Shown here: positions 1 through 64,000 of the stretch, piece by piece | Layout of the letters: every line of letters starts with the position of its first letter | Position numbering within the stretch: the stretch's first letter is position 1 | DNA from: Amphiura filiformis | Taxonomy: Eukaryota > Echinodermata > Ophiuroidea > Amphilepidida > Amphiuridae | DNA length: 64,000 nt | NCBI RefSeq assembly: GCF_039555335.1 | Contig: NC_092646.1 | Coordinates: 26,341,780 to 26,405,779 of the forward strand | Reading direction: 5' to 3' | Translations under genes and position numbers: made by a program | The notes under the pieces: generated by a model | The model's input: the letters and a program-made list of their open reading frames with translations, nothing else | Told to the model about the DNA's origin: nothing | The model's database searches: none

Positions 1-2768
1 TGAGAATCGATGCAAAATTCAAGACTTTCCCTGCTACGGATACAACGCCCATGATGCCTCACGTGAACTGATCGTAGGCCTACATTTACATCACCATCAG
101 CCGCTCATGCAGAATAGTCATGATGACGCGTGAAGTTCCACGGAAACGTTTACAAAAGTTTCGAAAATGGTGCCCCAAAATTAAACTTGGAAGCAACTTG
201 AAAATGGCCGGCTTGTCAATAGGTTCTCATCACGGGTCAGTTATACTGTATGACCTTTATATAACAAGACATTGATATTAACACATTTTTGGTTTACATG
301 AATAAATGGTGATGGTCCCTTTGTTAATTTGTCTTTATAATTAGAGTTTCTTGGGTAAATTTCCCCTGAAAAGTGGACTTTTTGTCACTTGGGTGGGTGG
401 GTGTGTCTAGGCATGCCTAAGGGGGTGTGTGGGTGGGTGGGTGTAGGCCCTATGTCTCAGGGTTAGCATTATGCCTTACCGTTTCTTCCCCGATCCTGGG
501 GGTGGCCGTACTGCATTGCCGATGGGGTCCTATATGCCAGGCCGATTCCTAATTCAATTACCATTCCCTGTATACATCCTGTAGTAGCTGAAATAGACAA
601 AAATAATAATGCCCATGTATTTATATACAAAGAGGCCTAATTGTGTTTACCAGACCAATTTGCAACAACACTCTATTTTAGCCCCAAAATGAAGATGCTT
701 GGGTTAATGCAGCTCCTAGGTCCTGTTATCTAGTGAAAAGAGTTAAGAGTCATTTAAATTTCAATTGTATACAATAAATACAAAATCGCCCCTGGGTGCC
801 AGCTTATTTTAAAGCTTGCGCATATTATTATAGGCATATAGAAGATTCAATGGGAAACTGATTTTGGTCGATTTGTGCCCCGTATAATGAGCTATATGAG
901 TATAATTATACAAAAACATGTGTCCCCAGGCACCGACCCTCCCCCTCAAAAAAAATTAAAAACGGAGAAAATGAGAAAGGAAAAATGAGAAATGAAGAAA
1001 AAGACCAGAGAAAGTTAAACATGTTAAATTGCAATTGAGTAGGCCCATACATAAAAGGCTGCACAGTCGGGTTGACGTAGGCCTGTGGTGCTTGAAAGCT
1101 CCTGAAAGTATAGTCATTGCTCGGCCGAAAAGCGTGGAAATATAGGCCTAATGCAGGGTCCGTGACATTTTGTTACAAGTCAGTATTAAAGTCATGATTT
1201 TGTTATTCTTTACCCAAATTACTGAAATCATAATTAGGCCTATCTACTGGGAAGGGGTTTTGTCCATGTTCAGCATATCTTTAAGGCGAAGTGAAAGAAA
1301 ACACACTACATGGAGTTCTGTGGCGGATAATTATGACTTTAGGCGGAAATGAAATGATTAGTTTCCCGTCACATTTTTTTCAGTAAATATGAGGTCATGG
1401 TTTCATTATTCATTATTTTTGAAAATTTCATTATTGTCACAACTTTCATTTACATGGCTATTATGCCTACTATATTGTTGATGAAAGACCATCTCAAAAC
1501 AGGCATTAATGCTTAGATTAAAGCCTCCATTTCTCCGTTTTACAAAATCAAAATTCCGTTTTGCAATTTTGCCATTTTCCGTGATTTTCCCTTTTACTCA
1601 TAAATCCCTATAAAAACACCTTACAAAGCAAAATGACAACATGAACTTGTTAGTTATTTGTCCTACCTTACTGAAGCCGACCTTCAACATTGCCATTGAA
1701 GTATAACATAAGTAATTCCTTGGTATGTTTTTCATCACAGTATCAGCTAGGCTTAGAGAAAAAACGCAATTTTTTGACCAAAAATGCGAGATGGCAACTT
1801 CAAAATGCGAGAAAAAAGCGAGATTTATGCCCAAAAATTGGCGAAAATCAAAAAAGGTAAAAAAATTGAGTGAGGGCAGTATTTCATTGACTCCATACCC
1901 CTGAGTGATGCCAAAACAAAGCATGGAAATTGCCGACCGGACTATCAAAAATACACAAATTTTGTCCTCATAAATCAGCTTAAAAGGTCAATATACTGCA
2001 AGGTTTGAGTAGTAAATAAAGAATATTACTTGTGTTGTTGCTTGAATGTGCCAGAAAATGGACTGTTTTTGTACATTCAGGCTGGAAAATCAGGTCAAAC
2101 TTTAGCTTTTTAGTTGCAATGGTTGTCGAATTCTGCAACCTTTCGCCACAGAAATAGATTTTCGTGGTAGAAATGAATCTTTTAAAAGCGAGAAAAGCAC
2201 TAAAAAGCAAGATTCACGGCGAGAAAAGCAAATTTTTGGATAGTTTTAAATATTTTTCAAGAAAATTCTTACTTTTCTGTCAATTTTAAGCTTACTTTTT
2301 CAGAATTTTTCATTTTCGATTTTCCGTGCTCAAATTCCAATTTCCGTGATTTTTTCCCGTTTTCTTTAGCTTAGATCATCATTACAGACATTTCATGCAT
2401 TTTGCAACAGATTGAGGAAAGATTTGAATTTGTTTTGATTAAAATGAAAAGAAATTTGCAATTTTTGTAATCACTAGAAACATGAGGTAATCTTTAAATT
2501 TTCATTATTTACCACATCCTCTACCCCTACAACTAAGAAAAGCTGCTGATTATGATTAGCAGGGGATGTCAGACATTTTGAGAGTTTCAATTTTGATTAT
2601 TTCCATCTCAATTTTCAGATAATTGACTTTTTTATGAAAATAGTGAAAGTTTTGGTCAATTGAAAAAGTGATGCGGGCGGGTGACGGGAAACTAATAATT
2701 TCATTAGGCCTACATGATAGACCTTATGTCGAAATTGCTCTGTTGACCTACAAACACAACGAATTTAA
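1..2768. other. No gene seen; AT-rich repeat-like DNA
   Basis: No reading frame here shows a recognisable domain or splice pattern. A GGGTG-type simple repeat lies near 386-445. Around 1,520-2,360 there are several scattered copies of words such as TTTCCGTGATTTT and GCGAGA, which look like a degenerate dispersed repeat. A stretch near 1,220-1,350 resembles one near 6,040-6,170 (CTGGGAAGGG, AGTGAAAGAAA, GAGTTCT), so it is probably an old repeat pair. TAGGCCTA words are frequent. Confidence 0.6.
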
Positions 2769-3083
2769 GGGATGGCATTTTCTTCGGAAGGGGGGTCCCA
2801 AATTTACAAAAAGTCAGCGTCAATAAAATTGCGACCCCCTCCCTATTTCGTCAACAAAAATGTATGCCCCCCATCACCGATACACCTTAGGCCTACCCCC
2901 TTGAACAGGCTAAAATTGTATTGAAATCAGTCTTTTTGAATAAAATTAACACACTATGGTCATCTTGTGATACATTTTGGGCATCAAAAACTTTATGACC
3001 CCCACCCCCTATTTTTCTTTCCAGAAATTTATGACGGCCCTGTAATTGGGACCCACCCCCTTCCTTCCGAAGAAAATGCCAGC
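2769..3083. mobile_element. MITE-like element, TTCTTCGG termini
   Basis: The ends are inverted: GGCATTTTCTTCGGAAGG on the left is matched by CCTTCCGAAGAAAATGCC on the right, followed inside by GGGGTCCC and GGGACCC. The interior contains no coding sequence. The same terminal sequence bounds the element at 41,401-41,899, so this is a dispersed non-autonomous family. Confidence 0.6.
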
Positions 3084-3935
3084 CTCCTTGTAAATCATAA
3101 ATATGCCAGAAAATCAATTTCCTATGAAAGATCGTAGGCCCTACATTTATGGCTTTAAAGACGGACTGAGAATTGTGAGTCTGCATGGTGCATGACAGTG
3201 GACCAGTAACATTTTGCCACTTGAGTTCGAGGGTGTGGGGTGGGGGTTAAAGCAATAGGCATAATAGGTCTGAAATTGATGTGCCAATTGGACCTTCATT
3301 TTGCAGAATTTTCCAACTACTCCCCTTCATATGCATGGATTAACAAGTGGCCGTTATCGCTTCTGCATGCTTTGGACACCCGTAGGCCTACACTTTATCA
3401 ATAATTTGGCTTCAATTGGGCTTTCATTTGACACTTTTTAAAACTTTTTCCAACCAAATAATAGTGTCAAAATGGTGTCAATTATTAGGCCTTCACTTGC
3501 CAGCCTCCTTGTAAATCATAAATATGCCAGAAAATCAATTTCCTATGAAAGATCGTATAGGCCCTACATTTATGGCTTTAAAGACGGACTCAATCCTGAG
3601 AATTGTGAGTCTGCATGGTGCATGACAGTGGACCAGTAACATTTTGCCACTTGAGTTCGAGGGTGTGGGGTGGGGGTTAAAGCAATAGGCATAATAGGTC
3701 TGAAATTGATGTGCCAATTGGACCTTCATTTTGCAGAATTTTCCAACTACTCCCCTTCATATGGATTAACAAGTGGCCGTTATCGCTTCTGCATGCTTTG
3801 GACACCCGTAGGCCAACACTTTATCAATAATTTGGCTTCAATTGGGCTTTCATTTGACACTTTTTTAAACTTTTTCCAACCAAATAGGCCTAATAGTGTC
3901 AAAATGGTGTCAATTATTAGGCCTTCACTTGCGGC
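3081..3935. repeat. Tandem duplication, 421-bp unit, two copies
   Basis: Positions 3,081-3,501 and 3,502 to about 3,935 are nearly identical head-to-tail copies. They differ by a few short indels: copy 2 has an extra TAGGCC-type hexamer at 3,885-3,892 that copy 1 lacks at 3,459-3,460, and copy 1 has an extra ATGC after CTTCAT. The short frames read from both copies are shadows of the duplication. No protein family is recognisable. Confidence 0.9.
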
Positions 3936-3949
3936 AGACCCCCCCCCTT

Positions 3950-5010
3950 GCGCATCGGTATGGAAGTCGCCCTTTTCGATTCGGGCACTAATTAGGTTTT
4001 AACCAATAAATATTAATTGTATTTTAGCGGTCTTCAACAATCCGCCCCCCCCTTTACCAGTGCAGAGGAACATTGAACATTTCAAGATTGCTAAATCTTC
4101 GTCTTCTTGCAAATTTTAATTGAATTAGGCCTAGGTCTGACCGTAAAACATAATAGGCCTGCATCTAAATTTTAGGCCTAGGCCGACATGACGAGTAGGC
4201 CCCTATAATTAAGTAGGCCTAGGTCAACTAGGTCATTAAGCTCAAGCCTTTGCATCGGGGCCTGAGATTGGAATTCCAGTTTCCTTTCTCACGAAGTAAG
4301 GGCTAAGAGTAAAATTGTACAATTGTGTTTGGGAGTGGCCTTCTCTCTTTTCTCTTTTTCCTAGCTATTTTCTTCCATTTCTTGCTTTGTTTATCAAAGC
4401 TATCTAGGCCAGCATGCATATGGCCGTGTGTCTTGAAGTGGTGTTCCTTTGCGTTTCGTTAGTAAATTTCTAGGATCGCACATCATTTTGCATTGAAACA
4501 TTCATAACTTCCAAATTAAAGATCCTATCATAGCAAAATGATGAATGGAAAAAGTCCAATCTTTCCAAATATGGCATCTAATTTTCAGCAGGGGTAAGTC
4601 TAAAACAGGTAAAAATCCAAATATGCATGAAAAAGTTGTCAAAAAGTAGCACCTCCTCAAAAACATGTAACATCCAAACCATAGCACCTATCTAAAAAAC
4701 AACCTTATTGATGCAAAGTAGAGGCAATGGCCCACCCAAAAATGTATACTTTGATAGGGTTACCCCTACTTGATGTACTTTTTTGATACACGGAATGACA
4801 CATTACAAAATTTTCCATCAAAATTTGAGGAAAATACAAAAATAATACTTGAATTGCTAAAAGGGCCTCTTAATACTAAAATCTTAGTGTGTTCTTAAAA
4901 ACATTAATACATTTGTAAAGTGCAAGCAACAACCATCCTAAAAATGTTTACTTTGATAAGGTTACACCTAAATAGGGTACTTTCTGTGGTGTGATGTCAC
5001 GGTACACCGA
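3950..5010. other. No gene seen; TAGGCCTA-dense stretch and weak duplication
   Basis: Positions 4,120-4,230 contain at least five TAGGCC or GGCCTA words in about 110 bases, the densest cluster I noticed. Positions 4,720-4,800 and 4,920-5,010 resemble each other (GTTTACTTTGATA, GGTTACACCTA, then GGTACTTTC or similar), suggesting an old direct duplication. No coding potential was recognised. Confidence 0.5.
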
Positions 5011-5124
5011 AACATGCTGACATAAAAGACGTAAATTTTGTTCAGTTTTAAAAAATTAAAAGAACTAATCTCTTGTGTTGACTTCAAACATGTAAAAACT
5101 ACAGGTATTAACCACAAGTTCTTC

Positions 5125-5285
5125 CTAGCAATACTTTCGGGCTCTGTTGCTTATATACTATCCAGAGAGGTTGCGTGTTTCGGGCTCTGTGTTGTTTTTA
5201 TCCAGAGAGGTTGCGTCATCAACCAAGCCCTACCAAATTCAGCTGAATTTTTGTGGCGCCCTCTACGGAGGGGCCACATATAGGC
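5125..5285. repeat. Dispersed repeat with duplicated GGGCTCTG..TATCCAGAG core
   Basis: The word pair CGGGCTCTGT and TATCCAGAGAGGTTGCGT occurs twice here (near 5,140-5,175 and 5,180-5,215). A similar block occurs inverted near 59,870-59,915. It is a dispersed repeat fragment without coding sequence. Confidence 0.55.
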
Positions 5286-5289
5286 ATGT

Positions 5290-7010
5290 ACTTTGTGAAT
5301 AGCTTCTAATTTCACTCTTGCTAGATTTACTCCTTAATTGTTTTGCTAAAATTATGCCCAGCTCAGAAATAAAACCACAATATGCTAGGATTTTATTTTA
5401 TTATTGTTTTCTGATATGCACGGGATAAAATGATGTGTGTATATTCTTTGTTTAAAATACAAAATTAATGGACTTATAAAAACACCAAATAACCCGTGAC
5501 CTTTGTATGGTTTAAACCAGTTTACCGCCTCTTAGAACCCGATAGACGGTGACATTTGACCATTCTAATTATGTATGTTTTGAACATGTTTGCACATGAA
5601 CTAGTTGTTTACAGTGTGAAGAATCTACAACATGCTCATCTATCAGGGCACAGTTCTTTAACCCCAATACATTTGTGCATTCATTGAATGACCTTTGAAA
5701 ATGTGAGTACAAAAACTCATACTTTGCAAATTAAGGTCAAATTTTGCACTATGATTATTTAATTGAGGTTATTGATAATATAGTGATTGCACACAGTGCA
5801 CCTAATCCTTAAACCAACACCAATTAATTATAGTTGACCAACACATCCACTGTCCAAACATGAAATCACTAATGGTTTATGTGCTTGAATACAGCTCAGT
5901 ATCTTTGTGGTGACTATCTCTGATAAAAAACAAAACATTAATTAACGAAAATCAATCCTGGTCAGCAGAGAAAGGAATAAATTTGGAAGACATGACTGTG
6001 TTGAAGGTCAGAAGTTTATTTGCAAAAATAATATTTATTGTAATATGCCTAACTGCTGGGAAGGGTTCCTAGCAAGGTAAAGTGAAAGAAACCCCAATGG
6101 CTATTTTGTCTGTTTAAAATAGAGTTCTATGGCCGACTTAAAGTCATAATTATGACGTAATTTTGTTATTTATTAATTAATTTTTAGCAGAATTAATAAC
6201 ATAAAAATGGGCTGTGCCCATTTCATGAAGAATAACGATCGATCTTACCCTTGATTTAACAGGCCTGTCAATTTCTTGGTATTGTTTGATATGAAAGGAG
6301 GGTATGATTGTTTTGTATTAGTTTAAGTATTTCCTAGCCTCTCTTAGCCACATGGTTGGCTACAAAAGACACAGAGTAGCCTATACCTTATAAACTGGCA
6401 TGAGTGCGCCGACCCCAAGTTTTCAACATTTCAGGATTGTTTCTGGACGGAGGTCGGGTGAAAAACGAAATTACGTTTACATGACTTTGTCGAAATTCGT
6501 CGTGTGACAAGAATGAGTGTATAGATGACTAGGGGGAAGCTTACTTATTTGTGTCTTCTAGTTATCCATCATATACCCTAGGCCCTGATAACGAAATTCA
6601 ACAATATTCAATATCCAAAGCAATATCCTCACTTCAACGGCCCCCAAAACAGAACTCCCACCCCACATAATCGCACATTGACACGTAAGCTTCATTCCAT
6701 GAAGCATTTCTCTCGTATTTGATCATCTTCTACTCTTCCCTAAAAAAATCATTATAATACCAAATCTAATCACCATGGAATTCACCATATCCCGTCCAGC
6801 TCACATTGGGCGCCACATTCCTTTTTTAAAGGAATTTTTATTATAACTCTTGACACTCTTTAATAGCTCACATGCAGTGAGCAATTATAAAAAATATAAT
6901 CATTTATAATATAAATGTGTGCATATTATTTTAAATGTCCAATTTTAAAATTCCAATATTATGAATGAGGCTGAGCAGTGAGCAAATATTAAATTTTGGT
7001 CTGTAGTTAT
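5290..7010. other. No gene seen
   Basis: This AT-rich stretch has no recognised coding region, RNA gene or mobile element border. Short frames are random. A few TAGGCCT words occur. Confidence 0.5.
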
Positions 7011-7012
7011 TA

Positions 7013-7013
7013 C

Positions 7014-7045
<32 letters not shown>

Positions 7046-7316
7046 TATTAGATAATTAATTTTAAAATAATTAATTTTAAAATGATTAATTTAAAATGAT
7101 TAATTTATTAAATTAATTTATTTAATGGCTATTTAATACAGGCCTGTTAAAATCAATTACAACTGATTTATGGCAGTTAAAAAAAAACCTGAGATGGTTG
7201 TCTTCAGATTTCGGTGTCCCAAGATCTGTGTTAATTTAAAATTAATTAATTAATTAATTAATTAAATTATTAATTAATTAATTTATTTATTTATTTATAT
7301 TAACACAGATCTTTAT
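7013..7316. repeat. TTTA/TTAA low-complexity tract with a large hairpin
   Basis: TTTA repeats at about 7,013-7,045 are followed by AATTAATTTTAAA repeats. Between about 7,221 and 7,313 the words AGATCTGTGTTAAT and ATTAACACAGATCT enclose TTAA and TTTA repeats. This would form a long AT-rich hairpin. Confidence 0.75.
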
Positions 7317-7357
7317 CACAAAACAAATAGATCTTTAGTATAAAAGTACAGATTCAA

Positions 7358-7710
7358 AGACTTCATTCATTGTTGTAATGTAGAAAACCATGATGAACTG
7401 ATGAGTGCTCGTTTCTCCCATAGACTTTACATGGTGCCGTATCCCAATTTTGCACCACCCGGCGTCTTCGTTTACTTAATTAATTAAATCTTATTTATTT
7501 CAAATCTCAGAACATCAAATTTGGTACCAAATTAAAGAGTACATTCTAGGCCTTTAGGCAATATCTTATTTAAAGACTTTATTCATTGTTGTAATATAGA
7601 AAAACCTTGATGACCAAAGTGCTCATTTCTCCCATAGACTTTACATGGTGCCGTATCCCAATTCCGTATCCCAATTACACCACCCTGCGTCTTCGTTTAC
7701 TTAATTACTT
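7358..7710. repeat. Direct duplication of about 130 bp
   Basis: Positions about 7,358-7,485 and 7,574-7,710 share long blocks, including TCTCCCATAGACTTTACATG and GTCTTCGTTTACTTAATTA. Between them lies a linker whose GGTACCAAATTAA text recurs after the second copy, so the duplicated unit may be about 215 bp. No coding content. Confidence 0.7.
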
Positions 7711-7714
7711 ACAA

Positions 7715-8925
7715 CTTTTTAATTAAAAACCTCAGTGAATATTAAGTTTGGTATCAAATTAAGGAGTACACTATAGGCTTTAAAATGAATGCAAATTTGA
7801 TTGCATTAGAAATGATTAAAGGTGCTTGCTTATTACATAAGTCATTTTTTACTAAAATATGAAACAACACCACCCTATTGAGTACACCAGTTCACGACGC
7901 ACGGCCATATATATTAGCCTACACTGGCTATCCAGGCTTGTGCATATGTATGAGCTTGGAACGGTCCATGGTTTTCCATGGATTAGCATGTGTTCCTCAC
8001 GGACCAACCTGGGTAAACAAACAAACTATAGGCCTATATACAAACTAATGCATTTCACCAAAGCATAGTGCCCTCGGCTCGGTCTCTCGGATAGTCTTCC
8101 AATGGCCCGTATCACATGTAGGGGCCTATCATGGGCTTATGAAAACCTCTAACAATTTTAGAGCGATAAACGAGAAACACTTACTTTTTGCACCACATCT
8201 GCTTCATTGTTCAGCCTAGTATGAATTCCCTTGATCCATATATTCTTGGTAGAGGAAAGTTCGACATAATTTTACACCAAAAGATGCCACAACACGAAAA
8301 ACTTTTTACCAAGCAGACGCCAAGCAGCCGTTTGTGAAGCACAAACTTTGTCAAATCAGGTCAAATGGTTTCGACCGCATCACTTCGTGTAGTCTGCGAA
8401 CATGAATTTATTATTTTACAAGTATTAATTTAATTAAGTATAGGCCCTAACATCCTTTTACATTTTGGTACGACAGTTAGCAGTTACAAAATGGGTTAAG
8501 AATGACTTTTAATTCAGCCCTCATCAACAATTCTAAAGCACTCTTTTTGCGTGCGTAATAATACGAATATAAAGTTTCACTTTGGTGCGCCGCTGGCAGA
8601 TAATGATATGCGGCAGCGTAGGTGCAATGCACCTGTCACTCAGCTGATCAATGTTTGCATACCGGGCGTAAATAGGGTTAGGATAGGGCCTAAAGTTAGA
8701 GAACTTCGGGTGAATTAGGCATATGCTAAATCTATGCAGGTTTTTTAGTTTGTTTCACAAAATTTTACGCCCCCCCCCCTTCGCGTCCGCTCAAAATTTT
8801 CGCATTCCCCCCTTTTAAAACTTTTAAGTAAATGTTTACCCTCATAGTTCAAGTAAAAAAAATCAGATTCCCCTCAACACTCACCCCTAAAAGCCCCCCC
8901 CCCTTAGAATGGCTACTACCATATC
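7715..8925. other. No gene seen
   Basis: Nothing here reads as an exon, RNA gene or clear transposon border. C-runs near 8,770 and 8,895 belong to the C-rich dispersed repeats common in this window. Confidence 0.45.
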
Positions 8926-8929
8926 AATG

Positions 8930-9165
8930 AAATCAAGGTCTTTCTTGGCTTTCTGGTAGAAAATTGCCTGAAGATTTTCGGATGACAATTGTAGGGGTCT
9001 TTTTAGAGTTGAATTATCAAAATCAAGGATCTGTCAGAAAATCTATTTTGGTCAAATTTAGGGGGTCTTTCGGAGCTGTAACAATTCAGAAAAGAGGGTC
9101 TTTCCAGGGAAATAAACCTGTATGGTAATTTGTGTTTAGTGTCCACCCTACTCCCTATTGTGGGA
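8930..9165. repeat. GGGTCTTTCGGAGCTG-type dispersed repeat, copy 1
   Basis: The block carries repeated phrases of the form GGGTCTTT(C/T)nGAGCTG. Related copies lie at about 14,765-15,175 and, in the opposite orientation, at about 40,025-40,440. The phrases are spaced irregularly, so this is a dispersed repeat with an internal degenerate tandem structure. Confidence 0.6.
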
Positions 9166-9169
9166 CAAT

Positions 9170-10014
9170 GCGGCACAGTAGTGCCCCCGCTGGTGGTGTA
9201 CTGTGCAAAAACAAATTGGGTCATCACTTTCGTCATTTGGCCAAAATCCCCATTTAGACTGGTCTAGCAATCCACCCCCCCCCCCTCCAACAATCTGGAT
9301 ACACCCAGTGTTTACCACCTGTATTTTTTGTACGTCAACAAATGTCATGATCCACCACGTGTTTGGGAACCCCCTTCAAACGCAATTGACAGCCCCAATG
9401 TCAATGACATTCTGCCCAGATCTAGTCTCGAAGGCCTGTCGGCTGCCCGAGTCCCCAAAGCCTACATGGTCCTACCAACAACGATTGATAATTGAGTTTC
9501 CCTGCCCTGTCCATGTTGCCACACCGTCGACGTCCTATACGATAAATATAAATTTAATACTCCGTTGGTGAGCGACGGGCGAGTGGTAGTGAGCGACAGG
9601 CGAGTGGTATTTCACTGAACGCAAGAAAAGGAGTTCTATCTGATTGGCTAGCAATCGATCGCTTAGGTCGCTCAGTAGTCAACTACAAACTCATGCATTC
9701 AATTCGATTGAAATCGATTATTCTATTATTGACGAAGATAAAGAGCGTGATAGTGTGTCAATAATGTACATTGTATTGCACCTGGTTTTACCAGCATTCC
9801 TTTATAAAATAATTTTCTCAAAGAGTTAAATATTATCAAAATTTTTACCCAGGATTTCAAATGTTTTACATCAAAATTGCAGTTAAACATATCCACAGCA
9901 AAATACCGGTCCTCACTAATTAGTACATTTAATTTCCAGTTAGTACATTTAAACGAAACCTGTGATTTACGTGACAACAAATAAAATTTTCTTACAATAG
10001 AAATATCATATGGG
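9170..10014. other. No gene seen
   Basis: The longest frame (9,203-9,571) crosses a C-run and has no family resemblance. Positions 9,567-9,612 hold a short direct repeat of GAGCGAC(G/A)GGCGAGTGGTA. Nothing else is supported. Confidence 0.45.
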
Positions 10015-10022
10015 ATACTGAT

Positions 10023-11517
10023 ATGGTAGGCCGCAACCGCCACAACGTGGAGCTGCTACGCGTAGCTGACTTTTTGTTCCGTGGAGCCAAATTGACCAAT
10101 CATGTTAGAGTTTTTCATTACTCGGAGGTAAAACTGACCAATCAAGTACGACTTACTCATTACGTGAAGCGAATTTAGTCATTAAGAATTTGCCAGACGA
10201 GCTTCACGTAGTTGCAAGATATCCTCGGTCACGATAGTTATGATTCAAAAAGTAATTTATGAAAAGTACGAACCGACTTATTATTAAGATGGACATGCAC
10301 TCACAAGAAACTCATACAGTATTGTACACAACTATATAGCTAGGCAGAGTGGTGGTAAACCATGCACACAATTCTGCGATCTGCAGTGTATCGCCGGGAG
10401 CTGATTTGTACATCTTGCGCGGCGTGGCCTGCGGAATTCGACCTTCAGCAAACCAGTTCGGATTTACTTTATATACTAGTAGTAGGCCATACATACTGTA
10501 GTTACGGTACTGCCCGTTCTCCTATACACAATACTCAGTGCGCTCACCATTGACGCGTGACCTAGTGTATGTTAGAAGTATTATGCCATTGCCTATATGA
10601 CGTCACTGTGTAAAAAATAATCAGTCAATATTTAAAGTATTCTCTGAAATTCTAGAAAATATAGTTTTGTAACATTTCCTAAATTTTTAGCTAATTTAGG
10701 TGTTTGGAAATATTGGTACTTTTGTGTTTTAGGAAGGATATGTAAACGACAGATAACACCAAAAAATATGAACAAATTATTTCTAAACCGTGTTAAGTCT
10801 GCAAACCATTATGCTTCTCATTTTCAAGAACGCTGGTTAACAATAAGCAGACTATTGTCTCATTTCGTAAACAAAAGCCCAGACAGTATTGTTACCTTGC
10901 GTTCGCTTTATAATCATTCACCCAACTGAAACTATAATACCAGCTCATTGTTCATTGCACAGGTAAAACAGACACAAGTGCAGTGTGTATTTAACCAGAG
11001 AAGATCTGATGTAACATAGTTGAGCTGTTTTCATTGAGTGTTATCTTGGTTTAATAGCTTTTAATGGGGTTTAAGTCCTTCAAAGGTCGTGGTGAATTCT
11101 ACTGTAGACATGACTGCATCATGATTATTTTAAAGTCAACAACATTCAACAATATGATCACCGTGATAGTATGACAGTATCAGTACCGTGGGTGTCAGTG
11201 ATCCTGGCCTGACACAGTAGACAAACAAACAAACACGCCACACACATGGCACATGCATGCAAGGTAACATTGACTATACACTAATCAAACAATGGTATTG
11301 ATCCTGTACAACTGTTGGTGGTTTATTTACATTCGATTCATTTAAAATCCACATAGTAAACATTAATTTTGGCAAGAGTTTTCTCTCTCTGGAACGATGA
11401 TGCATCAACTGGCTCCGCGTAATGAAAAGATCTAACATGATTGGTCAATTTAGCTCAGCGAAGCGAAAAGTAACCTACGCGTAGCAGCTCCACGTTGTGG
11501 CGGTTACGGCCAGCCAT
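10023..11517. mobile_element. DNA transposon, non-autonomous, 8-bp target duplication
   Basis: Roughly 100-bp terminal inverted repeats enclose 1,495 bp. The left arm holds GCCACAACGTGGAGCTGCTA and TTGACCAATCATGTTAGA; the right arm has the same words inverted. The flanks are a perfect direct repeat ATACTGAT at 10,015-10,022 and 11,518-11,525. An 8-bp duplication fits hAT and several other cut-and-paste superfamilies. The termini (ATGGTAGGCCG) are not typical of a family I can name, so I leave it unassigned. No transposase frame remains, so it would need a transposase from elsewhere. Confidence 0.85.
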
Positions 11518-11892
11518 ATACTGATCATGCGAAAATCGTAAAACATAGAATAGAAACAGTGTGGCCGGCTCTCAAAATCTCAAATTGTATGCATAGCCTG
11601 AGTCGCACGGCCTATCTCAAACAAAATCACCATGCGTAGTTGTTGAAAAACGTGAGGATTTATCGTACTACCACGGCAATTTTTAACACGAACATATAGG
11701 GATGATGACGGTGTGTTGGCTCACGGCAATGGACGTGGTGAATGGGGGTGAATCAATTCAATCTGAGTGAAAAAAGTCGTTGAAAGGATGATAAAGATGT
11801 TCAATACAGTCGTTTACTCGCCACAGCAGTATGGTATAAAAGCTTGTTCCCCGGGCTGGTTCCCCCACGCCACGTCAATGTACCTTCAAGTT

Positions 11893-12258
11893 CAGGGCCG
11901 GTTTACTCTTTGGGGGCCCTGGGCCAGGCTAAAATTTGGAGGCTCCTAAACGCACCGTGAGGAAGTCATGTGCACTCAAGTGGCCAAGTTTTTCGCATGA
12001 TTCTACTAGGACATTTGAGCGCGAAGCGTGCGAAAAAATTTCTTTTTTAGACTATTTAGCCCAAATTGAAGCTGCATTTTGCTATATAACAGGCCAGTGC
12101 GTGCGAAGCGCGCAAAATTGTGCAATTTTTGTACCCTATTTTGGCCCAAAACATGGTGTTTTTTCGGTTAAATTGGAAGATGCCCACTGCACAGGGCAAT
12201 TTTGGGGCCCCAAAATTTAGGGGCCCTGGGCCCGGGCCCTATTGTAAATCCGGCCCTT
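11893..12258. mobile_element. Foldback element, AGGGCCGGTTTAC termini
   Basis: CAGGGCCGGTTTAC at the left is mirrored by GTAAATCCGGCCCT at the right. The interior has GGGGGCCCTGGGCC near the left and its counterpart GGGGCCCTGGGCCCGGGCCC near the right. A related copy in reverse orientation occupies about 57,500-57,865. No coding sequence is recognised. Confidence 0.65.
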
Positions 12259-12599
12259 TTAATTTTTTTTCCTTCCAGATATTAAGTACACATAAGGCCA
12301 AATAAAAAATAAAACATGTTTCACGTCCCCTCCCGCTTCCTTTTTTGAGGTTTCTTCAATTTTATTTTTATTTTTTGAAATTCAGTTATAACTTTTCAAA
12401 ACAAGATATTCCTGAAAAAAATTGGTGTCAGTTCCAATTTACAATGTAATTATTATTTGAATGTAATGTTAAAGATGGAATTACATGAGAAGTTTTGCAC
12501 TGCAGCACTGACAGGAACATTTAGTGGTAGTTCATTTATCATTAAATAATTATACACTTACATACGTGTTTTGGCGCGGCGTCAGCCTTCTATTTTAGC

Positions 12600-13345
12600 T
12601 AAAAACGTTTTTAAAAATAAAAAATATGCAAATGAGGTAGCTGCCCCTTACCATTGCTTACCACCATCCCACCAAGTTAAATCTCTATACGCCTCACCAG
12701 TTCTAATAAATGGCAAAAAGCCTTTTAAAAATAAAAAAATATGCAAATGAGGTGGCTAATTTGAATATTTTGCGACAAAAATCACGTTGGATCTTAAGAC
12801 TGCCCCTTTACCACCACCATACCAAGTTACATCTATATACCCCCTACCAGTTCCGAAAAATGGCAAAAAGCGTTTTTAAAAATAGAAAAAAAAGGAAAAT
12901 GAGATGGCTGATTTGCATATCTTGCGACAAAAATTGCATCGGATCTTACGACTGCCGCTTACCACAACCTCATCAAGTTACATCCCTATACGCCTCACCA
13001 GTTCTTCGAAATGGCAAAAAAAAACCACCCAAAAACAATTAAGTTAAATATGCAAATTAGCTACCTAATTTGCGCCAAAAATTGCATCAAGTCTTAGGGC
13101 AGCCACTTACCACCACCCTACCAAGTTATACCCCAATACACCTCACCAGCTCCGAGAAACTGCCGCTTACCACAACCTCATCAAGTTACATCCCTATACG
13201 CCTCACCAGTTCTTCGAAATGGCAAAAAAAAACCCAAAAAACAATATTTTGCGCAAAAAATGCATCAAGTCTTAGGGCAGCCACTTACCACCACCCTACC
13301 AAGTTACACCCAGATACACCTCACCAGCTCCGAGAAACTAACCTG
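12600..13345. repeat. Degenerate minisatellite, units of roughly 70-160 bp
   Basis: About six irregular units each contain a version of CTTACCACCACCCTACCAAG followed by TAC or TAT, then CCTCACCAGTTC, then AATGGCAAAAA. The last part has two near-identical 150-bp units (about 13,070-13,190 and 13,250-13,345). Apparent frames are shadows of the repeat. Confidence 0.75.
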
Positions 13346-13349
13346 GAAG

Positions 13350-14690
13350 CCAAAGGCATGTAAAAACAAAGTTCACACAATACAAATGTATAAGACCCCA
13401 TTATTTTATCATGATTATAGCATAAGGCAATTTATAAGTCATTTTAAATGATTTTAAATGTGACGTATAAAATTTGTCTATAACACAGGGAGATATAAAA
13501 TGTAGAGATTTGGGTACTTTTTGTTCAATTTTCACAGAAATTGAAGGATTTTGACCTATGTTTTTGTTTGTCTGTTTACCCCTGGGTCGCTGAAACAAAG
13601 AATTATATTAATTAAATCACCTAATTTATAATTAATAAAAGAAAAAGAAAGATAAAAGCAAAAGTATGCTTCATTTAGTTAAAACAATAGTAACATCCCT
13701 GTTGTGTACAAAAATACAACTCTATACGACAATGCAAATCAGGATCAATTCATGGACTAAGTGCACAGGGAAATGTTGAGTATGTAAATTAAATGGAACA
13801 GCCAAAATGCCAATGGGTATGTAATTTAACTAGAACAGCCTTAAATTGATATCGATATTAATATTGACGTCACAGATTCGATTTGTCACGTGATCGTCAA
13901 ACCTGTACTAAAGGTGTCAGTTCTGCAGGAACTGACACAAAAATATGTCTAGGAAGTAGAGGTGCTTTCTATAGCCTTGCTAATATACAAGAAACACTTT
14001 TATAAGGTTTTGTGATAGTTAGAGGGGGCCTATCTCACAACAAATAAAAAGAGGCCTCCTCCTCTTTCCAGGTATTATTGTATACGCTAAAATAGCTCTA
14101 ATTATGGGTATTTACACCGATTTTGCGATAAAAATAAAAGCCCCTCTTCCTCCTTTTTTTTCAAAAACCCGGACGTGAAACATGTTTTTTTTTAATCTTA
14201 TTTTGCCTAAAAACAACATTCATATGGGTGGCCTATATGAAACGCCTGAACAACCAATCAATCAATCAATCAATACGATATTGTTTACACAATCGCTCAA
14301 CGACGTCTTCGCTTGGTAAGAAAAACCAATTATCCTTGGACTGGACTCTTTTGTCCATTTTATATATGATGACGTCACACAACATTGGGTCATTTTATTT
14401 TCACTACGATTACGTAACATCCTGTTGTAAAAGGCCTTGTTGTTTTTAATAACAATTTTTATGACGACAAAGAGAAGGAGACAGAAGAAAACTACTTAAG
14501 TGAGGGTAGTAAAATATTCAAAAAATATATGGTGCATCATTCATTCGTGGTCACAGCAAGATAATGCTAGAGAGTAAAATCTAAACCAGTATTTTAGATA
14601 GAGTATCTCGAGCTCAGTGGTCACTCCCCGGGAGGAAGCTGCACGGGAGTGTGAAGAGGACGCGACGCATACAGAAGCTGAATTCACGAA
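13350..14690. other. No gene seen
   Basis: There is no recognisable coding region. A short ATCAATCA simple repeat lies near 14,252-14,275. Positions 13,860-13,940 hold a DNA segment with TGACGTCA and an inverted GTCAGTTC..GAACTGAC pair. Confidence 0.45.
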
Positions 14691-14692
14691 AA

Positions 14693-14760
14693 CTATATAC
14701 AGGACCAGAAAAGTCGACGCCGTCTGCTTGTGATTCATTTCCGCGTAAGTACTGAGAGAT
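14693..14760. repeat. Short dispersed repeat shared with 22,812-22,880
   Basis: AGGACCAGAAAAGTCG and TTGTGATTCATTTCCGCGTA occur here and again at about 22,825-22,876. The segment is too short to classify. Confidence 0.6.
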
Positions 14761-14764
14761 ATTA

Positions 14765-15175
14765 TTTCACCCTCGGGTGGGGGTGGTAGTGGTTGGGTGG
14801 GGGGCACATCAAAAAATTTTGGTGGGTATGTTTCCCAGGAATTTCGCGGTGGTGGGTCTTTGGGAGCTAGACGTCGTACCGGTAAAAGGGGTCTTTCGGA
14901 GCTGCAAACAAGTAAAAGGGGACTTTTGGAGCTGTGAACAGTCAAAATCAAGGGTCTTTCTTGGCTTTCTGCATGGTTGCGCCTGAAAAAACCCCAGAAA
15001 TATGAGGAATGAGCAATTTTGGGGTGTTTATAGAGCTGAAATTCAAGGGTCTTTTGGAGCTCTATTTTGGTTAAATAGGGGGTCTTTCGGAGCTGTGAAA
15101 TGAAATCCAAAAAGGGGGGTCTTTCCGGGGGAACATACCCGTAGGGTCATTTGTGTCCAAGTGCCCCCCCTCAGC
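14765..15175. repeat. GGGTCTTTCGGAGCTG-type dispersed repeat, copy 2
   Basis: Several irregularly spaced phrases like GGGGTCTTTCGGAGCTG occur, with the GGTCTTTCTTGGCTTTCTG word also present near 8,940. The left end reads GGTGGGTATGTTTCCC and the right end GGGGGAACATACCC, an imperfect inverted pair that may be the element termini. Confidence 0.65.
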
Positions 15176-15199
15176 AACTTGCCTCCCATGGCAGGCCAT

Positions 15200-15298
15200 G
15201 GCATACAATTTCACATACTGAACAAAATCAGTATGATATTTTGCATAACTATTAAATTTCAATTTGCCTAAAGAAACTCCGCGCAAATGGTGTTGTAA
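15200..15298. repeat. Dispersed repeat, left part (interrupted by a SINE)
   Basis: TTTCACATACT, ATGATATTTTGCATAACT and AAGAAAC.CCGCGC occur in order, ending in GTTGTAA. The same order is found at about 15,880-15,965 and 27,815-27,905. The repeat continues after the SINE at 15,630-15,740, matching 27,905-27,990. Confidence 0.7.
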
Positions 15299-15624
15299 AT
15301 AAATAAATGTAGATATTTATATAGCGCTTTCCGGGAGCGCTTTATGCCGTAAACAGCCTCAAAGCGCTTTACATTTATTCCGCCGTTATTAGAATATGTC
15401 GGAACCACGTTTGCTGCCTACAAATGGCCCAGGGTTCATCAGCACAACGACTGTGACTACCCCTAACAGCTTCCCATTGCACCTGGGTGGGGTGAAGCAA
15501 GCGAGACAAAGCGCCTTGCCCAAGGGCGCAACACGGTGGCGTGACGGGGACTCGAACCCACGCACGTAAAGCAAGCTCTCAGATTATGAGTCCAAGGCCG
15601 TAACCACTGAGCCACCGTGCCCTC
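15299..15624 (-). mobile_element. tRNA-derived SINE, copy 1
   Basis: Read on the minus strand, the element begins GAGGGCACGGTGGCTCAGTG, an RNA polymerase III A-box-like start. It has the B-box GGTTCGAGTCC about 55 bases later and an anticodon-loop-like ACTCATAATCT resembling elongator tRNA-Met. It then runs through a tRNA-unrelated body to a tail that ends GCGCTATATAAATA-like and TTTATTTATTTA. It is flanked by TGTAA at 15,294-15,298 and 15,625-15,629. The paralogous repeat at 27,897-27,912 has no SINE, giving an empty site. A second copy is at 42,094-42,421. Confidence 0.85.
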
Positions 15625-15629
15625 TGTAA

Positions 15630-17040
15630 TGAGTAGGCCTACTGATACTACCATACCGTCACCTTACTATAATAATTATTGCCTATTATTTTTGGTAATT
15701 TTGAGAACAAAGTGCAAACTTGGTTCAAGCATGCGTCAGTAACATAATCACCCAATTACTTCTGAATATTGTGTGGGTGCAAATGATCTTCTCTGTTAAA
15801 CCTGAGACTATACCTGAACAGGTATAATAGTCTCAGGTTAAACTAAGGGTAATGAATTATGAGCCCGGTATAGCATTCATATCTACATACTAACAAAGTA
15901 TGATGTTTTGCATAACTTTTATTTTGCATAAAGAAACACCGCGCGAGGTGTGTTGTAAGGGTGCATACCACCAAATTAATGTCCCTCATCATTTATTATA
16001 GACATTATAATCATCCCTGAAAACAGAAACATACAGTCATGCAGCGTACACTAGTGTGAAAGATGTGTTTGAACCTGAGGTATACTAGTCTTAACAAGAA
16101 CACTAATTTATGCAGGATACACCCCATGTAGCCTACGCCTATACGGTAGGTCTGACCAAACACGAAGAAGCTGAAGGTTACTCTGTTATTTATCTTCTAC
16201 CTGACCAGCATGCAAATCCCTCAGAATTTAGACAACCGCGGGTCAAGGCCGTGTAGGCCCTATGTGTTGTTCGCTTTAGGGGCAGAATGGATCCATGGTC
16301 ACTGTTCTAATATTCTCTACTTTCAAAGAATAATTTATATTATATGTAGCCTAATACTTTAGGATTGTGGAGACAGATACAGATATTGCTAATTCATTTG
16401 TTACATACACAGTCCGCTATATTTTGCCTTTTAAAATATAAGTTACCAATCATTGTGACATGCGCCCTTATTCACAAACACGAACTGCACGGGGTTTCCC
16501 AGCAAAACTTGTATTTTTTCATAGTGACCGTAAAGTATGATATTTTGCATATGCAAAACTACATATTTTGCCGAAGTATGTAGTTTTGCATATGCAAAAC
16601 TACATATTTTGGAAAGTATGTTTTGCATATGCAAAATATCATATTTTGCAAAGGTATGTGGTTTTGCACGCAGCACCGGGGGAGAGTAAAATTTTTGGCA
16701 AGCCGAGAGGTGGGGCAAGCAATTTTTGGCACACATTCATGGGACGCCTTTTAAATAAAACGCTATTTTCCTGCTCGTGTTGCGCTCACAACATGTACGT
16801 AAATTGGGATCCCAAAAATTTGGCATGCGCAAGGGGGGGCAACGAATTTTTGGCAGGCCGAGAGAGGGAAAGTTCATAATTATTGCATAGCCCCTAAAAA
16901 CATAATATAATTGAACTATATTTCGTTCGGCAATGTTCGGCAAAACTAAGTATTTTGACAGGAAGGAGTTCGGAGGCAGAAGGTTCCGGTTGTGTCTCAA
17001 TTCGGAAACGATCTTATCATTTAGGCCTACTTGCATGACC
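15630..17040. repeat. Dispersed repeat region, right part, paralogous to 27,905-28,290
   Basis: Positions 15,640-15,740 match 27,905-27,990, and 16,905-17,040 match 28,165-28,285 (for example CTATATTTCGTT.GGCAA and AAGTATTTTGACAGGAAG). The central part includes GGTATAATAGTCTCAGGTT near 15,820 next to an inverted counterpart, forming a small hairpin. No gene was recognised. Confidence 0.55.
16540..16665. repeat. Palindromic TTTGCATATGCAAA cluster
   Basis: The perfect palindrome TTTGCATATGCAAA occurs three times within about 90 bp (near 16,545, 16,587 and 16,623), mixed with direct and inverted CATATTTTG and AAGTATG words. The whole block can fold on itself. The palindrome joins two octamer-like halves (ATGCAAA), but binding by POU factors is only a possibility. 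Confidence 0.75.
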
Positions 17041-17296
17041 ATGATTTGGAAATTTATCTATGCTATTAGGTAATCTTGGCAATCCACTATTCACGTAATC
17101 CCCTCCCACGGAAAGGTAATGACGATGGCTTAAAATAGGCCTAGCATTGGTGCAATGCTGGATAATTATTGGGTCCATGGCTGGATGTAACAAACCCAGA
17201 GGAGATATAAGATATCTTACACTGCCCATAAGGCATAAAAAAAATTGTCTGTTTGTCCTCCACCGCCCGTTCCTCAGATTAAGGCCTGACCAATTT

Positions 17297-17848
17297 ATCA
17301 ACATATGCCTATTTGTTTGTGATATTTCAAGCGTTTTAAAATTTCAAAATAGTCCCATTCAATTACACGGTTGACGATGCGGCCACCACCTGGTTAGGCT
17401 CTTCACAATTGATTTTGAGTTTACTGTTATCGCATCTAAAATTGAGAATTGCAAAATATTCTGTAACAGGGTGGAAAAATTCCGCTACGCAATAAATAAT
17501 ACACACAGATGGAAAACTTGTAGATATACGATGTTATGCTCCGGCTTTAATGATAATAATAAGTATAAACAATATGCAATTAATGATAATATGATATGAA
17601 GACTAAGTTGGTGTTGATGTTGAGTAGTTGGAGGCTCAGATGGAAGTGACTTCTGTATCACAAACCCAGATAAACAAAATTAAATTTCAAACTCTTCAAC
17701 AGAATACCTATAATGCCTAACCAGGTGGTGTATGACGTGCATTCCCTAAATTCAGTAAATTTTCATCGTCAACCGTGTAATTGAATGGGATTATTTTGAA
17801 ATTTTAAAACGCTTGAAATATCACAAACAAATAGGCCTATGTTGATAA
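17297..17848. mobile_element. Foldback repeat with about 80-100-bp arms
   Basis: The left arm (17,297-17,401) holds TTTGTGATATTTCAAGCG, CAATTACACGGTTGACGATG and CCACCTGGTTAGGC. The right arm (about 17,716-17,848) carries the same text inverted. The right arm plus downstream sequence to about 17,993 recurs at 56,093-56,360 nearly unchanged. Confidence 0.8.
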
Positions 17849-17993
17849 ATAATATAAATACAAGCTAAAACCGTTGGGGTTCGATAATGAACCCCACAAA
17901 ACGAACCCAGTATATGGAAAATGCCATACGGTCGGGCGGTTTCACGAGTTGCCGGCTCGATCATGTCATCCGCCGCCTGTGCCTAACATACTA
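17849..17993. repeat. Dispersed repeat tail, shared with 56,225-56,360
   Basis: The segment contains GTTGGGGTTCGATAATGAAC, GAAAATGCCATACGG and CGAGTTGCCGGCTCGATCAT. It recurs at 56,225-56,360 with only a few differences and both copies end at GCCGCCTGTGC, so this is probably an element end. Confidence 0.75.
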
Positions 17994-18215
17994 AATATAA
18001 TGCATATTAAAACTACTTTAAAATATTGTAAAAGAGTTGGTAGAGATGAGAACAACTTCCAGAATGTAAAGAATGCCCTATTGTTGTCAGATAAGCAAAA
18101 TGCAAATACCTTAAATCCCAGCCTATTCACTACTGGTCCTTCAGTAAACATTATTAACTTAAGTCCTAAAAAGTTTTCTCCCTCACTCTTTATATTTGTT
18201 AACACTATTATCTAA

Positions 18216-18455
18216 GGGAACAAACCAAAAGATCGATGACGTCCTATAAACGAAACTAGTTTCGTTTAGGGGGGGGGGTAAAAATACTCGATTACGTTTG
18301 TACAAAAACATCGGTCAGAAGAATGTGTCTTTATTATTATATGTCAAAATTTGCAACATTTCATTATTACGTTTCTGGTAGGGAGGGAGGGGGTTGGCTG
18401 AGAAACAAAACTAGTTACGTTTATAGGACGTCATCGATCTTTTGGTTTGTTCCCT
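18216..18455. mobile_element. MITE, GGGAACAAACC termini, TAA flanks
   Basis: Inverted arms of about 38 bp (GGGAACAAACCAAAAGATCG, then ATGACGTCCTATAAACG) bound 240 bp of G-rich filler. The flanks are TAA on both sides (18,213-18,215 and 18,456-18,458), consistent with a 3-bp target duplication of the PIF/Harbinger kind. No coding sequence. Confidence 0.85.
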
Positions 18456-18459
18456 AACT

Positions 18460-19190
18460 ATCTATTGTATTCTCTATATTATTAGTTTATTTATTCTTTT
18501 CTTTCGTCTTCCAAACATTTATGCTTTATTATTAAGACCAGCTATTCTGGTGCCGGTTACAATTCAATTATTTGATTTTTATTTGACATTTTCTTTATTA
18601 GATGACATTTTAATTACATTAATTTGTTACTTTTATCATCCTAACTATGATGCCGAACAAACAAAGAACACCCCTGCATTATTAATATCAGTACATAAAA
18701 TCAACCATAACTGCAATATAATTAAATCTGCAGTAACAAAATGTAATGTTGATATTGGTCTGTGATCACTCATTTAAAAATAAAGAAAATAATAAGTGAT
18801 TAATAATTAATAATTAAAAGTTACCCCGTGCCTTTTTAAAAATCTTAAACAGTAAACTAAGAATTTAATGTGAAGGGCCTTGTAACAAACTGAAATGAAA
18901 ACCGAAACTGCTTTCTACAAATTTTAAGTTTTTAACAAAGGGTACATACAAAGATATCGGTACTGATGAGCAGTAGGCCTACATGTTGATGCGCTTTCAT
19001 GGAAATACGTGTATATTGAATCATTCATTCGTAGTCATTATACTTTTTTTATTATTATTTCATTCCCTGTACTTAGATCTGGTGGTGGGAGAAAAACATG
19101 TGTACAAATAATGGCCTATCCACCAGACCCCTTCAATGTTATTTCAATAGTTAGTACTCAATACATAGCTTCATAAAAAAAATGTATCAA
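18460..19190. other. No gene seen
   Basis: AT-rich sequence. The 107-residue frame at 18,442-18,765 is hydrophobic only because of T-rich codons, and has no recognisable family. Confidence 0.45.
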
Positions 19191-20030
19191 AAAGTGAAAC
19201 CTTTAATAACAGGGTAAGAACATAGACCCAAACCCACCCACCCCAACACAATCACCCCAACACAAACAAAACAACAATCACAACACAACACAACATACAA
19301 AACAAACAAACAAACACGGATGGTGCAATGATGTAGCCAAAAGCAATAACAAAGAAAAACAAATATTAAAGGAGTAAAACAATTTAAGAGGCTTCAAGAT
19401 CAAGGGTCCATCTCTTAAAATGCTTACTAAGCTTTCCCTTGCTTTCAGCAATTTTATATTCGGTGTTTCTCTTAATTTTAACCAAATTTTAAAAAGCAAC
19501 CAAATTCGGCTGGGTTTGTTGAAATTTACATCTGTGCAAATAAAATTTCAAACATAAAAAAAGAAAATTGACACAACTATCATGTTCGGACAAATTGGTA
19601 ACACCAAACATTTTTTCAAAATTGGTAAATGTAAAAGACTCCTCAGACACACTATTGATTAAAAAGCATAATTCATCCCAAATAGGGGTAACCTTAAACA
19701 CATTCACAAAATAAATGCACAAGTGTTTCAGGCATATTGTTGCAAAAATAACAATTTGGCGAGTCAGCTCTACCGATTCTATGAAGAAATTTGTTAGTAC
19801 AGATTGCCCTATGAAATAATTTAAAATAAAAGGACCTCAACTGAGTTTCAATAGTGCAATTAAAATTAGCACTATGAATATCATTCCATTCCACTTCATC
19901 CAAAATATCCAAATAATCGACCCATTTATTTTCAGCCACCACTGCAGCACATTTCCTCATCTCTGTTTCCTCATGTTTGGGAACTTTGGCCTCACCCACA
20001 AGGCCAGCAGAGATTTTAGTGAAAACATCC
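19190..20030 (-). pseudogene. LINE C-terminal remnant with zinc-knuckle region
   Basis: Two minus-strand frames (about 19,999-19,694 and 19,722-19,489, then 19,499-19,278) read as one degenerate protein. The segment around FYFKLFHRAICTN, followed by a C-x2-C pair (CYFCNN) and an H-x4-C pair (HLFCEC), resembles the zf-RVT region found after the reverse transcriptase of some L1/Tx1-like retrotransposons. At least two frameshifts separate the pieces and the RT core is missing, so it is a 5'-truncated dead copy. An A-rich, CAACA-type tail lies at its 3' side (19,200-19,320). Confidence 0.7.
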
Positions 20031-20209
20031 TATACTTGATTCATTTTACCTTGACTGTTTGACAGTCGCGGGGGTCATTTCGAACGTGAACACGATAATG
20101 CGATTGATTTTTCTTACACGTAAAAATAGGCCAATTCAGAGAGAAAATCGTGTTTGTCAGATAGGGCCTACTATAGACAATTACTTTTTATAACGTGTAA
20201 TATTAATCT

Positions 20210-20735
20210 ACAAAAAAAAAGTTGACAACGTAAAGAAATCAGCAAGTTTAAAAAAACCCACCTCGGCTCACTTTTTTTTAAACTTGGTCCTATTTGTATT
20301 AAAAGATACTGATTTAAACTTTATCATATTTATATAAATTTAAAACATTTCCAGAAGTGTTATGTATCTTTAATGTGCAAATGCGATATTAATTTGTAAG
20401 CTTTCTGAAACGACCTGAAAGGTTAATTATTATCTTGTTCTTGCATGGTAAACCAATCAGGCCCGTACGCAGGATTTCATTTGGGGGTGCTGATTTGGAA
20501 AAAGTGGACCTTTTTCCAAGGGAGAGGGCCGATTTTGTGAAAAGTGGACAAAATTTTGACCTTTTTGACCCCCTGAAACCAATATCCTATTGTGTGTTGT
20601 TTTATAATAATCATGATTAATGTTTGAATTAAACGAATAACAAGTATAATAGGCTTGTAATCTTGTTGGAAACGCTGTATTATGTTGAAATAAAATAAAA
20701 ACACTGATTTCTTTACGTTGTCAACGTTTTTTTGG
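20210..20735. mobile_element. MITE with AAGTTGACAACGTAAAGAAA arms
   Basis: GTTGACAACGTAAAGAAATCA near 20,220 is mirrored by TGATTTCTTTACGTTGTCAA near 20,705. The interior contains a GGCCCGTACGCAGGATTTC-type repeat (20,460-20,575) also seen at 57,143. No coding sequence. Confidence 0.7.
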
Positions 20736-20789
20736 TAGATTTCTTTTCTTTTTATGAATGTAGCCAATCAGCTCCAAGCTTGGAAAGTC

Positions 20790-21245
20790 ATCAGGTTACG
20801 AACACCTTTGTTTCCAATGGACATTTTATTGTGAAATGTCATTGTACAAGGAATACATAAAAAAAAATTCCACATAGCCCCCGAATGAAAAGTATTTAAT
20901 TATCTTTGTAATCACTCAAAAAGCATTTGGTGTGAATTTTACATCCGAACTAGAGGCTATTATTTTTTTACGAGCCTTTTTATTTTACATGTAAAGCCTA
21001 TGGGGTGACGATTAGAAATGGACGGCAATATTGAAAAACCCTCATTTTGGGCCATTTTAGACACTAAAATGCCCATAAAAAAGAATAGCCTCTAGTTCGG
21101 ATGTAAAATTCACACACAATGCTACCTTAGTGAGTACAAACATAATTAAATACATTTCATTCGGGGGCTATATCAAAAACAAAAAATGTCCTATACCCTA
21201 ATGGTTATGGAACAAAGGTGCGAAGTGCTCCATAAAACGAATAAA
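20790..21245. mobile_element. Foldback MITE, GCCCCCGAATG arms
   Basis: AGCCCCCGAATGAAAAG and ACATCCGAACTAGAGGCTAT on the left are mirrored at 21,066-21,172. The outer arms carry ACACCTTTGTTTCCA and its degraded inverted partner. The two arms are about 190 bp with roughly 80 bp between them. Confidence 0.8.
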
Positions 21246-21554
21246 ACGAAAAATAGATGTTTGAGATTGCTATTCTTGATTCATGACAATAAACAAAAAT
21301 AAACAAAACTTTATCAGTCGTTTATTTTTAAAACTTGCCCGTCACGCGTGACTGTAATGTTAATATACATTTTAATACACGTAAATATGTGAAGAAAATG
21401 TAAATATGAACAACACACACCCAATGTTGACAATGCCCGAGAGACACAGAGAGTAAGTCCGATTTAGGCCTACTTCAAGTCGGAACTGGTTAATGCGCAT
21501 ATATTTAAGCCTATACGACGGAAGCGTCTAAATGCAAGATAATCGTGTTTTAAT

Positions 21555-22010
21555 GTTTGTGGTTCTTTGTAGCCCTGCGGGGCAATTTACTTGGCTATCC
21601 GAATTTCGGATTCTATCGGGAGCTAATTTATAGTTTAAGCTTGTTGGATATCCAAATTTCGCGATTTGTGGTTCTTTGTAGCCCTGCGGGGCAATCTAGT
21701 TGCATATCCAACTTTCGCAGTTTGTGGTTCTTTATAGCCTTGCGGGCAATCTAGTTGGATATCAATATTGAGCGGCAGTTGTTGTTGATCTTTCGCGGTT
21801 TGTGGTCTTAATTTGTTGGATATCCATATTTCACGGCTTGTGGTTCTTTATAATCGATAGGCCTGCGGGCAATCTAGTTGGATATCCCTATTAAGCGGCT
21901 GTTATCGGCGATCTTTTGTGGTTTGTGGTTTTAATTTACCTCATTAAGCCCTGCCCTCTATCGGGAGCTAATTTATAGTTCAAGCTTGTTGGATATCCAT
22001 ATTTTAACTG
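21555..22010. repeat. Degenerate tandem repeat, GTTTGTGGTTCTTT units
   Basis: Units of roughly 55-110 bp carry GTTTGTGGTTCTTTGTAGCC, CTGCGGGGCAAT and TTGGATATCC in order. Six or so degraded units are visible. Apparent frames are shadows of the repeat. Confidence 0.75.
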
Positions 22011-22987
22011 TAATTTACCAAACATTGGTAAATGGTAAAAATAATGGTAAAACACAGAAGAGGTAAAGAACAGAGATATGGAGTTATGACTTGATATGAA
22101 ATCCCTTAAGCAGCAAACATTCTTAAGGTTGTCTGAATATAGATTGTTGTATAACTCGGATGATGTGATTTCAATTGAGCAGTTTGTTACAGGTAAGAAT
22201 TAAAGGAGTATTTTGTGATCCTAGCATCCTCTTTTTGTGACATTTTTCAGTATATCCACGAAAAAAGCTTATTCCAAAAATTTCAGTTTATTCCGATTTT
22301 GCGTTTGCGAGTTATGCATGATTATGTGTATTACAATGCTCCATAGACAATGTGTTGTAGGGCCTAATTTCGTTCTGGTATACCAAAACGAAATTCAAAT
22401 TTCACGATATCTTTGCAAAACGAATTAATCTGCCAGAAATATTTTGTAAATAAACATTATGTAGCCAGAGGTTTCCAGTGATATAAAAATCTCAACTTTT
22501 TTTGAGAAAAGTGTGTGTGGGGGGGGGACGAGGCTGTGGATCACGAAATGCCCTTTTAAATGTAGACCTATTTCGCACACATTTTTCAATTCAGCTTTCA
22601 ACATGAAAATTTTGAGTATTTCCTAGTATGTCATTGGTGGTGTATTTACCAATAAATGCCAATATTTCACACCCGGTTAGTTGTGCCAAACATTCAAATT
22701 TACTAGCATTCCAAGTACTTGCAATTCAAAGTTATTAAGTTGATCTGCATCCATGGCGTTGTCTTTTTAAAGACATTTCTTGTTAAAGCTCCGGCCCGCT
22801 TGAAAGCATAAAACTTTATCAGGAGGACCAGAAAAGTCGGACTCGACGTCGTCAGTTTGTGATTCATTTCCGCGTAAGTATATACTACATGTAAGAGACG
22901 TTGCAAACGTAGTACCGGAACACAATCTATTCAAAATCCATTTGATTGCACGGATATCGGATGTTTGGAAATCATAACCTCTCTGAA

Positions 22988-23400
22988 GGGATCTGGAATG
23001 AGCGTTTCGACAGTATTTTTTGTGGGACATGAGAGCGCATCAGACATATCGAATTGCATTCTGAATACGAAGAATGTCTTTCTGAAATCAAATAATTTTC
23101 ATTTTTTGAAATTTACGATATAATACAAATTTTGTGACAAATTATTAAAATTTGTGACAAATTATTAAAATTTGTGACAAATTATTAAAATTTGTGACAA
23201 ATTATTAAAAGTTGTGACAAATTATTAAAATTGTTCACTTTTTTTGATATAGGGCCTATAACAGTCCTCGAAGTAAATTTTATAAATCTAATGATATATT
23301 CTTAAAGTGTATGTAGCTGTGAGGAAAAGCCGACGATCAATTGAAAATTTTGACTTTCATATTGAAGATATTGATTTTTTTCCTAAAAAGACCTATTTTT
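22988..23400. mobile_element. Foldback TTAA element, left arm (element 22,988-27,558)
   Basis: The arm starts GGGATCTGGAATGAGCG, contains TATCGAATTGCATTCTGAAT and ends near AATTTTGACTTTCATATTGA. The matching right arm lies at 26,990-27,558 in inverted orientation, and the compact family member at 45,556-46,212 joins both arms directly. The right flank is TTAA (27,559-27,562); the left flank reads TGAA, probably a decayed TTAA. The 3.6 kb between the arms holds a satellite. Confidence 0.85.
23128..23232. repeat. Tandem 20-bp repeat
   Basis: About five copies of the 20-mer AAAATTTGTGACAAATTATT follow each other without spacers, one with a base change. They lie inside the left arm of the foldback element, where the other family members have a single copy. 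This is a local slippage-type expansion, not a CRISPR array. Confidence 0.9.
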
Positions 23401-24559
23401 GGCTCCAAGCTTGCTTGACGAGCCATCGTGATCGCACTAAGTGGACGCTGTATTTTGCTTCATTTTTCGGCCACTTCCGATGGTGCTTTTTTATGCTAAA
23501 GTTATTTCTGTGTGCGATATGTGCTTATAAAATTGAGTTCTAGCTTTCTATAAGTTATTTTTCAATCGATTGCACTCCATATTGGGTTGAAATGAGGTGG
23601 GGAAAGTAATTATTTTATGAAAGAAAAGTCCGAAATCGTCATGAGAAACGAGCAATTTCAATCCCTTTGCTTGGTTCCCTGTGTGTGCTAGAGGTTATTT
23701 TGGTCTGTATAAATTAAGTTGCGAGAAGATGACGGAAATAGACGGATTGCACTATTTTTCTTTGGCAAGTCAAGTGCACCTGTTATCTCACGGACCGAAA
23801 GTCATGCAAGCTCTTCGTATTTCATCACGCTCTTTGTAGATTTAATTGTTAGAAACGGTCAATTAAACCATATTGTGGACATGATTCTGAGGAGAAATTA
23901 TATTTTCAATTTGATTTACCCCTCTTCGCAAAATTGAAAATATTTCGTATTTTTCCATAGCAAAAACAGTCTAAATAAATGATGTTCCACTTTGCCCAAC
24001 AATTTTATACTTCAGAATATCAAAGATTAATATGTTTTCTCCTGAAAAACAACATGGTTTTTAGGCCAGGACTTCTTAAGAAATTCAAGACCACGGTTTA
24101 TTTGATCGATGTTACATCGACTGTGCCGACCAATCTCGCCATTTTGACTGTTTATTTTGGTTTCACCAGAGGTCATGACCTTACGGCGCATTGATTGATC
24201 ATGTTGATTCTGATTGGACGGTCCCAAGGTCATCACATTTATGAATGAATAATTCATAAGGGGGGGGTGGCAGAAATAGAAAAGTTGAAATATATGTTCA
24301 TATTAAATTATTGAATTCAAATGTGACTGAAATTAGTGGTCTCAGAAATCATTGATCATGTTGATTGAAAGTTGCAAAGTTTAATGTTTTACTCTAGGCT
24401 GTGCAATATTAATCATGAGTTAAGTTTTTGAGAGAAATCAAAAGGAATGTCAAGCAATCAATGGCAGCCGGGGGGGGGGGGTGGGTGGGGAGGGGAAATC
24501 ACTTAAAAAAATATTCCCCAATATCAGAAAAAGTTACCAAAAAATAATAATTTGACCCG

Positions 24560-26745
24560 ATTGCTTTCGGAAATTAGTAACAACTGTCGTAAGGGCATGA
24601 AACGGGGGTGGGTACAGTCAACATTTGGGGTCAAATTTTTGGAAGGTCAATTCGGGGTCACCAGGGGTCATCTGAGGTCAAATTAGTAAAAACTATCGTA
24701 TGGGTATGAAACTTGGTGGGTACAATCAACATTTATAGCCAATTTTTGTGAAGGTCATTTCGGGGTCACCAGAGGTCATCTGAGGTCAAATTAGTAAAAA
24801 CTGTTGGATGGGCATGAAACTTGGTAGCTACAGTCAACATTTGGAGTCAACTTTTTGGAAGGTTATTTCAGGGTCACCAGGGGTCGTCATCTGAGGTCAA
24901 ATTAGTAAATACTGTCGTATGGGCATGAAACTTGGTGGGTGCAGTCAACATTTAGAGCCAAATTTTAAGAAGGTCATTTCGGGGTCACCAGGGGTCGTTT
25001 GTGGTCAAATTATTAAAAACTGTCGTATGGGCATGAAACTTGGTGGGTGCGGTCAACATTTAGAGTCACAATTTTTGGAAGGTCATTTCCGGGTCACCAT
25101 GGGTCATCTGAGGTCAAATTAGTAACAATTGTCGTATGGGCATGAAACTTTGTGGGTACAGTCAACATTTGGAGTCAAATTATTAAAAGGTCATTTTGGG
25201 GTCATCTGAGGTCTAATTCGTAAAAACTGTCATATGGGTATGAAACTTGGTGGGTACAGTCAACATTTTGAGTCAAATTTTGGGAAGGTCATTTGGGGGT
25301 CACCAGGGGTCAATTGAGGTCAAATTAGTAACAACTGTCGGATGGGCATGAAACTTGGTGGGTACAGTCAACATTTAGAGTCAAATTTTTGGAAGGTCAT
25401 TTTGGGGTTACTAGGGTCATTTGAGGTCAAATTAGTAAAAACTGTCGGATGAGCATGAAACTTGGTGGGTACAGTCAACATTTGGAGGTAAACTTTTTGG
25501 AGGTCATTTTGGGGTCACCAGGGGTCATCTGAGGTCAACTTAGTAAAAACTGTCGGATGGGCATGAATCTTGGCGGGTACAGTCGCCATTTAGAGCCCAA
25601 TTTTGGGAAGGTCATTTCAGGGTCACCTGAGGTCATCCAGGGGTCATTTAAAGTCAAATTAGTAAAAAATGTTATATGAACATGAAACATGGTAGGTAGG
25701 GCCTACAGTCAACATTTAGAGCCACATTTTTGGAAGGTCATTTCAGGGTCACCATGGGTCATCTGAGGTCAATTTAGTAACAGCTGTCACATGGGCATGA
25801 AACTTTGTGGGTACTGTCAACATTTTGAGTCAAATTTGTGGAAGGTCATAACGGGTCACCAGGGGTCATCTGAGGTCAAATTAGTAAAAACTTTTGGACG
25901 GACATGAAACTTGGTGGATGCAGTCACATTTTGGGGTCATCTCAGGTCTAATTCGTAAAAACTGTCATATGGGTATGAAACTTGGTGGGTACAGTCAACA
26001 TTATGAGTCAAATTTTTGGAAGGTCATTTTGGGGTCACCAGGGGTCATTTGAGGTCAAATTAGTATCAACTATCGGATGGGCATGAAACTTGGTGTGTAC
26101 AGTCAACATTTAGAGTCAATTTTGTGGAAGGTCATTTTGGGGTCACTAGGGGTCATTTGAGGTCAAATTAATAAAAATTGTCGGATGAGCATGAAACTTG
26201 GTGGGTACAGTCAACATTTGGAGTTAAACTTTTTGGAGGTCATTTTGGGGTCACCAGGGGTCATCTGAGGTCAACTTAGTAAAAAATGTCGGATGGGCAT
26301 GAATCTTGGCGGGTACAGTCGCCATTTAGAGCCCAATTTTGGGAAGGTCATTTCAGGGTCACCTGAGTTCATCCAGAGGTCATTTAAAGTCAAATTAGTA
26401 AAAACTGTTATATAAGCATGAAACATGGTAGGTAAGGCCTACAGTCAACATTTAGAGCCAAATTTTGGGGAGGTCATTTCAGGGTCACCATGGGTCATCT
26501 GAGGTCAATTTAGTAACAGCTGTCACATAGGCATGAAACTTTGTGGGTACAGTCAACATTTGGAGTCAAATTTGTGGAAGGTCATTTCGGGTCACCAGGG
26601 GTCATCTGAGGTCAAATGAGTAAAAACTGTTGGATAGGCATGAAACCTGGTGGGTACAGTCACTATTTAGAGCCAAAGTTTTGGAAGGCCATTTCAGGGT
26701 CACCTGGGGTCAACTGAGATAAATTTGTATAAACAGACAACACTA
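24560..26745 (+). repeat. Satellite of about 108 bp, 20 units, dense in AGGTCA half-sites
   Basis: Each unit carries GGGCATGAAACTTGGTGGGT, a CAGTCAACATTT word, then four direct hexamers AGGTCA or GGGTCA. The hexamers are separated by 5, 4 and 4 bases in well-preserved units. I counted 20 units by the recurring ATGAAAC/ATGAATC word. Units 7-13 and 14-20 share the same private variants at an offset of about 736 bp, a higher-order repeat of seven units. Half-sites of this form bind nuclear receptors in animals, but function here is unproven. Confidence 0.9.
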
Positions 26746-26989
26746 TTTTTGACATTGGCCTATGTATTTTGATCAGTTTCGGTCCACTTGGACCCATTTC
26801 TATCCAATTCCACACGATTCGATTCATGTCGCTAAATAGTAATTCCCTAAATTGATTGATGTATTCTTATATACTCTGCAAATGAGATGTACCCATTGAA
26901 TGTGATCTGTCACATTGCACAATCGACTCCAAGAACAATTTCTTTCACTGTTACGAAAAAAGCGCAGAGCCACAGCGCCATTGGTGCTC

Positions 26990-27558
26990 TTGTTTTTTGG
27001 TGTTTTGGGGAAAATCCATATCTTTAATACGAAAGGTCAAAATTTTCAATTGATCGTCGGCTTTTCATCCCACCTGCATGCACTTTAAGTATAAATCATC
27101 AGATTTATAAAATGTGACCATCCAGCACAACTGAGCCCTGAAGTCGCCAATCATCATTTTTGAGATATTCAACCAAAAATTGAAATTAGCTTTAAAATGA
27201 TGTATATCATGTCTATGGTACTTGACATTTAAGTAGTGAAAAATCAATAAAACAGTCAATAAATCCTTTGTTTTCTATTGTTTATTGTTAAGTTCAATGG
27301 AGCATATCTCAATAGTGGCACTGGCGACATCCGGGCTCAGTTGTGGTGGATGGTCACAAATTTACTTCGAGTACTGTTAAATATCAAAAATATCATTTTA
27401 ATCATTTGCCATAAAATGTGTATTACATTGTGAATTTCACAAAATCAAAATTATTTGATATCAGAAGGACATTCTTCGTATTCAGAATGCAATTCGATAT
27501 GTCTGATGTGCTCTAATGTCCCAAAATAAATACTGTCCAAACGTTCATACCCCATCCC
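26990..27558. mobile_element. Foldback TTAA element, right arm
   Basis: This is the inverted partner of 22,988-23,400. It contains TCAATTGATCGTCGGC, ATTCTTCGTATTCAGAATGC and ends CATACCCCATCCC before TTAA. It is interrupted by a 244-bp MITE at 27,114-27,357. Confidence 0.85.
27114..27357. mobile_element. MITE nested in the foldback right arm
   Basis: GTGACCATCCAGCACAACTG at the left end is mirrored by CAGTTGTGGTGGATGGTCAC at the right end; the arms extend about 35 bp. The related foldback copy at 45,556-46,212 lacks it (AGATTTATAAAGTTTACTTC at about 46,005-46,025), which gives an empty site. Confidence 0.85.
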
Positions 27559-27814
27559 TTAAATATTTCAGCAATTTGTAATATACTTGCCCCCATGGTA
27601 GTGTCTCGGGCCAGACTGTATGTGGCTATAGGAGGATCGACGAGTGTCAGACCGACGCAAACTGGCTGTGTAGGAGACTACCCCCATGGCAGACTTATGC
27701 AGTAGCGGATCCAGTATTTTTGAAAAGGGGAGCCTGGGGAGGCACAAAAGGAGAATCATAGGCGCGGCAGTACGTCGCGCTTGCGCGACGCAGGGGGGTG
27801 TCTGAGGGGGCCTA

Positions 27815-28290
27815 CAATTTCACATACTAACAATAATTATGATATTTTTCATAACTAATTTCATTTTGCATAAAGAAACGCCGCGCAATTGGTGTTGTAA
27901 TGGTGCACTGATACTGCCATAATAGTACGATAATTATTGCATTATTCTTTGCAATTTTGGAACAAAGTCCAAACTTGGTCCAAGCAGGGAAGTAGTTCTG
28001 AATTTTGTGGGTATGTCAAACCAGAGAAGATGATCTTCTCCGGTTAAACTAAAACAATCAAAAACAAAACAAACAAAAAACAAACAAAAAAAACAAACAA
28101 ACAAAAAAACAGCCGGGAACAACAGCAACAGAAAACAACAACAACAAAAAAACAACAATAAAAAACCATAAGTGAACTATATTTCGTTTGGCAAACTAAG
28201 TATTTTGACAGGAAGAAGGTCTCAGGCAGAAGGTTCAGGTAGTTTCTTAATTCGGAAACAATCTTATCATTATTGACCAGGATTTGGAAA
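27815..28290. repeat. Dispersed repeat, SINE-free paralog of 15,200-17,040
   Basis: The order TTTCACATACTAACA, GCATAAAGAAACGCCGCGC, GTTGTAA, TGATACTGCC, AACTTGGTCCAAGCA matches the earlier copy but has no SINE. An A-rich tract with CAAA repeats (28,047-28,165) lies in the middle. Confidence 0.7.
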
Positions 28291-28697
28291 ATTATTTGAG
28301 ACTGAGAAGCTCTGAGACTGGCAAAAGTAGCCCAATTTTAGGCAAGTAGTATATAGCGGCATGCTTTTTTTAGTAGCGGCAAGTAGCCAAGTTGTGCGCC
28401 TAAGGCGCGGCGTTGGCATCACTCACTGAAATGCGGGAAAAAACTTCCGTGTTTCATAATAATGGAGTAACAAAGGCTATTATTACAGTATTTAGGGTAA
28501 TGTGTTCCAATATCTGTGTTCAAACGGATAAGATTGTTAATGGGTGTTAAGATGACTAAATAATGAGTCGGTTCATGCAATTTGATAAGATAATCTATAT
28601 GCAATATCGAGGACTCGGCCTATTCATGAATTTATAACCGATTGGCGCCGTTGGCAGGCCGGTTGGGAGGTCGAATGTTCTCGATTTGGTAAACAAG

Positions 28698-28704
28698 TAT
28701 AAAG
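28698..28704 (+). promoter_or_regulatory. TATA-like box upstream of the TRPM gene
   Basis: TATAAAG lies 145 bases before the proposed start codon. If used, transcription would begin near 28,725-28,735. It is the only such match close to exon 1, but a short AT-rich word is weak evidence in this DNA. Confidence 0.3.
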
Positions 28705-28736
28705 GCCTCCTTTCATGAAACATTTGTGTTGAGATC

Positions 28737-28825
28737 ATGTCGTGGGTAACCAATCAATGATTAAAGTTTTGGTTTCTTTTGGTCATAAAAACAGGAGCGG
28801 AAGATTAATCTATCATAAGATCTAG
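28737..28825 (+). other. Two short upstream ORFs before the TRPM start
   Basis: ATG at 28,737 opens seven codons ending TGA at 28,760. A second ATG at 28,757, overlapping that stop, opens 22 codons ending TAG at 28,825. Both lie before the main ATG at 28,849, so they could reduce translation if the leader includes them. The transcription start is unknown. Confidence 0.3.
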
Positions 28826-28848
28826 GGCCTACTGGTGCAGTCAGGACA

Positions 28849-28905
28849 ATGTCGACGTCGTATATACCTTTAACGCCACAACCAGCAGGTGGAACAGGAA
28901 ATGTG
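28849..28905 (+). CDS. TRPM exon 1 (start codon)
   Basis: Nineteen codons, MSTSYIPLTPQPAGGTGNV, end at a GTAAGT donor in phase 0. The start has A at -3. The junction with exon 2 gives a continuous Pro/Gln/Asn-rich tail, which supports the pairing. No signal peptide or membrane segment is present. Confidence 0.75.
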
Positions 28906-31900
28906 GTAAGTACATGTAGTACCCCGTTTACATTGGGCGAAAGTCGTAATCGAATTCACTAAAGTTGTAATCGACTTAATTCGTATCATACATGTAAACA
29001 GGTAGAGTTGTAATTAATCGTAATTCCAAAGTCGTAATTCGAATGTGGACTGCGGAACTCAGTCCTCAATGATAGTCACTTATCTTTTTGTGTCGTTATA
29101 TGACTATCATTTGATTCCAATGATGACTTGTATCATCATTCATTTCAAGTGAATTCGAATAAGTCGTCATTAATTACGACTTTTTGCTAAATGTAAACGA
29201 ACACGGATGCCGTAACCATTGGTAACAAACGAATTCGATATTCGTGAATGCGAATTTGGAATCGAATTCAGCCGATGTAGTGTAAACACCCACGAATTAA
29301 TCTGCTGTCGTAATTCAAAATGCAGCTGAAGTCGATTACGACTTTTGCCCAATGTAAACGTGGTATAGGCTCGGCTCCAGCCCGGGGGGGGTGGGGGTCC
29401 AAAAGAGCAGACATTTTGCTCACCCCAAACTACCCACGCGTTCCCAGGTAAATTTATTTCTTCTCTGAAAATCTACGTTTGAAATCTCCCCCCCCTCTTC
29501 TTCAAAATTCGTTTTAGTTTTAGGCATAATTCTTTTTAGAATTCAATTTATGGGTTTTTTTTAAATTCTCCTTTGAAACATATTATACTGGTTATATTCT
29601 GTCAATATTAAAGGCCGGCATGGACTGGGCAAAAAATGGATGTTCAAATAATTGCAGATATCGGAATCCGATTAATACTGTTTGTTTTTTTCTAATGAAG
29701 AATAATCAACAAAATAATGCGAATCCGAATGGAGGGTCAACTGTGAATCCACCACCACCACCACAGGCACAGCCAACTCCAAAACCACCGACACAGCCAC
29801 CTGTGAATCCACAACCGCAGACACAACCGGGGACACAGCAACAACCCAGCTCACCCTTCAACTTCAATGGAGAGTTTAAGTTCACTGAAGAAAGTACACA
29901 TCGACTGAAAACAAAACCAAGACCAATTGGAAATCGTAAGGTAGAGTATCGATTATCTTATATTACCCCATTTTGCCATTTTCACTTACGTACAAAGTGT
30001 ACGTAAGAGCCTGACCGTGCATACGTAAGAAAAATGTCGATTTGTTTGAGCAATACAAAAACGAGAGCTGACTCCTATGGACTCAGATGCAACAGTCTCT
30101 CAAACAATACAGTAGGCCACGTCTATTCATGTGTTTGTTAAAGAAAACCTGACTGCTATGGTGCAACTTTTAAAACGGCCTCTTTTCTTACACAATTAAC
30201 CATTGTGATTGAACGCAATGACGAGTGACGCTATAAATTGGCCCACATGTTTAAAACAAATAGGGCTATACATATCTTTTTACATTTCGTAAAATATATT
30301 TTGACTTATTCTAAAACGTATTAGGGGGAACTTTTAAGTTCTGGACCCTATAGAATGTAACAAGAGCCCACAATATATTCCCGAGAGTCGCAGAGGCTGA
30401 ATGACCCCACCCAGAGGCCAAGATTGAGTATGAAACCGAATAACATTTCAGAAATGAAGCGATGAACCGAAATATAATTATTAAATGAAACCAAACCTGC
30501 ATCCTTCTGGTCAACACAGACAGCTGAGCAAACAATTGGAAGAGCCAAAAGAGTTCCCAAAAAGCCATGGATTAGCCACGAAGTACTTGATCTAGCTAAG
30601 GAAAAGAGCAGGTTGCGCAAACAAAGTAACACGCCAACCTAGAAACATCGAAACAAATAAAAGAGCTGCGTGCTGAGATCCAGAAAAGGAGCAAAGGAGA
30701 CAAGACAACATGGCTCGAAGAACTATGTAAGCAGATTATAGACTTTGATGCAACCGGGAAATCCAAGGCAATGTTTAGATCAGTAAAACCTAAGTCCACT
30801 CCAATACAGCAAGCATGCATCAAGGATAGAGAAGGAAAATTTCTCAGTGAGTCGGAAGATATCATGAACAGATGGAAAGAATATGCATGGTGGAAAGCTG
30901 TTTGGAAAACCAGATGGAGAAGTACCACTTTCCATGCCAAAGCACCGGTTGAAGAGGTAGACCCTCCACCTCCTGTGTGAAGTAAAGTGAAGTTGAGCAT
31001 GCAGTTAGCAAACTCAAGACTGGGAAATCACCAGGTCTTGGCGGTATACCTGCCGAGCTAGTAAAAGCCTCAGGACGGTATGGACTAGAAACTTTACACC
31101 AACTTTACATAAGTATATGGACAAGTTGTGTATGGCCAGAAGACATGAAAATACAGGAGTTTGTGATGTTAAAAGGCTGGGGACCCCAGCAATGTTCCAA
31201 CTACCGGACCATCGCACTCATCAGGTATACCAGAGCAAAGAACATGAAGAACTGCCTGAAGCAAGAACTACCAGAAGAATAAGCTGCTTACAGGAAAGGC
31301 CGAGGAACCAGAGACATTTTGGTATGCCTTCAGATACTAATGGAGAAGATATTTGAGTATAGGTGATGAAGTTTTCGTCATGTTCATTGATTATACAAAG
31401 GCGTTTGATTCAGTCAGCCACGTTAATCTGTTTGCATGGTGTAATTAAAGAAATGGGCTTCCCAGTACATCTTGTGTTTCTGCTACAATCCTTGTATGTA
31501 AACCAGAGAGTAAAGATCAGATGAAATGGTGAAAATACAGATGAGTTCAGTAAGACCAAAGGTGTGAGTCATGGCTGCATTTCGTCACATATCTTTTCGT
31601 GACAGACACAGAGAAAGCGATGAGGGGTGCTGATGTAGATACTTATGGCATCACAGTAGGAGGTATACCAATCTCAAACCTCCGATATGCAGACGCACTC
31701 CTTGAAACATCAGTCGATAACATAGAAAGATTGGCAACATAGATGTAACTGGCAAAGACATGAATCTCATACTCAATGTGAAGAAAACTTCTGGTTGCTG
31801 AGACAGAAGGAAAAAAGTACAACATCACAATAGATGGAGAAGAAGTTGAACATGTCAACCACTTGAAGTATCTGGGCTCGGCGAAAACATACAATACAAA

Positions 31901-34900
31901 TTGCACGGCAGACATCAAAGCCATTATTGAAATGGCCACAGGAAGAACAGTTGAACTTCAGGATCTGTGGAATGATCGGAACCTTGCAACAGAAGTATAA
32001 ATGAAACTGATCAAGATATGGTATGGAGTGTACTCCTTTATGGCTTGGAGGGCTGGACTTTGACCAAAGTAGATGTGAACCGGGTGCTTGCTGCCCGGGG
32101 CTTGCTGCTGAAATGTGATACAGGAGAAGAATGCTAAACACCAGTTAGGATAAAAGAAGAGACATGAGCATCCTTAGTGAACTTGGTGTGAATAGATAGC
32201 TGCTGAGAGTTGATGACAAGAAAATTAACATACCTTGGTCACATCTTCAGAGAAAGTGGCAGTGCATTAACACTCCAGATAATAGAAGGAAAAGTTGAAG
32301 GGAAAGGGAAGAGAGGACGACAGATTGACAGATTTTGTTGTTCCAAAGTTTCATGGGCAAATTGGTAGTACCACCTTCCAATACACTACAGTCAAGGCCT
32401 GGAACTGTCTCCCAAGCAATATTAAATCCATCAATGGCTATGCCAACTTCAAAAAAGAAGTAAAAGCTCATCTTGCTACAAAAGCAAGATCACAAGAAGG
32501 GGGGTAGTTCTAGTACTTGACTGTTTTGTTTGTTTCCTTCTTTGTCATTGATGTTGTCCCCTTTTAAAGGCTTTTTGGGCTATCCTTGGTCTTATCAACG
32601 TGCTCTCTATAAATTTGTGCTGTTTATATTCTTATTCTGTTTTTATAAAATGTATTTAAGTATTTTCTATATGTGCCTTTTAAAATGTAAATTGTTGATG
32701 TTGATAAGACTAAATAAATATGAAATGAAATGAAATGACAACATCAAAGAATGGACAGGTATGAACCTAGTGCAAGCCAAGCGTCTACATGGTCTAGCTC
32801 AGAACAGAACAGCTTGGAAGAAGGAGGTAAGGGGCTGCAGCCAGATAGTATAGCCAATCGTCAGTAGTGACGGCGGTCGAAAAAGAAGATATCCAGAAAC
32901 ATTGAGCTACAGCATCATTGGTGCTCTTATATTTGCTGGCATTTTAGATTCGTTACATTCTGTTCATTGTGGTCCAGCAATGACCTTTCACCCTTTTTTG
33001 AGTTATCCAGGGCCTACTGGCCCGGTCCCCGCACTCCGTCCATCCGCAGGTATTCATGCTTGTCGGTGAACTTTAAAAACACCCCATTTTGCATCTCATT
33101 TCGCGAAGTTTTTAGGGGAAACACCCTCCTTTTTTTAACGATTTCGCGAATTATTTGCCCTTCGATAATACCCCTATTTTCCCTAAAACGCGAACGATAT
33201 TTCTAATAATACCCTTTTCTAGCAGAAACGCGTAGGCTACTCGATGAAAATAGCCTTTTTGTCAATTTCGCGAACACGTGGTTTGAAAAAACAACACCCC
33301 TTTTTTGTGTGTTTCGCGAATCGCGTTTCTTTATCTCAAAACACCCCTTATTTCGCGAAATTTTCGACGAGCATGAATACCCGCGGATGAACGGAGTGCG
33401 GGGACCGGGCCTACTGGTGTAGCTTTTAATCACATATCTGGCTTTACGACTTTGGAATAGTTTTTATTTTAATTCTTCTTCTTGCATTATTAATTTCAGT
33501 TTGTGAAGGTAAAACCAGATGTAGATGTGAAAGCCCTATGCAAATGGATGAGTACTGAGTGGAATATGACCTTGCCGCCCGGCCTAGTGTTATCTGTTAC
33601 TGGAGGAGCTTGGGACTTTCCTAGGAATGCGGTCGTCAAAGAGGTTTTTCGCAAAGGTCTTGTTGACGCTGCTGTCAAAAATGAAGGTATGTGTTACGGT
33701 ATATTTGTTTGATTATATGGAATGTTTTAAAATATTTTCGTGGTTAACATCCCGGTTAACACGCACATGTAAAAAAACACGACAATGCTCCCAAAAGGGC
33801 GGCTGATATTAGTAGTATTGTAGGGTCAGGAGAAGCAGCACGCCAGCACCTGGATGAATTGTGACAATCGGGATTGATTACTCTAATCTTTTCGAAACGG
33901 AATATACAAATTGTCAGTTCTTAAAATACAACGGGATATATTGGTTTTCATTTTGGTGGGGATGTACGACAGGGGCGGATCCAGGTTTTTGAAAGGGGAC
34001 CCACTCCTGAGAACTTTTCCAGGTCTCTCTGCTCGGCCACAATTTACATGATTGCGTGTCTGCGACCCAAAATGTTTCAAATGTTTTAGCGAAAAAGGGC
34101 GGATCCAGCTAAAGATGTGTAATTTGGATATTATAAAACCTGACACAAAAAATAGCACGCGAAGTGCGCAAAAAATTTCAATTTCACACTGTTTTAGCAA
34201 TTAGATTGGCCAGTGCGCAATTTTGCAATTTTGCCCTATATTAACCCAAAATGTAGGTGTTGTTTTTTTTTTGGGGGGGGACAAAAAAGGAAGCTGCACA
34301 GGTCAATTATTGTTTTAATTTTTGTTTTTGTTTTGTTTTGTTTTTTTGGTTTTTTTATGCTTTTTCAATCCAGATCTCGCAATGGTTATCTCGGGTGGAG
34401 CTCACGAAGGAGTTATGAAGTACACAGCCAGAGGCTTGAGCGAATACGAATGGGCCCACAAGCCTAAAGGATCCGATGACAATGCTGATCCAATAACTCT
34501 CGGAGTATGTGGCTGGAAATGCGTTGATGATGATGTCAGAGACAAATTGGAGAAATCCGTCACAAACCATCAGGTATAGCGAAAGTGCAGAGATATTGCG
34601 TTTAAGACCCCTGTTTTTGGTCGCTGCTCCGAAAATGCACATTATTTTTCCAAATTGGTTGTTTACCTCGCCTCGTACCAATACAATCTTATTTTCAAGT
34701 TTCGAGTTGCATTGCATTTGGACGCGGCTGTTGATCTGGTCAAACCCGTTCAAGTTAAAAAAGGAAAGTGGTGAAATTAGCGCGTGAAATTTGAGATTTT
34801 CGGAAGGATTTTGTTTAAAATTTGTATTGCCAATTCTTACCTAAACACAATTTTTACAGTGTACGCCATTTCCTTAATTTGGCAGGTAGCTGAGCTAGAA

Positions 34901-37900
34901 TGTCGGACATATTTCAATGTGACGGAAAACTTCATCGATGAAGCATTAGACCCAAACCACAGTCATTTCATCTTTGTAGATGACACAACAGATCAAAGAT
35001 TGGATATCGAATTGCGAGTAAAATTGGAAAGAGAAATGAGGAGTAAGTATTGCCCATTACATGAGAGTATCAAAGTACCAAATTGGTACCAAATTGATTT
35101 TTTGGTTCTCGTAGACTCCGCAGTACAGGTGCCCATTAATTGGGCATACTCTCCATATTACACCCAATCCAATAATTTTATTGTAGAAAGGAGATCTCCG
35201 CATCGAGCTACTGTTTATACAAACATCCAAACATGTTATTAATGGGAAGCAATTTTAGACTTCTACGCTACTCAATTTTAGTACACTCACCGGAGCGCTT
35301 TCACCGGGTCAACCGGCGTCTTCAGCGGATGTTATTGCTCTGAAGATTTGTTGTTGCTAGTGATGTTGTTGGAGCACCTCCGATGACGTCATAGATGTAG
35401 ATGACGTCAAGCTTGAAGATGTGGTGGCGCCCCTTGGTTCCGGGGGTCAGGAGGTTGTCCCAAACAGGGTCGATGTCTAACCCTTTGTCACGGTTCAGTC
35501 TGGGTCTTTTGGTTCTGATATGGATGGCTTCCAAGACCCTACGAGGGAAGTCCTTAGACTCCCTCTCTAACACTTTCACGTTTTCCCAGTCAATCTGGTG
35601 CCCTTTGCTCCTGTCAATATGTTCCTTGATTGCTGACTTAGAACTGGCCGCTTTGGATTTATGTTCTGTTTTGGATTTATGAACATCGGAGGTGTTCCAA
35701 CAACATCACTAGCAACAACAAATCTTCAGAGCAATAACATCCGCTGAAGACGCCGGTTGACCCGGTGAAAGCGCTCCGGTGAGTGTACAAAAATTGAGTA
35801 GCGTAGAAGTCTAAAATTGCTTCCTATTTACGTTTACCGCTACGTATGAATATACATCATTATATGTTATTAATGACTTTTATTTTGAAGCCTTCGGTGA
35901 AACGCAATATCTAGCATGTAAAGACAAAGTGAATAGAAAGGAACAAATTTCCTGTTCCAGTTCAACTCACCGTACCTGCCACCATACAAAGATTGGACTC
36001 GACGATTCGGAAGCCTGGATAGCCGACGTTGGCGACGGTAACCAATGGATCTCCCTGGATATGACATACCCAAGGCGTGTGAATGGATTGCAAATGAAGG
36101 GGAACCCTCAAGCTGACATGTGGGTTACAAAATTCAAGGTTCTGTACAGTGATAATGAGAGGGATTGGAAGGTGGTGGATAACAAGGTAAGTTTTATAGT
36201 TTATTTCACCATCATGCATCATATTATATACAATAACAAAATATCAAGAAAAGGATGGTAGGACAATCACAAGAGCAAAGCTCGTAAGACATGATTGCCC
36301 TCAGTGCAGAAACAAAAGACGCCTACAGACAACAGAAATTTGTTGACTTTGCCGCACTGAAATGGACTGGCTATCGCTAACTACCAATACCGCGCGTGGA
36401 TGTTGTCATATAGGCCAATGGTGAAAACATATACCAAATGTGTTAAAGAGGTTTCAGCGAAGAGGAATGGCATGCTAACTGCTAACTTATCAAAGCAATC
36501 AATGCAGAACTTTTACGGGGTGTGGTTTGTTTAGGCTTAAGTTGGAATCTCTGAAGGCTAGTAATATAGGACGGTCGAGGATCAAACCTTTTTGGGTTTT
36601 AGTAACATTAGGTACATGTAGGTTTTGGTAGGCATTCATTGAGTACGGGTAAGTTCAATCAATGGCGAGTTTTAGCTACCTAGTTAGCCATGAATTGGTA
36701 TTGATTGAGTAGCGGTATATAGATAGCCCGAAAACGGCATTTGATTGAGTACTGGTAGCTAGCCCAAAATTAGCATTTGATTGAGTACTGGTAGCTAGCC
36801 CAAAATCGGCATTTTACTGAGTACTGGTAGCTAGCCCAAAATTGGCATTTGATTGAGTACTGGTAGCTGGCCTAAAATCTGCATTTGATTGAGTTCTGGT
36901 AGCTAGCCGAAAATTAGCATTTGATTGAGTACTGGTAGGTGGCCTAAAATTGGCATTTGATTGAGTACGGGTAGCTAGACTAAAATCGGCATTTGGTTGA
37001 GTACTGGTAGCTAGCCGAAAATTGGCATTTGATTGAGTACTGGTAGCTAGCCGAAAATTAGCATTTGATTGAGTACTGGTAGCTAGCCCAAAATCGGCAT
37101 TTGGTTGAGTACTGGTAGCTAGCCTAAAATTGGCATTTGATTGAGTACTGGTAGCTAGCCAAAAATTAGCATTTGATTGAGTACTGGTATAGGTAGCCCA
37201 AAATCGGCATCTGATTAGATAGATAGATAGTAAGTAAGTAACAGTAAGTAACACGGCATTTATAATGCGCCTAATGCCAGAGGATACAAAGCGCAGAAAC
37301 ACAGAAAACAAAACAAAACAAAACAAAAGCAACATCATGAGAAAAGGTATGTTTTCAGAAGGGATTTGAACCCGGTGACAGTTTGGGCACTGCGGATATT
37401 TAGGGGGATTGAGTTCCATTTGTAAGGAGCAGCCACTGAAAAGGCCCTGTCCCCGGCACCCTTGTTCGTCCTTGGTACACGCAGATTGAGACCGTGGTCC
37501 GAACGTGTGGTGACTGAGCCCTCATGAGGACGTTTAACAGTTAGGCACTCATCGATATACCGGGGACACAGCCCATTCAGTGACTTGTATATATAAAGCA
37601 GAGTTTTGAAAGTAATGCGTTCCTTTATACGAAGCCAATGGAGTTCTTTCAACAGGGACTGATGGAAGTGCGTCTCGGCGACAAGAAGACTAAGCGGGCA
37701 CATTTATTCTGGAGCCGTTGTAATCGATCAATATCCTTTTGCGCAATATTGTTGAACAAAACATTACAGTAGTCCAGGCGGGATAAAATCATGGCTCTGA
37801 CAATATTGGCACAGGTGTCTTGATCGATATACTTCCGGATTCTGTACAGATTGCATATTTGCCAGTTTATGGTTTGGCTCAGGTTAGTTATATGTTTGTC

Positions 37901-40900
37901 CATATTCAATTGGTTATCAAAAATAAAACCCAAGTTTCGCACATTGGATGATTGAGGAATGATATCATCACCAATATTGAAGGTGACATCCTGCAACCGG
38001 GATTTATGATGAGAAGATGACATAACAAAAAACTCTGTTTTATCGGGATTTAACTTAAGTTTGTTTGTTATCATCCATGCGTTAATATCCCTAACACATT
38101 GAGAAATCTTGAAAATAGCACATGAAATATTACCAGGAATTGTAGGATCAACAGGTAAATATATTTGTATATCGTCAGCATATACATGGTACATCAGATG
38201 GTGATGGCGAATGATGCGACCAACATTGTGAGTGTATAGAACAAACCCAAGTGGTCCAATAACCGACCCTTGAGGTAGGCCATGCTGAAGCAAGATGTCA
38301 TTTGAATATGCACCGCTTACAGCAACACGGCAAGATCTATTCTCGAGATAGGATGAGAGCCACTGTTGTGCAACACCAGTGATACCAAACTCATCAGCGA
38401 CCCTCTGCAGCAGAATTTTACGATCGACAGTGTCGAACGCTGCAGAGAGGTCGAGCATAATAAGGAGAACAGCCTGTTGACTGTCCAGGGCATGGGAAAA
38501 ATCATTGTGAACACGGGCAAGAGCCGTCTCAGTGCTGTGATGGGTCCTGTATGCCGATTGCATTGGCTCAGCAAGATCATGTTCATCAATATGATTTTTC
38601 AGTTGGGAAACAGCACATTTTTCAATGATCTTAGATGTTAACTGGAGATTGGCAACGGGGCGGTAATTCTTAAGTTCATTTTTATTGAGGGATGGCTTTT
38701 TCAATACAGGAGTAATGACCGCTCTGTGCAGATCTTCTGGGAGGGTTCCTGTGGACAAAGACATATTCACAATTTTTGTGAGTGTAGGGAGCAAGATATT
38801 GACATGTTGTTTTATGAGCCATGTGGGGAGAACATCCAGAACACACTGTTTGTTTGGACACTTAGTTATAACCTGTAACAACTCGTCATCTGACACATGT
38901 GTAAAATGATTGAATGCAATGTTAGCACTTACACTACCAGATTAGATATTAAAAACATTCACATCATCATTAACCACAGATTTGTCAACCTCGTCCCTGA
39001 TCTTGTTGACCTTGCCAATAAAATATTTACCAAAAGCATTTGCAAGATCAACAGGATTCTCTGTATCAGGGATAGGATTTGAGTCCTTGTTGAGGAGCTC
39101 GTTAAGGGCGTACTACACCCATATATTGGTTTGATTGGTCTAAAAAAATATTTTATCATTTCAAGCAAGGCGATATATGCACTGATCATGTGAAATAAAA
39201 AAATATGAAAAACATCGTGAAAGTGTCCTTTTCACCTATTTGTCTTAAAGTTGACTGGTTGTTAAGGACGCTACCACGTAGTCTCCGTCACAACCGGTTT
39301 CTGCCGTTTCTAACATTCATCGATATTCACGTAGACAGTATTAGACTTGCTACCAGTCCAAAATACGACCTGCCTATGTATGTTTAGGGCTGACACGTCA
39401 ATTTGTATTACCAATAGGAAATACACAGGTCAGACATTTGAGAATAATAATTCTTTAAGATTTGGTAAAAAATTGTAGCCGCCTCATTAGTATGCTACCT
39501 AATCAAAAATTTTGTTGAAATAAAATTAAGGATCGAATGCGTTTTAGTGTCAAAAAAGGCAAAATTACCGTCAAACTTCCGCCGAATTCTGCACCCTTGC
39601 GAAGCCCTCCGGCGGTTGCACAGTTAAATCGGGAATAAAAATATCCGACCTTTGCGATCAAAAACAACAAATTACAACATTGGACCATGTTTGGACATAC
39701 TATAGGCAAAAAAAACACTATTGCCAAATAATATAGAATAGAACATTTGACATCAACTTGACAAACTAATGAAGAAAATGTGCTCCATAAACATTAGGTA
39801 AGTGCGCAAAACAATTCCTATTCAAATGCGTGTATAAAACTGAACAGGGCCGGACGGCTACAAGACTACCGCAATACAGCATAAGTTCAAAGTTGCCAGA
39901 TTCAAACATGAGCATGTATGCCTAGCACCTTCTCTTGGTAAAATCCCTGATAAAATCAAGATTGTGACCGTCGTGTTATTAAAATTGAATTTTAAGCGTT
40001 GGAACTTAACACAAAAGACCATACGGGTATGCTCTCCCGGAATGACCCCCCCTCCATTTTTGGATTCCGCAGCTCCAAAAGACCCGTGACCAAAATAGAG
40101 CTATAGGCGCAGGCGCAGGCATACGTAAACACGGAAACTTGACAATTTCAGCTCTAAGACCTACATCGCTCGATCATTCTTCACATGTCTGGTTTTTTTC
40201 AGGCGTTATTCACCCAGAAAGCCAAGAAAGACCCAATTTTGACTATTCGCAGCTCCAAAAGACCACCTTTTATATTTATTGGCACCTCCAAAATGATCCC
40301 TTTCCGGCATGTAGGCCTACCCCGGTACGCCGTCAGCACCCCCGGGCTCAGTCCCCGGACCCTACTAAATTCTGGGGAAGCATACCCCAGGAGCATACCC
40401 ACCAGAAATGTATGTTAGCCCCCCCTCCCCCCGTGAAGTGGCGTCATGGGGATCATGGGCGTAGCTAGGACTTTTTAAGGGGGGGGGGCAAAGGAGTGAA
40501 AGGGGAAACCCTCATTCAAGGGGGAAATCTTTAACGAAACAAAATAGGCTCAAAAGTACAAAAAAGACCCTAGTAAAATTCTTCAGGGCGACCGCATCCA
40601 AAGGGGGGGCGGACTTTCCCCAGGGGGTTGGGGTAGCTTCCCCCCTTGCCCCCCCCCTTATGTACGGCACTGAACGTATGAGAAATTTGCTCATTTCCGC
40701 AAATTAAGACATTTTAACAATTCCGCAATTTTAGACATTTTAAATGGTATAGCCCTAATAAAGTGAGTAGAAAAAGTGAATAATAAATAATAGTAGACCT
40801 ATTACACCCCATAGATATTGGCCAATGTCAATGCACATGTGCACGTGGCATCACTCTGCTACCGGTATTTCTTTTGTGCCAGAAGAGGCATTTTAAAGGA

Positions 40901-43900
40901 GTATATTAATACTTGGCTTTTGCAATAATATAGGCCTACGTGCCAAAACTTGCTTGCCCCTTCTCGGCCTGCCTAAAAGTATACCGGTTGCCATGTAGGC
41001 CTAGGGGGACAATGTTTTGGTAGGCCTATGTCGATAGAGGGGGGTTGGCATGTCAAAGTGGGGAGGACAAAGATTTGTTGGCATGGGGAAAGAAATTCAC
41101 CACCCCAGATGGCGAGTTGCGATAATATAAACTTAATCAGCGGTGAAAAGCACGAGTATAGGCCTACAATTCCGCAAAATAATAGGCGTAGGCCTACATT
41201 TTAAAGGTAACACGGAAAAATGAAAGTTAAAGGTTATAGCCAGGGGCAGTCATATAATTAAAATATTAGATGATGAAATAAGCATGATAAGGGGCTCACT
41301 GGGGGATTTCCAAATGGTGTAGGCCTACCAACTGAATTTCTTATAATCTTACCCCTTCCCCGGCCTTCATAATCGCCTTTGTTGTCCCTGTTTGTTGTTA
41401 GGGGCTGGCATTTTCTTCGGGGGGGGGGGGTCCCAAAAATACTGGGGGGGTCATAGAATTTTCAGACCAAAAATAGGGGGGGTTATAATTTTTTAACACC
41501 CAAAATAGGGGGGTTATAGAATTATTAAGGGCTGGTGACTCAAAATTTTCCCGCGCGCGCGCATTCTTTATCTTTGCAATCGAAATGTGCATACAATCTA
41601 TGCAAAATTTTTACACGCTCCGCGCGCCTTCTTTACACTTACAATAAAAGTTTTAACGCGCTCCACACACTTTTTTCACTTTTAAGTTTTGACGCGCTCC
41701 GCGCCTTAGTTCCGGCAATGAATAATTTTTCTTGAGTCTGTGTAGTTGGAAGGGGGGGGGGGGTCATAAAATTTTTCGACCCGCGATAGGGGGGGGTCGT
41801 AAAAATTTTTTGCCCGCGATGGGGGGGGGGGGGGCATAAAAAATTGACTCCGGTCACTGACATATTTGTGACCCCCTTCCGAAGAAAATGCCAGCCCCCT
41901 TATAGTAGGCCTATTAGTGGTTTAGCCAAACGCTGAGTAGGCCTATTAAAGACAAAATCTCATCCCGGGAAAAAATCATCAGACATTTTACACGAATCTG
42001 ATTACTAGCCGGGATAAGCCTATGATAGGCCACCTACATTATATCGGGCTTCAACTTTGTCAATTGGCCTACTGCTGTTAGGATCCTATGCCAAATAAAT
42101 AAATAATAAAATGTAGATATTTATATAGCGCTTTATGCCGTAAACAGCCTCAAAGCGCTTTACATTTATTCCGCCGTTATTAGAATATGTCGGAACCACG
42201 TTTGCTGCCTACAAATGGCGCAGGGTTCATTAGTAGGCCTACAACGACTGTGACTACCCCTAACAGCTTCCCATTGCACCTGGGTGGGGTGAGGCAAGCG
42301 TGACAAAGCGCCTTGCCGAAGGGCGCAACACGGTGGCGGGACGGGGACTCGAACCCACGCACGTCAAGCAAGCTCTCAGATTATGAGTCCAAGGCCGTAA
42401 CCACTGAGCCACCGTGCCCTCGATATATATTTCAAAAATATTAAATGACAATTTAAATGACTTATCCTTCACTTTTAGACATTTCTAAACAATTTTAATT
42501 TTTTACACTTTGCTGGGATCAATGGATAGGCCTTTAAAATTGTATAGATGGGAATGTCTAAATTCGAGCGTAGGGCCTACGTTATAGGCCTGAGCGTGCC
42601 GGATAACGTGCAGGAATTTGTTCATGATTTTTACTGCGTTTCTATTCTGTAGGCATACCCGTGACGTGATTCCAAAGCCTTGTGCGTGTTATTTAAAAAT
42701 CAGTCGTGTCCCATTTAATGTGCGCCAAAATTCCCCCTTCGATCTGCCAAATTTTCCCAAATTCCTGTGCCCCCCCGGCCCGGCCCGTCTTGGCTTGTCT
42801 AAAATTTGTTTTTTCCTTCTCCATGGCTCCGTATTTGATCTTAAAAATACCTAAATAGGGTAGGTGCAGGTAATATGGGACAGCAGGTAATATGGGACAC
42901 CTGTTTTCATTTTAACAAAAGGTAGCTTAGAGAAGGTAAACACTTTAAGTTGATTTGTTAAGTGTTTAGAAACATCAATTGTGCTTCTAGAAATGCAGTT
43001 TTGGAGTCTGAGTATCAAACTCTTGGAAATCAATGCCAAAAAGAGTGAAATTGCCCAAAAATTATGTCGTTTTTTGGCCTGATATAAAATCAATGACGTC
43101 ACATTTTATGATTGTGTATCCAAAAACTCTGGTACTGAGGGGCATTTGTCATTTTTATGATCTTTAGGTGATGGGTTAAGCTTATCAGCAGGTAAAATTC
43201 CACTGACAAGTGGCACTTTCCTTTTATAAATGATTATTTTCTCTGATTTTCAACTGAATGGGTGCAGGTAATATGGGACACATAGGAAATTGTATGCATT
43301 GTCAATGCGAAAAGCAAAACTATTTAGAAAATTGAATTTTCTTGTAGAAATTTGCATTTAACATTCAAAATCATGTAACAAAAATGTTTTTAGAACAAAA
43401 GAGTGATTTTCTGAACTTTTGATTTTCACCATAGAGATAACACAGTGTCCCATATTACCTGCACATGCAGGTAATATGGGACACTTGACGATGACGTCAT
43501 TTTGACGTCATAGCGTCCAAACAAACATAAAAACAAGGTAACATTGCCTGTTTTATTAATCTTAAAGGACATGTTGTTCATCATAACAATCTCTTGTGGG
43601 CATATCTTCTTTAGTTTTTATGCAAATAAGCTAAACGTCCTTAATGGTCCCATATTACCTGCAGGTACCCTATATACCAAAACTCGGCAACTCGTATAAC
43701 GCAATGGATTGTGGGTGAACACTTGTCAAAATTGTCGTGTGTCAAAATTCGGCTACCGTATATCGTGCAGAACTCTATGGAAATATACACAATATTTGAT
43801 TTTTTTGCCTTGGATAGCGACAATCATAGGTAAGTTACAAATGATATGACTCCGCTTAAAATATGCTATCACTGTATCAATTTTGGAGTTCCTAGTTGAA

Positions 43901-46900
43901 ACGGGTTAGAAAACAAAAGGTAAAATAGTTACCAAAATCGCAAATATAAGCTTAACGCACTTACGAAATATGGTGGGTATAGGTGACGAGAAATGCAATT
44001 TTTTCAACATTGCTGTAGTATGGTTGTGGTAACCTGTTACCTATGGCTTAATTAAGTTTCAGTGAAATAATGTCGCTAGTTAAAAATACAAAATATAGCT
44101 CAACATTGAAAATAGAAGCATTTTAACCAGTTCGTTTTTGATAGATGTGGAGCACTGAAAATCACCAAGTTCATGAAGCCATCAGGAACCACTTATTCCC
44201 ATTTTACATATCAACATTATTTCTCTAATGCGTTAGCAACACATATCCAAAATTTTAACGAAATCCGTTGATAGCAAGCTTTCCAAAATGAAGTGAATTT
44301 AAAACATCAGTGATGTACCACCTTTTGGCTTCTACCTTCAAAAGCATGTAAGCTACATTGATACCGATGCCACCAATAGAACGAGAAGATTTGCCCCTTC
44401 ATTTTGCATACCACTATGTCCAATTTTTATTTCTCATTTCTTCACAAAATGCAAAAACCCGTAAAAAAATGCGATGGGTGTAGTACCCCCTTAACAACAT
44501 TGTACATGTCCTTAACACTACAAGACGTCTCAAATTTGTTCTTATAATACTCAGTTTTTGATTCAGCTACAAGGTCCTTGACACTCTGTTTTGAGGTGAG
44601 GAATTCTTCACGATGAATAGATGACCGAGACTTCCTCCATTTCCGCTCACAGCGCCTGCGTTCTCTAATGGCTTCATTAACTTTTTCACCAAACCAACCC
44701 GGTTGGTGTGACATACTCGACCTCCTTGTTATTGACGGAGCATGGCTGTCAAGAACTTCTAGGCAAGAGCGGTTATATTCATTGAACAAATCGTCAACAT
44801 TGGAATAACACTTCTGCGAGATAGCCAGCATTTTCATAGAAAGATCTTCTGAGAAGCGTTGATGATCAATGCTTCTATATCTGCGAAAGGTCCGAACAGT
44901 TTTAGATGGGCGCTGTTTGGATAAGTTAATGGAGCAGTTAACCATAAAGTGATCTATGGTGAAAGTGACACAATCAACACAGATATCATGAATTAAGTTG
45001 TCAGAAACTCTGGTTACAACAACGTCAAGGATATGGCCACTCCTATGTGTTGGCTCGGTCACATGTTGACTCATGCCAACTGATGACAGGCAAGTAGACA
45101 CACGTTTAACATCACTCTTGGTAGGCAAATCAAAGTGCACATTCCAATCTCCAACAAGTAGGACTTTGCCAGGCAGTAAGTTCACACAGTCAATGAAATC
45201 CTCTATTTCAAGAAGGAAAGATGACAATTTGAACTTATTGACAGCAGATGGCGATGGTCTATATACAATGATGATGTAAAATGAGCGAGACATGTTGGAC
45301 ACAACAGTATATTCAAATGTTGTGAATGTAGGTATGTCAATGTTCGTAAGATGACAGAGTCCAATTTGTTCTGACTGGGTAGATGATCACAAATCGGCAT
45401 TGTTTGAGTGAGTACTGGTATTGGTAGCCAAAAAATCGGCATCTGATAGGCCTATCAGCATTGATTAACTGAGTTCTGGTAGGTAGCCTAACAAAAAATC
45501 AAAAAATCGGTATTGATTGATTACTGGTAGCCACATAATCAGCATTGATGATTAAGGGATCTAAAATGAGCGTTTATTGCGTTTCGACAGTATTTTTTGT
45601 GGGACATGAGAGCACCTCAGACCTATCGAATTGCATTCTGAATACGAAGAATGTCTTTCTGATATCAAATAATTTTCATTTTTTGAAAATCACAATATAA
45701 TACAAATTTTATGACAAATTATAAAAATTTGATATTTTTCACATTTTTGATATATAACAGCCCTCGAAGTAAATTATATAAATCTAATGATATATTCTTA
45801 AAGTGTATGTAGCAGGGAGGAAAAGCCGACGGTCAATTGAAAATTTTGACCTTTCATATTGAAGATATAGATTTTTTCCCAAAAAGACCTAATTTTTTTT
45901 GGTGTTTTGGGAAAAAAAATCCATATCTTCAATACGAAAGGTCAAAATTTTCAATTGATCGTCGGCATTTCATCCCACCTACATACACGTTAAGTATAAA
46001 TCATCAGATTTATAAAGTTTACTTCGAGTACTGTTAAATATCAAAATATCAATTTTAATGATTTGCCATAAAATGTGTATTAAATTGCGAATTAAAAAAC
46101 AAAATTATTTGATATCAGAATGACATTCTTCGTATTCAGAATGCAATTCGATATGTCTGATGTGCTCTAATGTCCCAAAATAAATACTGTCCAAACGTTC
46201 ATACCCCAGCCCTTAATTGAGTACAAAACATCGTAAATTTACCACAGAGCAAGGACATTCAATCGAGCTCTCTATATTATCTGAATTTCGTGATATTTTC
46301 CTAGGAATTCGATGGGACTAGTGACAGAGACACTACTGTTGCCACCAGCAGATTCAGTTCTACAGTTCGAGCTCGTTTCTTTAAGATACAACCGACTAAA
46401 TGGCACGGAGACAAACCGAGTATGCGCTTTGATCTCCTCGTGTGCAAAGGTTTGTATTTGTCTTTTTCTGTTTACCATAATGTAGGCTGTTAATGAAATC
46501 AAATTACAGTGATGATATAAATAAAGCAGCGAAGCTAATAAAGAACTTTGATTATAGACGTAAAATCAAAATAAAACGAAGAACACTCTCTTCATCAGAC
46601 TATGGAAACAGTAGTCGACTATATCCATGATTAGATCATGTCAAAATGTGCTCGAGATAGAGATGATTTCAGTTACAGAATGAGCTTAATGCTCTGCATG
46701 CTAGCCATGCGCTTCAATGGAAAAAGTTCAAGTTTTGAAATATTTTCTCAAAATATCAAGAGTTATCTTAAAAACTACTGAATCAATACTAGGCTTGTTT
46801 GTACTCATTTTAATGCATTTTTCATGCTGATTCCAAATATAGTCATGAAAATTTACATTTCTGATATTTTGTAATTGTCTGCAGTCGACACCCGCGTGAA

Positions 46901-49900
46901 GAGTTAAGCTTGACCTTGAAATTGAGTTTAAGGTTGAGTTTTAGTTTAGAATAGTTGCTGGTCGCAACCCCAACATCCCATTTTCATTCATTTTTGTTTG
47001 GTACACACGTGTAAAACATTGTTCAAGTAGTAATTGTGATACATTTTTATCTTTTTACTTTTGTTCTAGATGTGGCAGTCGTGTGTGTCCTTGTTGAGGG
47101 AGGAATAAATAGTATCAAGCAAGCATGTTCCTCCATAAAAGCGGGTACACCGCTGGTCATCGTCGCTGATTCTGGCCGTGCTGCTAACGTGCTAGCACAC
47201 GCATTCGAAGGGCCGAATCTACCGAATCTAGACGAGTAAGTACAGTAGGCGTATTAAATATTGTACCGCATTTGTTATTTGTTTGTAAAGTGCAATGTTC
47301 ATATTTTAAGTGCCGTTGTTATGTTATGTTATGTTATGTTACCGTAATCCTAAGCCTATTAGCTATGGTTCATGTTTGATTGTGGCTAGCATCTTATTTG
47401 GGGGGTGGGGGGGGGGGGGCAGCAGGGGGAAAAGTGAATTTCGGGGGGGGGGGAAATCAACCAATTTTGAGCAAAATTACAGCAAAAAAACTGGTTCTGC
47501 CTTCTCACAAGGGGCACATGATGGCATGTGATATTCTTAATAAAATAAGACAAGTTTTGATTCAATTGATACAAATGTGATCATCGACACTTTTATTTTT
47601 AGCATGAAAAAATATTTTGCTCTCTCATAATCATATCAGAAACCCCAAACAACGGCCAAAACCTAGCTTTCGGCTTAAAGGATGTATCCGGCAATTACAA
47701 CATTACCGTAAAACCCCGTCTACAAACATATAGTGTGCTTCTGATGAAAGCTACATTAATCCAGTCGCCATTATGGAGTTTGAGCAAATAAATTACGGAT
47801 CCAAGCATATACAAACAAGTATTATTTTAAGACCGATCAATTGTATTGGTATGTTAACGCTTGCTTCGAATTAATTAAGCTTTTATTAAAAACACAATAT
47901 ATGCTTGTAGACGGGGTTTTACGGTATACCTTATATGAAAGAAAAATAATTATCAAGCACGAATCACGTGGTTTTATTTAAAACAAACTCATGTGACCAA
48001 TACGCGATATTCAAATTCCCGGGCGCCGAAATTGTCAAGTGCAATGACGTCCCAGTAATACAATGAAGGCTGACGACAATTGAGCACAAATAACCATTAC
48101 GTCATTGCACTTACACAATTTCGGCGCGGGAATTTTGAATATCGCGTGTTAAGGGCCGACTGTTTTTATTCTTTTTTATGGTCAATATGAGTTTGTTTGA
48201 AATAAAACCATGTGATTCGTACTTGATAATATTATATTGCCGGAGACGTCCTTTAAACGTGGTAACCATGCCAGTATTTCTTTAAACCAATTTCACTTAC
48301 CAGTTGTGTTATTTTCAGGAGTACAATAAAAGCCGAACTCAAGGAAATTATACGACGTGATGTAGACGTCGATAGCACGTTTGACCTGATCAAAGAAGCC
48401 GCGAAGAAACCCAATCTACTGAATATTTATGATGGAAGTTGCGAAGGAGGAATCCAAGCGGCAATTCTTGAAGCCTTAAGAAGAGGTAACTTTTATTTGT
48501 AATATTTTATTTTCAGTTATTGTTGGTTTGTTATCTGGTACGACTTGCTTGTAAAAATCACAGAGCGGATAACTTTGTCCAAAAGTGTCTTGCGATTTTT
48601 TTTCTGCCGTTTGTCTAAACATCCTATACTTGAAATAAAAGGTTCGAGTCCGTCCGCACGCACAAATGGGTTTCCCGTCGCCATAACAATCAAACAATAC
48701 ATTATATTATACATATACGTATCAAAAAACTAACAGTATCCCAGTGGGCACAGGTTAGGATTTCGACGTTGTATCAACGTTGATACAACGTTGTATCAAG
48801 GTTGATGCCCATTTGCAAATACAAAGTGACTTCAACCTTATTTCAACGCCGAAATCGGACGTTGATACAATGTCGATACAACGTCAGAAACTGACCTGTG
48901 TGCCCACTGGGAATATTATACTTATTTATGTAGATGACGAACAGAGCATTGATGTGAATACAACGTTGGCTTTACTATGGGGATATCACGAAGCATTGAA
49001 AGAGCAGATGTTTGGTTCCAGCTTTACATATAATTGGAAGGTAAATAATGAAATCTTTTGCCTTCTCATGGTTTATCGCATTTTTGATTTGCATACAATT
49101 GTTGCATTTTACAATCCCCATTGAGGTCTAGACGCAAAGTTCCCGGAACCACCGCTAAGTGGCAGCACACGACGAAAGCTTTGATGGAACACCTCAATTA
49201 TTTTCATATGCAAAAACCAGGTAATGAACTGAGATGCCCGAGATATCTAGGATGTAGCCACAATTTTGACATTGTAGCGCATATATAATGCCTTAGAATG
49301 GTTTCAAAAGGGTTGGAAACGCTGATAAATATACGAAACAGCATAGATCTGGGCCAAAAAGTGCATTTAATCAACAGATCTAATAGACCCGTGACGTCTG
49401 CGTGACGTCACGGGTCTATACATGTACAGGTAGCCGCAGGGGCGTCGCTAGACCAATATGATTCGGGGGGCGTAAAATATGGTTTGCCGACGGAAATTTT
49501 TTGTAATTTGTTGACCAAAAAAAATTTTAGCCAGGACAGCGCTCAGAAAAGGGGGGGGGGGAAATGGGGGTAGGAGTCAATTTTTTTTCAAATAAATAAC
49601 TAGTAACTTCTATACCATTAACAGTAGGTCTATTACGTTACAACAACACAATTTCGTAACACATTAATCTTTTATATGGCTCTCACAATTTGCCGATAAT
49701 CACACATACCTTTGACTACATTTGCCGACTAAATTGTGTATTGGGGTGTCACACCCCCATAACCACCCCCTCTAGCGACGGCCCTGGGTAGCCGGGTATA
49801 GCCCAGACAAACAAGTGATATGTCTATGGGTATAGCCCATAGAAACTCCCCCTAGATATTGTTTTAGGGCCAGAATGAGCACACACACAAATTTAGCCTT

Positions 49901-52900
49901 GTATTCCAAATTGTTTTCAAGAAATAGCCCTCTAAAGATTTGTCAAGACCCCCCTCTTCCGTGCGTCGCGTCACTGATTTGTTGAAAAGAGGGTCAGTTG
50001 AGACGGAATGACTCTTAAAGCTATTTTTAAGACAGATATTCATCTTTTTCTGCTTTTTGTGGCAATTTTTATTCTATAAACTGTACATTTGTGCGAAAAT
50101 TGAGGGTGCTATTTACATTTATTTTAAATTTAAAGGGAGTCTCATAACATTAAGGCATATGTTAGAAAATAGTTATCAAGCACGAATCACATGGTTTTAT
50201 TTCAAACAAACTCATATTGACCATAAAAAGTCAGCTCTCAACACACGATATTCAAAATTCCCGCGCCGAAATTATCTAAGCGCAATGACGTAATGGTTAT
50301 TTGTGCTTAAAGCCATATCATAACATTTTCAAACAAAATAGATTAGCATTTCTTTGCCATAAAATGTTAGCTTTTACTGTCAGATAATTATATCCCCTTT
50401 TATTTTTGAGCCGAACAACCACGGCAAAGCAAAGACAATTGGAATTTACTACCAGCGCACATGTCGCCAATACGTACCACTCCTTCGGTCATGTTGTGGT
50501 ACGACCATTTGTTGTGTATATCACCGTCCCGCACGCCGTGTACGTACTATGTGTTATGAACATCGTGTATGCGTTCGACTAATAATTCCATCGTAATAAT
50601 AAAGCGCCGGTTTTGGCGTTTTATTCAAAATCTCGGATTTTGACAAAACTACAGCATCTAGAGTCTTGTTTTTTTGTAGGGTATATTGGTTTAATAAAGT
50701 ACAATTTAATCGTGTAAAAAGGGAATTTTAAAAATTCAGTGAGGGCGTCTACCTCAGCAAATGGTATAATATGGCTTTAATTGTCGTCAGCCTTCATTGT
50801 GTTACTTGGACGTCACTTGCACTCGACAATTTCGGCACCCGGGAATTTTGAATATCGCGTGTTGAGAGACGGATGTTTTTATTCGTTTTAATGTTCACTA
50901 TAAGCTTGCTTTAAATAAAACCACGTGATTTGCGCTTGATGATTATTTTTCTTACATAATGCTGTGATTACCAGAGACTTCCTTTAAATGAACTAAATAA
51001 TATAACTTAAAATTCATGATATTTTTCTCATGTTCCAATGCCATTATACAAGTGTCTACCCCTTGTAAAGATGCAAACAAGATTTAAGATGTATAGCGCC
51101 ATCATTGTTCAACGTTTCTTAAAAATTACAGTTTTATTATTATATCAAACAACCAAACGTTGGCAACGATGTGCAATTTGCATTATTCATTGATCATTTT
51201 AATAACGATGGTCACGGGGCGAGCACTAGCGCTCCACCGAGATAACTACCAAACCACTTCAAATACAGATTTCAATAGAGGTTGTGCATATGACGCACAG
51301 CGTCATCGCCCCAATATCTTCATGGCAGAAATCGCCATGATTATAGGCCGAATCCACTTGTTCTTCAATAGCCACGCATTTTGTTCCGACCTGTTTGATT
51401 GTTTTGAGACGCATAATGGGCCGAGAGACAGCCGACTAAGGCTATTGACAATAGCCCGGTGACTAACCTCTGTAGATATCAGTGAGCCATCTGCATTAGA
51501 CTGCCTCCACCCACACCACTCTTCGCCATACATACATTCTCCCAGCCACATTTCCCTAACATAATATGAAATTTAAAAAAAATAAATTTATTTTGTCAGA
51601 GGCTCCGGCGGGGTTCGAACCCACGCTGTACTGAGCCGCTATAATGTACTCCTATACGATATTGACATAACACCAGCGTCTTAGACCGCTCGGATATCAG
51701 GCTTGATGGTTTCATGATGAAAATTAAAAAATATAATCGCAACTTCATTACTTCAACATACCAAGTGACAAGCAAAGACAGAAAACGTACCATATTTTGG
51801 AATTTTATTTGTTTAAAACATTAATGTGTATTAATAGCGCTCAATTGTTGATAACTACGTGTTTTATATACAGAAATATAGGACAATAAATGAGGCTATA
51901 CACGCACAATAGTATATCGATTTTGATTCACACGTGCGCTACGAACTCGCCGTATACTAAAAGCATAGATTATCAATGTGGCGTGGCCTACCATTTTTCT
52001 TGTAGCTTCTTTTATACACGTCGATGTTTTCATCAATTATACAATTAATCCACATTAGACCCATAATTTTATTTCAGGAAATAAAAGATTAGATTACCAT
52101 AAAAACGAAACAGTAATCATTTGTGGGGTCGAATGTAATTTATACATGGAATTTTCAACGTTTTTTCTATCGCCATTCTCGCTCAATTAAAAAAATATTT
52201 TGGCGTAGGTCTATATAAAATTGAAATAAAATTCTCTGCCTCATAAACGACATCAAATGTGCCACAATTGGGTATCACGAATCGTTATAATATGATGTGC
52301 AGTTAATATTCATGTTTTCTTTTATACAGAGGATGCTTCAGTTTTGACGGGAAATAATATTTTCTTGAAAACCCTCTCACTCGGTTATTTTAAAACGGTA
52401 ACCACGCTTCCCTAGAATGTGCAATAAATTAGCATTAAGATTTTTCTTATTCTAGCAGCTAGCGTTTCTAAAATGCAGTATGGCGAAATGTGGTGTAGCC
52501 TCCACCCGTGGTCCGCATTGCGCTTGTAACGTGATATTTTCGTTACCCTGATTGTTTACGAATGAGGGCAGCTGTCATTTTTTTCTGTTCTGCACATATA
52601 AAATATGAATTTTTGTCAGTTTTGAGTTCAAAACGCACGGTTCATTGTCAATACGCTCACTAACGACTATCATGTTCTTTTAACATATATATTCAAGTGC
52701 AAGCCTTAAAATCGGCTTCTTTAGAAAGTAAATATTACGGGAGATATTCATCATTTTCTACCCTGGCATCCAAAGATTTATCGTCTTAATATCAAATCGT
52801 GCATAGCACATACACGTGTATCAATCCCGGGTATTGATTTTAGTTTCCCTGCAGTACAATGTAATTATTTACCAGGCGATGTCGGTGTGTGACGTATCAT

Positions 52901-55900
52901 ACCGTAAATATGGCGGGCTCAACAAAAGCATGATTGCAATCCACCGCGACAGTTCGTCTCACACTCTAAACAAATGCATTACAATCAAATAGGTTGATGA
53001 CAACATGATAGACTGCACTGGACAGGAATTTGCCGACAAACTGCTTGGCAATAAGTCAAATCATCTAAAACCGCCAGACATAAATATTGGAACTGGATGG
53101 AGCGAGATCTTTGCTATATATCGATGGCTATGAAATTTAGTTATTCATTTTTACCTCTTTACTGTAATTTATCTATTTATATTTCAAGTATTCAGTATAT
53201 GTTTTCCATTCGCAGGCTTACAATGTGGATGAGCTTGTATTAGGAGCCCTACTGAGAGAAAATATCTTGAAAAACCAAGTAGAATTTGTGAAGTTACTAA
53301 TCGACAACGACGTTGTAGACTTGGATAAATGTGTAACGTGGGGTTTTATCAAGCATCTGTATTCCAAGGTTAGTTGTTATTACAAGTTCCATGAGAGTAC
53401 TGAGCACTACCTGCCGATCTAACATTGCCTCTGATTGGTCAATTACATGATATCGTCACTTTAATCACCAATCAGAATGTAGACTATGCCATAGTCGAAT
53501 TTTATTAAAAATATGTTATTATTAGTCATGATGAACCCATTTCGTTGAACTCAAAATTATACTGATGTTTATTAAAATTAAAGTATTCAATAGTAAAATG
53601 GTCATAAAGAGTTAAAAATATCAGACGATTAGTGACAATAAAAGTAATTGAATGCAACATTATCTTGCATAATTATAACGGCTCACTTTAATACTGAACA
53701 ATTCTGATTTTGGAATCTACCAGTTTATTGATAGCGAACCCCGAATTTAGACTATGCCATAGTCGAATTTTATTAAAAATATGTTATTATTAATCATGAT
53801 GAACCCATTTCGTTGAACTCAAAATTATACTGATGTTTATTAAAATTAAAGTATTCAATAGTAAAATGGTCATAAAGAGTTAAAAATATCAGACGATTAG
53901 TGACAATAAAATTAATTGAATGCAACATTATCTTGCATAATTATAACGGCTCACTTTAATACTGAACAATTCTGATTTTGGAATCTACCAGTTTATTGAT
54001 AGCGAACCCCGAATTTAGACTATGCCATAGTCGAATTTTATTTAAAATATGTTATTATTAGTCATGATGAACCCATTTCGATGAACTCAAAATTATACTG
54101 ATGTTTATTAAAATTAAAGTATTCAATAGTAAAATGTTCATAAAGAGTTAAAAATATCAGACGATTAGTGACAATAAAAGTAATTGAATGCAACATTATC
54201 TTGCATAATTATAACGGCTCACTTTAATACTGAACAATTCTGATTTTGGAATCTACCAGTTTATTGATAGCGAACCCCGAAATTTGAAGCTAACAAACAG
54301 AGGGAGTAGGGTGACTGATCAGATGTGAAAATCTATCAATTGTGCACACATTAATTAAATCAGAGTTTTAAGCTTAATACAATATCCAGAGTATGCACAA
54401 TGGGCAAGTGGACTACGGGGTAGTCTAATCAGAATGGAGCTGTTGCTGATTGGGCCAATTGATAATGAAAACTTCTTTTTGGCCAATCGGCAGGTAGTTC
54501 TCATGGGGTATGGCTAAAACTGGAAAAATACGACTCGTGCCATCGCACTCGCCTTAACGGATGTATACCCCCATATTTAAATAAGGAAACAAATTAATGA
54601 TGACCTCAGCTCAGATATTCGGGCCTACCCTTCCAAATAAACTGAAAGCTCCAAACTTAACCACTATTGTAATTCTATGTCCATTATTTTGCAGGTGAAT
54701 GATGATGCCCAATCCTTACCTGATCACATGTGGAGAATCATTGAATCCGAGGTATATCGTTTACAAAAAAAATCTTTCTAAAACACCTTTTTTTTTTTTT
54801 TTTTTTGCGCTCTTTTTAAAAATGCACTAGTATGTATTTCAGATTGAGAAACCCGCGAACTACCAACGTGTGTAGGAGTAGATAGCCTATGGTAAAGATT
54901 GAGTTGCTTTCCGGGGCAGCCCGACGGGGCAGGCGGAAAGCTTTCCCCAGTATCGAAATACCGGGACAGAATTGCTTTAAAATTGTGACCCATTCACGTT
55001 TTAAGCCACAATTCGTCGTCCGTATTCCATAGTGGCGTATAGTGGGGCGCCGCGAATAAACAACTTTTCGAGAAAATCGGGTTTGAAGAAATGCCAATTT
55101 AAAATCGAGTTGTGTAAATCAGACATTCATTATATTTTGTAAATGATGTGAAATTTGTGTAGTAATCTAAATAGATTTTATTGTTATATATTTTTCAAAA
55201 GAAATAAATACATACTATTGCTGGCAAACTGAAAATAAAACTATACGTCACTATGGAAAACAAACAAAACGCAATACCCTAATCTAACGTTAACCGTACG
55301 CCACCTCGGTCGCCGTGTAATCCCTATGGCGTTACTTTTCGTCGTTCGTATTCCATAGTGGCGTATAGGTCCGATACGTGTACGCCACTATGACATACGA
55401 TGTTTTTCATTTTGCCGATATTTCATAATTATAAAATGTGTATAAAAAGTGGCGTATGGTCGATACGCCACGCCACTATGGAATACGAAAAATGTCACTT
55501 TGTAACTATACGCCACATTTAATTAATTAATTACTAATTAATTAGCTAATTATGACTGATGAGACTTAGAAAAAATGAAAGAGGACATCATTAAAAACAT
55601 ATGTGCCAATTTTCAAAAAAATGACCAAAAATCACTATACGCCACTATGGAATACAGCCGACGAATTATCCCATTATGACCCATTTCGGCAAAATTGCAA
55701 AATATGCCACATGCTTCTTGCGCATTTGTCCCATCGTCGAACCGACCGGGCGATTATGCAACCCCTTGTAAATTTTGCCCGGACGTCACACAGTGTAATT
55801 TACCCATTACCAACTTCAAAGTAATGCGCCATGTTGCATTACCTCCAAAGCTGCAGCACTCATATTTATCCAACAGTCAAATATGTTGAAAAATCACTCA

Positions 55901-58900
55901 TGAAGTTTCATGTTCAATTTTTTCAGGTTCAAATTATTGTTAAATTATTCAAATGCTTTACACCATAATGTAATTGAGAATAAACATTGACTTTGTTGTA
56001 TATTTTTACACCCTGCTACGACTGGTACACCCAGCCAGCAGTATTATAGTGTTTCTGCATGCAGGTCGTATCAACAGAATCCATGCGTGCATAGCCAGGT
56101 GGTGTATGAAGTGCAGTCCCTAAATTCAGTAAATTTTCATCGTCAACCGTGTAATTGAATGGGATAATTTTGAAATTTTAAAACGCTTAAAATATCACAA
56201 ACAAATAGGCCTATGTTGATAAATAATATAAATACAAGCTAAAACCGTTGGGGTTCGATAATGAACCCCACAAAACTAACCGAGTATATGGAAAATGCCA
56301 TACGGCCGGGCGGTTTCACGAGTTGCCGGCTCGATCATGTCATCCGCCGCCTGTGCATAGCCAACCCCCATTCACGTACACCCCCACACACCCGGGAAAC
56401 ACACACAGCGGCCATGCGAAAGATGGATTTTTAATGTCACAAAAAACAAAAGATCCGCCAAATCTGCAAGGGATCCGCTTCACCACCTTCAGCGCATTCC
56501 ACGCTACGATATATCACTGACAGATACTGAGATAGACATTGACATTCATACACACAAAAATTAAATATTTGCAATTAAAAATTCGTGTTTTTGAATGATT
56601 TTGAATTCTATCAATGAAATTGCAGCGATATCGTCATTGGGTTAACGATTTCCCAAACGCTGATTGGTTGATTGCGTCACTGTCAGGATCTGTGCATGCA
56701 CTGTACGGAATGATTTTTCGTATGGGTAAAATACACTGCGCGTCACTTGTGAAAATCACATTACCGTTTCATTACCATTCCAGGGCAATGTGCTGGATAC
56801 GGTTCAGGAAGTGATGCAGGAACTCGCTTTTGATAAATTTTCTTATTACCACGGGGATAATCGAGGACAAGGTAAGTAATATTTATGTATTACCACAATG
56901 TGATGATACCAGGCAGAGTGACCAGATTGGGTAGTCATTTGGAAGCCAACTTCGATTCGAATGAGTCCTATGAATACATGCATATTTTGTGCATGCGCAC
57001 CAAGATGGACTTCTCGCCAATCGATGAATATTATATTGGGCTTTGTGTCGTCGAATATCAATGCAAAGCATATGCTGATATCCTTCCGGTGTCTATACTT
57101 TGTTTACATCTGCGAGCCCATCCCTTTTCCTTGTTACATTTTAGGCCCGTATGCAGGATTTTTTTTTTTTTTTTTTCTGATTTTGAAAAAGTGGACCTTT
57201 TTTCCAAGGGGGGCGATTTTGTAAAAGTGAACTCTTCCTCAAAAATTTGGACCTTTTTGGCCAAAAAAGTGTAAAAACCCCGATTTTTTGGCTCGCTACG
57301 CTCGCAAATTGTCATATTTTGGGACTTTTTGTATACTTTTGCACATGGGGGGGGACACCCGCACACCCCCCTGCGTACGGGCCTGATACACAGGCGCGTA
57401 GCAAGCGGGGGGACAGGGTGGACGAAGTCCATGGGCCCCGAGGGTTCAGGGGCCCCGAGCACAAAAGCGAGAATTAAATAAGGGCTGATAATGGAGAGCA
57501 GGTCCGGATTTTTATACCATTGGGCCAGATGGGCCCCCCCCCCCAAATTCTGGGGCCCCAAAATTGCCCTATGCATCTTTCTTTTAACCCCAATAACAAC
57601 ATGTTTTTGGTCAAAATAGCAAAAAATCTCAGCGCTTCGCGCAAATTCAAACAGCAAAGTTCATGTTGATCTGTGGTCAAAATAGTCTGAAATTGAATTG
57701 AACAAAATATGTTAGTCTCCCTTAGTCCGCCTTTAGTTAAACCAAAACTTGGCCACTGACATGAGTGCACATGCCTTCCTCGGCACGCGCGTGAGTTCGG
57801 GGCTTCCAAATTTTGGCCTGGCCCAGGGCCTCCATGAGGTAGGCTAAATCCCGCCCTGGTTAAAAGGGCCCGTACTGCTCCTTGTCCATGGGCCCCTGAT
57901 GCTCCTGCTACGCCACTGCTGATACATCATGTACACTTTTATCTTCCCCTGGAGTCATAGGGCTGTCAATTTTTTACTCGTATGTTATATTTCCCCCCAG
58001 AGAAAGACCCAGTAGACGACCCTTACAGACATTTGTTCATCTTCGCTCTGTTGTGTGGGTACGACGAGATGGCGTTGTATTTTTGGGAGGAGGACTCGGA
58101 ACCTATAGCTTCGGCATTAGCCGCTAGTAATATGTACAAGAATCAATCCAAGAAAATATCATCCAGATACACGGAACAGCAGGAACATCTCCAAAAGATG
58201 AAAAAGTAACTATGGTGGTTTTTTTGCTGTACATCATAATGATTTTGCATGAATTATTACAGGAAGTTCAACTTTCCTGATTAGTATTAAACAATCTCAT
58301 CTGTTACTAATATACATGTACTCTTTTTATTTTTTCTACTTTTTCCAGTTATTAATACAAGTCAAGTCCAGTAATATTTTATTAGATCAACATTTAGGAA
58401 ATTTCACTCATGAGTGCTCATACAAAATGAATAGAAAATAGAGACTACCACTGCGAAGGTGAGGTGTATTGGTTACCTTTCAGTTCGTCCTGATTATTAC
58501 CCTGTTATACCGTAAAAACTCGATAGTTAGCATAAGTGCTTACTATCGAGCGCTTTTGAAAACATCAAATTGTACCAAAGTCCGGCGCTATGGGGTTGAG
58601 ACACACATTTGCAGGTGTACTTGTTCGTATATAACTATGTGTATCGATGATTTGCTCAAACCCCTTTACACTTTTGTGGATGGAGCTCTTCATGTTTGCA
58701 TGTTTTAAAGGCGCTCGATAGTAAGCACATATGCTAGATATCGAGTTTTTACGGAAGTCATGACAGTCCGTATGCCTTCCTCCAGGCAGTAAAACAAAGG
58801 TATGTTTCGGGAACACAGGTTGGAGCAGCTGGGAGAAATGTGGCAAATTCCTCCAAGTCTAAAGCATTAATGTCGCTCCCTATAGAACCAAAATGTTCAT

Positions 58901-61900
58901 TCCAGAAGAAGGTTGTATAGAAATGTGAGTGACTTGTTGTTAGTGGTTCAGCAATTATACAAAACGGAAAAACACGTTATTTCACACAAAGAAAGCAGAA
59001 GTTTATGAGTCGTAGGCATGGCTGAACATTTGTGTCTTGAGGCGAGATTTGAATTGAGAAAAGTCTGAGGATATCGAAGAGCAAGAGGGAGGTTATTCCA
59101 CAGAGCTGGCGCTACGTGTGTGAAGCTTCTGCCGTACGTTTTTGTTTTCCACGCGGATTTCTGGAGAAGATACCGAGAAGCTGATCGGAAAGTCCTTGGA
59201 GGGTAATATGAATAGACATGGATATAAGCTGCAGACTGCTCGTTCAATGCTTTGTACGTCAGATGCAACATTATCCTCTGACGGATCGGCAGCCAGTGCA
59301 ACTGGAACGTGACAGGTGTAATGTGGTCCCGTTTTTTCCTAAGTGTAAGAAGTCTTGCCGCGGCATTCGGTATTCATTGAAGCTTGTTAAGTTCTTTGTC
59401 CGGAAGACCATACAGTTACAATTGTCTAATCTAGAAGTTATGAAAGCATGAACAAGCTTTTCGGTATTTGCTGCATCGAGGTAACGGCGTAACTTCCCCG
59501 ATTCTATGAATGGCATAGCATGATACGAGGCGTTCTTGCCGGGGTTCTTGCAGATGTTGTTGACATGACCACTCATGGTGAGACAGCTGTCCAGAATGAC
59601 GCCGAGGTTGCAAACTTCCTCAGATGGAGTGATTGAAGAAGTAATGTCAACGTTGGACACTCTATTGGAAAAGCGAGAGGTGACAAGCAACAACTCGGTT
59701 TAGTGTCATTCTATAACATAGGCCTAAGCTTGTTGGCTTATAATACAAGCGCATGCAGACTACAGTCTAGGCAGACTTAGCCGTAGTCTCTGGCCCTCAC
59801 AGACTCACAACCGAGGTCTCGCAGCCAAGGCGACGCCCTCACAGACTCACAGCCGAGGCGAAGCCGAGGACGCAACCTCTCTGGATAGTATACTAAGCAA
59901 CAGAGCCCAAAAGTAATGATAAGCAGACCTTTGAAATCTTAAATATAGATTGGTAGGCTGACTCAGATCAGGGATATCACACTGATATGATAGTAATTAT
60001 TTTTGCTGATTTTTTTCATAGGAAATTTGCGGCGCTTGCTTATGAATCTCTTGATGCTTGTGAAGCCACCTCGAAAACCGCGGATACTTTTAATGTGGTT
60101 CTTCGTCACGTACCTTCCTGGGGCGATACAACATGCCTAAAACTTGCCGAGTTATCAGTGAATCTGTCGTTCATTGGGCATGCTGGGATACAGGCTCTGG
60201 TAGATAAAGTTTGGCGGCATGGACTAGACAAACCTGGAGACGACGCAAGGTAGGCCTATTAAATATTTCATATCATGTTTCAAAAGTAGTGCCTGGATAG
60301 TGCAGCAATCACGCATAAACGATATTAGGCAAGGAATATTCAGAAAGTCCCAAAACAAACATGTATGTTAATATCATTACAATCTAAAACCCCACTAACT
60401 TTCGAATAAATATAGTACGGTAAGAATGTTATTTACTAAATGGCGCCATAACGGTTTCCCTAAGCAGGCGTTTCAAATTTCAAACGATTTGGGGGGTGAA
60501 CACACATCGAGGACAAATTCAGGGTTAATTATTATAATTCTTTTCTGAAATTGACTTAGATTTGTGTTTCATCTGAAGAGGCATAAATATTTTTGCTCTA
60601 TATTCTCCATTAAAATTTGAATTTCTGCGCTTCTGATCACAAAGATCAATAGTTTTTACTCGTACATCAAATTCTATCCCCATAGTTTTAAATGAACGAA
60701 TCCGATTTCATCGGGCCGCGTATTTATTAAGTGTATTGTGGCCCATTAAAGCCATTATGTTTGCAAAAATAAATTATGCTGCCTTTATGACAAGCCCACT
60801 GGATAGACTGATATCCGGTAGCGAATAGCTAGGATTTTAGTGTTAGGCTGCAAAGCCAAATTTCCGTCCCCATTTGTCAATATTTCGTCCAATTTTTGGT
60901 CATTATGGCCACTTTACTCTTTGCCGTCCCCTTTTTATCCCTTTAAGAAAATTTGCGGGGGGGATTTCCCCTGGATACGCCCCTCCTAATATCGAACATG
61001 GAGGTTGTACTGTGTGCAAGCGAGTGAATGGTGCCCGAGCTAGTGTGTACACTTTTGTTTGTGGATGTTGTACGAATGCGTAATGTCATGTTGCTTTAAA
61101 TTTTGAATCACAATACGATATGCGCCTCCAGCGGTTGCAGGGGAGAGGCCAATTACGCAGTGCATCATGGGATAAAGTCGACATCCAAAGCCTGCGTAAT
61201 ATGTACAACCAGTAGCGTAGCCAGCGGTGTGGCAGGTGGGCCAGAGTGCCCCACCTGACAAAGAATGAAAGAAAAAAGTGCCCCTCTGACAAAAAATGAA
61301 AGAGAAAATCAGGAGGGCAAAGGAAAAGAGCAAGGAGCCCCTTTTGTAGCAAAATTCAGGGCCAAAATAGTGTAAAATACAAAATTTTCCACGCTACGCG
61401 CGCACATTGTAACAATAAAGCCCTTTTCAGTCGGATAATGGGCGAAAATAGTGTAAAATACCATTTTTTTCGCGCTGCCGCGCACACCATCCAAATAAGG
61501 CCTATTCAGGAAGCTCGAAGACATACAGTCTCTATGTATTGTATGATGCAACTGCATTTTTTTCTTCTGTGCCCCCCCCAAGAAATTTTATTTTGCCCCC
61601 CCCTCCGACCAAGACAGCTGGCTACGCCCCTGAGTACAACCAAGGAACATATGTGACGTGTCATGTTAAAACATACACTTTTGGGCAGGTTATCAATTTT
61701 GAGGTTTTTACATAATCTTAAATATAGTTATTTTGCTCCAAAACGCCGCTAGTATGAAATCGGACATTCCTAGAAGCGAAGATATGGAAATTTAGATGTC
61801 GGCCTTTTTGATAATTATTGATAATGTTGAGAGTAGGAATGACCTTGAAAAAGACAATCAGACAATAGTTTTAAACATTAGCATCATAAATTTGCAGAAA

Positions 61901-64000
61901 ACCCAAATTGTGAAAAAATCACCCGTCAATTACTATACTCCATTTTAGATCCTGCCCAAAAGTGCCTGCTTTCGATATACCACGTCATATTATGTCAATG
62001 TGTGTTTGAATATCAATATAATGATGTTACTCGCGAATGCACACTAAAACAGCAATTTCCAATTCTACCAGATCTATTTTCTATCTGTTGATCACGACGA
62101 TGTCGATCCTCGTTGAGTACCAAGAGCAACCGCTGGTGGCGCATCTTATTGTGAATCGAGAATTGCCGTATGAAATTGACGTCCGCATTCAGTATCGCCT
62201 GGTATCGCGTCCAATGCCGGTGAAGTAGGTGTGAGGCTCATTCTGACGAGCTCGGAATGTGTACAAGTGGCGAATCGATATAGAGCACGGGGGAGGGGTA
62301 AGCAATCGATTTGAAAATTGCCGAAATGGCTCCCCCATCAGGTCTGGTGCTCAATCATGATCTTCCTCCCCTCAAACGGTCCGCCACGCTACGCTATACT
62401 TTGTGCAAATACTTAATATTTCATGCTTTTCGTTTTTTGTGTGTGTTGTCTTTCCATTTCAGATTTTGTGTCAAATTCATGGACTTTGTTCAGGCTCCTC
62501 GAGTCGCATTCTGCCAGTACTTGGTAGGTTCCAAGCACACGTTCAATACAGTTTACCTTCAGACGTACGTGATAATACGTGTATGACATAATTACCACGA
62601 TTACAGAGATCTTGGTTTCAACCCTCTCTTAATTTCCAATCATTGCATTGCTCTTTGAAACACTTTAAATGTCAAAAATATCATTTATAATAATTTGTCA
62701 TAAATTTGTATTATATCCTGAATTTCAAAAAAAAAATCAAAATTATTTGATATCAGAAGGACATTTTTCGTTTTCAAAATGCAATTTTGATGTGTCCTAT
62801 GTGCTCTCGGGTCCCACAAAAATACTGTGCAAACGTAACGGTTTATTTCTGTTCTTTTTTGTATCCAGATGTTCTATCTATTGTTTCTGGCTTTGTTCTC
62901 ATACATGATGTTATCTGATCAGTTAGCAAGCCGTTGGCCGCAAGAAGTGGAATATGTATTGATGGTTTGGGTTGCAACATTCATTGCTGAAGAAATCCGC
63001 GAGGTACTGAAAACCTTCATTTTTAGTATCATAAGAAAACCCCAATATTATATGACTCAAAAGCTTAAAATTATGTAAGATGCGATGTGGGAAAACGTTT
63101 CTAATATTCATGCACTTTTCCAGGGGTCGATGTCTCTCATGTCCTTTAGAGACTGGAATCAGTTTTTCAGAATGGTCGACTGCAGATCCGTCGAATCAAC
63201 GCTTTTTCAATGGGAAATGAACTTTGCTGTCACCGACGGATCTGCACTCGACAGCTGTTTTTCTCGTTTACGCGTTAGATCAAATATTGCACCGTTTTAG
63301 GAGCAAGACGCAAGTCTTATGCAATGGCATTTCCTGAAGAACGTTAAGTTTGTAGAAATTGGACTCAGTGTGCCAGCTTGGCGAAGAGAGCCGTAACTGT
63401 CTCATAGTATGGGTCGTTGTCGAGTTCCTACGGGAAGATCATTTAAAACAGACCCAAGTTTGAACATGCAGACGGGTGAAGTGCTACACAACAATCTAAA
63501 ACACAAGCTTGAATGGTATCCTGTAAAACCTCTTCTAGAAGCATCTCTGCTTATAGACGAGTACCTCCGACAAAACCAGGGCAAAACGTTAGAATGAAGC
63601 GCACCCTCTACAAATTATTTGCACGTTTAGAAGCAGAGGTGCTTTTAGATGCAGTTTTACGGTTTTTATTGTATGTTGGATACTTTTGGTGCATTGTTGG
63701 ATATGGACACTACATTTCCTAATCGTCAAAGTTATATCAGTTAGTTTGAGTTTAGAAAATTGTTTAATAAATAGTATTTTAAGTTCCCTAAGATAGGGAA
63801 GACCATCGCGTTGTAAAATTAAGTTTTACGAAAAGAGCCATGGTTTCAACTATGTCTTTCTGCAGATGATTGCCCACTCACCGAAAAGATACTTCAGAGT
63901 GCCATGGAATTGGAATGACATCTTCAATCTCACTCTGTTCACCGTTGGTATGATACTTCGTCTCACAGCATTCGGCAGGAATGAGGCTAGGATCATCTTA
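28849..64000 (+). CDS. TRPM-family cation channel with inserted discoidin domain (18 exons, 3' end missing)
   Basis: TRPM channels are tetrameric plasma-membrane cation channels with a large cytosolic N-terminus. Joining the 18 exons below gives 928 codons without a stop, all with GT-AG introns. Approximate residues: Pro/Gln/Asn-rich tail 1-75; SLOG (LSDAT) first half 100-280 (LVLSVTGGAWDF, VISGGAHEGVM, HFIFVDD); F5/8 type C domain 281-428; SLOG second half 428-500 (VVCVLVEGG, VIVADSGRAANV); helical TRPM repeats 500-818; S1 about 830-853, S2 866-881, S3 899-919. No signal peptide is seen, so the N-terminus should be cytosolic. S4, the pore, the TRP helix and any C-terminal enzyme domain lie beyond the window. 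About 30 residues usual before S1 are not found. The helical region (VTWGFIKHLY) recalls TRPM2-like members, but I cannot fix the subfamily. Confidence 0.92.
28922..29363. mobile_element. MITE in TRPM intron 1, GTTTACATTGGGC termini
   Basis: CCCCGTTTACATTGGGCGAA on the left is mirrored by TTGCCCAATGTAAACGTGG on the right, with AGTCGTAATCGA arms inside. TA lies on each side, consistent with a TA target duplication. It begins only 16 bp after the exon 1 donor. Confidence 0.8.
29701..29940 (+). CDS. TRPM exon 2, Pro/Gln-rich N-terminus
   Basis: Eighty codons in phase 0 at both ends. The first part is low-complexity (PNGGSTVNPPPPPQAQPTP and PPTQPPVNPQPQTQPG), followed by a conserved-looking FNGEFKFTEES..KPRPIGNRK stretch that leads into the SLOG domain. 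The donor is GTAGAG at 29,941. A stronger-looking GTAAGG at 29,936 would break the frame with exon 3. This Pro-rich tail is not a usual TRPM feature and is likely disordered. Confidence 0.75.
30515..32330 (+). pseudogene. RTE-like LINE remnant, 5' part (RT region), in TRPM intron 2
   Basis: Multiple frames restore a reverse-transcriptase protein: GRAKRVPKKPWISHEVLDL near 30,540, LGGIPAELVKASG near 31,040, NYRTIAL near 31,200, FVMFIDYTKAFDSV (motif A) near 31,380, GVSHGC (motif B) near 31,565, and a damaged YADD region (LRYAD) near 31,685. Many stops and frameshifts show a dead copy. The phrases are those of endonuclease-type RTE-like non-LTR elements. It is invaded at 32,331 by another LINE tail and resumes at 32,741. 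Confidence 0.8.
32331..32740 (+). mobile_element. 5'-truncated LINE tail inserted in the RTE-like LINE
   Basis: An in-frame C-terminal fragment (DFVVPKFHGQIG.., AWNCLPSNIKS, FKKEVKAHL, then stop at 32,505-32,507) is followed by a 3' UTR and a TAAATAAATATGAAATGAAA tail. TGACA flanks both sides (32,326-32,330 and 32,736-32,740). Removing the insert and one TGACA restores the outer frame from GRQID to NIKEW, which confirms a nested insertion. Confidence 0.85.
32741..32925 (+). pseudogene. RTE-like LINE remnant, 3' part
   Basis: The frame reads NIKEWTGMNLVQAKRLHGL and continues to a Trp-Lys-rich end, as in RTE-like C-termini. A stop follows and the sequence decays into intron. Confidence 0.75.
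33021..33409. mobile_element. MITE with 8-bp target duplication, TTCGCGAA-rich interior
   Basis: CCCGGTCCCCGCACTCCGT is mirrored at the right end, and the arms extend about 45 bp through GTATTCATGCT. CCTACTGG flanks both sides (33,013-33,020 and 33,410-33,417). The interior has repeated TTTCGCGAA or close variants in about 30-40-bp intervals. It ends 90 bp before exon 3. Confidence 0.9.
33500..33686 (+). CDS. TRPM exon 3, SLOG start
   Basis: Sixty-two codons plus one base. It reads FVKVKPDVDVKALCKWMSTE then LVLSVTGGAWDF and VFRKGLVDAA, the opening of the TRPM SLOG (LSDAT) domain, whose Gly-Gly loop is part of the nucleotide-sensing fold. Acceptor TTTCAG, donor GTATGT, phase 0 in and phase 1 out. 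Confidence 0.93.
34374..34573 (+). CDS. TRPM exon 4, SLOG
   Basis: The split codon gives Asp, then LAMVISGGAHEGVMKYTA, the second Gly-Gly loop of the SLOG fold, followed by a charged loop (KGSDDNADP) and GVCGWKCVDDD. Phase 1 in, phase 0 out. In human TRPM2 this fold holds ADP-ribose-type ligands; the ligand here is unknown. Confidence 0.93.
34886..35042 (+). CDS. TRPM exon 5, SLOG up to the discoidin insertion point
   Basis: It reads VAELECRTYFNVTENF, DPNHSHFIFVDD and then ELRVKLEREMR, ending after the first base of a codon at a GTAAGT donor. HFIFVDD is the conserved TRPM strand; the following helix normally leads straight to the IPxVCVxxEGG strand, which here is delayed until exon 8. Phase 0 in, phase 1 out. 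Confidence 0.92.
35245..35824 (-). mobile_element. Penelope-like element remnant with inverted flanks, in intron 5
   Basis: Inverted arms of about 140 bp (35,245-35,386 and 35,685-35,824; GGAAGCAATTTTAGACTTCT, GTTGACCCGG, CAACATCACTAGCAACAACA) enclose about 300 bp. On the minus strand the core reads SAIKEHIDRSKGHQIDWENV, then VLERESKDFPRRVLEAIHI and PRLNRDKGLDIDPVWDNLL, resembling the end of the GIY-YIG-type endonuclease domain of Penelope-like retroelements. The RT part is absent. Terminal repeats in varied orientation are known in this group. Confidence 0.75.
35891..36186 (+). CDS. TRPM exon 6, discoidin (F5/8 type C) domain, first two-thirds
   Basis: After the split Thr codon it reads FGETQYLACKDKV..EQISCSSS, EAWIADVGDGNQWISLDM, RRVNGLQMKGNP, then MWVTKFKVLYSDNERDWKVV. 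These match the F5/8 type C pattern: an opening Cys, the QWISLDM (usually QWLQVDL) strand, and the WVTKFKVLYSDN strand. Ninety-eight codons plus two bases; phase 1 in, phase 0 out. Such domains usually sit outside the cell and bind lipids or glycans; this one lies within a cytosolic region. Confidence 0.92.
36690..37210. repeat. 36-bp minisatellite in intron 6, left part
   Basis: About 14 tandem units of ATTGAGTACTGGTAGCTAGC plus CCAAAATCGGCATTTG, with small variations. Because 36 is a multiple of three, the minus strand is open and reads a 12-residue repeat (ATSTQSNANFRL), but there is no sign of a gene. The array is cut by a LINE and resumes at 45,391. Confidence 0.9.
37211..39105 (-). pseudogene. 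CR1-like LINE, RT and 3' part
   Basis: On the minus strand the LINE reads ELLNKDSNPIPDTENPVDLA from 39,105, then through an in-frame stop near 38,941 into the reverse transcriptase: LKNYRPVANLQLTSK, MLDLSAAFDTVD (motif A), HGLPQGSVIGP (motif B), HVYADDIQIY (motif C). A frameshift near 37,690 leads to a C-terminal part (SLLKELHWLRIKERITFK, FSVAAPYKWNSIPLNIR). The 3' end is an A-rich segment and CTTA/CTAT repeats at 37,214-37,245. The flanks AAATCGGCAT at 37,201-37,210 and 45,391-45,400 are a likely target duplication. Confidence 0.9.
40025..40440. repeat. GGGTCTTTCGGAGCTG-type dispersed repeat, copy 3, reverse orientation
   Basis: CAGCTCCAAAAGACCC and related phrases repeat here in the orientation opposite to 14,765-15,175. 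GGGTATGCTCTCCC on the left and GGAGCATACCCACCAG on the right resemble the termini of copy 2. Confidence 0.6.
41401..41899. mobile_element. MITE, TTCTTCGG termini, TTA flanks, G-rich interior
   Basis: GGGGCTGGCATTTTCTTCGG is mirrored by CCGAAGAAAATGCCAGCCCC. TTA lies on both sides (41,398-41,400 and 41,900-41,902). The interior has degenerate GGGGGGTCATAAAATTTTT units. It is nested in the 5.4 kb TTAA element and related to 2,769-3,083. Confidence 0.85.
42094..42421 (-). mobile_element. tRNA-derived SINE, copy 2
   Basis: Nearly identical to 15,299-15,624 over its length, with the same A-box and B-box (GGTTCGAGTCC) and 3' tail, and lacking the short GCGCTTTCCGGGA segment of copy 1. It differs by a TAGGCCTA insertion at 42,234-42,241. 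It is nested in the 5.4 kb TTAA element. Confidence 0.85.
42855..43674. mobile_element. Foldback element with repeated GCAGGTAATATGGGACA
   Basis: The ends ATAGGGTAGGTGCAGGTAAT and ATTACCTGCAGGTACCCTAT are inverted. The core word GCAGGTAATATGGGACA occurs twice at the left end, once near 43,265, as an inverted pair around CACATG near 43,447-43,482, and inverted near 43,647-43,663. No coding sequence. It is nested in the 5.4 kb TTAA element. Confidence 0.8.
44491..45390 (-). pseudogene. CR1-like LINE, endonuclease part (5'-truncated)
   Basis: The minus strand is open for about 280 codons and reads FYIIIVYRPSPSAVNKFKLS, LLVGDWNVHFDLPT and HILDVVVTRVSD, then a basic linker up to KDMYNVV, where the TTAA element interrupts. 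This is the C-terminal half of an AP-endonuclease domain (GDWN motif) plus the region before RT. The N-terminal half is missing, so the copy was 5'-truncated on insertion. Confidence 0.88.
45391..45551. repeat. 36-bp minisatellite in intron 6, right part
   Basis: Four or so degraded units of the same AAATCGGCAT..TTGAGT(A)CTGGTAG..GCC pattern as 36,690-37,210. The LINE therefore landed inside a pre-existing array. A TAGGCCTA word sits between units at 45,449-45,456. Confidence 0.8.
45556..46212. mobile_element. Compact foldback TTAA element (657 bp)
   Basis: The two arms, each about 300 bp, are inverted copies meeting near 45,890. The ends are GGGATCTAAAATGAGCG and CATACCCCAGCCC. TTAA flanks both sides (45,552-45,555 and 46,213-46,216). 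It is the complete family member that explains the larger 22,988-27,558 copy. It ends 92 bp before exon 7. Confidence 0.92.
46305..46449 (+). CDS. TRPM exon 7, discoidin domain, last third
   Basis: It reads EFDGTSDRDTTVATSRFSS, then VRARFFKIQPTKWHGDKPSM and RFDLLVCK. This matches the end of F5/8 type C domains (FDGNxDRdT, ARYVRxxPxxWH, xxMRxEllGC), with the closing Cys that usually pairs with the opening one. Acceptor CCTAG, donor GTTTGT. Phase 0 in, phase 1 out. Confidence 0.92.
47070..47235 (+). CDS. TRPM exon 8, SLOG second half
   Basis: The split Asp codon leads to VAVVCVLVEGG, AGTPLVIVADSGRAANVLAHA and PNLPNLDE. The VCVLVEGG strand and the SGRAANV helix are the TRPM SLOG C-terminal signature. 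Phase 1 in, phase 2 out. The fold is therefore resumed exactly after the discoidin insert. Confidence 0.94.
47676..48255. mobile_element. MITE in intron 8, TAAAGGAYGT termini
   Basis: TTAAAGGATGTATCCGGCAA is mirrored by TTGCCGGAGACGTCCTTTAA. Inner arms hold ATTCAAATTCCCGGGCGCCG and the inverted counterpart. A second copy with a different centre is at 50,131-50,988. A smaller MITE is nested in it. Confidence 0.85.
47706..47924. mobile_element. Small MITE nested at 47,676-48,255, CCGTAAAACCCC termini
   Basis: CCGTAAAACCCCGTCTACAA is mirrored by TTGTAGACGGGGTTTTACGG, with TA on each side (47,704-47,705 and 47,925-47,926). The TA duplication and 219-bp size fit a mariner-like MITE. Confidence 0.85.
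48319..48485 (+). CDS. TRPM exon 9
   Basis: Completes a Glu codon, then reads STIKAELKEIIRRDVDVDST and IKEAAKKPNLLNIYDG, ending IQAAILEALRR. This matches the helical stretch after SLOG in TRPM proteins (the LLTVF..AILQALL region). Phase 2 in, phase 1 out. Confidence 0.92.
48740..48911. mobile_element. MITE with CCCAGTGGGCACA termini, next to exon 10
   Basis: CCCAGTGGGCACAGGT is mirrored by ACCTGTGTGCCCACTGGG. Inside are repeated ACGTTGTATCAACGTTGA words. It ends 22 bp before exon 10, so the acceptor tract of intron 9 is almost wholly the short remnant between them. Confidence 0.88.
48934..49040 (+). CDS. TRPM exon 10
   Basis: The split Asp codon leads to DEQSIDVNTTLALLWGYHEA then FTYNWK, equivalent to the first ankyrin-like helical repeat of the TRPM N-terminus (LKLAVAWNRVDIA..WQW in TRPM2). 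Phase 1 in, phase 0 out. Confidence 0.9.
49438..49785. mobile_element. Foldback G-rich element, AGGGGCGTCGCTAGA termini
   Basis: AGGGGCGTCGCTAGA and TCTAGCGACGGCCCT are inverted. The interior has G-runs. Related TAGC-type termini occur at 61,211-61,631. No coding sequence; it lies in intron 10. Confidence 0.7.
50131..50988. mobile_element. MITE in intron 10, TAAAGG termini, copy 2
   Basis: TAAAGGGAGTCTC is mirrored by GAGACTTCCTTTA. The inner arms share ATCAAGCACGAATCACATGG, CGCGCCGAAATT and GACGTAATGG with 47,676-48,255. The centre (about 50,310-50,770) is unrelated to the other copy. Confidence 0.8.
51000..51590. other. No gene seen (intron 10)
   Basis: An open frame of 100 codons at 51,160-51,462 begins with a hydrophobic stretch but has no family resemblance and no splice context. 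Its antisense is also partly open. I do not call it a gene. Confidence 0.45.
51598..51703 (-). pseudogene. tRNA-Leu-like pseudogene or SINE head
   Basis: The minus strand reads CCGAGCGGTCTAAGACGCTG, the D-arm form typical of tRNA-Leu and tRNA-Ser, then a long variable region and GTGGGTTCGAACCCCGCCGG, a B-box and T-arm. The acceptor stems do not pair and the D-stem is degraded. It is therefore a pseudogene or the head of a tRNA-derived SINE rather than a working tRNA. Confidence 0.5.
51710..53210. other. No gene seen (rest of intron 10)
   Basis: AT-rich intron without a recognised coding region, RNA gene or element border. Confidence 0.45.
53216..53368 (+). CDS. TRPM exon 11
   Basis: Fifty-one codons: AYNVDELVLGALLRENILKN then QVEFVKLLIDNDVVDLDKC and VTWGFIKHLYSK. 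FVKLL.ENGV and FVTWDTL-like strings mark the TRPM helical region; VTW resembles TRPM2 in particular. Phase 0 at both ends. Confidence 0.93.
53481..54286. repeat. Tandem triplication, 268-bp unit, intron 11
   Basis: Three head-to-tail copies start AGACTATGCCATAGTCGAAT at 53,481, 53,749 and 54,017 and end in GATAGCGAACCCCGAATTT. Only a few substitutions separate them, so the expansion is recent. No coding content. Confidence 0.95.
54695..54751 (+). CDS. TRPM exon 12 (short)
   Basis: Nineteen codons, VNDDAQSLPDHMWRIIESE, phase 0 at both ends. It is assigned from the clean acceptor (TTTTGCAG) and donor (GTATAT) and its place between exons 11 and 13; the sequence itself is only weakly diagnostic. 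Confidence 0.7.
55010..55670. mobile_element. Foldback element with repeated CCATAGTGGCGTAT
   Basis: TATTCCATAGTGGCGTATAG near 55,022 is inverted near 55,638 (ATACGCCACTATGGAATAC). Further direct and inverted copies of the core CCATAGTGGCGTAT lie near 55,352, 55,383 and 55,478. Nothing coding; intron 12. Confidence 0.75.
56093..56360. repeat. Dispersed repeat, copy of 17,716-17,993
   Basis: Begins AGCCAGGTGGTGTATGA and ends GCCGCCTGTGC, matching the other copy nearly base for base. This copy lacks the inverted left arm seen at 17,297-17,401. Confidence 0.85.
56784..56871 (+). CDS. TRPM exon 13
   Basis: Twenty-nine codons plus one base: GNVLDTVQEVMQELAFDKFS then YYHGDNRGQ. This fits the TRPM HHVAQVLRELLGD-type helix before the DPIRDLLIWA repeat. 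Phase 0 in, phase 1 out. Confidence 0.85.
57143..57384. mobile_element. Foldback repeat, GGCCCGTATGCAGG termini
   Basis: GGCCCGTATGCAGG is mirrored by CCTGCGTACGGGCC. The interior AAGTGGACCTTTTTCCAAG and CGATTTTGT words recur at 20,460-20,575. Non-coding; intron 13. Confidence 0.75.
57500..57865. repeat. Dispersed repeat, reverse copy of 11,893-12,258
   Basis: GGGGCCCCAAAATTGCCCTA, CACTGACATGAGTGCACATG and GGCCTGGCCCAGGGCC correspond in inverted orientation to parts of the earlier element. Non-coding. Confidence 0.65.
58001..58205 (+). CDS. TRPM exon 14
   Basis: The split Glu codon leads to KDPVDDPYRHLFIFALLCGY, DEMALYFWEE and PIASALAASNMYKNQSKKIS. This is the conserved TRPM stretch DPIRDLLIWAIVQNRRELAG..IAAALACSKI. 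Phase 1 in, phase 2 out. Confidence 0.95.
58509..58754. mobile_element. MITE in intron 14, CCGTAAAAACTCGATAG termini
   Basis: CCGTAAAAACTCGATAG and GCTTACTATCGAGCGCTTTT on the left are mirrored on the right; arms about 48 bp, 246 bp in all. The terminal CCGTAAAA is shared with the element at 47,706-47,924. TA precedes it; AA follows. Confidence 0.85.
58930..59700 (-). pseudogene. CR1-like LINE fragment, RT C-terminal part
   Basis: On the minus strand, EEVCNLGVILDSCLTMSGHV and LVHAFITSRLDNCNCM are typical of the region just after the RT palm in CR1/Jockey-type elements. After a frameshift it continues LHWLPIRQRIMLHLTYKAL and SFTHVAPALWNNLPLALR to a stop. It is 5'-truncated at about 59,700 and lies in intron 14. 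Confidence 0.85.
59790..59915. repeat. Short direct repeat plus dispersed GGGCTCTG repeat
   Basis: CCCTCACAGACTCACA occurs twice (near 59,794 and 59,833), followed by ACGCAACCTCTCTGGATAGT, the inverted counterpart of the repeat at 5,125-5,285. Confidence 0.6.
60022..60249 (+). CDS. TRPM exon 15
   Basis: It completes a Lys codon, then reads KFAALAYESLDACEATSKTA, SWGDTTCLKLAELSVNLSFI and HAGIQALVDKVWRHGLD. The WGxTTCLxLAL and H.GIQAFLTKVWWG-like strings are the last TRPM homology region before the membrane domain. Phase 2 in, phase 2 out. The donor GTAGGCCTATT carries a TAGGCCTA word at +2. Confidence 0.95.
60260..61205. other. No gene seen (intron 15, first part)
   Basis: No exon candidate with the needed phase 2 borders and a TRPM pre-S1 sequence was found here. 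The sequence is AT-rich with scattered repeat words. Confidence 0.45.
61211..61631. mobile_element. Foldback C/G-rich element, GTAGCGTAGCCAGC termini
   Basis: AGTAGCGTAGCCAGC on the left and GCTGGCTACGCCCCT on the right are inverted. The interior repeats TGCCCC.CCTGACAAA and an AAAATAGTGTAAAATAC word twice. It is a member of the GGGGCGTAGC-type family; non-coding. Confidence 0.7.
62463..62523 (+). CDS. TRPM exon 16, start of S1
   Basis: The split Arg codon leads to FCVKFMDFVQAPRVAFCQYL. FVQAPRVAF aligns with the FFTAPVVVF string that opens S1 in TRPM channels. Phase 2 in, phase 0 out. The joined 28 residues with exon 17 align without a gap. Confidence 0.85.
62655..62846. mobile_element. Foldback TTAA element, solo right-arm fragment
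   Basis: Words such as CAAAATTATTTGATATCAGA and CCCACAAAAATACTGTGCAA match the right arm of 45,556-46,212 with many changes. It lies in the short intron 16, ending about 22 bp before exon 17. Confidence 0.7.
62869..63003 (+). CDS. TRPM exon 17, S1 and S2
   Basis: Forty-five codons: MFYLLFLALFSYMMLSD completes S1; WPQEVEYVLMVWVATFIAEE with IRE is S2 with the conserved E-E-x-R end. Phase 0 at both ends. Confidence 0.93.
63118..63780 (+). pseudogene. Unidentified former coding sequence in intron 17
   Basis: One frame reads GSMSLMSFRDWNQFFRMVDC onward to a stop at 63,298-63,300, continues EQDASLMQWHFLKNVKF to a second stop near 63,395, then NNLKHKLEWYPVKPLLEASL to a third near 63,596. An AATAAATA word follows at about 63,764. 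The frame persists across stops, which hints at a decayed retrocopy or transposon gene. I do not recognise the protein, and chance is possible. Confidence 0.3.
63866..64000 (+). CDS. TRPM exon 18, S3 (cut by window edge)
   Basis: It reads MIAHSPKRYFRVPWNWNDIF then NLTLFTVGMILRLTAFGRNE to the last base. WNxxD and the following hydrophobic stretch are S3. The joint with exon 17 (EEIRE to MIAHS) aligns to the S2-S3 linker of TRPM channels, though shorter. Acceptor TTCTGCAG, phase 0. Confidence 0.93.
   Translation, partial: MIAHSPKRYFRVPWNWNDIFNLTLFTVGMILRLTAFGRNEARIIL

Follow-up and report, generated by a model that had tools for sequence, protein, structure and literature searches.

TRPM channels are well-studied cytosolic sensors. 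The family has gained and lost whole domains, namely NUDT9-H, the alpha-kinase and, ancestrally, the melastatin region, and the later reported changes (NUDT9-H and the kinase) are C-terminal, as described in the available part of PMC13143021, which also divides TRPMs into alpha, beta, beta-like and gamma clades. In human TRPM2, according to an excerpt of PMC6759353, R302 and R358 contact ADP-ribose (ADPR) in the MHR1/2 cleft. Here, we analysed a window of 64,000 nucleotides from Amphiura filiformis (NC_092646.1, positions 26,341,780 to 26,405,779), in which a TRPM gene probably carries an F5/8 type C domain, not at the C-terminus but inside the N-terminal SLOG domain. No TRPM with an F5/8 domain inside SLOG was found in the open-access literature, among the matches listed, in agreement with the first-pass annotation, which knew of none. 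We call it a new domain architecture in an already known channel family.

The gene model is given in the table. Each of the seven modelled exons 3–9 is preceded by AG and directly followed by GT, and the phases agree at all six junctions between them and continue to agree through exon 15. Joined, exons 3–9 encode 439 residues without a stop. This protein matched PF18139 (LSDAT_euk) with 126.8 bits (1.3e-36; cut-off 25.7) in two stretches, which bears out the earlier reading that exons 5 and 8 each code for half of a single TRPM SLOG domain; their positions, those of exons 6 and 7, and the strand are also as first annotated. The same protein matched F5_F8_type_C with 77.8 bits (1.1e-21; residues 200–321, profile positions 1–124 of 127), so that the Pfam search once proposed as a check places both domains well over their cut-offs. 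Upstream, joining exon 2 to exon 3 gives a 37.2-bit match to LSDAT_euk that begins at profile position 2; the in-frame ATGs of exon 2, at 29620 and 29695, are candidate starts.

Downstream of SLOG, exons on the same strand read on as TRPM (MHR3/4, S1–S3). A set of these exons joined by eye matched PF25508 (MHR3/4 region) with 109.7 bits, and Ion_trans was matched with 30.1 bits for S1–S3, the remaining channel domain and pore lying past the window end. An intervening exon between exon 15 and the S1–S2 exon was looked for in the window and not found. Since the downstream exons continue as TRPM, exons 6 and 7 lie inside one channel gene. In a sequence comparison with the PDB, the SLOG parts matched 6co7 best, a TRPM2-like channel of Nematostella, while the downstream exons scored highest with TRPM5.

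Table. Exons of the TRPM gene, in positions of the 64,000-nucleotide window.
Feature	Position	Strand	Phase in	Phase out	Content
Probable exon 2	29620..29940	+		0	Proline-rich N-terminus, end ...GEFKFTEESTHRLKTKPRPIGNRK
Exon 3	33500..33686	+	0	1	SLOG (LSDAT_euk) start
Exon 4	34374..34573	+	1	0	SLOG
Exon 5	34886..35042	+	0	1	SLOG through ...ELRVKLEREMR, with the human TRPM2 R302 equivalent
Exon 6	35891..36186	+	1	0	F5/8 type C domain, first 2/3, with opening Cys and QWISLDM
Exon 7	46305..46449	+	0	1	F5/8 type C domain, last 1/3, TKWHG..SMRF and closing Cys
Exon 8	47070..47235	+	1	2	SLOG second part (VVCVLVEGG..SGRAANV), with the human TRPM2 R358 equivalent
Exon 9	48319..48485	+	2	1	SLOG end
Exon 10	48934..49040	+	1	0	MHR3
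Exon 11	53216..53368	+	0	0	MHR3
Possible exon 12	54695..54751	+	0	0	VNDDAQSLPDHMWRIIESE; by-eye reading, splice sites and phase fit; outside all family searches
Probable exon 13	56784..56871	+	0	1	GNVLDTVQEVMQELAFDKFSYYHGDNRGQ; by-eye reading, splice sites and phase fit
Exon 14	58001..58205	+	1	2	MHR4 (EKDPVDDPYRHLFIFALL...); inside the PF25508 match
Exon 15	60022..60249	+	2	2	MHR4 end (KFAALAYESL...WRHGLDKPG)
Exon with S1–S2	62869..63003	+			Transmembrane S1–S2 region
Exon with S3	63866..64000	+			S3 region, start only; cut by the window end, pore beyond it

With exons 6 and 7 skipped, the SLOG match to LSDAT_euk forms a single stretch and scores slightly higher, at 132.5 bits against 126.8 bits with the insert. 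The insertion site falls at the position of a short loop in homologues, which there have 11–13 residues more than the exon-skipped form, and this upholds the earlier claim that the F5/8 domain stands in place of that loop. In the alignment, the counterparts of human TRPM2 R302 and R358 are R173 and R365 in the joined protein, and the insert sits between the two, on a loop that links the R302-equivalent element to the strand heading for the R358 equivalent. The equivalent of human TRPM2 Y295 is not kept and falls in a two-residue alignment gap; ADPR binding is thus not assured.

Together, exons 6 and 7 matched PF00754 (F5_F8_type_C) with 81.2 bits over profile positions 1–124 of 127 (cut-off 28.2). 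Exon 6 alone covered positions 1–82 with 50.9 bits, and exon 7 alone positions 87–124 with 21.3 bits, under the cut-off, so that the joint score points to neighbouring parts of one domain. Both QWISLDM and TKWHG..SMRF are found in the insert, as are the Cys residues that open and close the domain (positions 10 and 146 of the insert), in line with the initial description of a complete domain. In extracellular members of the family, these two Cys form a disulphide. The 147-residue insert holds no N-glycosylation sequon, which agrees, though only weakly, with a location in the cytosol. Its best matches in the PDB comparison were neuropilins; of six positions assigned to the neuropilin-1 b1 peptide pocket, one is kept in an alignment read by eye (the Asp of QVDLG). 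An open frame across the inserted length arose in 6 of 20,000 base shuffles and in 7 of 20,000 draws from the intron between exons 6 and 7, a test that does not separate constraint from recent arrival. Given the profile scores and the rarity of such frames, chance is no fair explanation of the insert.

Exons 6 and 7 are flanked by phase-1 introns on both sides (symmetric 1-1), as expected for a domain put into a pre-existing intron. Among mid-protein domain gains in animals, 28 of 49 had symmetric phases and 40 of 49 comprised several exons, and intronic insertions made up less than 10% of domain gains, in the accessible portion of PMC2926785. Our literature search found no papers linking discoidin domains to exon shuffling. 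The exon 6 donor is the sole 9/9 site among the 659 GT sites in 35043–47069, of which 41 score at least 7; the donors of exons 5 (6/9) and 7 (7/9) are ordinary. An alternative exon 5 end after 35066 (phase 1, longer loop) has a 4/9 donor, and other GT sites exist deeper in frame. Exons 6 and 7 lie 10.1 kb apart with mobile elements between them, and are surrounded by repeats.

No donor F5/8 gene was found within the window. When exons 3–9 and 11 and the neuropilin-1 b1 and 6co7 pieces were searched against it with tblastn for second copies, the best E value besides the exons themselves was 0.25. No RNA family reached its gathering score in the window. Encoded relatives of the insert were absent from the viral and genome contigs of viral and prokaryotic collections, and those of the exon-skipped SLOG from the viral contigs, both of which say little on animals. 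The architecture is probably real and expressed.

Among the alternatives, exons 6 and 7 could form an optional cassette that most transcripts skip to yield a plain TRPM, inclusion being a minor or tissue-specific form. The symmetric phases would keep the frame upon skipping, and the skipped protein gives the single-stretch match described above. However, the skipped form lacks the 11–13 loop residues seen in the 6co7, 7aov and human TRPM2 chains, and both exons have usable splice sites, that of exon 6 including the only 9/9 donor in the 12 kb; we consider a mostly skipped cassette unlikely. If instead the exon 7 donor were unused, the frame would stop at 46491–46493, ahead of AATAAA at 46520, 46537 and 46570, and polyadenylation there would give a protein of half a SLOG and the F5/8 domain without a channel. 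AATAAA may be common by chance in AT-rich DNA, and the exon 7 donor is usable and of the right phase for exon 8, which makes this outcome very improbable. The same low probability applies to an assembly error or an unused fossil, in which an F5/8 gene fragment was misjoined or recently copied into a TRPM intron: although a single assembly was used and repeats stand around exons 6 and 7, the strand is the same, the phases are compatible at both ends, the splice sites are intact, and the frame is open over a nearly complete domain. Finally, that exons 6 and 7 form a gene of their own within a TRPM intron is hardly credible, because, while nested genes exist and the distance and mobile elements between the two exons would suit one, the exon 6 open frame has no ATG ahead of the domain, a tblastn search of the window with exons 6, 7 and part of neuropilin-1 b1 yielded no additional F5/8-like stretch with E < 0.2, and the phases fit TRPM on both sides.

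Overall, we lean slightly towards the explanation that a TRPM gene gained a whole F5/8 domain, a putative docking or ligand module biasing the SLOG clamshell. A two-exon, phase 1-1 module would have entered a phase-1 intron within the SLOG-coding region, and transcripts would include exons 6 and 7. Since the ends of the F5/8 fold lie close together, the insert could sit as a side domain on this surface loop of SLOG and leave the fold around it intact. Because this loop joins the R302-equivalent element to the strand towards the R358 equivalent, binding to the domain may bias opening or closing of the clamshell, and hence the channel. The first-pass annotation suggested that the channel may couple a membrane-lipid, sugar or protein ligand to SLOG gating. 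That the module modulates gating is proposed tentatively, at somewhat less than an even chance; it could also be tolerated without function. Binding of the channel's own membrane seems less likely, since in TRPM structures SLOG forms a layer remote from the bilayer. It seems rather doubtful that the clamshell is a two-input sensor, in which nucleotide gates the channel jointly with another ligand or with oxidation of the terminal Cys pair. In a domain that had long been cytosolic, one would not expect the terminal Cys pair of its normally extracellular relatives to be kept, and its retention speaks against the explanation we favour. If the favoured explanation is true, a binding module within the sensing domain would be a natural experiment in adding a second input to a channel, as well as an example, in animals, of how a domain that is mostly extracellular can be shifted to the cytosol via intron insertion. 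Removal of the module would directly test its effect on gating, assembly and location.

In comparison with the F5/8 type C domains of neuropilins, coagulation factors V/VIII and discoidins, the present copy shares a near full-length profile match and the terminal Cys pair, but it lies inside a predicted cytosolic channel domain. The N-terminus of XRCC1 and APC10/DOC1 are intracellular and have a related galactose-binding-like fold, which would show that this fold class works inside cells; these proteins are not channels. With TRPM2-type channels (6co7; human TRPM2, PDB 6mix and 6puo), the gene shares the order SLOG (MHR1/2), MHR3/4 and S1–S3 and retains the R302 and R358 equivalents, while its pore and any NUDT9-H fall outside the window. 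It differs from them in the gap at the Y295 position and in its SLOG loop, which holds the 147-residue F5/8 insert.

The window contains the 5′ portion of a single TRPM gene on the plus strand. Exons 3–9 are each preceded by AG and followed by GT, and joining them yields a stop-free protein of 439 residues. When this joined protein was searched against Pfam, LSDAT_euk, the family representing SLOG in TRPM, matched over two separate stretches with 126.8 bits, and F5_F8_type_C scored 77.8 bits at residues 200–321 (profile positions 1–124 of 127), in agreement with the complete discoidin domain that the first-pass annotation had placed inside SLOG. The 147-residue insert encoded by exons 6 and 7 gave 81.2 bits for this family by itself. 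The two exons lie 10.1 kb apart; exon 6 alone covers profile positions 1–82 and exon 7 alone positions 87–124 (21.3 bits, below the cut-off of 28.2 bits). Their complementary coverage therefore identifies them as two parts of one domain.

Exons of the TRPM gene and mobile elements around exons 6 and 7
Feature	Position	Strand	Remarks
Exon 3	33500-33686	+	phase 0 in, 1 out
Exon 4	34374-34573	+	phase 1 in, 0 out
Exon 5	34886-35042	+	phase 0 in, 1 out
Exon 6	35891-36186	+	phase 1 in, 0 out
Exon 7	46305-46449	+	phase 0 in, 1 out
Exon 8	47070-47235	+	phase 1 in, 2 out
Exon 9	48319-48485	+	phase 2 in, 1 out
Exon 10	48934-49040	+	in phase
Exon 11	53216-53368	+	in phase
Exon 12	54695-54751	+	in phase; found by eye
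Exon 13	56784-56871	+	in phase; found by eye
Exon 14	58001-58205	+	in phase
Exon 15	60022-60249	+	in phase
S1-S2 exon	62869-63003	+
S3 exon	from 63866	+	window end falls within exon
Palindromic element	35241-35828		arms 35241-35385 and 35684-35828, 145 bases, 98% complementary
Reverse transcriptase frame	37649-38941	-	RVT_1 114 bits; 430 aa open
Element with terminal inverted repeats	39101-44495		about 5.4 kb; 22-base repeats (95%); TTAA at both ends
Second LINE-like frame	44442-45386	-	no Pfam match

The phase is continuous from exon 9 through exons 10–15. For the joined downstream set, with exon 12 left out, Pfam scores were 109.7 bits against the TRPM2-like domain PF25508 and 30.1 bits against Ion_trans, the latter over the S1–S3 portion only. 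The S1–S2 exon begins in phase 0 but exon 15 closes in phase 2, so at least one intervening exon was missed. The gene is seen up to the S3 exon; the pore, the TRP helix and any NUDT9-H domain lie beyond the window end. In a downstream intron, a 268-base unit is repeated three times in tandem with 98% matches (53475-54281).

The interval 35043-47069 contains 659 GT sites, of which only the exon 6 donor fits the donor consensus at 9 of 9 positions; the exon 7 donor matches at 7 of 9 positions, and 41 of these sites score at least 7. At the exon 5 donor, 6 of 9 positions match, and its GTAAGT is intact. Of 20,000 shuffled sequences, 6 were open over the insert's length, as were 7 of 20,000 sequences drawn from the intron. 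Two observations count against constant use of the exons: skipping both keeps the frame and leaves an uninterrupted SLOG (132.5 bits), and a transcript reading through past exon 7 would run into a stop codon and three AATAAA hexamers. Third-position GC is 0.49 in the insert, compared with 0.43 and 0.40 for the two portions of SLOG, and does not settle whether the exons are used.

Both introns flanking the exon 6–7 pair are in phase 1, and phase 1-1 modules are common among F5/8 domains. Intronic insertions make up less than 10% of all domain gains according to PMC2926785, and the insert looks like a member of this minor class. Mobile elements are present in the surrounding introns. The palindromic element ends 62 bases before exon 6; its minus-strand frame, which matched no Pfam family, looks Penelope-like on visual inspection. 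The element with terminal inverted repeats, which may be of piggyBac type as guessed from its TTAA ends, sits between two minus-strand LINE-like frames that look, by eye, like one LINE split by it. The exon 6–7 intron carries a minisatellite (36720-37216; 36-base unit, 13.8 copies). Elsewhere, a minus-strand retroelement piece (19697-20029) scored 36.8 bits for zf-RVT, and nine further frames scanned alongside it gave no Pfam family at E 0.01. Two minus-strand tRNA-Met-like sequences (15535-15621 and 42332-42418) are possibly tRNA-derived SINEs. Over the window as a whole there are 31 copies of the palindrome TAGGCCTA, where dinucleotide frequencies predict 0.55, and 8 of GTAGGCCTAC, where they predict 0.02.

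Among the matches listed from the open-access literature, no title or abstract opening describes a TRPM with such a discoidin insert. In the main text of a 2026 TRPM evolution survey, which finds the melastatin region in every TRPM and TRPS member, the terms discoidin, FA58C, galactose-binding, insertion, F5-F8 and coagulation are all absent (PMC13143021). The same architecture may already be there, uncommented, in annotated proteins from other animals.

Against the PDB, the joined protein matched best to the TRPM2-like channel 6co7 (1e-24), which we take to be from Nematostella, followed by further TRPM2 chains, with neuropilins matching over the insert (best 60 of 120 distinct sequences). 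For the insert alone, neuropilin-1, neuropilin-2 and factor V lead (best 60 of 62); for the downstream set TRPM5 comes first, then TRPM3 and TRPM2 (best 60 of 62), an order that is not a clade placement of this TRPM.

The insert occupies residues 182–328 of the joined protein, within 308–322 in 6mix numbering. At this site, homologues are 11–13 residues longer than the exon-skipped SLOG in 5 alignments of 41 matches: 13 residues in 6co7, 11 in 7aov and 11 in 6mix, 6puo and 8e6t, which are near-identical TRPM2 chains. 6puo shares a match row with 6puu, given as human TRPM2 in PMC8949931. There, alanine changes of R302 and R358 are reported to alter ADPR binding at the MHR1/2 site; in the human TRPM2 cleft, ADPR is clamped by Y295 and contacted by both arginines (PMC6759353). 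In our alignment, R302 corresponds to R173, immediately N-terminal to the insert, R358 to R365, C-terminal to it, and Y295 to a gap. The sensing domain thus appears to host the insert at a point flanked by two residues that contact ligand.

What is demonstrated reaches the gene structure; beyond it, we infer how the insert might work. It would fold as a side domain carried by one of the SLOG loops, and partner binding could shift closure of the SLOG clamshell, an effect that is conceivable because this loop joins the elements bearing the two arginines. The insert holds four Cys (positions 10, 22, 30 and 146) and no N-glycosylation sequon in its 147 residues; a cytosolic domain would not be expected to keep its terminal Cys pair, whose retention may reflect a recent arrival or a redox role. 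We favour a protein partner or a docking site in the cytosol over the plasma membrane, because the SLOG layer is distant from the membrane in TRPM structures.
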